Assembly: GCA_027450145.1 (NCBI GenBank)
Contig: DAIDKH010000041.1
Coordinates: forward strand, 1 to 39,826
DNA length: 39,826 bases
Origin: Chthonomonadaceae bacterium
GTDB taxonomy: Bacteria > Armatimonadota > Chthonomonadetes > Chthonomonadales > Chthonomonadaceae
Direction: 5' to 3'
The translations under genes and the position numbers were made by a program. The notes beneath the pieces are model-generated. The model saw nothing but the letters and a program-made list of their open reading frames with translations, did no database searches and was not told the origin of the DNA. Numbering within the stretch: the first letter of the stretch is position 1; every line of letters starts with the position of its first letter. Below are positions 1 to 39,826 of the stretch, in pieces.

Positions 1-252
1 CCACCGGAACACATCACGGTATTCGAAGTGGTTCAAGCTGTCGATCCAATCAAGCGGATTACATACTGTCCCTTAGGTTTGGCAGCCCATGGAACCCACC
101 TCTGTCCACTTCACCGTAGAATGGACGAGGCGATTGAGTCGGTAGAATGCTCATTTCGTGCGACCACGCTTGCCGAGGTGATAAATGAACCGTCGTCTAG
201 CAGGCCCCTGGGGGATCTATTTGGGGAATTAACTCGAGCGAATGCAGAATAG
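1..252 (+). CDS. Rrf2 family transcriptional regulator, C-terminal part
   Basis: The reading frame is open from the first base, so the gene begins outside the window and only about 83 C-terminal residues are seen. The text EAVD/QAVDP, then YCPLGLAAHGTHLCPLHRRMDEAIE, is the cysteine-containing effector region and following helix typical of Rrf2 regulators (IscR, NsrR, RirA relatives); the Cys pair is C-x11-C with one more Cys in VECSF. Rrf2 proteins are winged-helix dimers that often bind an Fe-S cluster and sense NO, iron or redox state. The gene converges on an operon with the NO-damage repair protein RIC, so an NsrR-like role is a fair inference. The DNA-binding half cannot be judged. Confidence 0.8.
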   Translation, partial: PPEHITVFEVVQAVDPIKRITYCPLGLAAHGTHLCPLHRRMDEAIESVECSFRATTLAEVINEPSSSRPLGDLFGELTRANAE

Positions 253-294
253 GGCTGCCCTGCGAATAATTAAGTTAGGCTCTAGCGAAGACGG

Positions 295-1158
295 TTACAC
301 CGCAGCTAAATGGGTTATGGCTACCAACATCAATGTAAACCAGACAGAGTAGCATGTCTCCTGTAATCCAACTCGCTTTAGTGGTGGGAGTTTTGGGCTC
401 AATTGCCTGTATCCCCAGGCAGATCGAATGATCGCAGGCAGGTAGGCTAAGCATAGCAGTAATCTTGCCGGCACACTGTGGAATTGCAAGCTGGCGATTA
501 TAACAGCAGCTGCCAGGAACCCATTGTATAGATTGTTCTGTATACCGCACTTTAGTTTTGCCGCACTATCCCACGATTTCTTCATCTTGACGGCGGCCAA
601 CCACATTTTTACGTAGAACACTCCGCTGCTGTAATAGGCCACGCAGGCGAGCCACAACAAGGCAATCTTACCATCAATATGACCTGTAGCTGCCACGTAG
701 GCTGCGGGTGCCGTAAGCGTTAGTGCCGCTACACCAACGATTTCACCCCATTGCGATCTGTCCAGGCGCCTGCGACCGCTAAATCTAAGAAGGGCACTGT
801 GAATACCAAAGAGGCTCAGCGCCAATAGGCCAACTACCACCAGTGGAATGACAACAGAGGATGCAAGCAGCATGACGCCAAAGATAGTCGCCGCTAAAGC
901 ATAGATACCCGCCCAACGCCTTATTTGGGGTGTTGATCTGCCTCTAATAAGCAACGAAGCGGCTTCACGCCCCAGAAATATTGATGTTACGGTGGCGAAC
1001 GTCAGCAGCCCTGCAACAAGATCATTCCTAGCCGCTGCCACTAAGCCAAGAACCATTGGCGCATAGAGAATGACCCATGCGCCATGTTCCTTGGGTAATG
1101 GTGGTGGTCCCAATTGCGGGCTTATTGGCTGCTCAACTTTAAGGGGTGCCTTGGTCAT
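295..1158 (-). CDS. YwiC-like integral membrane protein
   Basis: A 287-residue multi-pass membrane protein. Near the N-terminus, after a Pro-rich cytoplasmic stretch, it has KEHGAW (residues 23-28) followed by the first membrane segment, the signature of the YwiC-like family; around eight hydrophobic segments follow. In Bacillus subtilis ywiC lies next to narK and fnr, and family members often sit in nitrate or NO gene neighbourhoods, but the biochemical function is not established. Here it begins 9 bases after the stop of the RIC gene, so both are almost certainly one transcript. Function in NO or nitrogen-oxide physiology is inference from context. Confidence 0.8.
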   Translation of the reverse strand: MTKAPLKVEQPISPQLGPPPLPKEHGAWVILYAPMVLGLVAAARNDLVAGLLTFATVTSIFLGREAASLLIRGRSTPQIRRWAGIYALAATIFGVMLLASSVVIPLVVVGLLALSLFGIHSALLRFSGRRRLDRSQWGEIVGVAALTLTAPAAYVAATGHIDGKIALLWLACVAYYSSGVFYVKMWLAAVKMKKSWDSAAKLKCGIQNNLYNGFLAAAVIIASLQFHSVPARLLLCLAYLPAIIRSAWGYRQLSPKLPPLKRVGLQETCYSVWFTLMLVAITHLAAV

Positions 1159-1167
1159 GGAATGTTC

Positions 1168-1899
1168 TCAGGTGCGGGTAGGTGTGGCGTTATTTTCCAG
1201 ATCCATGGCCCTTGAAAACAGGATGTTGTTTTCCTTGTGCACATGTCGGTGAGTATCGGTTTCCAGTGCGTTCAGACCGTCAAGCATAGCCAAATAAGTA
1301 TTACATGCCCCACTGGGTCGCGTAAAATTGTCGGTTAGCCTTCTAATATCTTCCAGTGCTCTGCCAGTTGAGTCGTGCTCTGTTTCCATCGCCACGATAG
1401 GGTACCGCACAGATGGCAAATGCGCAGTGACTCCAAGGTCGCTCATCTCTTCCAGTTGCCTGATAAGCGGGAACAAGACCATCTCTTCTTTTGCAATGTG
1501 GGCCTCAAATTCTACTCTTAGCACCGCAAATATCTCGCGTACCTCGTAAAGGTGCGTAAATCGCTGTCCGTGGGCGTTGCAAACTTTCTCAATAATTGCC
1601 GAAAGGCGAGGCATGCTCCAGCGCACATAAGCATGATGAGTGGAGACGATGTGATCTGCCAATACAGAAAGAGGCACCTCGTTCCAGTCAGGTTCTGGAA
1701 ATGCGATCGAGCGTGATGTGCAGCTTTCCAGGTCCGCAACAACAGCCTCAAGAGCAATTCCTTTCTCGGCGCAAGCCTGATGCAGTGGTTTACGGCCACC
1801 GCAGCAATAGTCAAGGCCCCAGCGTTCAAACACTGACGATCGTGCGGGCTGCTCTACCATCAATTGCCCTACGGTTGCCTGCTGGTCAATTGTCGTCAT
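1168..1899 (-). CDS. ric: Iron-sulfur cluster repair di-iron protein (RIC / ScdA / YtfE family)
   Basis: A 243-residue cytoplasmic protein with the two RIC parts: an N-terminal ScdA_N (DUF542) domain with DYCCGG (Cys32-Cys33) and a hemerythrin-like four-helix domain carrying candidate di-iron ligands His88/89, His110/116, His134, Glu138, His175, His218/221 and Glu223. The family repairs Fe-S clusters damaged by nitric oxide or peroxide. The start is an ATG with AAGGAG about 7 bases upstream. It is the first gene of an operon with the YwiC-like protein and has a near-consensus promoter with a dyad at the start site. The converging Rrf2 gene is a likely regulator (inference). Confidence 0.93.
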   Translation of the reverse strand: MTTIDQQATVGQLMVEQPARSSVFERWGLDYCCGGRKPLHQACAEKGIALEAVVADLESCTSRSIAFPEPDWNEVPLSVLADHIVSTHHAYVRWSMPRLSAIIEKVCNAHGQRFTHLYEVREIFAVLRVEFEAHIAKEEMVLFPLIRQLEEMSDLGVTAHLPSVRYPIVAMETEHDSTGRALEDIRRLTDNFTRPSGACNTYLAMLDGLNALETDTHRHVHKENNILFSRAMDLENNATPTRT

Positions 1900-1931
1900 T
1901 GGTAATCTCCTTGCATCGTACGTGAGTTAAT

Positions 1932-1947
1932 TGGATAAAAGTATCCA
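1932..1947. promoter_or_regulatory. Inverted repeat over the RIC start site (candidate operator)
   Basis: TGGATA-AAAG-TATCCA has perfect 6-base arms and lies directly after the -10 box, so a bound protein would block initiation. The neighbouring Rrf2 regulator is the obvious candidate, but the sequence is not a textbook NsrR or IscR site, so the binding protein is unproven. Confidence 0.5.
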
Positions 1948-1954
1948 TATATCT

Positions 1955-1983
1955 ATTATATGCTTAAACTCCGTTCATGACAA
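1955..1983 (-). promoter_or_regulatory. Housekeeping-type promoter of the RIC operon
   Basis: On the minus strand, TTGTCA (1983-1978) and a perfect TATAAT (1960-1955) are separated by exactly 17 bases. Transcription would start near 1948, about 50 bases before the RIC start codon. Seen directly; activity is inferred. Confidence 0.75.
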
Positions 1984-2108
1984 GGGATGTTTGGAGTAGA
2001 TTTGTCCTCCATTTGGTTGATTTTGTACACTGGTGTTTTTCCCAGCGGGCGCATACGTAGGTTGCGTCTACGTTTGAGGTCATTGTTTTGCCTTTAGGAC
2101 TTGTAGAC

Positions 2109-2137
2109 TTGACTGTAGAAGTGGTAACTGCCATAAT
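2109..2137 (+). promoter_or_regulatory. Candidate thrS promoter
   Basis: TTGACT (2109-2114) and CATAAT (2132-2137) are 17 bases apart, 5/6 matches to each consensus. This would place the start near 2144 and give thrS a 5' leader of about 220 nt that contains all the hairpins described at 2162-2345. Confidence 0.6.
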
Positions 2138-2188
2138 AATTGTTGTGATCTACTTTGCACTGCGAGCAAACGCTCGCTTGGGAGACCA

Positions 2189-2281
2189 ATGATAAACCTG
2201 GAGGCCTCGCGCGTATTGGTTGGCACAACCCAGGGCGACGCAATCTGGCGTCGCCCGGCGATACACTCGTGCCCAGTGTGA
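2189..2281 (+). CDS. Possible 30-residue thrS leader peptide with tandem Thr codons
   Basis: An ATG at 2189 follows GGGAG by only 4 bases and opens a 30-codon frame ending in TGA at 2279-2281. Codons 13-14 are ACA ACC, two adjacent threonine codons located just before the strong 2233-2256 hairpin. A ribosome pausing there would cover the 5' arm of that hairpin. Two Thr codons are few compared with classical amino-acid attenuators, and the frame may be chance. Confidence 0.3.
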   Translation: MINLEASRVLVGTTQGDAIWRRPAIHSCPV

Positions 2282-2310
2282 TGCCTCGGTGACATTTAAG
2301 CCAGGTTGCC

Positions 2311-2345
2311 GCCATCGTCCGTACGAAAATGGACGATGGCTTTTT
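2311..2345 (+). terminator. Intrinsic terminator/attenuator in front of thrS
   Basis: GCCATCGTCC (2311-2320) and GGACGATGGC (2331-2340) form a perfect 10-base-pair stem with a 10-base loop, followed at once by TTTTT. It sits 19 bases before the thrS start codon, between promoter and gene, so it can only act as a regulated stop for thrS. No coding gene lies upstream on the same strand that it would otherwise serve. Confidence 0.85.
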
Positions 2346-2363
2346 ATTTGGGAGTGAGAAATC

Positions 2364-4112
2364 ATGGATACAAACTATTCCGATCCGCTTTACATGCTTC
2401 GGCACAGTACGGCCCATTTGCTTGCGCAGGCTGCAGGTGAACTATTCCCCGGCGTAAAGTTCGCAATAGGGCCACCCATTGAAGATGGCTTTTATTACGA
2501 CTTTGAATTTCCTGCGCCCATTAAAGAAGATGACCTGCCAGCAATGCAAGAGAAAATGGTGGAGATCAGTAAGCGTAGGCTGCCAATCACCCGGGAAGTG
2601 ATGAGTCGCGAGGCGGCACGTGAGCATGAACAAAAGCGCAATCAACCCTACAAAGTTGCCTTGATTGATGATCTACCTGATGGCGAAGAGATATCATTTT
2701 ATAGGCAGGGTGACTTTATCGACCTTTGTCGTGGCCCACACGTAGCAGATACCGGTGTACTCCAATATTTTCGGCTCATGCATATAGCCGGTGCGTATTG
2801 GCGAGGCAGCGAAAAGAATACCATGCTTACGCGAATCTACGGCACCGCATGGCCGAGTAAAGAGGAGCTCGAAGACTACCTGTACAGGCTGGAAGAAGCC
2901 AAAAAGCGGGATCATAAGGTGCTGGGTCGAGAGCTTGGGCTCTTTATGTTCTCTCATGACGTGGGACCGGGATTACCATTATGGCTGCCAAAGGGTGCCA
3001 CATTGCGAGACACGCTCGTCGATTTTATGAAAAGCGAGCAATTGAAGCGCGGATATCAGGGTGTAGTGACACCGCACATTGGCAATGCGCGGCTCTATGA
3101 ACGTAGCGGGCACCTAAAGAATTACAATTCAAAGATGTTTCCTCTCATGACCGATGCTGATGAGGGCGAAACCTATGTTCTTAAGCCTATGAATTGTCCG
3201 CATCACATTATGATTTATGCCAATGAACTGCGTTCGTATCGCGATCTCCCGGTTAGATTGGCGGAGTTTGGAACGGTGTACCGTTACGAGCAGAGCGGTG
3301 AGTTAGCGGGCATGCTGCGCGTGCGAGGGTTCACTCAGGACGATAGCCATCTTTTCGTAACTCCGGGGCAGCTGAAGGAGGAGTTCAAGGGCGTTGTTGA
3401 CCTTATGCTATTCACGTTAAAGCGCCTTGGTCTAGATGATTACCGCGTACGCATTGGGGTTCGCGATCCTGCTGACGATAAATATATTGGCACCGACGAA
3501 AACTGGAGTGCAGCGGAGGAGGCGATACTAGCGGCTGTGCAGGAGCTAGGTATGGCCTACGAGGTATCTAAAGGGGACGCAGCATTTTATGGTCCTAAAT
3601 TGGACTTAATGGTGCGCGATGCGTTAAGACGTGAATGGCAGATGGGTACGGTGCAAGTAGATTATAATCTTCCTGAACGGTTTGAGCTTGAATATATTGA
3701 TGAACAAGGACAACGGCAGCGGCCCATCATGATTCATCGTGCGCCATTTGGTTCGTTAGACCGTATGATCGGGCTTTTAGTAGAGCAGTATGCCGGAGCA
3801 TTTCCGTTTTGGCTTGCGCCAGTGCAACTTTGTATTATCCCGATCGCCGACAGGCACGTGGAATATGCAACTGCACTACGCGATGAACTTCGTACCTCCG
3901 GCTTTAGGGTGGATGTCGATGGCCGTAATGAGAAGATGGGCAAGCGAATACGCGAAGCAGAGATGCAGAAGATACCGGTCATGTTGGTGTGTGGAGACCG
4001 GGACGTAGAAGCAGGCACCGTGAGCGTTCGCCGTCGCGGTGAAGGTGACCTTGGCGCCAAAAACAGGCAGGAGCTTCTAGATTATCTCAGGAGCCTTCTT
4101 CCGTCCAGTTAA
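2364..4112 (+). CDS. thrS: Threonine-tRNA ligase lacking the TGS domain
   Basis: A 582-residue class II synthetase that charges tRNA-Thr. The editing domain shows HSTAH (His14, His18) and CRGPH (Cys122, His126); the catalytic core shows the zinc ligands Cys278 (MNCPHH), His329 (TQDDSH) and His458 (IMIHRAPFGSLDR, motif 3), and motif 2 around residues 306-326; a C-terminal anticodon-binding domain follows. The usual 640-residue form has about 60 more N-terminal residues (TGS), which are absent; a terminator immediately upstream rules out a longer start. The ATG is preceded by GGGAG 9 bases upstream. Expression is probably controlled by the leader. Confidence 0.97.
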   Translation: MDTNYSDPLYMLRHSTAHLLAQAAGELFPGVKFAIGPPIEDGFYYDFEFPAPIKEDDLPAMQEKMVEISKRRLPITREVMSREAAREHEQKRNQPYKVALIDDLPDGEEISFYRQGDFIDLCRGPHVADTGVLQYFRLMHIAGAYWRGSEKNTMLTRIYGTAWPSKEELEDYLYRLEEAKKRDHKVLGRELGLFMFSHDVGPGLPLWLPKGATLRDTLVDFMKSEQLKRGYQGVVTPHIGNARLYERSGHLKNYNSKMFPLMTDADEGETYVLKPMNCPHHIMIYANELRSYRDLPVRLAEFGTVYRYEQSGELAGMLRVRGFTQDDSHLFVTPGQLKEEFKGVVDLMLFTLKRLGLDDYRVRIGVRDPADDKYIGTDENWSAAEEAILAAVQELGMAYEVSKGDAAFYGPKLDLMVRDALRREWQMGTVQVDYNLPERFELEYIDEQGQRQRPIMIHRAPFGSLDRMIGLLVEQYAGAFPFWLAPVQLCIIPIADRHVEYATALRDELRTSGFRVDVDGRNEKMGKRIREAEMQKIPVMLVCGDRDVEAGTVSVRRRGEGDLGAKNRQELLDYLRSLLPSS

Positions 4113-4126
4113 CCGTCGGTGCTGCA

Positions 4127-4166
4127 AACGCCGCAATTGGGAACTCGTCTGCCTTTTTGCGGCGTT
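4127..4166. other. Inverted repeat between thrS and the CDF gene
   Basis: AACGCCGCAA (4127-4136) and TTGCGGCGTT (4157-4166) are perfect 10-base arms around a 20-base loop, starting 14 bases after the thrS stop. No T-run follows on the plus strand, so it may be an RNA-stabilising or weak terminating hairpin. Confidence 0.5.
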
Positions 4167-4255
4167 AGTCATACAACGCGACAGATGCGTTGGGGAGCCT
4201 GCTTTTGGTACCGGCAGCCGATCGGCACAGTAACAAACAGACACATAAATTGAGG

Positions 4256-5182
4256 ATGGCTCGTCTCTCTTTTTGTACGAGCCTAATTTTAGTTTGTGCC
4301 AAGCTGGTGCTGGCAATCATCAGTGGCTCCGTCAGTATCTTTTCAGAGGCGCTGCACTCTGGTGCCGATCTTTTTGCATCTGGCGTGTCGTACTTCTCCG
4401 TGCGGTTTTCAAATACGCCCCCGGATAGCCGGCATCCATATGGACACGGGAAGGTCGAAAGTCTCTCCGCCTTGTTCGAGTCTGTTCTCATTTTTGTCGG
4501 TGCTGCCCTGGTTTTGGCTGGCGCCATAACGAGATTTAAACATCCTCACGTGCCGCATGTTACGGGGTTGCGCGCGGGCATGGGGCTGATGGCGGTGTCG
4601 TGCATAGTTAATATAGTGCTTTCGGTAGCTCTAAAACGCACCGCTCGTCGCGACAGATCTCCAGCAATGGATGCTGATGCCCAGCACCTGGCCGCCGATG
4701 CGTTCACGTCTGCAGGCGTATTTGCCGGGCTCATCATGATTAGGCTTACTGGGTGGGGCTGGTGGGATCCAACTATAGGTTGCGTGGTTGCAACAGGGAT
4801 GATCGTGACTGGTGCGAAGCTATTTCGCGATGCCGTGCAGCCATTGATGGACTCACGCCTACCGGAAGCAGATGAAGCTCGTATACTGGACGTATTGAAC
4901 CACGATGAGCGAGTGCTGGGGTATCATAAATTGCGGACGAGATGGTCTGGACCTATGCGCGAGGCAGATGTCCATGTACAAATTGAGGATATGGTCACCC
5001 TTCTAGACGCGCATACACTCACTGAGGAGCTAGAAGACAAGATACGCTCTAGCCTCCCGGGGATTCACATTAGTATCCATATTGAACCGTTTCATGCAGA
5101 AATGCGCCACCAGCGCGAAGCACTGGCCGAAGCCAATTTAGAAAAAAGCAGCTCCGGCAACACTGAGAGGAAAAAGCGTTAA
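4256..5182 (+). CDS. Cation diffusion facilitator (CDF) family metal transporter
   Basis: A six-helix inner-membrane antiporter that exports divalent metals (zinc, iron or manganese) in exchange for protons. The two HxxxD metal-site motifs are present: HSGAD (His34-Asp38, helix 2) and HLAAD (His144-Asp148, helix 5), with HPYGHGK between helices 2 and 3 and a cytoplasmic C-terminal domain with a HxHIE-like ending. HxxxD in helix 2 rather than DxxxD is a variation used by some CDF subgroups. The start is unclear: ATG 4256 begins right before the conserved region but has no well-spaced ribosome site; TTG 4190 would add 22 residues. The stop overlaps the next start (TAATG). Confidence 0.9.
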   Translation: MARLSFCTSLILVCAKLVLAIISGSVSIFSEALHSGADLFASGVSYFSVRFSNTPPDSRHPYGHGKVESLSALFESVLIFVGAALVLAGAITRFKHPHVPHVTGLRAGMGLMAVSCIVNIVLSVALKRTARRDRSPAMDADAQHLAADAFTSAGVFAGLIMIRLTGWGWWDPTIGCVVATGMIVTGAKLFRDAVQPLMDSRLPEADEARILDVLNHDERVLGYHKLRTRWSGPMREADVHVQIEDMVTLLDAHTLTEELEDKIRSSLPGIHISIHIEPFHAEMRHQREALAEANLEKSSSGNTERKKR

Positions 5183-6381
5183 TGCAGACAGTTCTGTTGA
5201 TCGCAGTACGTCCTGGTACTATGCGCACTCTGCATTCGGTGCTTTGTGGTGGCACGCTCGTTATTTGGATAGGCGCGATGCTTATGCTGCTGCACGGCAG
5301 ACGGTACTACCAGAAGCTTACAGAACTTACTACGTGGTCGAATACTGTCGAATCATTACCACGTCTCAGCATTCTTGTACCGGCGTGCAACGAGGCTTCG
5401 ACCATTGAGGAGGCGATGCGCAGCATCCTGTCACTTGACTATCCCGACCTTGAAATAATTGCCGTTAATGACAGGTCAACTGACGATACTGGCTTAATAC
5501 TGGAGCGGCTCGCGAGGCTCAATCCTGTCCTAAAGGTGCTGCACGTTTCTGCCCTTCCTTCCGGTTGGCTTGGTAAAAACCATGCACTGCAGGTGGCAGC
5601 CAATGAGGCGACGGGTGAGTGGCTATTGTTTACAGACGCCGACGTAGTTTTTGAATGCGATGCGCTTCGCAGGGCGGTTAGCTATGCCGCGCGTGCCAAT
5701 ATTGACCACCTGGTTATTACTCCGCGCTGTGATACTCGCGATTTTTGGGAGCGCCTGTTTGTAAGTTATTTTGGCCTAATGTTCTGGTTTCGAAGCCGTG
5801 CGTGGACCGCGTCGGATCCACGTCGAAGCGCATATGTGGGCCTTGGTGCATTCAATATGGTTCGCACCCGTGCCTACAAGGCATTTGGCGGTCATAGGGC
5901 GCTACCTATGGAAGTAGTAGACGACGTTAAACTGGGCAAGATTATTAAGCAAAACGGCTATAAAACTCAGTTGTTAGATGGCAGTGATCTAATCTCGGTT
6001 CGATGGGTCGTGGGCCTTCCTGGTGTGATCAACAGCCTTGCGAAAAACGCCTTTGCAGGTTTCGATTACAGCCTACCCGCGGCGATTGGTGGGATTATCG
6101 CGCTTGCATATACCGGCGTTTATCCGCTCGTGGCTCTACTTTTGCCGGGACACCACACCAGGCTCATGGCCCTCGCGGTACTTGCAATCATGGTCATAGG
6201 GGCGCGGGCGGTACGAAGCCTTTCTGGTGCCGATATGCTTTACGGTCTTGCATATCCGTTGGCATCAATATTGCTCATGTACATAATTGCTCGTGCGACA
6301 TGGTTTGCATATCGCCAAAATGGAATAGTGTGGCGTGGCACTCTATATTCGCTCGACGAGTTGCGGCGGGGTGTTGTGTAA
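5182..6381 (+). CDS. Membrane-associated family 2 glycosyltransferase (HpnB-like)
   Basis: A 399-residue protein with an N-terminal membrane segment, a cytoplasmic GT-A catalytic domain and about four C-terminal membrane segments. Visible motifs are VPACNE, NDRSTDDT (nucleotide-sugar binding), GKNHAL, FTDADV (the DxD-like metal site) and VVDDVKLG (acceptor/catalytic ED-like region). The overall form resembles hopanoid-associated HpnB and other processive or lipid-linked GT2 enzymes; the actual sugar and acceptor are unknown. Its ATG shares a base with the stop of the CDF gene, so translation is coupled, and MurQ follows 7 bases after its stop. Confidence 0.88.
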   Translation: MQTVLLIAVRPGTMRTLHSVLCGGTLVIWIGAMLMLLHGRRYYQKLTELTTWSNTVESLPRLSILVPACNEASTIEEAMRSILSLDYPDLEIIAVNDRSTDDTGLILERLARLNPVLKVLHVSALPSGWLGKNHALQVAANEATGEWLLFTDADVVFECDALRRAVSYAARANIDHLVITPRCDTRDFWERLFVSYFGLMFWFRSRAWTASDPRRSAYVGLGAFNMVRTRAYKAFGGHRALPMEVVDDVKLGKIIKQNGYKTQLLDGSDLISVRWVVGLPGVINSLAKNAFAGFDYSLPAAIGGIIALAYTGVYPLVALLLPGHHTRLMALAVLAIMVIGARAVRSLSGADMLYGLAYPLASILLMYIIARATWFAYRQNGIVWRGTLYSLDELRRGVV

Positions 6382-6388
6382 AGCTCCG

Positions 6389-7327
6389 ATGAAAGACGAC
6401 AATTCCAGCATTACAAATCTGTTAGAGACCGAACAGCGCAACGAGCGCACACAGAATATGGATGCATTGGACACCGATGCTCTGGTGCGTCTGCTTTTTG
6501 AAGAGACAGTCGATGTTCGCAATGCAATTGAAAGCACTCTACCTCGCTTAACGGAGTTAATATCTGTAGTTGCAGGCTCTATAAACAACGGTGGGCGGTT
6601 GATCTATATTGGTGCTGGAACGAGCGGGCGTTTAGGTGTGCTCGATGCGAGCGAGTGTGCTCCTACATTTTCAGTTCCGGCTGGCACGGTTCTTGGGTTG
6701 ATTGCGGGAGGAAATTCCGCGCTTACTGAGGCTGTAGAGGGTGCAGAGGATGATGAAACCGCAGGTAGCGATAGCGTCTTAAACCTGAATGTTAATTCTA
6801 AAGACGTGTTAATTGGTATCGCAAGCAGCGGTAAAACCCCTTATGTTATGGGCGCATTAAAACGGGCGAGAATGTTAGGAGCGACAACAGCCGTAATTGT
6901 AAATGTAAATGAGTCGCCGCTGAGGGCTTATGCAGATTTCTATATTGCAGCTATAACCGGGCCTGAGCCGTTAACTGGTTCCACCCGAATGCGCGCTGGT
7001 ACAGCGCAAAAGCTCATTCTTAACCTCATTTCCACCTCGGTCATGGTAAAGAATGGGCGAGTATTTGGCAACCTTATGGTTGATGTTCATGCGTCTAACG
7101 TAAAGCTCCGAGATAGAGCAGTTCGCATTGTAGCAGCAGCGGCACACGTTACGCATTCCGATGCGCAGAAGGCACTGGGGCTGTGCAACTGGCGATGTAA
7201 ACCCGCGATCATCATGCTCGCAGCCGGTATTTCCGCGCACGGTGCCGAAACCGCATTGAACGCACATGGCGGAAACATTCGAGCATGCTTGCACTCTATA
7301 CTAGGGGATGCTGCAGCCCAGCTGTGA
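6389..7327 (+). CDS. murQ: N-acetylmuramic acid 6-phosphate etherase
   Basis: A 312-residue SIS-domain enzyme that cleaves the lactyl ether of MurNAc-6-phosphate to give GlcNAc-6-phosphate and D-lactate in peptidoglycan recycling. GAGTSGRLGVLDASEC contains Glu89 and EGAEDDE contains Glu120, matching the catalytic acids Glu83 and Glu114 of the E. coli enzyme; ASSGKTPYV is the second sugar-phosphate loop; the C-terminal helical lid is complete. I chose ATG 6389, 7 bases after the glycosyltransferase stop, because a start further upstream would lie inside that gene. No PTS MurP or AnmK is nearby. Confidence 0.95.
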   Translation: MKDDNSSITNLLETEQRNERTQNMDALDTDALVRLLFEETVDVRNAIESTLPRLTELISVVAGSINNGGRLIYIGAGTSGRLGVLDASECAPTFSVPAGTVLGLIAGGNSALTEAVEGAEDDETAGSDSVLNLNVNSKDVLIGIASSGKTPYVMGALKRARMLGATTAVIVNVNESPLRAYADFYIAAITGPEPLTGSTRMRAGTAQKLILNLISTSVMVKNGRVFGNLMVDVHASNVKLRDRAVRIVAAAAHVTHSDAQKALGLCNWRCKPAIIMLAAGISAHGAETALNAHGGNIRACLHSILGDAAAQL

Positions 7328-7339
7328 TTTATTTCACAG
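7322..7339. promoter_or_regulatory. CRP/FNR-family-like palindrome
   Basis: CTGTGATTTATTTCACAG is a dyad with perfect 6-base arms that matches TGTGA-N6-TCACA. It overlaps the murQ stop codon, about 115 bases before the foldase start, and is followed by TTGACG at 7344. It could be a regulator site for the foldase gene or simply a short terminating hairpin of murQ. Confidence 0.35.
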
Positions 7340-7455
7340 TATATTGACGAAAATGTGAAGTTTACGGTATTCGAGAAACAACGAATTATGGAACAAGATT
7401 ACTTGGCAATCAACAGTAGGGCCGTGGGATCTAACCCATCATGGAGAAGTAATTA

Positions 7456-8508
7456 ATGGAAGCTGGCAGCGCGCAACCTGAGAAGAGTTCCGCTCCCGTA
7501 CGTCGTCGAACCGCAAGGCCCGGTCCTGTAGTTGCTCCGCCCCCCATCCCGCGGACGCGGTTGGTAATCATGGCTGCCGCAATACTCATTGTAGGTGTGG
7601 GGATAGGTGGTGTGATTGAGAGGCAGAGGCACAAGTCGCAGGATATTGTGGCCGTAGTGAACGGAAACATTATACGTAAGCAATTTTTCTACCATCGTCT
7701 CGAACAGACTGCGGGCGTACCAGTGATTCGATCTCTAGTTGACGATCAGATGATTCTTGCCTACGCTAAGTCGCTCAATCTACTTCCTTCGGATAAGTTG
7801 GTAGATGCGGCTGTTAAGGACGTAACGGTTAATCCCAATTTCCTGAAGCAGCTTCAGCAAAAATTTGAGACACCGGACGAACTGAAGTATGACCTTCGTG
7901 TGCAGCTTGCCAAGGCTGCTGTGCTATCTAAGGGTGCACCCGTTACCGATGCTCAGATGCAGGCATATTACTATAAAAATGCCGATCCACACACTCCTAA
8001 CGCACTTTTCTATCACCCTGAGCAAGCAAATATTGCTATCATAGTCACTTCCACAAGTAAGGCGGCATATGATGCGCAACATGACTTGCTGCTAGGTGTA
8101 TCATTTTCCGACGTTGCACACAAATACAGTGTGGACTCGAGCGCCGCCAATGGAGGGCTGCTCAAGGCGCCAGTCCTGCAGGGAGGACCTGCGGCCAAGA
8201 TACCTGGTCTACTCCCCTTAGTGTTTGGAACTCCGATTGGCCAAACAACCACTCCACATGAGTTTGTAATCAACGGGACTCCCAGCTGGTGGATCATTAG
8301 AGTACTGGATCACGAGAATACCCATACAGATCCCTTTAACCTTGTGCGAGAACAGTGTCGCATTGGCGTTATGATGAGCAGAGTAACCGCAAGTTCACAG
8401 CTATCTGTAGACCGCGCATTTAACGAGTGGAAGAAGAAGAATATTACTGCGCAGGCATTCTGGCCGCAGTATAGCTCAACAATTGCGGCAATGACAGGAG
8501 GCAGTTAG
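7456..8508 (+). CDS. Membrane-anchored PpiC/SurA-type peptidyl-prolyl isomerase
   Basis: A 350-residue foldase. A short basic, Pro-rich cytoplasmic tail is followed by one membrane segment (about residues 36-54), then a SurA_N-like helical chaperone region (VAVVNGNIIRKQFFYHRLEQ onward) and a rotamase domain around residues 190-280 containing FSDVAHKYSVDSSAANGG, the parvulin core. It probably helps exported proteins fold outside the inner membrane. GGAGAAG at 7443-7449 supports ATG 7456. Its position just before the surface-protein array suggests, without proof, that those proteins may be clients. Confidence 0.85.
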   Translation: MEAGSAQPEKSSAPVRRRTARPGPVVAPPPIPRTRLVIMAAAILIVGVGIGGVIERQRHKSQDIVAVVNGNIIRKQFFYHRLEQTAGVPVIRSLVDDQMILAYAKSLNLLPSDKLVDAAVKDVTVNPNFLKQLQQKFETPDELKYDLRVQLAKAAVLSKGAPVTDAQMQAYYYKNADPHTPNALFYHPEQANIAIIVTSTSKAAYDAQHDLLLGVSFSDVAHKYSVDSSAANGGLLKAPVLQGGPAAKIPGLLPLVFGTPIGQTTTPHEFVINGTPSWWIIRVLDHENTHTDPFNLVREQCRIGVMMSRVTASSQLSVDRAFNEWKKKNITAQAFWPQYSSTIAAMTGGS

Positions 8509-8544
8509 GCGCTACCCCTGTCATTTATACGGGATTGTTGAATA

Positions 8545-8564
8545 TTTCACAGCGAAGTGTTGAC
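8545..8564 (+). repeat. 20-base direct repeat, copy 1, upstream of the PEP-CTERM array
   Basis: TTTCACAGCGAAGTGTTGAC matches the second copy at 8640-8659 in 16 of 20 positions. It lies about 115 bases before the first -24/-12 promoter, a normal distance for a sigma-54 activator site. Confidence 0.45.
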
Positions 8565-8639
8565 TAATTGCGATATTATAGATGTGTGTGGTGCGTGAGA
8601 GGATTTAGTGGCGGCCAGGGCGCGGCTAGATTAAAAGAG

Positions 8640-8659
8640 TTTCACATAAAAGTGTTAAC
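8640..8659 (+). repeat. 20-base direct repeat, copy 2, abutting the first sigma-54 promoter
   Basis: TTTCACATAAAAGTGTTAAC begins 95 bases after copy 1 and ends directly against the -24 element. TTCACA-N6-TGTTAA is an imperfect dyad. It may be an activator or repressor site; no protein is assigned. Confidence 0.45.
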
Positions 8660-8676
8660 TTGGCATGAAACTTGCA
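8660..8676 (+). promoter_or_regulatory. Sigma-54 promoter of PEP-CTERM-like gene 1
   Basis: TTGGCATGAAACTTGCA matches the -24/-12 consensus YTGGCACGRNNNTTGCW at nearly every position: GG at 8662-8663 and GC at 8674-8675, exactly 12 apart. Start expected near 8687, about 100 bases before the GTG start codon. Confidence 0.85.
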
Positions 8677-8788
8677 ACATTGTGATGTGTGTATACCCTG
8701 GCATGGGGAACCCGGCTCATTCGTCGGTCCGCCACGTGCAAAAGTATAATTGTGTAAATTTGTGCTCATGAATATGAGGAGGAAATCA

Positions 8789-9376
8789 GTGAACCTATCT
8801 CGAGTTTCTCGGCTAGTAGCAGTGGGAGCTGCAGCTGCCGCACTTACCGCGATGGCTGGCGGCTCTGCTTTTGCAGCCCAGCATTCGCTGGCGTTTGCCG
8901 GCGGCGTCTTCAATTACAGCGGCGGCACCCTTTCTGCTTCGGCCACAACCGTTGGGCTGACGTATGATGGAAGCGTTGTTACAACCAACATTCCTTACAC
9001 CCTGGACTTCACCGGTATGCTCACCGGTGGTGGCACCCACAACGGCACCCTGACCGGCATCTCCTTCGACATTAAGGACGATCACGGTAACACGGTGTTC
9101 GCGGGTACCGGCAGCACATCTTCGTTCTTCGTCAGCGGTAACTCCGCCAGCATTCTTGGCAACTTCACCACCACCACCGCCACCTCACCGGTAGCGGGCA
9201 TGGTTCCGGGTGGTTCCTACAGCATCGGTCTTTCTGGTTGGAATGGTGTGACCACCAGCGGTAGTGGCGCTGGCGGTACCTTCACCACCTCCGTGCCAGA
9301 GGCTGGCACATCGGCTGGTATGGCTGGCCTGCTCATCGGCGGTGGTCTGCTTGGCCTTCGCCGACGCCGCAAATAG
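8789..9376 (+). CDS. PEP-CTERM-like sorted surface protein, paralogue 1
   Basis: A 195-residue exported protein: N-terminal signal peptide (cleavage near AFAA-QH, residue 30), a Gly/Ser/Thr-rich beta-type body with no cysteine, the family-wide block GLSGWNG[VI]TTSGSG, and a C-terminal sorting tag VPEAGTS, a hydrophobic helix and RRRRK. The tag is of PEP-CTERM type, processed by exosortases in exopolysaccharide-producing bacteria, but has PEA instead of PEP. GTG 8789 is chosen because AGGAGG lies 6 bases before it and it gives the same 588-base gene length as the three paralogues. C-ending codons (ACC, GGC, AAC, TTC) are much commoner than in its copies, suggesting high expression. Confidence 0.88.
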   Translation: MNLSRVSRLVAVGAAAAALTAMAGGSAFAAQHSLAFAGGVFNYSGGTLSASATTVGLTYDGSVVTTNIPYTLDFTGMLTGGGTHNGTLTGISFDIKDDHGNTVFAGTGSTSSFFVSGNSASILGNFTTTTATSPVAGMVPGGSYSIGLSGWNGVTTSGSGAGGTFTTSVPEAGTSAGMAGLLIGGGLLGLRRRRK

Positions 9377-9388
9377 GCTGCTCACAGG

Positions 9389-9404
9389 GAGAGGCTAGCC
9401 TCTC
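9389..9404. other. Perfect 16-base palindrome after paralogue 1
   Basis: GAGAGGCTAGCCTCTC lies between the stop codon and the terminator of paralogue 1. It may form a small hairpin in the mRNA 3' end or be a protein site; nothing distinguishes these. Confidence 0.4.
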
Positions 9405-9417
9405 GTCGTGAAACAAA

Positions 9418-9456
9418 CGAGGTGCTGTGGAAATTACCACAGCGCCTCGTTTTTTT
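9418..9456 (+). terminator. Intrinsic terminator of paralogue 1
   Basis: CGAGGTGCTGTGG (9418-9430) pairs with CCACAGCGCCTCG (9437-9449) through 13 positions with one G-U-like mismatch, six-base loop, then seven T residues. A strong terminator, so paralogue 1 is its own transcription unit. Confidence 0.92.
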
Positions 9457-9560
9457 GTGTTTGTCACTGTGAACAAGTTGATGGTCGTTGGCTCCGCCAA
9501 TAGGTTGAAATCGGCAAGATTCTGGTATTTCACGCTCAAATAAATCCAAAGTTTAAAAAG

Positions 9561-9577
9561 TTGGCACGTTTAATGCA
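9561..9577 (+). promoter_or_regulatory. Sigma-54 promoter of PEP-CTERM-like gene 2
   Basis: TTGGCACGTTTAATGCA has the full -24 element TTGGCACG (GG 9563-9564) and GC at 9575-9576, 12 apart. Predicted start near 9588, about 97 bases before the ATG at 9685. Confidence 0.85.
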
Positions 9578-9684
9578 TATTCTAATTCAAGGGCACAAAC
9601 ATTAAAATTCGTAGCTTTCTGCGTGGTGCCTCATGGTAAAAGTATCTCTTAATTCAGTTTGTTTTGTAATGTATGGGGGTAATC

Positions 9685-10272
9685 ATGAACAGACATCGAT
9701 TGTTGGCGGGTCTATTTGTCGGCGGTTTAACTTCAATTGGCCTTGCTTTATCCGCAGGCTCTGCCAGTGCTACCGTTCACTCGTTATCGTTTTCAGGTGA
9801 AGTGTTTCAGTATGCTGCGGGTGTTCTTAGTTCCACTAATGCAACGGTTCTGCTGTCATACGACCACAATCCGCTGCCAAATAGCACCCACAACTACACG
9901 TTGGATCTAAGCGGGAATCTATCTGGTGGCGGTAATTCCAATGGTCTATTGACAGGCATGCATTTTCAATTCAAGGACAACAATACCGTCATATTCTCTG
10001 GGACGGAAGCAGCGCCTGTGCAGTTCCATGTTGTAGGTAACTCTGCCGCGCTACTTGGCCAATATACCAATGGGGTAGCAATTAGTCCCGTTGCAGGCAT
10101 GGCTCCCAGCGGTTCGTTTAGCATTGGCCTTTCTGGGTGGAATGGCATCACTACGTCGGGAAGTGGCTCTGGTGGAACTTTTACAGTTGTGCCGGAGGCT
10201 GGTTCCTCGGCAGCAATGGCCCTTCTCATCGCAGGAGGATGTGTTGTGGGTTTGCGAAACAGACGCAAATAA
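9685..10272 (+). CDS. PEP-CTERM-like sorted surface protein, paralogue 2
   Basis: A 195-residue paralogue of the gene before it, with signal peptide (ending near ASAT), a beta-type body without cysteine, the block GLSGWNGITTSGSGSGG, and the C-terminal tag VPEAGSS, a hydrophobic stretch and RNRRK. ATG 9685 is preferred over an in-frame ATG four codons upstream because GGGGG precedes it at a good distance and it gives the 588-base length shared by all copies. Closest to paralogue 3. Exported, probably cut by an exosortase and released or attached at the cell surface; the exosortase is not in this window. Confidence 0.85.
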   Translation: MNRHRLLAGLFVGGLTSIGLALSAGSASATVHSLSFSGEVFQYAAGVLSSTNATVLLSYDHNPLPNSTHNYTLDLSGNLSGGGNSNGLLTGMHFQFKDNNTVIFSGTEAAPVQFHVVGNSAALLGQYTNGVAISPVAGMAPSGSFSIGLSGWNGITTSGSGSGGTFTVVPEAGSSAAMALLIAGGCVVGLRNRRK

Positions 10273-10295
10273 TGTGATAGTGTCCAAAGGTTATT

Positions 10296-10338
10296 CCCGA
10301 GGCAGTAGGGACGGCCTGGCTTCGTTACTGTCCTCGGG
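10296..10338. other. Long imperfect hairpin after paralogue 2
   Basis: CCCGAGG-CAGTA (10296-10307) pairs with TACTG-T-CCTCGGG (10326-10338), 12 pairs with one bulged base. There is no T-run, so it is a weak terminator at best or an mRNA 3'-end stabiliser. The rest of 10273-10536 holds nothing recognisable. Confidence 0.4.
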
Positions 10339-10536
10339 GTGCCCGTGCAATATGTGCCATGGATGGCAGTTCCTCTTTGAGCAAAACATGCGTAATCCCG
10401 CGACATAAATTGAGATCTTTTAGCAGCAATCCCTTTAGTTTGTAAGTGCAAATGCAGCGACATACCGCTTAGAGCGACAGCATATGCGGACTACGAATTG
10501 AGTACTTGGGCTATTCTACAGTGGGTAACCAGCACG

Positions 10537-10563
10537 ATTACTTGCCACGCCACACCAAGTAAT
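10537..10563. promoter_or_regulatory. Inverted repeat directly upstream of the third sigma-54 promoter
   Basis: ATTACTTG (10537-10544) and CAAGTAAT (10556-10563) are perfect 8-base arms 11 bases apart, ending 8 bases before the -24 element. It is not seen at the other three promoters. Confidence 0.4.
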
Positions 10564-10571
10564 TATGCAAG

Positions 10572-10588
10572 TTGGCACACTTTCTGCA
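10572..10588 (+). promoter_or_regulatory. Sigma-54 promoter of PEP-CTERM-like gene 3
   Basis: TTGGCACACTTTCTGCA has GG at 10574-10575 and GC at 10586-10587, 12 apart, with the strong TTGGCAC -24 element. Predicted start near 10599, about 103 bases before the ATG. Confidence 0.83.
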
Positions 10589-10701
10589 CAAGCTCTTTAT
10601 GGGCACATATAAAATTGTAATCGCTCCCTGCCCGGTGCCTCTGCGTATAGAATAGATCTCGGATAATCAGTTAATTTGTTTGTAAAGTTAAGGGGAAGAA
10701 T

Positions 10702-11289
10702 ATGAAAAGACATCGAATTTTGACGGGTTTCATCGTCGGTGTTTTGGCTTCAATAAGTCTGTTGATGGCTGCTGGGGCTGCAAACGCGGCTGTCCACTCA
10801 CTCTCGTTTTCTGGCGAAGTGTTTAACTATAGTGGTGGTGTCCTGTCTTCTACAAACTCCACCGTTTTGCTGTCGTACGACCATAGTCCGGTTACCGTTG
10901 GGACACCCTATACACTCGATCTTACGGGTACTCTATCGGGCGGCGGAAACGCAAACGGTTTGCTCACGAATATGGTCTTTACGTTTAAGGATGGCGGGGG
11001 AAACACCGTATTCACAGGGAGCGAGGCAGGCCCAGCAGAATTTCACATTGTTGGAAATTCGGCAGCGATTCTGGGAAACTATATCGGCAACTCTACCAAC
11101 CCAATACCTGGCCTGGATCCCGGCGGATCGTTCTCTATAGGGCTGTCAGGCTGGAACGGCATCACCACCTCCGGTAGTGGCTCTGGTGGTACGTTCACCA
11201 CTGCGGTACCAGAGGCGGGCTCTTCAACTGCAATGGCTCTCCTGGTTGTTGGCGGATGCATTGTAGGTGTGCGCAACAGACGAAGATAA
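10702..11289 (+). CDS. PEP-CTERM-like sorted surface protein, paralogue 3
   Basis: Third 195-residue copy: basic MKRHR n-region and signal peptide ending near ANAA, beta-type body, GLSGWNGITTSGSGSGG, then VPEAGSS, a hydrophobic helix and RNRRR. AGGGG lies 8 bases before the ATG. Paralogues 2 and 3 share most of their N-terminal text (HSLSFSGEVF, STVLLSYDH), pointing to a more recent duplication of this pair than of copies 1 and 4. No cysteine, no enzyme motif; a structural or matrix role outside the cell is inferred from the sorting signal. Confidence 0.86.
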   Translation: MKRHRILTGFIVGVLASISLLMAAGAANAAVHSLSFSGEVFNYSGGVLSSTNSTVLLSYDHSPVTVGTPYTLDLTGTLSGGGNANGLLTNMVFTFKDGGGNTVFTGSEAGPAEFHIVGNSAAILGNYIGNSTNPIPGLDPGGSFSIGLSGWNGITTSGSGSGGTFTTAVPEAGSSTAMALLVVGGCIVGVRNRRR

Positions 11290-11313
11290 CTGGTTAAATT
11301 GCGGTACGTCTAC

Positions 11314-11346
11314 CCGTAAAGCAGTTGTGTATCAGCTGCTTTACGG
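11314..11346. other. Perfect hairpin after paralogue 3
   Basis: CCGTAAAGCAG (11314-11324) and CTGCTTTACGG (11336-11346) form an 11-pair stem with an 11-base loop. No T-run follows. It likely marks the mRNA 3' end. The remaining bases up to 11570 show no gene or other clear signal. Confidence 0.5.
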
Positions 11347-11570
11347 ACAACTTGTAAACTAACGCAGTGGGCAGGTTGCGATCTTGGTAAATTTGAATTC
11401 TATCGACGCTGCACATATTGGTCACAGTGCGCTGCTTACCAATCTAACGGTGCTCGCCGTATGGCGTTTACCTGCGACATCGGCTAAAGTTGTGGTGATC
11501 TACAACAGAATGTCGAACCGAATTGGTTGACGTGGTGAGTAGACAAACATCAATCTAGTAAATATGCAGG

Positions 11571-11587
11571 TTGGCATAGTAAATGCG
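11571..11587 (+). promoter_or_regulatory. Sigma-54 promoter of PEP-CTERM-like gene 4
   Basis: TTGGCATAGTAAATGCG has GG at 11573-11574 and GC at 11585-11586, 12 apart. The final position differs from the consensus W. Predicted start near 11597, about 88 bases before the ATG. Confidence 0.78.
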
Positions 11588-11684
11588 AACCATTCATTTA
11601 AGCACAATTACTATGTTGTAATTGATGAGTACGAGGAAGTAGCACTGCAATTTCGGTCTCTGGTTTAATGCTAGGAGAACTAAC

Positions 11685-12272
11685 GTGAACGCAACTCGAC
11701 TTATTACTGGTTTCTTTCTGTGCGCAATAACCTCTGTATGCTTTCTCATGTCTGCTCCGGCTTATGCAAGTGGTCATTCTCTTTCATTCGCTGGTGGGCT
11801 TTTTAATTACAGCAGCGGAACATTTTCCAGCACGGGCTCTACCATCGTTCTATCCTCCGACGGATCTCTGGTGGCTACAGGTAGTCCGTACACGCTCGAT
11901 TTTATTGGGATGCTCACGGGAGGTGGCAACACAAACGGCGTGCTCTCCAATGTAGTGTTCGATATCAAGAATTCTAGTGGTACAACGGTGTTTGCAGGAC
12001 AGGACGCCTCTCCTGCGATGTTTGTGGTATCTGGTCAATCGGCCGCGGTGCTGGGTTCATTCACCACCACGACGGCGCTGTCGCCGGTTGCAGGAGTGAC
12101 TCCTGGAGGTTCTTTTGCTATCGCCTTATCTGGGTGGAATGGCGTTACGACATCTGGTAGCGGGTCGGGGGGGACGTTCTCTACGCCTGTACCAGAGGCT
12201 GCCTCGTCCGCGGCAATGGCCTTGTTGCTTGTAGGTGGAACACTCGCAGGTATTCGACGTAAGGGCAGGTAA
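11685..12272 (+). CDS. PEP-CTERM-like sorted surface protein, paralogue 4
   Basis: Fourth 195-residue copy. The start codon is GTG (11685) with AGGAG about 6 bases before it. Signal peptide ends near AYAS; the body resembles paralogue 1 more than 2 and 3 (HSLAF/HSLSFAGG.FNYS, FTTTTA.SPVAG); the C-terminus is VPEAASS, a hydrophobic segment and RRKGR. It keeps the GLSGWNG-type block as ALSGWNGVTTSGSGSGG. Exported and probably processed by an exosortase-like enzyme. It has its own promoter and a downstream stem-loop, so it too is a single-gene unit. Confidence 0.85.
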   Translation: MNATRLITGFFLCAITSVCFLMSAPAYASGHSLSFAGGLFNYSSGTFSSTGSTIVLSSDGSLVATGSPYTLDFIGMLTGGGNTNGVLSNVVFDIKNSSGTTVFAGQDASPAMFVVSGQSAAVLGSFTTTTALSPVAGVTPGGSFAIALSGWNGVTTSGSGSGGTFSTPVPEAASSAAMALLLVGGTLAGIRRKGR

Positions 12273-12298
12273 CAGTAGCGGTCGTGCGATATCCTCGG

Positions 12299-12331
12299 AC
12301 AAGGCGCCAGTAATTAGCTGGCGCCTTGTTT
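12299..12331 (+). terminator. Stem-loop terminator after paralogue 4
   Basis: ACAAGGCGCCAG (12299-12310) and CTGGCGCCTTGT (12318-12329) form a perfect 12-pair stem with a 7-base loop. The following T-run is short (TT, then ACG), so termination is likely but not certain. Confidence 0.65.
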
Positions 12332-12563
12332 ACGTCTCACCATCATCTCGTGAAGTTGCTGAACTCTGGCTAACGAGTAGCAAAATGGAGACAGCCAACT
12401 AGCACAAATAGGGTCAACTGTGACGTTGTAATAGTGTACCGCTTTCGAATATGGCGTACTTGTACAAGAAATGCCACTAGTTCGCATCTTCCCGCAGGAA
12501 TTCGCAATGTAGACGGCGCATAAAGATTTGCATGAACTACAATGTGCGAGAGGACGGTCGAAC

Positions 12564-13544
12564 ATGGCGAACTTGCGACTTGGGATTATTGGCACAGGTG
12601 GTATTTCACGAGGGCACATTGAGAGACTAAGCGCTCTTAATGGCGTGACAATCACGGCCATTTGTGATATAAAACCTGACCACATGCAGCGTACTGTGGA
12701 CAGGTTCAGTATTCTGGCAGATGCCAGGCGTTTCGAAGACCACAAAGAGCTGCTTGGCGCCGGAATTACTGACGGCGTTGTGATCTGTACACCTCATACC
12801 ACACACTTCGACCAGATTATGAATAGTCTGTCTGCCGGGCAGCACGTTCTCAGCGAGAAACCACTGGTATGCACCGTAAAAGATGCTCATCAGGTGTTGG
12901 ACGCTGAAAAGAAGAGCGGTAAAGTGCTTGTCCTCAACTATCAACGTCATTACCAACCGGAGTTTCTCTACATTCGCGATGCTATTGCCTCGGGAAAATA
13001 TGGCCCTGTGCAATTCGTTCAGGGATTGCAGGGGCAGGAGTGGCTTAAGAATTGTGCAAATAGCTGGCGACACGATCCAGCATTAAGCGGCGGCGGACAA
13101 TTGAATGACTCCGGGTCGCACATGCTAGCGGTTCTGCTCTTTGTTACGGGCCTCGCCGTTGCAAGTGTGGGAGCGTTCATCGACAATATGACGGTACCTG
13201 TTGACATTAACTCAGCGCTATCCATTAAGTTCGTTGGGGGCGCACAGGGAAACGTCTCCGTTGTGGGTAACGCTACCAGATTCCATGAGGACATAACCAT
13301 TTGGTGTGATCGTGGCATCTTTTTCATGCGAAACGGCAGCCTTGAGGTGGCAGACGAACATGGTAAGCTCTTTAAGCCGGCACCGGAGGATCTACCTGCG
13401 GGCAGCAATCCAGACGTCAATTTCGTGAATGCAATTCTTCACAATGAGCCGATCGGTTCGCCCGCAATTTGGGGATTGCGAGTAATCGAACTTACGGAGG
13501 CCGCGTGGAAATCGGCAGATACTGGTGCGATTGCAACAGTATAG
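12564..13544 (+). CDS. Gfo/Idh/MocA family NAD(P)-dependent oxidoreductase
   Basis: A 326-residue two-domain oxidoreductase of the glucose-fructose oxidoreductase / inositol dehydrogenase family. GIIGTGGISRGH at residues 7-18 is the dinucleotide-binding loop and EKP (98-100) carries the family's lysine; the C-terminal alpha/beta domain includes GGGQLNDSGSHMLA with the active-site Asp and His region. The substrate is a sugar, sugar derivative or cyclitol but cannot be named. ATG 12564 is preferred to a start 12 codons upstream because the Rossmann strand follows at once. No clear partner gene is adjacent. Confidence 0.9.
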   Translation: MANLRLGIIGTGGISRGHIERLSALNGVTITAICDIKPDHMQRTVDRFSILADARRFEDHKELLGAGITDGVVICTPHTTHFDQIMNSLSAGQHVLSEKPLVCTVKDAHQVLDAEKKSGKVLVLNYQRHYQPEFLYIRDAIASGKYGPVQFVQGLQGQEWLKNCANSWRHDPALSGGGQLNDSGSHMLAVLLFVTGLAVASVGAFIDNMTVPVDINSALSIKFVGGAQGNVSVVGNATRFHEDITIWCDRGIFFMRNGSLEVADEHGKLFKPAPEDLPAGSNPDVNFVNAILHNEPIGSPAIWGLRVIELTEAAWKSADTGAIATV

Positions 13545-13631
13545 GATAGTAATATCGTTGGCAAGTGCACCCGATAGCCAGATGGGCCCGTACTACCTAT
13601 TAGGGGTTGCGTGAGGTAGAATTTATAGCGA

Positions 13632-14465
13632 ATGAACACCGATTACTGCGGATTTCGCACAAATAAACAGTCGCCTCAAGCGGGTTGGGCACAGGTAATG
13701 CCGCTGCACCGAATGCCGGTGCTAATAAAGACATCTGCCCTCATCGCCTTTGGAGTTTGGGTATCTCACGGAGTGGTGACCAGCTCGCATGCGCTGGTCA
13801 CCATGTTTCTGGGCGCACTTTTATGGGCAGCGCTATATGGGATTAATGAGTGGAGTGACCTGCGGCTAGAGGCCGGAGTGGCTATGCCGAATAGCTATGC
13901 GCTCCTGCTGGGGGTGGCAGCGGGCATTACGACCGTTGCGGCGGGCCTCATATCCTGGAAGGTGGGTGTGCTTTTCGGTGGCATGGTTGTCAGCCAGGTT
14001 CTCTACTGCATACCGCCTTTTCGTGCGAAGCGATACTGGTACTCGGCACTAGTTCTTAGCGGCGGAATTAATCCAATGCTGCGGCTGGAGGCGGGGGCGG
14101 CCCTAGGTCTACATAGTGTTCCATTCCAGCTGATCGTAGTATTTATCTTGCTGCACATGGGCGCTGCTGTGCGATCACGATGCCTTTTGCGCCAGCGGGA
14201 TCGTAAGCTAGGATACGCAGTAGCGCCGCCCAAAACAGAGTGGTTCGGCATAGCTGTAACCATCCTTGGGCTATCAGGTTCGTTTTTGGTGTGCTACCTC
14301 CAAATTGTGCCCCGTTTTCTGGCGCTGTTCGTTGCACTCGCTTCTGGATTCGCAGTTTATTCCTGGTCAAGCGAAGATCGCAACTTGGGCCAGCTACGAC
14401 GGGCATGGTTGTGGTTTGCCGTGCTGGCCGTTATTTTCGTTGCCTTCCTCGCATTTAGAGCCTAA
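13632..14465 (+). CDS. UbiA-like multi-pass membrane protein
   Basis: A 277-residue membrane protein with about eight hydrophobic segments. NEWSDLRLEAG near residues 72-82 sits where UbiA prenyltransferases have NDxxDxxxD, and RQRDRKLGY around residue 190 sits where they have the second Asp motif; both are degenerate, keeping one central Asp each. UbiA enzymes join isoprenoid chains to aromatic or sugar acceptors. With the substitutions seen here the activity is uncertain and it may be a diverged family member of unknown job. It converges on the M29 aminopeptidase with only 2 bases between stops. Confidence 0.5.
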   Translation: MNTDYCGFRTNKQSPQAGWAQVMPLHRMPVLIKTSALIAFGVWVSHGVVTSSHALVTMFLGALLWAALYGINEWSDLRLEAGVAMPNSYALLLGVAAGITTVAAGLISWKVGVLFGGMVVSQVLYCIPPFRAKRYWYSALVLSGGINPMLRLEAGAALGLHSVPFQLIVVFILLHMGAAVRSRCLLRQRDRKLGYAVAPPKTEWFGIAVTILGLSGSFLVCYLQIVPRFLALFVALASGFAVYSWSSEDRNLGQLRRAWLWFAVLAVIFVAFLAFRA

Positions 14466-14467
14466 AA

Positions 14468-15577
14468 TTAAGGATTGAGCTGCTCTAATTGAGGTAGCGT
14501 AAATAAGCCGTCCTTTCGCACAAGCTTGCCGTCGAAATAGATTTCCCCACCGCCATACTCAGGACGCTGGATACAAACCATGTCCCAGTGGATTTGACTG
14601 CGGTTACCGTTATCGGCCTCTTCATAGGCTTGACCTGGGGTAAGATGAAAACTTCCTGCGATCTTTTCGTCAAATAGAATGTCCTTCATAGGGTGGAGTA
14701 CCTTAGGGTTGAAACCTAATGACCATTCCCCAATGTATCTGGCGCCTTCGTCTGCATCCAGTATGTCATTCAGCTTATCGGTAGCCGCTCCGGCAGTTGC
14801 TTCCTCTATTCGCCCATTACGAAACGTAAGCTTAATGTTACTAAATACTGTGCCGCGGTACAGTGTATCGCAGTTGTACTGCACTGTGCCATTGACCGAC
14901 TCGCGAACGGGGCATGTAAACATTTCGCCATCGGGAATGTTGCGTTCACCGGCACACCCAATTGCACCGATACCCTCTTTACTGAAGGTTAGATCGGTAC
15001 CGGGGCCAGTTATGTGCACCGTTTTAGTATAATCCATGAGCTCGCGAAGCGGCTCCATAGAGCGAGCCATCAACTTGTAATCAACTGCGGCACAGGCGTC
15101 AAAATAAAAATCCTCAAACTGCTCGGTACTCATTCCTGCAGCCTGCGCCATGCTGGAATGCGGCCAGCGCAGTACTACCCACTTTGTGCTTGGCACCCGA
15201 ACCCCAGAATGTACGGGATGCATCCAGTACTTTTCATAGAGCGCCAGCTTCTCAGCTGGAAGGTCGCTGAATTCGCTGATGTTGTGAGAACCTCGTATTC
15301 CTACGTAGCACTGCATCTGCTTCATTCGCGCTAGCTCCAACTCGCCAATCAGGGTCATTTGGTCGACAGTGGCAGAATTTATGAGCGCATGAATAACTGG
15401 CTGGTGGTATGTCGATACTAGTGGCAGACCACCCTTGGATGAGATTTCACTAATTAAAACTCGCGTGAACTCTACTGGAATATCGAATGCCTCGATTAGG
15501 ACACGCTCTCCAGGTGAAACTTGCATAGAGTGTTCAACGAGCAATCTTGCAAGTGTGGCAAATCGCGGGTCTTTCAT
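14468..15577 (-). CDS. M29 family aminopeptidase (AmpS/AmpT-like)
   Basis: A 369-residue cytoplasmic metallo-aminopeptidase of family M29 (aminopeptidase T, AmpS, PepS). The C-terminal half carries the two-metal site: NIPDGE (Glu), ARYIGEW (Glu), GSFHLTPGQAYEE (His and Tyr) and QIHWDMV (His and Asp); the N-terminal half is the dimer and substrate-channel domain. It trims N-terminal residues from peptides with broad specificity and needs Zn, Co or Mg. AAGGAC about 8 bases upstream supports the ATG. It follows the pfkA-like gene on the same strand after a 108-base gap holding a hairpin. Confidence 0.92.
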   Translation of the reverse strand: MKDPRFATLARLLVEHSMQVSPGERVLIEAFDIPVEFTRVLISEISSKGGLPLVSTYHQPVIHALINSATVDQMTLIGELELARMKQMQCYVGIRGSHNISEFSDLPAEKLALYEKYWMHPVHSGVRVPSTKWVVLRWPHSSMAQAAGMSTEQFEDFYFDACAAVDYKLMARSMEPLRELMDYTKTVHITGPGTDLTFSKEGIGAIGCAGERNIPDGEMFTCPVRESVNGTVQYNCDTLYRGTVFSNIKLTFRNGRIEEATAGAATDKLNDILDADEGARYIGEWSLGFNPKVLHPMKDILFDEKIAGSFHLTPGQAYEEADNGNRSQIHWDMVCIQRPEYGGGEIYFDGKLVRKDGLFTLPQLEQLNP

Positions 15578-15630
15578 TGCTTTTGTCCTTGGTGGTACAT
15601 GGATTATTCATTCCGCCATAGCACAATGGC

Positions 15631-15660
15631 CAGGCACCATTCAACTTGTGAAGGTGCCTG
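15631..15660. other. Hairpin between the phosphofructokinase and aminopeptidase genes
   Basis: CAGGCACC (15631-15638) pairs with GGTGCCTG (15653-15660), and inner TTCA/TGAA extends the stem around one bulged base. No T-run follows on either strand, so partial termination or RNA processing is possible. Confidence 0.45.
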
Positions 15661-15684
15661 GTGTCGATTTGCGGAATTACGGTC

Positions 15685-16716
15685 TTATTTGTTGAACAGA
15701 GTTACCACGCTGTTATACAGTTCAACCGGAACCGTGCGGAGCGTTCCGACGGCCTTGTCAATGTCTACCGCTACAATATCACCTCCGCGGGTGGCAACCA
15801 TCTTGCCAAAGTCCCTCTCGTGAACGCACTGTGCAGCGCGAATACCCAGACGAGTTGCGAGGACCCTGTCGAAAGCGCTGGGGGCACCACCGCGTTGAAT
15901 GTGACCCGTTACTGCTGACCTTGTCTCCAGTCCTGTGCGCTTTTCGATCTCCTTCGCGAGCCATTCACCTACGTTGCGCTCACCCAGAATCACGTGGCCA
16001 AAGGCGTCGAGCTTTTTATCTGACTCGTCCAGGTCCGGCAGTTCAACACCTTCCGATGCTACGATCAATGCATACCCTTTACGGTCGTGTGCCTTTTTAA
16101 CCTGGGCACACATGGCTTCAACATCCAGTGGAATCTCAGGAAGCAGTATGTAATCAGCGCCCGCTGAAATGCCAGTGTGAAGTGCGACCCAGCCAGCGTG
16201 TCTGCCCATCACTTCCAAAACAATGGCGCGGCTGTGCGATCGCGCAGTGTCACGAAGCCTATCGGCTGCATCTACGTTGACTTGTACCGCACTGTCGAAA
16301 CCGAATGTATAGTCAGTTTCGCTAAGGTCGTTGTCCATCGTTTTGGGTATACCGACAGTAGGAAAGCCATCCTTGAAGAGCTTGCTAGCAACGCCAAGCG
16401 TGTCTTCGCCGCCTAGCGCGGCCACTGCGTCCAGACCAAATTTCTTAAAATTTTCCTTAACTGCCTGTAGTTGCGCAGGATCCTTGTATGGGTTAGTGCG
16501 TGATGACCGTAAATCTGTGCCGCCCTGTCGGATGAGCTCCTCTACACCAGCAACTGTGAGCGGCTGATCATCAATGATGCCCTGAACCAGTCCCTTCCAA
16601 CCATAGCGAATGCCATGAACCTTAAAGCCGTAGTCCAGGCCGCGTAGCACAAAGCCTCTAATTGCCGGATTAAGGCCGGGGCAGTCTCCGCCGCCGGTCA
16701 GTATGCCGATCTTCAT
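15685..16716 (-). CDS. pfkA: Phosphofructokinase, probably pyrophosphate-dependent
   Basis: A 343-residue enzyme phosphorylating fructose 6-phosphate to the 1,6-bisphosphate in glycolysis. GILTGGGDCPGLN binds the phosphate donor, PKTMDNDLSETD (residues 124-135) carries the catalytic Asp128, and GRHAGWVAL and GHIQRGGAPSAFDR complete the sugar site. The donor loop reads GGEDT (102-106) where ATP enzymes have GGDGS; Asp at the second position together with Lys125 in PKT are the known markers for pyrophosphate use, so PPi is the likely donor. Glu in place of the usual Asp at 104 is unusual. AAGGAGG precedes the ATG. Confidence 0.92.
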   Translation of the reverse strand: MKIGILTGGGDCPGLNPAIRGFVLRGLDYGFKVHGIRYGWKGLVQGIIDDQPLTVAGVEELIRQGGTDLRSSRTNPYKDPAQLQAVKENFKKFGLDAVAALGGEDTLGVASKLFKDGFPTVGIPKTMDNDLSETDYTFGFDSAVQVNVDAADRLRDTARSHSRAIVLEVMGRHAGWVALHTGISAGADYILLPEIPLDVEAMCAQVKKAHDRKGYALIVASEGVELPDLDESDKKLDAFGHVILGERNVGEWLAKEIEKRTGLETRSAVTGHIQRGGAPSAFDRVLATRLGIRAAQCVHERDFGKMVATRGGDIVAVDIDKAVGTLRTVPVELYNSVVTLFNK

Positions 16717-16975
16717 CTGTGAATCCTCCTTATCTCGTTGTCCTCATACTCTTATAGGCGTCGTTGCCGTCTAAATCTGTTGTAGTCTACCCGAAATTTG
16801 GCACCATGATTGTGCCCGGCAACAGGCATTGTGCCATCAAATTGTGCCGGGTGACTTGGCAGAAATGAAAGGGCGAATGCTCGTCACGGCTAAGCGGGTA
16901 TAATCGACGTGAGGTTAACTGTATAGGCAGTCTAAACTAAAAAATTCGTTCGTTTCACAATCCAGGAGGCTCTCT

Positions 16976-17542
16976 TTGTATTTGCCCAGAATCAAGCGTG
17001 CTGCGGTAATTGCCGCGCTTCTGTTAGCTTTCATCCAGATGCCGGGACGCTCTGACGCACAGGTGCTAAATCCTGCGGTTCAACAGATAGGATCACTCTT
17101 CAGCATTGGTGGTTATTTCTTTACCTCATCCTCTGCTCGAGCTGCTTTTGGAAGCACGAAATTCTATTCAGAAGCCTCGTATTTCGGTAGACCAACCAAC
17201 CTTGGCGCGCTAGAGGTCTCGGGTGGCGTTCAGATTGTGGGTGCGTCCGATCACTTCTTTCCGTTCACCGGTGGCAGCCGCCTAAGCCTCTACGGCCCGT
17301 CAGTACGTTTCAGCACTGCGCACCTTCGGAATCGTCTGCGACTCTCGTTCACGACAGGATACTATGTAACCTCAATCAGTACGATCTCTGGCCATAACGT
17401 AACCACCCTCGCGCCCTCATTTGAAATAGGCCTGTCACAACCACTTATTCGGTATGTTACGCTCATAGGTGGCTACAGATTTGGCGCAAACGTGGACCAT
17501 ATTGATACTAGTGGATTTTACTTTGGCCTGCGGCTATTCTAG
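16976..17542 (+). CDS. Secreted, probable outer-membrane beta-barrel protein
   Basis: A 188-residue protein of no recognised family. A signal peptide (residues 1-29, ending SDA-QV) is followed by a body rich in alternating hydrophobic and polar residues with many Tyr, Phe and Gly, and it ends in RLF; a terminal Phe is typical of outer-membrane barrels. The start codon is TTG: AGGAGG lies 6 bases before it and the signal peptide begins there. TATAAT at 16899-16904 may be its -10 box. The threonine aldolase follows after 32 bases, perhaps cotranscribed. Confidence 0.7.
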   Translation: MYLPRIKRAAVIAALLLAFIQMPGRSDAQVLNPAVQQIGSLFSIGGYFFTSSSARAAFGSTKFYSEASYFGRPTNLGALEVSGGVQIVGASDHFFPFTGGSRLSLYGPSVRFSTAHLRNRLRLSFTTGYYVTSISTISGHNVTTLAPSFEIGLSQPLIRYVTLIGGYRFGANVDHIDTSGFYFGLRLF

Positions 17543-17574
17543 GATGAGCCGGTATACAGGGGAGAGATTATAAC

Positions 17575-18600
17575 GTGAAGATTGCGGACTTCCGAAGCGA
17601 CACTGTTACCCGACCAACACAAGCAATGCGGGAAGTCATGTCAGCGGCTGATGTTGGTGACGACGTTTATGAGGATGACCCAACCGTTAACGAGCTTCAG
17701 AATGTTGCCGCCAACTTAACTGGTAAAGAATGCGCACTGTTTACCGCTAGCGGAACCATGAGCAACGCCATTGCCATGAAAGTGCACGCAAATCCTGGTG
17801 ACCAGGTCTTAATGGATGAGGAATCTCACTCCATGGTTTATGAGGTGGGCCTTCCTGCTACTATTGCACAAGTGCTCACACGCCAATTTCATAGCGTCAA
17901 CGGGGTTCCAGATACCGCGACGATTGCCGCTTGGCTCCATGCAGAGACGCTGCATACTCCACGCACCTCGCTAGTGATACTTGAGAATACTCACAACCGT
18001 GCGGGTGGCACTGTTATTCCCCTGGGAGTGTGCAAAGAGGTCTACGAGACGGCGAAAATGGATGGTGCAGCCGTGCACCTGGATGGCGCGCGTATCTTTA
18101 ATGCGTCGGTGGCGAGCGGCAAAACCGTTAGGCAATATGCCGATTATGCCGATTCAATAACCTTCTGCCTTTCAAAGGGGCTGGGATGTCCTGTCGGATC
18201 CGTGCTGTGCGGATCGTCCGGCTTCATTACGCGTGCGCGACGCGTGCGTAAGATGCTGGGAGGGGGCATGCGGCAGGCAGGAATCTTGGCTGCTGCAGGG
18301 CTTTACGCGCTGAAGAACAACGTCTCCAGATTGGCCGATGACCATCGACGTGCTAAGCTGCTGGCGGGAGCGTTTCTGGACACGGCTACAATAAAACCCG
18401 TTGTAGTTAATCCCGAAACCAATATGGTCTATTTCAATACAAATCTACCAGCTCAGGAAGTATGTTCTCACCTTGCCGAGAACCACAACGTACTCTGCAA
18501 CCCCACCGCTCTCCACACCCTACGCATGGTGACACATCTCGATATTGATGATGAAGCTATAGAGATGGCAATATCCGCGTTACGGGCGGTTTGTAAGTAA
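17575..18600 (+). CDS. ltaE: Low-specificity L-threonine aldolase
   Basis: A 341-residue fold-type I PLP enzyme that splits L-threonine or L-allo-threonine into glycine and acetaldehyde. DFRSDTVTRPT is the family's N-terminal signature; His85 (ESHSM) stacks on PLP, Asp170 in HLDGARIFNA holds the pyridine nitrogen and Lys201 in CLSKGLGCPVGS forms the Schiff base; RKMLGGGMRQAG is also diagnostic. The start is GTG with GGGGAGAG about 9 bases upstream. Length is normal for the family. Confidence 0.95.
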   Translation: MKIADFRSDTVTRPTQAMREVMSAADVGDDVYEDDPTVNELQNVAANLTGKECALFTASGTMSNAIAMKVHANPGDQVLMDEESHSMVYEVGLPATIAQVLTRQFHSVNGVPDTATIAAWLHAETLHTPRTSLVILENTHNRAGGTVIPLGVCKEVYETAKMDGAAVHLDGARIFNASVASGKTVRQYADYADSITFCLSKGLGCPVGSVLCGSSGFITRARRVRKMLGGGMRQAGILAAAGLYALKNNVSRLADDHRRAKLLAGAFLDTATIKPVVVNPETNMVYFNTNLPAQEVCSHLAENHNVLCNPTALHTLRMVTHLDIDDEAIEMAISALRAVCK

Positions 18601-18703
18601 CTGCAACCGCGGGAACTTATGGCATCGAATTCCCTGTTCTACTATCTTGAAAGCCGGACAATGCCAGGGATATTCTGGCATCCGTGCAGGAGACCACGAA
18701 TAC

Positions 18704-19246
18704 ATGGCACGAGTAATTGGTAAAGCCCGACCTCAGCGCGGTAATACTGGCACCAATGTTTCCGAAGCGATCATCTTCCTGGTGTTGATAGGTGCAATTG
18801 TTGCGGGAGTCTATTACTACTTCTTTGTCTTCCGCAAATCTGCCAGCTACGCATTAGGCGAGTTTTTTGGAGACGTTTCAGCCGGTGATGCGAAATCTCA
18901 GTACGCCATGCTCGACGCTTCGGATAAGGCATACTGGCCAACTGAAAAGAAGTATTCCTCCGACACTGGCGTGCCACTGGCACACGGATATACAGAGCGC
19001 ATTGAGAACGTTGCCATGAAGCCTCCCATTATTAAAGGGCCGGGTCTAGCGCTCATTGATACTACGCTTTCGGTTCGCAGTAATATGCAGCATGAGGCGC
19101 TCTATCAGGCCGGGAAAACAGACACCGCAAAAATTGCGTGTTTAATGCATCAGGATCCCAATGGTGCCTGGAAGCTTGTTCTCTCACGCTCCGATTTCCG
19201 GCAACTATTTAAAATCACTCCAAATGCGCCAAGTTCCAACTTCTAG
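18704..19246 (+). CDS. Single-pass membrane protein with extracytoplasmic domain
   Basis: About 180 residues, no recognised family. A short basic cytoplasmic tail, one strong membrane segment (about residues 19-43, SEAIIFLVLIGAIVAGVYYYF) split here only as description, and an extracytoplasmic alpha/beta domain ending in a strand-rich part with WKLVLSRSDFR. The form resembles small NTF2-like/DUF4878-type domains that follow a membrane anchor. ATG 18704 has AGGAGA 11 bases upstream; an in-frame start 19 codons earlier lacks such a site. The next gene has the same layout and begins 33 bases later. Confidence 0.7.
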   Translation: MARVIGKARPQRGNTGTNVSEAIIFLVLIGAIVAGVYYYFFVFRKSASYALGEFFGDVSAGDAKSQYAMLDASDKAYWPTEKKYSSDTGVPLAHGYTERIENVAMKPPIIKGPGLALIDTTLSVRSNMQHEALYQAGKTDTAKIACLMHQDPNGAWKLVLSRSDFRQLFKITPNAPSSNF

Positions 19247-19279
19247 TTGGTACTTTGAATTTGAAAGGCGGATGCACAA

Positions 19280-20080
19280 TTGGTCATTTGTTCGAATTGC
19301 CAACATCCTGTAGACGAGACTGCCACCGATACCTGCCCAATTTGTAAGACTTCCCTGAATGCGAAAGCGGTTGCCGAGGATGCCCCTGCTGCGCCAGTAA
19401 TGGCGCAGCCGATAATGACCACTGCTGCTACCAGCCCGGTTTCATCACTTCCTCCTCCTGCACCGGCTACCGGTGGGTTTACGAGGAAAATGACGCTAAG
19501 TGGGGAGTACATCGATGTACCCAACCCCACTAATCCCGTGGCAACTCGGCCAGGAACGGTACCACCGCCTACAGGGAACGGAGCCTCGCATCGCGGTGGG
19601 TCTGCCGCCCGCCCACGTAGCAAAGAGACGACGGCCTCGAAGAGCAGCTCTGGCACGGTTGCGTTGGTGTTGGTGCTCCTACTAATTGTGGGCTGTGTTG
19701 GAGGATACGTCTGGTGGATCCACCGAACTAACCCTCAATCGCAGGCCCAAAAGTATGTGGATGCTCTTAAGAGCCAGGATTGGAACACGGTATACTCTCT
19801 GACGGACTTCTCGACCCAGGACAAGCAAAAGTACCCAGACGCCACTAGTTTCTCTACGGCAATGAAATCAGCGCCGTTCCTCAGCGTCATACTCAAGTCG
19901 CTTTCAAGTGCCAGTATGACTGCGCAGCCGCCTACATCCAATGACGGTAGCACCGCTGTAGTACCGGTGAACCTAACGATATCGCTGGCGGGTCACACAT
20001 TTAACCATAGTATTAACCTTAATATGGTAAACAAGGGCGGTTTCTGGATGGTGAAGCGTGCCCCGTCTATGGGAATGTAG
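19280..20080 (+). CDS. Zinc-ribbon membrane protein with extracytoplasmic domain
   Basis: A 266-residue protein. The N-terminus is a rubredoxin-like zinc ribbon, CSNC at residues 4-7 and CPIC at 19-22, then a long Pro/Ala/Thr linker of about 100 residues, one membrane segment (about 127-148) and an extracytoplasmic domain of about 110 residues (SQAQKYVDALKSQDWNTVY onward, ending in FWMVKRAP) that resembles DUF4878/NTF2-like folds. The start is TTG with AGGCGGA upstream; only this start includes the full CxxC pair. It pairs with the preceding gene of similar design. Function unknown. Confidence 0.75.
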   Translation: MVICSNCQHPVDETATDTCPICKTSLNAKAVAEDAPAAPVMAQPIMTTAATSPVSSLPPPAPATGGFTRKMTLSGEYIDVPNPTNPVATRPGTVPPPTGNGASHRGGSAARPRSKETTASKSSSGTVALVLVLLLIVGCVGGYVWWIHRTNPQSQAQKYVDALKSQDWNTVYSLTDFSTQDKQKYPDATSFSTAMKSAPFLSVILKSLSSASMTAQPPTSNDGSTAVVPVNLTISLAGHTFNHSINLNMVNKGGFWMVKRAPSMGM

Positions 20081-20546
20081 GGCGCGTAGGGTTTATGTAA
20101 CCTAAGAACCTCTTTGGCATAACTGGTCGCCAACATTCCGCTTTCCCGTTGCCGAAATTACACAATTGGGTGTTGTGATATGGACGGGCGATGCTGATAT
20201 GGTATGCAGCATTACCAGGACGTCTCAACATTACCTTGAACGGCAGTATTGCCTTGGCAATCGAACCGCCTTGCCGTATTCCTGGCGGTTCGATTTAATT
20301 TGTATCCTTTGTTTCGCACCAAGTACCAGCAATCTATTTCGATCATCACCGTAATAGATCACCACTAAATACGCCGTTGAGGCGAACGGTAAGTTACTCA
20401 ACCTCGTATTAAGCAAAGTGTGGGATAATATACGTAAGGGTTATGTGTCGTAGGCGGTAGACCGTTTAAGCTTGCGAACAAATCCTGCCCATCACTCATT
20501 GCGCATTGCGGTATCTCGAGTGGGTGTTGGCCAAGGGACTGAGGCA
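20081..20546. other. Stretch without a recognised gene, containing a strong stem-loop
   Basis: No convincing gene is seen here. It holds the stem-loop at 20259-20300 and a possible -10 box GATAATAT near 20424 that could serve the Cys-rich protein gene. The short open frames in it have no ribosome site or family likeness. Confidence 0.5.
20259..20300 (+). terminator. Probable intrinsic terminator
   Basis: AATCGAACCGCC (20259-20270) and GGCGGTTCGATT (20284-20295) form a perfect 12-pair stem with a 13-base loop, followed by TAATTT. It would end the transcript of the two membrane-protein genes, although it lies 180 bases after the last stop. Confidence 0.65.
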
Positions 20547-20975
20547 GTGCCTAGACAAACCATATTTGCGCGTAAGACTGCATCCCGCAACATCGTCCTA
20601 TTTATCGTGCTGTTGTGCGGGATTCTCACTTCCTTAACTTCGTCCCAAGCGCTCGCGTGCAGCATGGCCGGAATGAGCTGCTGCTGCCGTCACGTTTCAT
20701 GTGACTCGTGTACCAAAAGCGGCGCGGCGAAGGCCCATGGTTTACTGGAAGGGTGTCATGGCACCTGCTGTGTAACTCCCCGTTCTAGTACCCCGTATCC
20801 TTCGGCGCTTCCGGCACTCCACCCCAATACCCCCATTACTTGTTTATTACGTGATTCGGTTTACAACCGCGGTAAGCGTGTCACAAGGATTCCTGCGGGG
20901 TGCACGGTCACCCTTCTTAGCTCCAGTCTCTTTTATGAGCCTCAAAACTCCCGAGCTCCCCCAAATCTCCAGTAA
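20547..20975 (+). CDS. Cysteine-rich secreted protein of the copper cluster
   Basis: About 142 residues, no named family recognised. From GTG 20547 (AAGGG 9 bases upstream) the frame begins with a basic n-region and a hydrophobic core and an AxA cleavage site (SQALA), a good signal peptide. The mature part starts CSMAGMSCCC and has further Cys in VSCDSC, EGC and TCC, eleven in all, mixed with Met and His. Such a composition suggests binding of soft metals such as copper. A longer frame from TTG 20472 is possible. It precedes the multicopper oxidase by 179 bases. Metal binding is inference. Confidence 0.6.
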   Translation: MPRQTIFARKTASRNIVLFIVLLCGILTSLTSSQALACSMAGMSCCCRHVSCDSCTKSGAAKAHGLLEGCHGTCCVTPRSSTPYPSALPALHPNTPITCLLRDSVYNRGKRVTRIPAGCTVTLLSSSLFYEPQNSRAPPNLQ

Positions 20976-21154
20976 GCATTTTCGAAGTTTTTTTGACAAC
21001 CTCTTGCTACACGGAAGGCTGCTGTCTCAAATAGACGCATCCATAATGGTCGTGCAACCGGTCTGCTATACGGGTATGCAACCGTACAGGTCGGCGCGCA
21101 AATTAAATGCACATGCCGTGTTGCGGACTTAGATTCACTGGAGATTTATGAGCA

Positions 21155-22396
21155 ATGAGCAACCTTAGCCGTCGCTCCGTTATTGGTTCTTTACTGGCCG
21201 GTGGAACGGCCGCAGTGTTGGGCACATCCGCCACGGATGCGCGTTCCCAGGGGACCGCTTACAATGGTTACAACAGGCCGTTACCGGCTGATTGGAGCAT
21301 CCCGTTCGACCCGTCCGCAACGCGGCCAACGTGGTACCCTCGCAACCTGCCAACGCCTGGTGAGGTGATACATGAGTATAACATTGAGGTCATTCTCACT
21401 CCTCACGAAATATTGCCCATGGCGCACTTCCCCGCCTACACGTACAATGGCACGGTCCCGGGCCCCGAGTTACGAGTGAGAGAGGGTGATTGGGTTAAAG
21501 TTAACCTCCTGAACAAAACCCACGACTTTCATACAATCCACTGGCACGGCGTGGACGTTAAATGCGAAATGGACGGGGTTCCATTTAGTACGCAGTACCC
21601 AGTGGGTTACAATCAGACATTCCAGTACCTGTTCCGTGCGCAGCCAGCAGGAACTCACTTTTATCATTGCCACCAAATGACCAACCTACATGTTCAGGCA
21701 GGTCTTTACGGCGCAATCATTATCGAGAGTGCGGTTGATCCAGTTAAACAGCAGTTTCCATACACGCGCGACTATACCATGGTGTTGAGTGAAGTCGACA
21801 CGGCATTTGTGGAAGCTCAGATTAACGATATGGAACTCATGGGTACTCAGATGGATTACATGAGCAGGTCCCCCGAGATGATGGCCAAGATGAGCGGCGA
21901 GATGATGGGCTGGTTTGCATCCAAAGAGGCGTTCATGAGTGCTATTAAATCCGGTTGGATACCCCCTTACGCTTCAAGTGTGGCGGGTAAGTTTCGCCAA
22001 ATTCAGCCAAACTTTTTCATGATTAATGGGAAGAGCTATCCGATGGCAGAACACATACGCATCAAGCGAGGCGAATTAATTCGAATTCGACTCATTGGAG
22101 CCGGAATGATGCCACACTTCATGCACCTCCACGGTCACAATTTCTGGCATGTATGCCAGGATGGTGCTCCGTTGCAATGCCCTGTTCAGATGAACACTAT
22201 TCCGGTGTTTCCTGGAACCACCTGCGACATTATCGTTGAAGGTACCAATCCGGGTAACTGGCATTTCCACGATCATAGTGATCTATGTCTTACTAACAAT
22301 GGGGCGTCTCCTGGCGGAATGATGACGATGCTGATGTACGATGATGCTGCTGCCGAGGGTTTCACGTTTCCAGAGGTACTTACACTCAATTCTTAA
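21155..22396 (+). CDS. Two-domain multicopper oxidase (T1 site in domain 1)
   Basis: A 413-residue exported oxidase. The N-terminus SRRSVIGSLL is a Tat-type signal. Domain 1 has HTIHWHG (His126-His131) and GTHFYHCHQMTNLH with Cys172 as the T1 cysteine; domain 2 has HFMHLHGH (His321-328) and WHFHDH (His370-374). In domain 2 the HxH pair is H-F-H, so the second T1 cysteine is missing, as in type C two-domain laccases that keep only the domain-1 blue copper. A Met-rich linker (residues 226-251) recalls CueO and CopA and suggests Cu(I) oxidation. The next gene starts 14 bases after its stop. Confidence 0.9.
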   Translation: MSNLSRRSVIGSLLAGGTAAVLGTSATDARSQGTAYNGYNRPLPADWSIPFDPSATRPTWYPRNLPTPGEVIHEYNIEVILTPHEILPMAHFPAYTYNGTVPGPELRVREGDWVKVNLLNKTHDFHTIHWHGVDVKCEMDGVPFSTQYPVGYNQTFQYLFRAQPAGTHFYHCHQMTNLHVQAGLYGAIIIESAVDPVKQQFPYTRDYTMVLSEVDTAFVEAQINDMELMGTQMDYMSRSPEMMAKMSGEMMGWFASKEAFMSAIKSGWIPPYASSVAGKFRQIQPNFFMINGKSYPMAEHIRIKRGELIRIRLIGAGMMPHFMHLHGHNFWHVCQDGAPLQCPVQMNTIPVFPGTTCDIIVEGTNPGNWHFHDHSDLCLTNNGASPGGMMTMLMYDDAAAEGFTFPEVLTLNS

Positions 22397-22410
22397 AGGA
22401 GCACACCAGG

Positions 22411-23652
22411 ATGTGGTGGTTAACAACTAAACGCAATAGTTTGCAGGCGGTCGCGGCTGCCATTTGTGTATTCACCTGGGGTGCGCAGGCAAAAGCCCAG
22501 GTGCAACACACTCCGGTTCCGGAGCAGCCATCATTGGCGCCGCAACTGGAAATCGATGGCAGTGGTATCGCAACGCTGGAAGGCAGGTTCCCAGAACATA
22601 ACGCCCCTGGCGGCGGTAAGATCAGTACATCACGAATCAACTTTTCCGATTCGTCACTTGTGATTGGTGCATCTCAGCGCCTATACCGCGGTGGTGGAAT
22701 CGGCAGCCTGGTCTTGGGGGTTACGACCTCAGATAACAGCTTAAATTCCACAGGCACGGGCCTTTTTCTGCATCAGGCTTACCTAGACTACGCAACAAAC
22801 CCTCTTGAGGCAGTGATCGGGCGAACTGACGTTCCTACGCAGCTTATCACGTTCCCAACCCTTCGCGGCGACGATCTTGTAGAGTTTACTGGGGTTCTTG
22901 ATCCTTTTTCATCTGGTGGCAACGTACAGGAACATAGGTACAGTAACCAGGTGGCAGTCACCTTCAACAAGAACCTCAGGTATTTTCTCAATCTTCATGC
23001 ACAGCATCTCATAGACTCCACTGGTGCTGGAGGAGACCAGACAGGTATTAACTCTTATGGCGCAACATTTATGTATCAGGGAGCGCCGGTACTAGCGGAC
23101 ATGGAGCGAGTACCGCAGTGGGGGGTGGGTGTAGAAGAACAGGAGATTCCCGGAAGTAAGGGCGGCGCAGATACCGCACTGTACGGAGGAGTCGTATGGA
23201 ACATCAAATCTGACCCTATCGACAGGTTTGATCTACGATTCCAGGATACCTATACCACCGGAAACTCTCTCAAAACGTTTGGAGACATAGCAGACACCTA
23301 TCGCGCCGCGGCCAACAGTGCTGCGATGTCTTTCAGGTATCTGCACAGTCCGTTCGGACGCCCGGCGTACCAGGTGGCTCTAACGCTGGGATTACGAACA
23401 TACCAGAACGTCCCAAACAGCTCCTCCTTTGCCATCGCGCTAACAGGAGTGAAAAGGCTAGGTGAGGGCTTCGATCTGATAGCGCAGTATTCCTATCAAC
23501 ATTGGGCATCCGCTGGCGCTGCAGTTTTTGGTGGTCCCGATAACAATACCATTCAACTGGGCTTTGCTTACAACTTTACTGACACGTTCAACCAGCACAT
23601 TGCCCCTCGCCGGTCGCTGCTTAGCCTGCAGCACCAATATATACCGGAGTAA
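22411..23652 (+). CDS. Outer-membrane beta-barrel protein of the copper cluster
   Basis: A 413-residue exported protein with a signal peptide ending near AKAQ and a body of amphipathic strands rich in Gly, Asn, Tyr and aromatic girdle residues (ALYGGVVWNIK, FDLIAQYSYQHW, IQLGFAYNF). It looks like a 14-16 strand porin or CopB-type barrel, though no family signature is certain. AAAGGAG 10 bases before the ATG supports the start. It lies between the multicopper oxidase and the YtkA-like protein with 14- and 3-base gaps, so it very likely belongs to the same metal-handling operon. Confidence 0.7.
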   Translation: MWWLTTKRNSLQAVAAAICVFTWGAQAKAQVQHTPVPEQPSLAPQLEIDGSGIATLEGRFPEHNAPGGGKISTSRINFSDSSLVIGASQRLYRGGGIGSLVLGVTTSDNSLNSTGTGLFLHQAYLDYATNPLEAVIGRTDVPTQLITFPTLRGDDLVEFTGVLDPFSSGGNVQEHRYSNQVAVTFNKNLRYFLNLHAQHLIDSTGAGGDQTGINSYGATFMYQGAPVLADMERVPQWGVGVEEQEIPGSKGGADTALYGGVVWNIKSDPIDRFDLRFQDTYTTGNSLKTFGDIADTYRAAANSAAMSFRYLHSPFGRPAYQVALTLGLRTYQNVPNSSSFAIALTGVKRLGEGFDLIAQYSYQHWASAGAAVFGGPDNNTIQLGFAYNFTDTFNQHIAPRRSLLSLQHQYIPE

Positions 23653-23655
23653 CCG

Positions 23656-24585
23656 ATGAAAACTAGAATTCTATTCATCAGTGGTGCCATCGTTGTGTGC
23701 GCGTTGTCAATGGTTGCGGTACCTGGCGCGGCAGCGGCAGGCGAAGCAATGACGGGATTAAAGGTACTTCAGCCAGTTAGGTCATTTGTTGTGTCGCCGC
23801 ACGAAGACTGGGCCAATCTTACGGGGTTTGGCTCCCAAAGCGACTACGTCAAGATGATGACACTTATGATGGTCTCAGGCTCTGGTATTACGGGCATGAA
23901 GGGTATGGATATGTCTCCTCGGGAGGCCTCCGGTTCTACAGGAATGACCGCGTCAGGGCAAGTAGATATGTGCAATGTACTTGTAAAGCCGGTTAAAGCT
24001 AAGCCCGTGGTAGGAGCCAACCCTTTGACCCTGCGAGTGACAGACGGTGCCGGCAAACCGCTGACCGGTATGAAGATGGTCGCTACGGTGAAAATGGCAG
24101 CAATGGATATGGGGGTTGCGCATCCCGAGGTGAAGGAGCGTGCCCCTGGTGAATACATACTGGTACCAACTTTCAGTATGAAGGGCAACTGGGACGTGAG
24201 TCTTAAGGGCACTGCAAACGGGATGACAATGTTGCAGCGAACGTACACGTTTGACGCCGGCAGTACCCAGGCGTGGGTACAGCCTGTAACGGACGTCGTC
24301 TTCACGGCAGTAGCACAGCGCCCATTGCGAGTGGGAGACAACACGCTGTTAATAAAGCTCACTACTCCAGAAGGTAAACCGTTAGACGATGTAAATGCAG
24401 AGGGAACAGTGTCGATGTTGACCATGAATATGGGAACCTCAACAGTGTCTGCTGTAAAGGGCCCAAGTGCGCAACTAACACTTACGGTCAATTTGGCCAT
24501 GACTGGAAAGTGGTCGGTTCTATTAAGAGCACTGCGCAATGGAAAAGTCGTTGCTACCAGATCAGTCATCCTTTCTGTGCCATAG
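23656..24585 (+). CDS. Exported Met-rich protein with two YtkA-like domains
   Basis: A 309-residue protein: signal peptide (about residues 1-28), a Met-rich stretch (VKMMTLMMVSG, MKGMDM) and two tandem immunoglobulin-like YtkA domains. Each repeat has the pattern vG-N-L-x-L-x3-x-GKPL, a strand with several Met (MKMVATVKMAAMDMG; VSMLTMNMG) and a closing GxW (MKGNWDVSLKG; MTGKWSVLLRA). YtkA/FixH-type domains are common in copper delivery or efflux loci, and the surface Met clusters fit Cu(I) binding. It is last in the cluster, 3 bases after the barrel gene. Confidence 0.8.
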   Translation: MKTRILFISGAIVVCALSMVAVPGAAAAGEAMTGLKVLQPVRSFVVSPHEDWANLTGFGSQSDYVKMMTLMMVSGSGITGMKGMDMSPREASGSTGMTASGQVDMCNVLVKPVKAKPVVGANPLTLRVTDGAGKPLTGMKMVATVKMAAMDMGVAHPEVKERAPGEYILVPTFSMKGNWDVSLKGTANGMTMLQRTYTFDAGSTQAWVQPVTDVVFTAVAQRPLRVGDNTLLIKLTTPEGKPLDDVNAEGTVSMLTMNMGTSTVSAVKGPSAQLTLTVNLAMTGKWSVLLRALRNGKVVATRSVILSVP

Positions 24586-24879
24586 CGCAAGAACGGTCTC
24601 ACCGGGGGGTTGCTAGATGTCATGTATTGGCCGGCAAATCGCAATCCTCGGGTTGCGCTTCTACTCTATCGTTGGGTCGTAAACCGAACAGTACACAGCC
24701 AATTGAGCGGATGTATGGAGTATATTTCGCGATGACCTGTGGAGTAGCGGCGTGTACCCTGCGTTGTTGGCTGTGGGTGGTAGCCTTAGGCACCATGGCA
24801 AACGACCGAACCTTTAGGGCTTGCCCGAACGTAATTATAATATGTTGAATGTGCGGCGTTCCGCTAAATAGGCGGTCTG
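24586..24879. other. Gene-poor stretch after the copper cluster
   Basis: No convincing gene, repeat or terminator. Open frames on both strands lack ribosome sites, family likeness and normal composition. It might hold decayed sequence. Confidence 0.45.
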
Positions 24880-24908
24880 TTGACACTAAATGGCTATTCT
24901 GTTATACT
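24880..24908 (+). promoter_or_regulatory. Near-consensus promoter upstream of the HNH gene
   Basis: TTGACA (24880-24885) and TATACT (24903-24908) are separated by exactly 17 bases, one of the best housekeeping-type promoters in the window. Start near 24915, leaving about 295 bases before the HNH start, which hold a possible small ORF. Confidence 0.8.
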
Positions 24909-24976
24909 CTACCTGTGCCGTACGCATTTGCGGTCACGGCTAAATGGTGCAATTGGCAAGTGGAGAGGTGAGGGTC

Positions 24977-25213
24977 ATGACAGGACTCGCGAAAAACCAA
25001 TCCATCGGTACTGTGCGCGCCTCCCTGCGTGCACGAATGGCAGGTATGTGCCACGGAAACCGGCACGGCGTGCTGTCTAATAGGGTGTGTCATCGGGGCC
25101 GGTTACACCATTGTCAAAGTTCCACACTATCGATATTCCTTAACGGCCCGTTCTGCGTCTCCCGACGAGAGCGGGTCGTTGTGTTTATGGATGGAGACAT
25201 ATCTGAGTCATGA
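24977..25213 (+). CDS. Possible 78-residue small protein coupled to the HNH gene
   Basis: An ATG at 24977 follows a purine-rich GGAGAGGTGAGGG and opens a 78-codon frame whose TGA overlaps the HNH start codon as ATGA, a typical coupled arrangement. The product is basic with several Cys and His (MAGMCHGNRHG, HRGRLHHCQ) but matches no family known to me, and composition is odd. It may be real, a translational leader, or chance. Confidence 0.35.
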   Translation: MTGLAKNQSIGTVRASLRARMAGMCHGNRHGVLSNRVCHRGRLHHCQSSTLSIFLNGPFCVSRRERVVVFMDGDISES

Positions 25214-25767
25214 TGCTTACCAGCCGCACCACATCCTCAATGAACCAGGAAGTGCTTGTACTAAACAGTGATTACGAACCGCTTAACGTGTGCACGGCTA
25301 GGCGGGCAATTGTACTGGTGTATATGGGCAAGGCGGAGGTCCTGCATGCAGACCCAAGCATAAGGGTAGTCAGCCCTAACAGGGTTTTCGAGATGCCTTC
25401 CGTCGTCAAATTACGCACGCAAATAAAACGTCCTATGCCTGAGTTGAAGCTCTCGAGACGAACGATTTTTGCACGCGATAACTACACGTGCCAATATTGT
25501 GGTGTTATTACCAAAGAGTTGACTCTTGACCACGTTATTCCACGGCATGCTGGAGGTCCTGCTACATGGGATAACCTGGTAACCTGCTGCCGACGGTGTA
25601 ACACCAAAAAGGGTGATAAACTGCCGCACCAGGTGGGAATGAAGCTTGCACGGCCCCCGAGGCGACCCAAATATACTCCTTACATTAGTCTTACGAAGTA
25701 TATATCGGGTAGAAAAAACAGTGTCTGGATGGATTACCTGCCAGCATTTGCGGATATCGCTGACTAG
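25210..25767 (+). CDS. HNH endonuclease family protein
   Basis: A 185-residue protein with an N-terminal alpha/beta region (VLVLNSDYEPLNVCTARRAI) and a C-terminal HNH domain: CQYCG, LTLDHVIPRHAGG, NLVTCCRRCNTKKGD, that is two zinc knuckles around the catalytic His of DHV. This type is widespread as a solitary cytoplasmic gene; its cellular target is unknown. ATG 25210 is favoured by the overlap with the small ORF, although ATG 25240 starts closer to conserved text. It ends 350 bases before the convergent repeat-protein gene; those bases hold only the terminator. Confidence 0.92.
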   Translation: MMLTSRTTSSMNQEVLVLNSDYEPLNVCTARRAIVLVYMGKAEVLHADPSIRVVSPNRVFEMPSVVKLRTQIKRPMPELKLSRRTIFARDNYTCQYCGVITKELTLDHVIPRHAGGPATWDNLVTCCRRCNTKKGDKLPHQVGMKLARPPRRPKYTPYISLTKYISGRKNSVWMDYLPAFADIAD

Positions 25768-26057
25768 GGCATCTACTCCTACGTGGGGTACTAGTATATG
25801 ACGAAAAACCTTCGCGGTTGGGATCCTGATTGGGCTTCTAGGGTGCAATCTGCTAGCTGATTACGGGTGGGGCGGGGTTTGGGTTCCTTTGTGGGCATGA
25901 GTAGATATTCGAGCTGAGCCGTTGTACTTTTATGATGCGTCGCAGCGGATTTAACCAACTTCTGCCGCCATCGCTGCACACTACATAATCTCACTGATGT
26001 TGGGAGCAAATGGACTTTAGCCCGATCTAGGTTCCTTTTAGCGGCTCAATAAACAAA

Positions 26058-26089
26058 CAGGATGCATCACGAGTTAGTGGTGCATCCTG
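26058..26089. terminator. Bidirectional terminator between HNH and repeat-protein genes
   Basis: CAGGATGCATCAC (26058-26070) pairs with GTGGTGCATCCTG (26077-26089), 13 pairs including one G-U. On the minus strand it is followed by TTTGTTTATT, so it mainly ends the repeat-protein gene. The remainder of 25768-26118 shows no gene. Confidence 0.75.
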
Positions 26090-26118
26090 TCGCGTTTGAT
26101 CTGTTGCTTTTAAGCAGC

Positions 26119-27762
26119 TTATTTGACTGAAGATAGATCCACTGCAGTCGTCTGCTGTACCGTCACTGGGTGAGTTAGCTGCTGGTTATTCATCCCTCCG
26201 CCCATGCCACCGGGGTACCCCATTCCGGCTCCGCTGGCGAAGCCGCCCATTGGTGCACCCGGCATTCCACGGAAGCCGCCGCGACGACCTCCAAACCCGC
26301 CGGGGCGGCCCATCATACCTCCTGCTCCCGGGTAACCACCGGGTCCCATCATACCGCCGGGGCCACCATAGCCGCCCGGAGCCCCTGGCATACCACCCGG
26401 TCCAGGATAACCACCGGGAGCCCCTGGCATACCGCCTGGCCCCATCATACCGCCTCGATTACTGTAACCACCCGGAGCACCAGGCATACCACCCGGTCCC
26501 ATCATACCGCCGTAACCACCGGGAGCGCCAGGCATGCCGCCCGGACCCATCATACCTCCGAACTTGCCGCCGCCCATCTGCCCAGGAGTGCCGTAACCAC
26601 CCATGCCCGACCGGCCGCCTTGAGTCGCCTGCAGGTTCTGATAGGTATCACCTTTTACTGAGACAGTCTGTGTCACCTTGATCAGCCGACCGGCGGTGTA
26701 CGCGATGTAGATATCTCGGCTGAACGTTACATGTGGGTGCTGAATGGAGATACCGCCTACATAGACATATGGCGGCAGATGCATTCCACCGCTGCCAGAC
26801 TCAAAGGTCTGATGTATGTGTGCAGTTGGGTAGCCGTTCTGCCACTCGAGGTCTACTAACTTGCTGCGCAGGGTAACGTGCGATGTATCGCGAGCAGGAA
26901 CCCCGTTGATAGCGATTCTCTGATCTGGAGACGACCACGTCTGGCCAACCTCCACCGATGTATCCGGCAGTGTTGGGAGCGGTACAGAGGAGCCTATAGA
27001 AGACTCCTGGTCCACAGTGGATTGAGATTGCGACACCGAAGTGTATTGATAGTGCACATTGCCAAGCGGATCAATCACCTGATATACGGACGCGCTAAGC
27101 ATGTCCTTCGGGATTGTTACCTGCTGCCCATTATTGAGCAGAGTGAGCTTTGTGACCTTGTTCCTGACTAGTGCCTGGTTACCGTCTTCGATGTCAAGCA
27201 ACAAATTTGCGCTTGCAGAGGAGATGGGTACGTTGGAACTCACCCCAGTATCAGATTGGGAACCCACGAGAGAAGTATGCACATCGGCGTTGTAGAACAG
27301 CGTCTGACCTTCAGGATAGTGGTATCGCAGCTTTAGGATTGAAGGACCGTCGTGAATGATATTTGCAACGTTCACGGTAATCTGGCTCGTACCAGCAAGG
27401 TCCATTGAGTCTTTGTTGCCGCCGCCGTTAGCGCTTGGTTCAAATAACTCCGCCTTAATGGTGTGCGTACCGTCCTTCACTCCTGCCTTGGTGTTCCAAA
27501 AGTACACGAAGTAGGGATCGGAAGAGGAAAACTTGGGAGCCAGCGCCTCAACGAACTTGCCGTCTATAAAGAAGGCAACCGAACCACCAGGGCTAATGCT
27601 GGCTGCGGGAATCTTTATTGCGACGGTTTCGCGAACTGTTGCGCCTGTGGGTGGCATTCGAATGGTAAAGGGTGCACCCTGAGCCGACGCCCGCATCGAG
27701 AGACCTGCAGACCCCAGCAACAGCGCGCCACAAATTGTAGGCATAGCGTTGCGACGAAACAT
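26119..27762 (-). CDS. Secreted protein with Ig-like domain and Gly/Met/Pro repeat tail
   Basis: A 547-residue exported protein. A signal peptide (residues 1-28, ending ASA-QG) is followed by an immunoglobulin-like domain (about 30-135, with FFIDGKFVEAL and DGTHTIKAELF), a beta-rich middle domain (about 140-380) and a low-complexity tail (about 385-525) containing four exact copies of GPGGMPGAPGGY and many GGMMGPGG units, then a short polar end. The tail is collagen-like in richness of Gly and Pro but lacks a strict Gly-x-y period. AAGGGGG precedes the ATG. A cell-surface structural role is possible; no enzyme motif is visible. Confidence 0.75.
   Translation of the reverse strand: MFRRNAMPTICGALLLGSAGLSMRASAQGAPFTIRMPPTGATVRETVAIKIPAASISPGGSVAFFIDGKFVEALAPKFSSSDPYFVYFWNTKAGVKDGTHTIKAELFEPSANGGGNKDSMDLAGTSQITVNVANIIHDGPSILKLRYHYPEGQTLFYNADVHTSLVGSQSDTGVSSNVPISSASANLLLDIEDGNQALVRNKVTKLTLLNNGQQVTIPKDMLSASVYQVIDPLGNVHYQYTSVSQSQSTVDQESSIGSSVPLPTLPDTSVEVGQTWSSPDQRIAINGVPARDTSHVTLRSKLVDLEWQNGYPTAHIHQTFESGSGGMHLPPYVYVGGISIQHPHVTFSRDIYIAYTAGRLIKVTQTVSVKGDTYQNLQATQGGRSGMGGYGTPGQMGGGKFGGMMGPGGMPGAPGGYGGMMGPGGMPGAPGGYSNRGGMMGPGGMPGAPGGYPGPGGMPGAPGGYGGPGGMMGPGGYPGAGGMMGRPGGFGGRRGGFRGMPGAPMGGFASGAGMGYPGGMGGGMNNQQLTHPVTVQQTTAVDLSSVK
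26190..26620 (-). repeat. Tandem low-complexity coding repeat
   Basis: This part of the secreted protein gene is built from degenerate repeats of about 36-54 bases coding for GGMMGPGGMPGAPGGY-type units. Synonymous codons differ between units, so selection on the protein, not recent DNA slippage alone, is likely. Confidence 0.85.
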
Positions 27763-28290
27763 TGGTTGACCCCCTTCTGGGCTGACGTACTAATCGGCGT
27801 CAAGTTTAACATAGTTCGCATTATAAGTCAACTGTTATGTAACAGCTAATGAGTTCACAAGCAAAATAGCGCCATTACAGCGACAACGATTCAGCGTACA
27901 TATCATTTAGACGCGGTTTATACAATGTATTTGTTGCCTTACCCATCGGGATGGTTCATATAAATAGAGGTGCAGCACCCAAACCAAAATAACATACATT
28001 GTCTCGTTTCTACCCAGAACCCTGAGACGGCGCCGGTGCCTTGGTAAAGCGGGTACCGACCTGGGTACTGTTTGGTATCTCAGGTTGCGCGCTTTGCTTT
28101 CTCCGTGCAATTAACCCAATGGAGGACGCTGCGCGCCATGGCTCCTCTTGGCCGACGGTTACTCAAATGGCGCATATGGTTCTTCTGCGACCACTATAGC
28201 AGTAATGGCTTGGAACGGCCAACGCAGGATGAGTTCCAGCAACGCTGCTCATGCTCGAAAATCCCCCAATCAGCGGATAATCGGTAGATG
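27763..28290. other. Divergent intergenic region with dyads and no gene
   Basis: About 530 bases between the divergent repeat-protein and oxidoreductase genes. It holds CTGTTA-TG-TAACAG (27832-27845), close upstream of the repeat-protein gene and a possible operator, and a nested dyad at 28018-28086 (CCTGAGA with TCTCAGG, enclosing GTACC-GACCTG-GGTAC). No open frame has a ribosome site or family likeness. Confidence 0.45.
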
Positions 28291-28293
28291 TGC

Positions 28294-28323
28294 TTGACAC
28301 GGTTGCCATGAGTAAGCTAACAT
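28294..28323 (+). promoter_or_regulatory. Candidate promoter of the aldo/keto reductase gene
   Basis: TTGACA (28294-28299) is perfect; TAACAT (28318-28323) lies 18 bases downstream. Start near 28330, about 125 bases before the ATG at 28454. It could drive the whole reductase-hemQ-queG run. Confidence 0.55.
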
Positions 28324-28453
28324 CAATAAGAATGAGATGTATTTGTCCGGTTAATAACAGGTGACGGCGGGTGACGATCTCAGCCGACAATTCAACTGTA
28401 TATAGCGGCAGTCGTCATTGGCACTTGTGCAAACGGTAACGGAGGCATTGAAT

Positions 28454-29473
28454 ATGGATACGCGTCCCCTGGGTGATACAGGTTTAACCCCATCTGTGAT
28501 AGGTTTTGGATTGTGGACAGTTTCCACCACCATGTGGGGAATTTCGGACGACCAGTTTGGTAAAGATCTACTCAATCATGCTTTTAACCTGGGAATCACA
28601 TTTTATGACACCGCAGATGTATACGGTGACGGCAAAGGTGAGACGCTCCTGGCAGATGCCCTGGGTGCGCACAGGGATGAGATTGTGATCGCTACCAAAT
28701 TTGGATACGATTTTATTAATTACCCTGGTGTGCAGGCGGGGCAGCGCGAGCGCCCGCAGGATTGGTCGCCTGCGTTTGTAAGGGCTGCTTGTGAAGCAAG
28801 TCTAAAGAGGTTGAACACCGATCGGATAGACGTATACCAGATGCATAATCCTCGACTTGATGCAATGCAATCTGAGGACCTAATCAGTTGCTTGGAGGAG
28901 CTGAAGGCGGAGGGTAAAATCCGACTTTACGGTGCTGCTCTTGGGCCGGCGCTTAAGCCGGAGCGTCAGGTCGAAGAGGGTCTATACGCGGTTAAAGAGC
29001 GTAAGATGCTGGTGCACATCATTATGAATATGCTTGAACAACAGCTGAGCGGGCCAATTTGCCCTGCGGCAAGCGAAAACGATGTACCAGTTTTAGTGCG
29101 CGTTCCCCACGCTTCGGGTGTATTGGAGGGCGCATTCGATGAGACGATTCAGTTCTCGCCTAATGATCACCGAAGTTTTAGAGTCACTACAAATGAGATG
29201 CGAAGAGCGTGGCTGGATGACGGCATAAAAAAACTGGAGATGTTGAAATTCTGTTGTGAGGACGCCGGTCGTACTCCCGCGCAGATGGCCCTTCAATGGG
29301 TGAAGGCTCACGACAGTATTAGAGGCGTGTTCCCGAATATTTATGATCACAAACAATTAGAGGAGTTTGCGGCCACAGATAACACTCGTCCTTTCAGTCA
29401 GGAGGAGCTCGCCAAGGTAGCGGACCTCTACGCCAACGACTTCTATTTGCATCGGGAAGCGGCTGCCGTTTAG
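28454..29473 (+). CDS. Aldo/keto reductase
   Basis: A 339-residue NADPH-dependent (beta/alpha)8 oxidoreductase. The catalytic tetrad is complete: Asp52 and Tyr57 in YDTADVYGDG, Lys82 in IATKFGYD and His131 in VYQMHNPR. The first strand begins MDTRPLGDTGLTPSVIGFG. ATG 28454 is chosen because GGAGG lies 8 bases before it; an in-frame start 12 codons upstream has no such site. The substrate is unknown. HemQ follows after 96 bases, so the two may be cotranscribed, but a role in heme metabolism is only a guess. Confidence 0.93.
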   Translation: MDTRPLGDTGLTPSVIGFGLWTVSTTMWGISDDQFGKDLLNHAFNLGITFYDTADVYGDGKGETLLADALGAHRDEIVIATKFGYDFINYPGVQAGQRERPQDWSPAFVRAACEASLKRLNTDRIDVYQMHNPRLDAMQSEDLISCLEELKAEGKIRLYGAALGPALKPERQVEEGLYAVKERKMLVHIIMNMLEQQLSGPICPAASENDVPVLVRVPHASGVLEGAFDETIQFSPNDHRSFRVTTNEMRRAWLDDGIKKLEMLKFCCEDAGRTPAQMALQWVKAHDSIRGVFPNIYDHKQLEEFAATDNTRPFSQEELAKVADLYANDFYLHREAAAV

Positions 29474-29569
29474 TTGTGTTTGTGGTTTTAGGCCAGGCTG
29501 TCCCAATTTGGTCGTTTGCGCCAGTTGTGACTGTTTGATGCGCTGGCATGATCGGAAAGGATTTAAAGG

Positions 29570-30262
29570 ATGGAAAATAGGGGACGGACGTTCGTTCAGT
29601 TTGCATTCTATAAAGTAGCGCCAGAGTGGAGGCGCTTGCCAGACGAGGTTCGGGCTAAAGACAAAGCAGATTTTGAATGTGCGGTAGAGGATGCTGCGGA
29701 TGAGATGATGATGCGCAGTTACACGCTCACCGGCATTAGAGGTGATGTCGATCTCCTGTTGTGGTCGGCCTCTCCAGATATCGATACAATTCGAACCAAC
29801 ACTGCCAAACTCTTGCGCACGGGATTAGGTCGCTGGATGACTCAACCATATTGTTATCTGTCTATGACCAAAAACTCACAGTACAAAGATCCAACGGCCA
29901 AGGATGAGCCTGAGGGGCGCCGCCTGGTTGTAAGGCCCACAGGTAGAAAATTTCTCTTCGTCTACCCATTCGTTAAGACCCGGCCATGGTATATGCTCTC
30001 GCTTGAGGAGCGGCAAAAGGCAATGGTTGGGCACATTGAGGTGGGCCACAAATACCCAACAATCAAATTGAACACGACCTACTCCTTTGGTCTCGACGAC
30101 CAGGAGTTTGTTGTAGCATTTGAGACAGATGTACCGGCAGACTTTCTAGACCTTGTTCAGCACCTACGTGAAACTGAAGCAAGCGCATACACCTTGCGAG
30201 ATACTCCTACCTTCACTTGTGTGCAGGCATCGATTCACGAGGCTCTGGAAGAAATGGGTTAA
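29570..30262 (+). CDS. hemQ: Coproheme decarboxylase (HemQ, chlorite dismutase family)
   Basis: A 230-residue enzyme that makes heme b from coproheme III by two oxidative decarboxylations, the last step of the coproporphyrin-dependent pathway. YPFVKTRPWY (residues 132-141) contains the radical-forming Tyr and the nearby Lys of the family, and GHIEVGHKYP (154-163) carries the proximal heme-ligand His. The distal Arg typical of true chlorite dismutases is not evident, so the HemQ subtype is preferred. The gene ends 1 base before the QueG start. Its presence argues for a Terrabacteria-type heme pathway. Confidence 0.92.
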   Translation: MENRGRTFVQFAFYKVAPEWRRLPDEVRAKDKADFECAVEDAADEMMMRSYTLTGIRGDVDLLLWSASPDIDTIRTNTAKLLRTGLGRWMTQPYCYLSMTKNSQYKDPTAKDEPEGRRLVVRPTGRKFLFVYPFVKTRPWYMLSLEERQKAMVGHIEVGHKYPTIKLNTTYSFGLDDQEFVVAFETDVPADFLDLVQHLRETEASAYTLRDTPTFTCVQASIHEALEEMG

Positions 30263-30263
30263 C

Positions 30264-31328
30264 ATGCGCGACTTTACTGAGCTGCTAAAAGCTGAAGCGC
30301 GGCGCATAGGATTTCATATGGTGGGGGTCGCTCGTGCGACGCCCACCATATTTTTTGATGACTATCATCGCTGGCTGGACCAGGGCATGCACGGCACGAT
30401 GAATTACCTTGCTCGCAATCTTGAAAAGAGACTGGACTCACGGCTGCTGCTCGATGGCCAAGCAAGGTCTATTGTGATGGTGGGGGTGAACTACTACAGT
30501 GACGCCCAAGAAGGCGCAGGAACTCCTGAGACTGGCACTCCTGATGGAGGCGTCATTGCCCGTTACGCCCGCGGTGACGACTATCACGAGGTCATTCTGG
30601 CAGCGCTTCGTGAACTTGAAAGTTGGGTATACGAGCGTCATCCTGAGGCATCAAGTCGATGTTACGTCGATACCGGGCCGCTCTTGGAGCGTGAGATCGC
30701 CCAACGGGCAGGGTTGGGATGGGTTGGCAAAAACACGTTGCTACTAAATCAGGAATGGGGCTCCTATTTTTTTCTGGGCGCTATGGTGACGTCGTTAGAG
30801 CTTGAGCCCGATGAACCTGCCCAGGAACATTGTGGTTCGTGTACGCGTTGCATAGATGCCTGCCCCACTGGCGCGATTACAGAGCCTTATGTACTGGATG
30901 CACGGCGATGTATCTCATACCTTACCATTGAACAAAAGGACACCATACCAGGGGAATTCATAAGTGCGATTTCGGGCACTCCCGCAAGGGTGTTCGGGTG
31001 TGATATCTGTCAGGAGGTATGTCCGTTTACTAGGCGGTTTAGTAAGCCTATAACGTGGGCTCGGTTTCGACCGCGTATGCGGTCTGGGTCCGTTAATCTG
31101 TCCTCCTTGCTGACCAGCACTCCCGAGCAATTTAAGGAGCAATTTCGGGGCTCAGCAGTTAAACGCGCGAAGCTTAGGGGCATGCAGCGCAATGCGCTTG
31201 TGGCGATGGGCAATTGCAGATTACCAGAGCAGTTGAAATTGGTGCAAGCTGTTGCGGACGATCATGATGATGAAATGGTGAGCCGCCAAGCTAGCGTGGT
31301 ATTGTGTAGTGCAATGGGTCATGATTAG
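30264..31328 (+). CDS. queG: Epoxyqueuosine reductase
   Basis: A 354-residue cobalamin-dependent iron-sulfur enzyme that reduces epoxyqueuosine in tRNA to queuosine. CYVDTGPLLERE carries the catalytic Asp136; two [4Fe-4S] clusters are built from CGSCTRCIDACP (Cys190, 193, 196, 200) with Cys216, and CDICQEVCP (Cys246, 249, 253); GWVGKNT is part of the cobalamin site; a HEAT-like C-terminus follows. ATG 30264 is chosen because it lies 1 base after the hemQ stop; a longer frame would run inside hemQ. No other queuosine gene is nearby. Confidence 0.95.
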   Translation: MRDFTELLKAEARRIGFHMVGVARATPTIFFDDYHRWLDQGMHGTMNYLARNLEKRLDSRLLLDGQARSIVMVGVNYYSDAQEGAGTPETGTPDGGVIARYARGDDYHEVILAALRELESWVYERHPEASSRCYVDTGPLLEREIAQRAGLGWVGKNTLLLNQEWGSYFFLGAMVTSLELEPDEPAQEHCGSCTRCIDACPTGAITEPYVLDARRCISYLTIEQKDTIPGEFISAISGTPARVFGCDICQEVCPFTRRFSKPITWARFRPRMRSGSVNLSSLLTSTPEQFKEQFRGSAVKRAKLRGMQRNALVAMGNCRLPEQLKLVQAVADDHDDEMVSRQASVVLCSAMGHD

Positions 31329-31355
31329 CGGCATACTGCAAGCCCAATTTTGAAA

Positions 31356-31397
31356 AAGGGCCAATCCAGAACCTCCTGGGTTTTCGGATTGGCCCTT
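31356..31397. terminator. Terminator between convergent queG and mannosidase genes
   Basis: AAGGGCCAATCC (31356-31367) and GGATTGGCCCTT (31386-31397) form a perfect 12-pair stem. On the minus strand CCCTTTTTC follows, so it is strongest for the mannosidase gene; on the plus strand the T-run is only TT. Confidence 0.8.
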
Positions 31398-31420
31398 CGC
31401 TGCACCTGGTCTGGTGCGGA

Positions 31421-34400
31421 TTAGCCTCGTGCGGCGTGCAGCCCCGTGATGTGCAGCGACACAATCTTGTCGTGTCCCACCTGTAGCCTTATCACCTTGC
31501 CTGAAATCGGATGGGTTCCCGGCATGGGCCTTTCGAGGATGTCAACTGGCTGCACTTTTACCTCGTTAGGAAAGTGCAGTGTCACAGTAGTGTTTCGACC
31601 GCGGGTTTCGAATACTCTAAGAACCAGTCCCCTGCCCGTCTCGTCATGTTTGAGGGCTCCGGCTGCTACATCATTGTAAGTTGACTGAAGCTGAACAGCG
31701 GCAGGTGTCGTGCCTCCGCTGTGTGTGCCTGTTACGACTGCAGACAACGGGATATTAATCGACTTACCCTGTTCTTCGAGATTCGCATTCTGCCAGTTTC
31801 CGGTATTCGTTGTGATACTGTAAGTGAACACTTCTTTACCGAAATCTGGTGTGGGATCTGGACTGCTGGTAGAACGCAGTAGACTTAGACGGAACCTGGA
31901 ACCATTGGCATCGTTACCGTTCTTGCTGTTGTTTAGAACCGTAACCCCATATATAGGGCGCCCTGGTGTAACATTGGCAAGCGCGGCACCGAAAATATGC
32001 ATTTGTGGGTTTACCGGCAGAATAACAGAGACTACACGTCCTTTAGTGGGTAGTTGTACGCGAGTGCCATAGATCTGGGTAGGCTGGGAGTGAGATCCGT
32101 CCGCTTCCAGGTGGTAGGGGAAGTGCAGCCAGGTTTCATCGGAAGCCGATCCTCCCGTAACCCAATCTGCCAGAAGGAGTTGCTTCACGATGTGTTGCCC
32201 AGTGGACATAACAAAGGTGACGCTGCCAGACTGTGTGCCCATTGCCCCGGCGCCTACCGCATAAAGCCATTCGCCCGGCGAGGAATTACCCAGTGGTATT
32301 GCCTGGCCGTTGCAGGCAATATTGTCATTGCCAGGTAACGAACCATGCAGCCACACGGGCAAGCGCTCTGCGCCAAGCTGATGGACACCCTGAGTCGGGA
32401 AGAGAGCGCGTACATAGGTACGACCCTGTCCGTCAAAATCCTTGGAACTGTCCGAATTAAAGAACGAACGGATCTGTAAGAGGTGAGCATTCCTGACAAC
32501 TGCATTGGTGTAGTCGGTCATGTTCATCCAGGATTGCCCCGGATTCTCCTGGCCGTTATCTGGTCGATTTATGCTGCCATATGGAATAGACACATGAAGC
32601 GCCGGGTTTGCCATGTTATACGTGAAGTCGACCTTCAGCATTTGCGCGTGCTCATGCCAGTCTACCACGCATGGAATGTCTAGTCGGTCGACATTTTGAT
32701 AGAGCGTAATATACTGGCGGTACACTGACGCACCAAGAGAATGTACTACCTCTACCTCAGCAAACACTGGCCCACTGGAGATCAGCCGTACTTTGGCTCC
32801 CTGATGAATGAGGAGTGTGTTTTTACCAGTGTAATTGATATCCCAGGCATTGCCCTGATCACCAAGCAGCTCGAATACATTTTGTGGCTTACCTGGTTGC
32901 AGTACCTGTCTGCCTGTCCGCATATCGGTCAGCGAATCCAGTAAGCCGCTGCTGCGATTTACAACAGCCTTTAGATATCCATTGCGCAAAACGATTGTTC
33001 CGCCTAGTGTTTTGGTAACAAGAGTTGGGTGAACCGTTGCGGAAAGCGGTGACAACCAATAAACCTTCTTCCCAAATCCTGGGACATTTGATGCGACAAA
33101 AACGAGTGTGTGTGCGTCCTTTTCCTGCACAGGATAGCGTGACCCAGAGGCATCGCGAACAGAGTGATATTTTTGTGCGGAAGGCACCGTTACAGTCGCG
33201 ACATCGGTTCGGGTGGTAGAAAGTGCATTCCATACCACGACGGGCTGTTCACCCCTGCGCGTACCGAGTGTAGAGGTATGATCGGTTAACACTGTAAGTG
33301 CAGTGTGTTGCTGCCGCCGTGCCCAAACGTCAGCCGGCCGTAAGCGATTGCGCATCCAAATGTAGGTTGAATGGATTGCGCTTCCGCACATTATGTCGTG
33401 AAATTGCGCAAAGGCAGTCGGCTTCCATGCTGTGCGGAATGCTTTAGTTGGATATTTCATGCCGACCGTAGATGCCAGCGACGAGTAAACCTCCGATGAA
33501 TAGAGTTGATTCTCATTACGGCGTACCGCGGTTTTGAGATCAGCATGTGTGGTGTAACAACCTGTGAACGTGTATTGCAGATCGGTATCCACAACGGGCA
33601 GCGTTCGCACCGCGGGCTCGTGCCGAAGCAGGTTGAAGAAAGTTTTTGCTGTGCAGAACCTGATTTTTGGCAGTAGAGGATCTGCCTGGTAGGCTTTACC
33701 GGTAAGAATCTGCTGTCTGGTCGGTCCGCCGCCGTGATCGCCTACACCAAAGACTACCAAAGCGCGTTTAACATCGTACTTTTTTTGGTTATGCCACGGG
33801 CGCACGAGTTGATCAATCTGAATGGGCTCGTCGTAGCTGTCAGTGTTTGCCTTTAACACCTTAGACCCATCGGGTGATTCCCACCATGCTAATCGCACAC
33901 CATCTCCACATCGCATGTGGTAGAAACTGTTGATGCCTGCAAGTCGCATGAGCTGCGGAAGTTGCCAGGAATGGCCAAAGGAGTCTGGAAGCCAGCCAGT
34001 TACTGCATACGTGCCGAAGTTCTTTTTGAAATAGCGTTGACCAAGCAGGAAGGAGCGAGCCAGCCCCTCACCTGTGGGGAGGTTGGTGTCAGATTCATTC
34101 CATAAGCCACCGACAACCTCCCATTGTCCCCTCTTCTGAGCAGCCTCCATTGCAGCCACCTCTGCCGGGTACCGCTTCTGAATGGCGGCATAGGCACCGG
34201 GTTGGCTCTGCACAAAGCAGAAATCTGGAAACAGCTTCATGAGGTGTAGAACGCTTCTCCACGTGCGCTTACAAGTATCAATCGTGTCGGACCATGGCCA
34301 CAACCAGTTCATGTCAATGTGAGCGTGGCCCACATAATCTACTTCGTAGCCTTTGGCAAAGCCCTTTAAGGCCAGTAATGGCTGGCGTGCGTAGGCAAGG

Positions 34401-35065
34401 CGTTGTTCAAACTGCGCGCTTGTAATGTTATGCAGAGTTGGTAGGTTTAGCCTTGTGGCACACTGCTGTAACGCGGCGGAGATAAGCATGGCCTTTTGTA
34501 CTGGTTCATTCGGCTCCAGCTCTTCGAAAAAGGCCGTTTCCTGCTGTAACTGATCCAATTGTGGCAGGCTTAGCCCCAGGTAAGCAAAGTGCAACTGCCC
34601 GGGACCGGTAATGTTGATTCCACGAATGGCTATGACGTATTTACGACCGGGTACGGCTTCACGAGTAAGGATCATGGTTCCGTCGTTCCACTTAAATGTC
34701 TGCTGCTGCATGCCATTCACGTAGATTTCACCGGCGTCATCTACCCCTGCGTCCAGGCGAAGAGGCTGCCCCGCCGTGGGAATACCGGCAATTTCGGCAG
34801 GGAGCACAATGGTTTTACGAAACCACACTTTGGTGTGATCGCCTTGCCATTGATATCCTGTTTGGACTTTTGGCCAACTGGAATCGTTGTAGGAAGGCTG
34901 CTCGCCACCGGAGATGTCTGGCTGATGAAACCTCCAGGTGTTCAGAGGCATTAGCAGCCTGGTTTGCAGCTGCGAAAGCTGCTTCGATAGTGGCAGCGGC
35001 TGCTGAGCCTGACAGACAGATCCTGCAAGGATCAGCAGTGCGGCCGCAGGTAATAGTCGTCGCAT
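31421..35065 (-). CDS. Secreted GH38 family alpha-mannosidase-like glycosidase
   Basis: A 1214-residue exported enzyme. After a signal peptide (1-20, VCQA-QQ) come an N-terminal jelly-roll sugar-binding domain (about 40-165, WFRKTIVLP, AGEIYVNG) and a GH38 catalytic domain: GHAHIDMNWLWPW with zinc ligands His249 and Asp251, GGLWNESDTNLP, GWLPDSFGHSWQ with nucleophile Asp361, FGVGDHGGGPT and FHDIMCGSAIH; a long C-terminal beta region completes it. GH38 enzymes cleave alpha-mannosides. Most bacterial members are cytoplasmic, so secretion suggests attack on external mannose-containing glycans. The precise linkage is not predictable. Confidence 0.92.
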   Translation of the reverse strand: MRRLLPAAALLILAGSVCQAQQPLPLSKQLSQLQTRLLMPLNTWRFHQPDISGGEQPSYNDSSWPKVQTGYQWQGDHTKVWFRKTIVLPAEIAGIPTAGQPLRLDAGVDDAGEIYVNGMQQQTFKWNDGTMILTREAVPGRKYVIAIRGINITGPGQLHFAYLGLSLPQLDQLQQETAFFEELEPNEPVQKAMLISAALQQCATRLNLPTLHNITSAQFEQRLAYARQPLLALKGFAKGYEVDYVGHAHIDMNWLWPWSDTIDTCKRTWRSVLHLMKLFPDFCFVQSQPGAYAAIQKRYPAEVAAMEAAQKRGQWEVVGGLWNESDTNLPTGEGLARSFLLGQRYFKKNFGTYAVTGWLPDSFGHSWQLPQLMRLAGINSFYHMRCGDGVRLAWWESPDGSKVLKANTDSYDEPIQIDQLVRPWHNQKKYDVKRALVVFGVGDHGGGPTRQQILTGKAYQADPLLPKIRFCTAKTFFNLLRHEPAVRTLPVVDTDLQYTFTGCYTTHADLKTAVRRNENQLYSSEVYSSLASTVGMKYPTKAFRTAWKPTAFAQFHDIMCGSAIHSTYIWMRNRLRPADVWARRQQHTALTVLTDHTSTLGTRRGEQPVVVWNALSTTRTDVATVTVPSAQKYHSVRDASGSRYPVQEKDAHTLVFVASNVPGFGKKVYWLSPLSATVHPTLVTKTLGGTIVLRNGYLKAVVNRSSGLLDSLTDMRTGRQVLQPGKPQNVFELLGDQGNAWDINYTGKNTLLIHQGAKVRLISSGPVFAEVEVVHSLGASVYRQYITLYQNVDRLDIPCVVDWHEHAQMLKVDFTYNMANPALHVSIPYGSINRPDNGQENPGQSWMNMTDYTNAVVRNAHLLQIRSFFNSDSSKDFDGQGRTYVRALFPTQGVHQLGAERLPVWLHGSLPGNDNIACNGQAIPLGNSSPGEWLYAVGAGAMGTQSGSVTFVMSTGQHIVKQLLLADWVTGGSASDETWLHFPYHLEADGSHSQPTQIYGTRVQLPTKGRVVSVILPVNPQMHIFGAALANVTPGRPIYGVTVLNNSKNGNDANGSRFRLSLLRSTSSPDPTPDFGKEVFTYSITTNTGNWQNANLEEQGKSINIPLSAVVTGTHSGGTTPAAVQLQSTYNDVAAGALKHDETGRGLVLRVFETRGRNTTVTLHFPNEVKVQPVDILERPMPGTHPISGKVIRLQVGHDKIVSLHITGLHAARG

Positions 35066-35136
35066 GACGTTAAAACATCCTTATGATTGAGGTTTTAGCC
35101 CGCTTCCTATGGGTTCTTGGTTACGGGCAAGAGTGG

Positions 35137-35691
35137 TTATTTGAACAGAGGTAGCAGTGCGCGAAATTCCAATGTACCCGCCTTCTCTAACAGCTCGTAC
35201 ACGACGCTTTCCACGCAAGTTAGTACAACTCCGGCATTCTCTAAACGACGTAGCGCAGTCTTATGTCGCGCAGGGGTTCGGGCTGTAACCGCATCGCAGA
35301 CAACGAACGGTTGAAATCCGCAGTCAAGAAGATCAAGGGCGGTTTGGCAGACACATATGTGTGACTCCACTCCGCACAGGACGATCTGACTTCGATTAAG
35401 TTTCTGAATAGCCAATCGGGCGTTTACGTCTGCCATGACGCTAAAATGAAGCTTATCGAGAATTGCAGAATTGTTGGGCAATGCCTCTGCCACGCCTGCA
35501 ACGAGGCCACCGAGCCGCTCAGCATTCTGAGTTGTTGCGGTGACAGGCAAATTCAATACCGAAGCAGCTTTTAAAAGCCGAACACATTCGGTTTCAACCA
35601 GGCTCGCATCGTGCTGTATTGCCAGCAGTTTGGCCTGCATGTCAATGACCAGCAGCTGAGCAGTTCGAATGTTGAGTGTACTGCGCGGCAT
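35137..35691 (-). CDS. Isochorismatase-like cysteine hydrolase
   Basis: A 184-residue alpha/beta hydrolase of the isochorismatase-like family, closest in form to YcaC-type members. The catalytic triad is Asp17 (VIDMQ), Lys80 (LDKLHFSV) and Cys113 in GVESHICVCQTA, the family's cis-peptide loop. Members act on amides, nicotinamide or isochorismate; the substrate here is unknown. AAGGGAG about 11 bases upstream supports the ATG. It precedes the mannosidase gene on the same strand by 71 bases. Confidence 0.92.
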   Translation of the reverse strand: MPRSTLNIRTAQLLVIDMQAKLLAIQHDASLVETECVRLLKAASVLNLPVTATTQNAERLGGLVAGVAEALPNNSAILDKLHFSVMADVNARLAIQKLNRSQIVLCGVESHICVCQTALDLLDCGFQPFVVCDAVTARTPARHKTALRRLENAGVVLTCVESVVYELLEKAGTLEFRALLPLFK

Positions 35692-35968
35692 TGTACACCA
35701 AGCTCCCTTGTAGTCGAATATAGTATAAGTTAAACTATAACCTGCACAATTCCTCCTGAGGTTGTAAATAGTGGATCATGGTAAATTTCAATAAACTTTG
35801 GTACCACAAGAGAGGTGTGCTTCACATTTTCATTGCGTTTGGTACATGACCTCACGGGGTACTCGGACAGTTCATCTGTAAGAGATAATTGTAACTGGAG
35901 ACAGGAGGGTATTTAATATGTGACGCCGTAATACTTTGGCCGAAACGAGCGCGGTTGCACCATTGAAC
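35692..35968. other. Intergenic region upstream of the isochorismatase-like gene
   Basis: No gene seen. On the minus strand TATACT with a weak -35 (TTGTGC, 16 bases away) may be the hydrolase promoter. On the plus strand GGAGGG is followed by ATG-TGA (35918-35923), a start-stop pair without a product. Confidence 0.4.
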
Positions 35969-36748
35969 CTACCGAGAGTATCCTCGCGCCACATCCTTTA
36001 GCGCCTGTGCAAACCGTAGGATTGCAGGATACCGGTGGATGTCCATCATATCGGGTGATGTACCAGCGTTACCCCAATCCTCTGTAAACGCGGCTGTGTA
36101 CCCACCTCGGTACACGTCAGTGGCTACCCGCAAGTCATGTACATCACACGGGTAAACAAATGCGACTACGGGAGTGTTGAGGTGAACCTCTATGGAGCGC
36201 CGGGAGACAGCAAGCTCCTTCATAATCTGAGCGTTGGTCAGCAGGCGGATGTTCTCAGGGTGACTTGCCGTTAGGCTCTCCACCGTGGCGAGACCGCTCT
36301 TCTGCATTGCCTTCAACATTGCCCACGTGTTGTGCCGCTTGTCCGTGGTTACCCCAACGTATGCTGTGTGCACAAACATCGTGAATGGCAGATGATACTT
36401 CCTGAGGATTGGAAATGCATTCCGGTAGATGCCTTGATTGTTATCGTCAAAAGCCAACATCAATGGGCGAGAGGGCACCGGTGCGCCATGAATAAGGTGG
36501 TTAAGCAGCTGCTGCAGGGTTATTACATGGAAATGCCCTGCCCTAATCTCAGCAATTTGCTTGTCGAACACCGATGTGTAGGTGTCAAACCATACAGTTT
36601 TTTTACTAACTACATCATGCCACACCAACACGGCTAGGTACGGTTTGGCGGCTGCGGCGCAGGGTTTAGGCAGCGCCTGTGCGCCACACAGGAGCGGAAG
36701 CAAGCTACCAGCAAGCCCGAGAATTGCCGTAAGTTTACCTGTGCCCAT
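35969..36748 (-). CDS. Exported NodB-like protein with a lost zinc ligand
   Basis: About 259 residues with a signal peptide and a polysaccharide-deacetylase (CE4) fold closely related to the NodB part of the fusion gene two positions away. Motif 1 is AFDDNN (Asp101-Asp102) instead of TFDDG; motif 2 reads SLTASHP, so the first His of SHxxxHP is Leu159 while His163 remains; motif 3 is YPCDVHD. The Asp-His-His metal site is therefore incomplete and deacetylase activity is doubtful; it may bind glycan or assist its partner. ATG 36748 shares a base with the phosphatase stop (TGATG), showing coupled translation. Confidence 0.85.
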   Translation of the reverse strand: MGTGKLTAILGLAGSLLPLLCGAQALPKPCAAAAKPYLAVLVWHDVVSKKTVWFDTYTSVFDKQIAEIRAGHFHVITLQQLLNHLIHGAPVPSRPLMLAFDDNNQGIYRNAFPILRKYHLPFTMFVHTAYVGVTTDKRHNTWAMLKAMQKSGLATVESLTASHPENIRLLTNAQIMKELAVSRRSIEVHLNTPVVAFVYPCDVHDLRVATDVYRGGYTAAFTEDWGNAGTSPDMMDIHRYPAILRFAQALKDVARGYSR

Positions 36749-37416
36749 CAAGCGTGCACTCCGGAGGAGACGGGCTTGGGAGCGAATTTTTTGACTGTTC
36801 CACTTAATCGCACCCATACAGGGTTAAAACCATACTTGCGCATCTCCTTGTAAGCGCGGGCATATGTCCATCCTTGGTACTTTTCACGGTAGATTCCCAC
36901 CATGCATCCTGTTCTATCCGCACCGTGCTGGCAGTGAACATAGACTCTGGCTGCGGACTTATCGCGCGCCAATCGCAGCCAGGTTGCGATCTGCTTGGGC
37001 GTGGGCGGATCTCCGCTCATGGGCAAATTCACGTACGTCATCCCCAGAGATTTAACAACCTTGCGTTCGGCACGCACATGCATTGGGGCTATGCGCAGGT
37101 CGATTACGGTCTTGACGCCAGCGCTCTTTAGCTCTTCGAAACCCTTCTTGGTAGGTGCGCCGCCGCGTAATATTGTTTGGGTAACCATGGCAAAGTTGGG
37201 AACATCGGCTCTGGTAATATCGGGTTTTGGCCACTGCACCGGATGAACACTGACAGCCTTTGCCACTGCGGATGCCGAGGCGGGAACTGGTGCTGCTGAC
37301 ACCGCAGGCGCCGATTTGGAGCTATTGCAGCCAACCAACATAGTGATTGCAGCGAAGCTAAGGCTGAACAGGGGCAGCATTAGATTGCGTTGAAACCGAT
37401 GCCGTGGGTGATTCAT
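36748..37416 (-). CDS. Lipoprotein dual-specificity/tyrosine phosphatase
   Basis: A 222-residue protein with a lipoprotein signal (MLVGC, Cys30), a low-complexity Ala/Pro/Ser linker and a cysteine-phosphatase domain. HCQHGADRTG is the CX5R catalytic loop with Cys162 and Arg168; Asp136 in MSGDPP may be the general acid. Because of the lipobox the domain should face the periplasm or outside, unusual for this family, so the substrate could be a phosphorylated glycan, lipid or exported protein. AAGGAAG precedes the ATG. It overlaps the fusion gene by 59 bases at its start and the pseudo-NodB gene by one base at its stop. Confidence 0.88.
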   Translation of the reverse strand: MNHPRHRFQRNLMLPLFSLSFAAITMLVGCNSSKSAPAVSAAPVPASASAVAKAVSVHPVQWPKPDITRADVPNFAMVTQTILRGGAPTKKGFEELKSAGVKTVIDLRIAPMHVRAERKVVKSLGMTYVNLPMSGDPPTPKQIATWLRLARDKSAARVYVHCQHGADRTGCMVGIYREKYQGWTYARAYKEMRKYGFNPVWVRLSGTVKKFAPKPVSSGVHA

Positions 37417-39253
37417 GGGGCTTCCTTATGTGATGGTGGTGACTCTTCCTAATGTACCGCGTATGTGTCCTAAAATAGTTCCGGGCACCACCAGTACTGT
37501 CGGCCGAAAGGGCGTCATTGAGAGTTGCCGCGCCGGGGCCGGCTGCCGGAAGCGCCCAGGAAGGTGGTGGGGGCGCGCTTGCATCCACGTTGCCAATAAG
37601 GAAGAGTGCGTGCGGAACAGGGCGACTGGGTACACCTGGCTGGGAATGACCCGATACAAGTATTCGGTTTTTCCAGATAAGTGAGGTACTAAAACCGGAG
37701 TCAAGTAACCACGCCTCTTGTATATGCATGCGAACCAGCATCGCCGCTAATTGTATGCAGTTTATACTGTCTTGTGTTGCACCCAGCACATATCGGTTCT
37801 GCGCGTCGATACCTATAAACGCCCGGTGCCTGGGATCAATATAATCTGAGGAGGACCACCGCGCCATTTCGGCAGGGGAGAGAGCGGCGCCATAATGGAC
37901 GATCCAGCCGCCTGCAACAAATGCGTCTTCGACATCCGGCATCATCTGTTGCAGCACTCGCAACGATCCTCCCAAATGTGCGGTGTAGGGGAACACGAGG
38001 CATTCGTGTTTACTGAACAGAATAAGAGGTCGTCCTTCTATGCGGCTGTTGTCACCTGGATCTACCTTCTCGTAGACATGGTTGACGGAACTTAGGCATG
38101 GACCGATCATGGCGCCACCGGTACCCGCAATGCGTGCATCTGCAAAAAAGGTACCATTCAATGCAGCCTGTGCTTTGGCCTTCAGCGCCATTTCACCTAC
38201 AGTTTGCCGAGTATCAAGCGCCTCGGTTGTGAGGTCCCCTCCCGCCAGCCACATTACCGGAAATGGACCATTGGTAAAGGTGCCAAATGTAACGGGGGCA
38301 TCGCCGTCAACTGCGATCATTCGAGATGGCGGCGGAGCCATTGGAACAAGACCGTTCCAAGTATTGATTATCTCATTAACGCGCTTCGGTGTAAAACGAG
38401 GCATGAAAAATGCCTGTGCGGGGCTGACTGTCCAGCCCCGATCCATAGTGAATGCTGCCAGGTAGCCTGCCCGTCGCGCGGCGCTACTTACTGCAGCATC
38501 GCACGTGCCACTTGGGTACGCAAGGAAGAGTACTTTATGTCGCAGTTTGGTTTCCAAAGTAGCTCGCGACTGCTGCAACTCCTCATCGAGCCTGTTGGGC
38601 GTCAGTATGGTCATGTCCTCAGGATGCGTAACAGTATGTGACTCTACCGTTATTAAACCTGTGGCTTCTGCCTCGCGAAGCTGTTGCCACGACATATGCT
38701 GCTTTTCAGTGGTAGTACCCACGTACCCTGTCTGCACAAAAAAGACTGCCGGGAAGTGGTACTGTTCTAGAATGGGGAGTGCCTGAGTATATTGACCCAG
38801 TGTGCAGTCATCAAAGGTGAGAAGAATGGGGCGGTCCGGAAGCTTTGAACCAGAGGCAAAATGGTCATAGTACTGCTGAATGGTAATTGGATGCGCATGC
38901 GCGGCGGAAAGAGCCGCCATCTGCTGGGCGAATTCATCCGTAGTCAGGTCGAACCACACCTGCTTCTGCGGTACCACATCGTGGTACATGATCACGGGCA
39001 CAGCCATCGTTCCGTGCACCAGCAAGTTAGGCGCACCTTCGGTGACATCCACTATAGTGGTCGGGTCGGCAGGGGACGACGAACCTGTGAGGCTGTTTCG
39101 CAATTTGGAGGCACTCCAGCCCTTTATGCCTAAGCCAGTTCCTAGTAACCCAAAGCCAATAACTGCAATGACAATAAGTAGGATGGTGAGACCAACGTTA
39201 TCACGTCGTTGTTTTCGTTTCATGCCCCTAATCACGCGGCGTTCGTCAGTCAA
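37358..39253 (-). CDS. Polysaccharide deacetylase fused to a phosphodiester glycosidase (NAGPA) domain
   Basis: A 631-residue membrane-anchored protein: basic tail, one membrane segment (about residues 21-44), a NodB/CE4 domain (about 80-310) with intact LTFDD (Asp148-149), SHTVTHP (His206, His210) and LAYPSGTCD, then a NAGPA-like domain (about 325-560) with NGTFFADARIAG, AFIGIDAQNRYV and LLDSGFSTSLIW, and a His/Arg-rich tail. CE4 enzymes remove N- or O-acetyl groups from glycans; NAGPA domains cleave sugar phosphodiesters. The fusion suggests remodelling of an acetylated, phosphodiester-containing surface polymer. The start is TTG with GGAG 8 bases upstream; ATG ten codons later is an alternative. 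Confidence 0.88.
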   Translation of the reverse strand: MTDERRVIRGMKRKQRRDNVGLTILLIVIAVIGFGLLGTGLGIKGWSASKLRNSLTGSSSPADPTTIVDVTEGAPNLLVHGTMAVPVIMYHDVVPQKQVWFDLTTDEFAQQMAALSAAHAHPITIQQYYDHFASGSKLPDRPILLTFDDCTLGQYTQALPILEQYHFPAVFFVQTGYVGTTTEKQHMSWQQLREAEATGLITVESHTVTHPEDMTILTPNRLDEELQQSRATLETKLRHKVLFLAYPSGTCDAAVSSAARRAGYLAAFTMDRGWTVSPAQAFFMPRFTPKRVNEIINTWNGLVPMAPPPSRMIAVDGDAPVTFGTFTNGPFPVMWLAGGDLTTEALDTRQTVGEMALKAKAQAALNGTFFADARIAGTGGAMIGPCLSSVNHVYEKVDPGDNSRIEGRPLILFSKHECLVFPYTAHLGGSLRVLQQMMPDVEDAFVAGGWIVHYGAALSPAEMARWSSSDYIDPRHRAFIGIDAQNRYVLGATQDSINCIQLAAMLVRMHIQEAWLLDSGFSTSLIWKNRILVSGHSQPGVPSRPVPHALFLIGNVDASAPPPPSWALPAAGPGAATLNDALSADSTGGARNYFRTHTRYIRKSHHHHIRKPHESPTASVSTQSNAAPVQP

Positions 39254-39698
39254 CCCATACGCTCCGTCTCCACTAGAATTTAAGATATTCTACCTTAATG
39301 CACGATAATCTTACCGGCGGCCGCCGCAGTGACACCTCAACGCAAGCCACCTCTCGCTCGCACCTGTTTTTGTCGTGGGCCCCTCAAACCGTGATAGCGA
39401 CGGTGCTTTACACCCATCTAGTGGACTGCAGGGCATTCCAAAACGCCAGTGCGGCCGTTAAATAGACCGCCTTCGTGCGTACTTGATAGTAAATTTATCG
39501 CATAGCTGATAAAGCTTAATTCGCGCCTAAACAGGGGGTTGACGGGCAGAACGTCACTTCGAGGCAACGTGCCGAATAGGCAGATCCGCCTGGTGTGCTT
39601 GCCAGAAGCAAACAGTGCGCTACCCTGTGTCAACTGAGAGAAATTTAATAAAGCGCATCAAAAATTGGTAGAAGCGTGTAGACCGGCCAGGTTAATTC
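39254..39698. other. Gene-free stretch upstream of the fusion gene
   Basis: No convincing gene on either strand. TAGAAT on the minus strand about 35 bases before the fusion gene could be a -10 box, without a good -35. Confidence 0.4.
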
Positions 39699-39707
39699 TG
39701 TTATAAT
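39699..39707 (+). promoter_or_regulatory. Extended -10 promoter element at the right edge
   Basis: TGTTATAAT is a perfect extended -10 (TGnTATAAT). Transcription would run rightwards from about 39714 out of the window; GTGCT-CCAT-AGCAC (39718-39731) lies at the start of that transcript. The gene served is not in the window. Confidence 0.5.
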
Positions 39708-39826
39708 AGATTCGCAAGTGCTCCATAGCACGGGTAAAGGTTTGTTGAACTAGCGGTTTAGTTTAGATTTGCCGGTCTTTTGTTTGCAGGCGCATATGTC
39801 TGCTTTGTACCTGTCCCCATTCATAT

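Follow-up and report, generated by a model that had tools for sequence, protein, structure and literature searches.

Three genes with overlapping ends, designated A, B, and C, lie on the (−) strand of the window, i.e., the entire 39,826-nt stretch of DNA analyzed here (all features given below are on this strand). Gene A (37358–39223), delimited by its open reading frame, its Pfam domains, and orthologues at 62–87% identity, encodes a membrane-anchored NodB-NAGPA fusion of 621 aa when read from its ATG, or of 631 aa if an alternative TTG at 39253 is used. Gene B (36748–37416) starts inside gene A, which it overlaps by 59 bp, and encodes a 222-aa CX5R (DSP/PTP-type) phosphatase lipoprotein. The ATG of gene C (35969–36748) shares one base with the gene B stop codon, the longest gene C ORF beginning at 36817, and the 259-aa product is a secreted NodB-like pseudo-deacetylase. 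The overlaps of 59 bases and 1 base in the original prediction therefore agree with the ORF coordinates, and its domain anatomy was borne out by Pfam domains, active-site residues, and folds. All three products carry extracytoplasmic signals, as had been proposed: an uncleaved N-terminal hydrophobic helix in A (residues 10–30 in the predicted model), a lipobox in B, and a signal peptide in C. An intergenic gap of 277 bp separates the unit from the next gene.

The N-terminal half of A is a NodB2-type CE4 domain (residues 75–276; 38396–39001), delimited by the invariant columns of alignment A1, its fold match, and a table of active-site residues (Pfam Polysacc_deac_1, 1e-24). The working residues of NodB2 enzymes are the motif 5 His, the Asp-Asp of motif 1, the two His of motif 2, and an Arg from a late strand (PMC8807736, PMC10967932). 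A possesses all six, namely H81, D138 and D139 (in TFDD, 136–139), H196 and H200 (in HTVTH, 196–200), and R276; they are invariant or nearly so in A1 and are kept in all 31 tabulated fusions where the position is covered. In both sequence and fold, this half is closest to IcaB and PplD (TM 0.84–0.86 by target length against IcaB 4wcj and PplD 6dq3), with IcaB/PgaB being as similar as PplD. The C-terminal half is a phosphodiester glycosidase (NAGPA) domain (residues 323–545; 37589–38257), defined by Pfam (1.3e-7; 32.4 bits versus a cut-off of 25), by a match to guinea-pig NAGPA 6pku (TM 0.72 by target length, E-value of 2e-14), and by columns invariant over 26 relatives. Its motifs are LNGTFF, R398-P399, R465/R467, LLDSGFSTS, and PSRPVPH; 6pku has aligned counterparts of the NG(T)FF, Arg, and LD-G-S columns, and the NAGPA signature is altered, with DSGFST where DGGGS is expected. 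The predicted model of A is of moderate confidence (pLDDT of 78, both domains mostly >80), and on this model the NAGPA assignment, weak by sequence, appears solid by fold. A is predicted to hold two intact active sites, that of a NodB2-type de-N-acetylase and that of an NAGPA-type phosphodiester glycosidase.

B matches Pfam PTP-NADK (1.2e-20; 74 bits versus a cut-off of 27). The original prediction had described it as a CX5R phosphatase with a lipobox, and both features are present: the catalytic loop C162-QHGAD-R168 (36913–36933), within HCQHGADRTG, and the lipobox L27-V-G-C30 (37327–37338). The sequence HCQ(H/Y)GADRTG occurs in every B relative read, and a lipobox-like sequence or signal peptide in all other B-family members read, with a lipobox-like Cys in the relatives from genomes G001, G010, G005, G003, and G044.

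C matches Polysacc_deac_1 (1.1e-15), and its confident predicted model (pLDDT of 91.4) has the fold of IcaB, PgaB, and PplD, with IcaB as the best match. A complete NodB site in A and a broken metal site in C had been claimed, and this is what we found: C has five of the six NodB2 active-site residues against all six in A, the missing one being the first motif-2 His of active NodB, for which C has Leu159 (36272–36274). The second motif-2 His, His163 (36260–36262), is retained. This H159L replacement removes one of three metal ligands, so that the Asp-His-His triad of an active CE4 deacetylase is incomplete. Nevertheless, the gene is under purifying selection. Between the window genome and its congener, C is the slowest-changing of the three genes (94% identity, compared with 87% for A and 81% for B) and reaches 97.7% over the domain core; rates were compared through pN only, as synonymous sites are saturated (pS of 0.7–0.85) and dN/dS is not usable. 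An open frame and 97.7% core identity rule out a decaying pseudogene, and because of this core identity, we regard C as a maintained pseudoenzyme. C is probably not a catalytic step, and with its pocket residues kept and its sequence strongly conserved, a role in glycan binding or in modulating A would be the simplest reading.

The window genome groups with Chthonomonadaceae (Armatimonadota), with BP9.bin74 as a congener and Chthonomonadaceae clean12 as a family member. The original prediction had called for a search for the same three-gene arrangement elsewhere, and it is not unique to this genome: A, B, and C are contiguous and in the same order in four genomes of three genera of the family (G000, G001, G010, and G003), at identities of 62–87% for A, 47–81% for B, and 62–94% for C. 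An order conserved in four genomes at 47–94% identity is beyond chance. In a fourth genus (G005), A stands alone and B and C are paired elsewhere in the genome. The downstream genes for a GH38 mannosidase and an isochorismatase were rejected as parts of the unit, since they are kept only in the congener. A PADLOC search gave no anti-phage defense match to A, B, or C, and the only PHROG match was a weak one to C (1e-4), which does not place these genes among phage genes. Two PDB matches to a designed repeat protein (Tako8) were spurious.

Of 64 loci from a GTDB species scan, 59 carry the NodB-NAGPA fusion, distributed over Armatimonadota, cyanobacteria (Gloeobacterales and Synechococcus-like), and Meiothermus; a literature search for NodB-NAGPA fusions found none. 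Comparison of the ORF families of these 64 loci revealed no recurrent neighbor of the fusion outside the unit. Most other fusion genomes have the fusion without the phosphatase and without conserved neighbors, and the B-family phosphatase occurs unlinked to the fusion in other genomes. In family f5 (L063), NAGPA and NodB are separate adjacent genes in the opposite order with a 4-bp overlap, indicating that the two activities have been linked more than once, and both halves of A are closest to these separate genes.

Next to the fusion, a second NodB gene is widespread. In a phylum scan of 291 genomes (companions tallied from the scan table), 61 Armatimonadota genomes have an intact fusion, and 55 of these hold in addition a single standalone NodB companion related to the fusions. 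In one genome (G104), a companion occurs without a fusion; among nine cyanobacterial and Meiothermus fusion genomes, no standalone companion was found. In SZAS-5 (L093), the companion begins in the last codons of the fusion with a 4-base overlap, making fusion and companion neighbors in a second lineage besides that of the window. H159, the first metal His, is lost in 52 of the 56 companions read (it is retained in G011, G027, G036, and G063), although these counts are not independent events. Specifically, H159 is replaced by Leu in six of seven f1 companions, by Gln in 11 of 11 f15 companions, and by Gln or Met, together with D102Q and H163F, in both f17 companions. In f14 (Fimbriimonadaceae), H159 is Gln and the catalytic Asp is gone as well (D101A, once D101S) in 33 of 33 companions, probably one loss inherited by 33 genomes. 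In comparison, the whole NodB site is kept in 40 of 42 fusions (motif-1 and motif-2 residues, the rest wherever covered), and each of the 40 control genes (further standalone NodB genes of Armatimonadota) has D101, D102, H159, and H163. The other two fusions, both of genus g3 (G004 and G015), are ruined in the NodB half but intact in NAGPA.

On the tree, the companions form three groups among the fusions, i.e., the C clade, the f14 clade, and an f5/f17 group (support of 99 each; 100/97 for the C clade in a second tree), and the loss of H159 takes at least four changes. That the C and f14 companions arose only once was neither accepted nor rejected (AU test, P = 0.054). Judging from these sequences, the companions appear to have lost the metal site several times independently, with at least four losses, whereas the fusion has almost always kept it. 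The f15 companions carry no export signal and thus cannot meet a periplasmic A. Recurrent loss among the relatives of C, the more unusual point here, is not visible from one sequence.

What might such a unit do? NAGPA enzymes cleave sugar-1-phosphodiesters, the characterized one acting on GlcNAc-1-P-6-mannose (cited in PMC12419801), and NAGPA is to our knowledge the one activity that cuts GlcNAc-1-phosphodiesters. Phosphodiester-linked GlcNAc is also the standard attachment of wall polymers to peptidoglycan. PplD deacetylates GlcNAc-1-P-6-MurNAc, through which the wall polymer is joined to peptidoglycan, and the bond thereby becomes acid-resistant (PMC8807736). A fused NodB and NAGPA would act on one and the same residue. 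We tentatively favor the view, at somewhat less than even odds, that A, B, and C form a small extracytoplasmic unit that edits a phosphodiester-linked GlcNAc glycan, perhaps the linkage unit that joins a wall polymer to peptidoglycan. From its inner-membrane anchor, A would direct both halves at a GlcNAc with a phosphodiester at C1, most plausibly that of GlcNAc-1-P-6-MurNAc, the linkage unit by which LCP ligases fix wall or secondary-cell-wall polymers to peptidoglycan. Cleavage by the NAGPA half would free the polymer, and the NodB half would convert GlcNAc to GlcN, a change that may protect the bond. B would dephosphorylate the acceptor after the cut or act on an equivalent phosphomonoester. 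C, keeping the substrate pocket without the metal, may bind the same glycan or A itself and thereby steer or limit A.

Consistent with the needs of the linkage-unit model, the window genome encodes LCP, SLH, and CsaB-like pyruvyl transferase proteins. However, LCP occurs in 93 of 101 genomes sampled from the phylum, and being nearly universal, it does not discriminate and is uninformative as a marker. SLH domains tether the outer membrane in diderm Terrabacteria (PMC10628300). The hosts of the fusion (Armatimonadota, cyanobacteria, and Meiothermus) are diderm Terrabacteria of this SLH-tethering kind, which we count in favor of the model. Against it are the altered NAGPA signature, the f15 companions without an export signal, and the cyanobacteria and Meiothermus without a companion; no wall-polymer gene adjoins the unit or recurs beside the fusions. 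Of the surface-polymer editing in the original prediction, the conserved unit stands, but a single obligatory linear pathway is not supported, given the fusions without phosphatase or companion and the unlinked phosphatases described above. Its order of cut, dephosphorylation, and deacetylation is only one possibility; removing the acetyl group from the linkage sugar may instead compete with the cut.

The main rival explanation, which we consider doubtful, is the processing of a PNAG-like exopolysaccharide, in which NodB would de-N-acetylate secreted poly-GlcNAc as PgaB and IcaB do, NAGPA would stand in place of the second domain of PgaB and trim a phosphodiester-bearing end or branch, and C would be a PNAG-binding protein. 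By fold, A and C both match IcaB best, PgaB and IcaB head their NCBIfam matches, and A resembles IcaB/PgaB, which act on phosphate-free poly-GlcNAc, just as closely as PplD, a point against the linkage-unit model. Yet all scores are far under the curated cut-offs (for A, 96.7 versus 321.9 bits for PgaB and 68.9 versus 248.4 bits for IcaB), no synthase or export gene adjoins the unit or recurs near the fusions, and PNAG contains no phosphodiester, which would leave the NAGPA half unexplained.

A nutritional role seems improbable. A and B would then break down phosphodiester glycans resembling phosphomannan or teichoic acids, whether from the environment or the cell's own, with NAGPA freeing the sugar, B the phosphate, and the neighboring secreted GH38 alpha-mannosidase taking the mannose. 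The gene for this enzyme lies downstream on the same strand (31421–35065) and is kept in the congener, and the known NAGPA substrate, reportedly GlcNAc-P-6-mannose, contains mannose; in the other two genera, however, GH38 is not beside the unit, the 277-bp gap intervenes before the next gene, and in other phyla the fusion stands alone. We give equally little credence to the idea that C and its relatives are active, e.g., on another acyl group, through a modified metal site consisting of Asp-His and either Leu or Gln. In its favor, H44, D102, H163, and R239 are kept in 54 of 56 companions (H44 falls off the contig in two partial sequences), the exceptions being the two f17 companions, and D101 is also kept in f1 and f15, but all characterized NodB2 enzymes use the Asp-His-His triad (PMC10967932, PMC8807736) and f14 has lost even the catalytic Asp. 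Finally, B might be a periplasmic phosphatase of the TpbA kind, with tyrosine or dual specificity, that acts on a controlling protein in the membrane and not on glycan, with A and C as the output on a matrix polysaccharide, and periplasmic Pseudomonas TpbA is indeed among its PDB relatives (4r0s, E-value of 3e-7; also PFA-DSP 1xri), but the PFA-DSP/Siw14 inositol pyrophosphate phosphatases match B better and no sensor or cyclase gene is nearby, so this too is improbable.

Returning to the linkage-unit model, we know of no bacterial enzyme that edits the polymer-peptidoglycan phosphodiester bond by the NAGPA mechanism, and an NAGPA domain joined to a PplD-like NodB would unite both edits of that GlcNAc in one protein. 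A bolder and rather unlikely extension is that the fusion works with a dedicated pseudo-deacetylase partner, which would have arisen or decayed several times because a dead NodB has its uses in sensing glycan or as an allosteric partner, and that this pair edits the phosphodiester link between surface polymer and peptidoglycan. If true, the pair would represent an enzymatic step undescribed in any diderm. Whatever the substrate, the companion pattern is a clear-cut example from nature of pseudoenzymes evolving repeatedly alongside an active paralogue. Known kinds of domain are combined here in an unusual set, and what specialists would not expect is that the companion has been inactivated repeatedly.

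Among known systems, a literature search for CE4 pseudoenzyme pairs found only Bacillus anthracis cases. The pseudoenzymes BA0150 and BA3943 and the lipoproteins BA0330 and BA0331 are, like C, NodB-fold envelope proteins without detected deacetylase activity; adaptation to salt stress requires BA0330, and cell shape depends on BA0331 (PMC4505593), which provides a precedent for a structural or regulatory role of an inactive NodB protein. Unlike C, BA0330 and BA0331 keep the metal triad, none of these proteins is paired with a NodB-NAGPA fusion, and no repeated loss has been described for them. TpbA, which is periplasmic, and PFA-DSP/Siw14 share the CX5R fold and motif with B, which differs in being a lipoprotein, in its HCQHGADRTG loop, and in sitting in a glycan-enzyme unit. 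Both NodB proteins have their best relatives, by sequence and by fold, in the poly-beta-1,6-GlcNAc deacetylases IcaB and PgaB, and PgaB, like A, has a second catalytic domain, which in PgaB is a glycoside hydrolase; A scores far below their family cut-offs, and the unit has no pga/ica locus. The NAGPA/DUF2233 glycosidases (human uncovering enzyme and BACOVA_00430) share with A the fold (TM 0.57–0.72 by target length) and the conserved NG(T/G)FF, Arg, and LD-G-S positions, whereas the domain of A is fused to NodB, carries DSGFST, is only ~14–16% identical, and would act on a candidate substrate. PplD of Streptococcus pyogenes, a NodB2 CE4 linkage-unit deacetylase, has neither an NAGPA domain nor a phosphatase neighbor and is only ~22% identical to A, but it shares with A the NodB2 fold (TM 0.86 by target length), an N-terminal membrane anchor, the motif-5 His placed first, the Asp-His-His metal site, and an Arg from a late strand.

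The gene for a secreted GH38 alpha-mannosidase of 1,214 aa lies downstream of the three-gene unit on the (−) strand (31421-35065). Next after it on that strand side comes a gene for an isochorismatase-like protein (35137-35691), with synteny of the two found only in the congener BP9.bin74. Genes for a multicopper oxidase, a 413-aa ORF and a YtkA/FixH-like protein are consecutive on the (+) strand (21155-24585), as are three ORFs of 199, 195 and 195 aa (9673-12272, also [+]); neither the 413-aa ORF nor these three had a Pfam match.

Another NAGPA-domain protein, with a stronger domain match and a frame of 585 aa, is encoded elsewhere in the window's genome (contig C82, 5065-5520). Two fusions from the same family as the window (L028 in G004 and L029 in G015) have a ruined NodB half, with TFDT/TFDM at motif 1 and HxxxH absent, and an intact NAGPA half.

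The companions (standalone NodB proteins related to the fusions) of family f15 (L062, L065, L066 and L202-L210) carry Q159 and are without any signal peptide; they have apparently been relocated to the cytoplasm. In SZAS-5 (Fimbriimonadaceae, L093), a fusion and a predicted inactive companion (5776-7575 and 7572-8288) overlap by 4 bases.

NAGPA and NodB also occur as two genes in the order opposite to the fusion, both at L063 of G032 (2186-3109 and 792-2189, a 4-base overlap) and at L073 of G059, and these separate genes are the closest relatives of both halves of the window's fusion, A.
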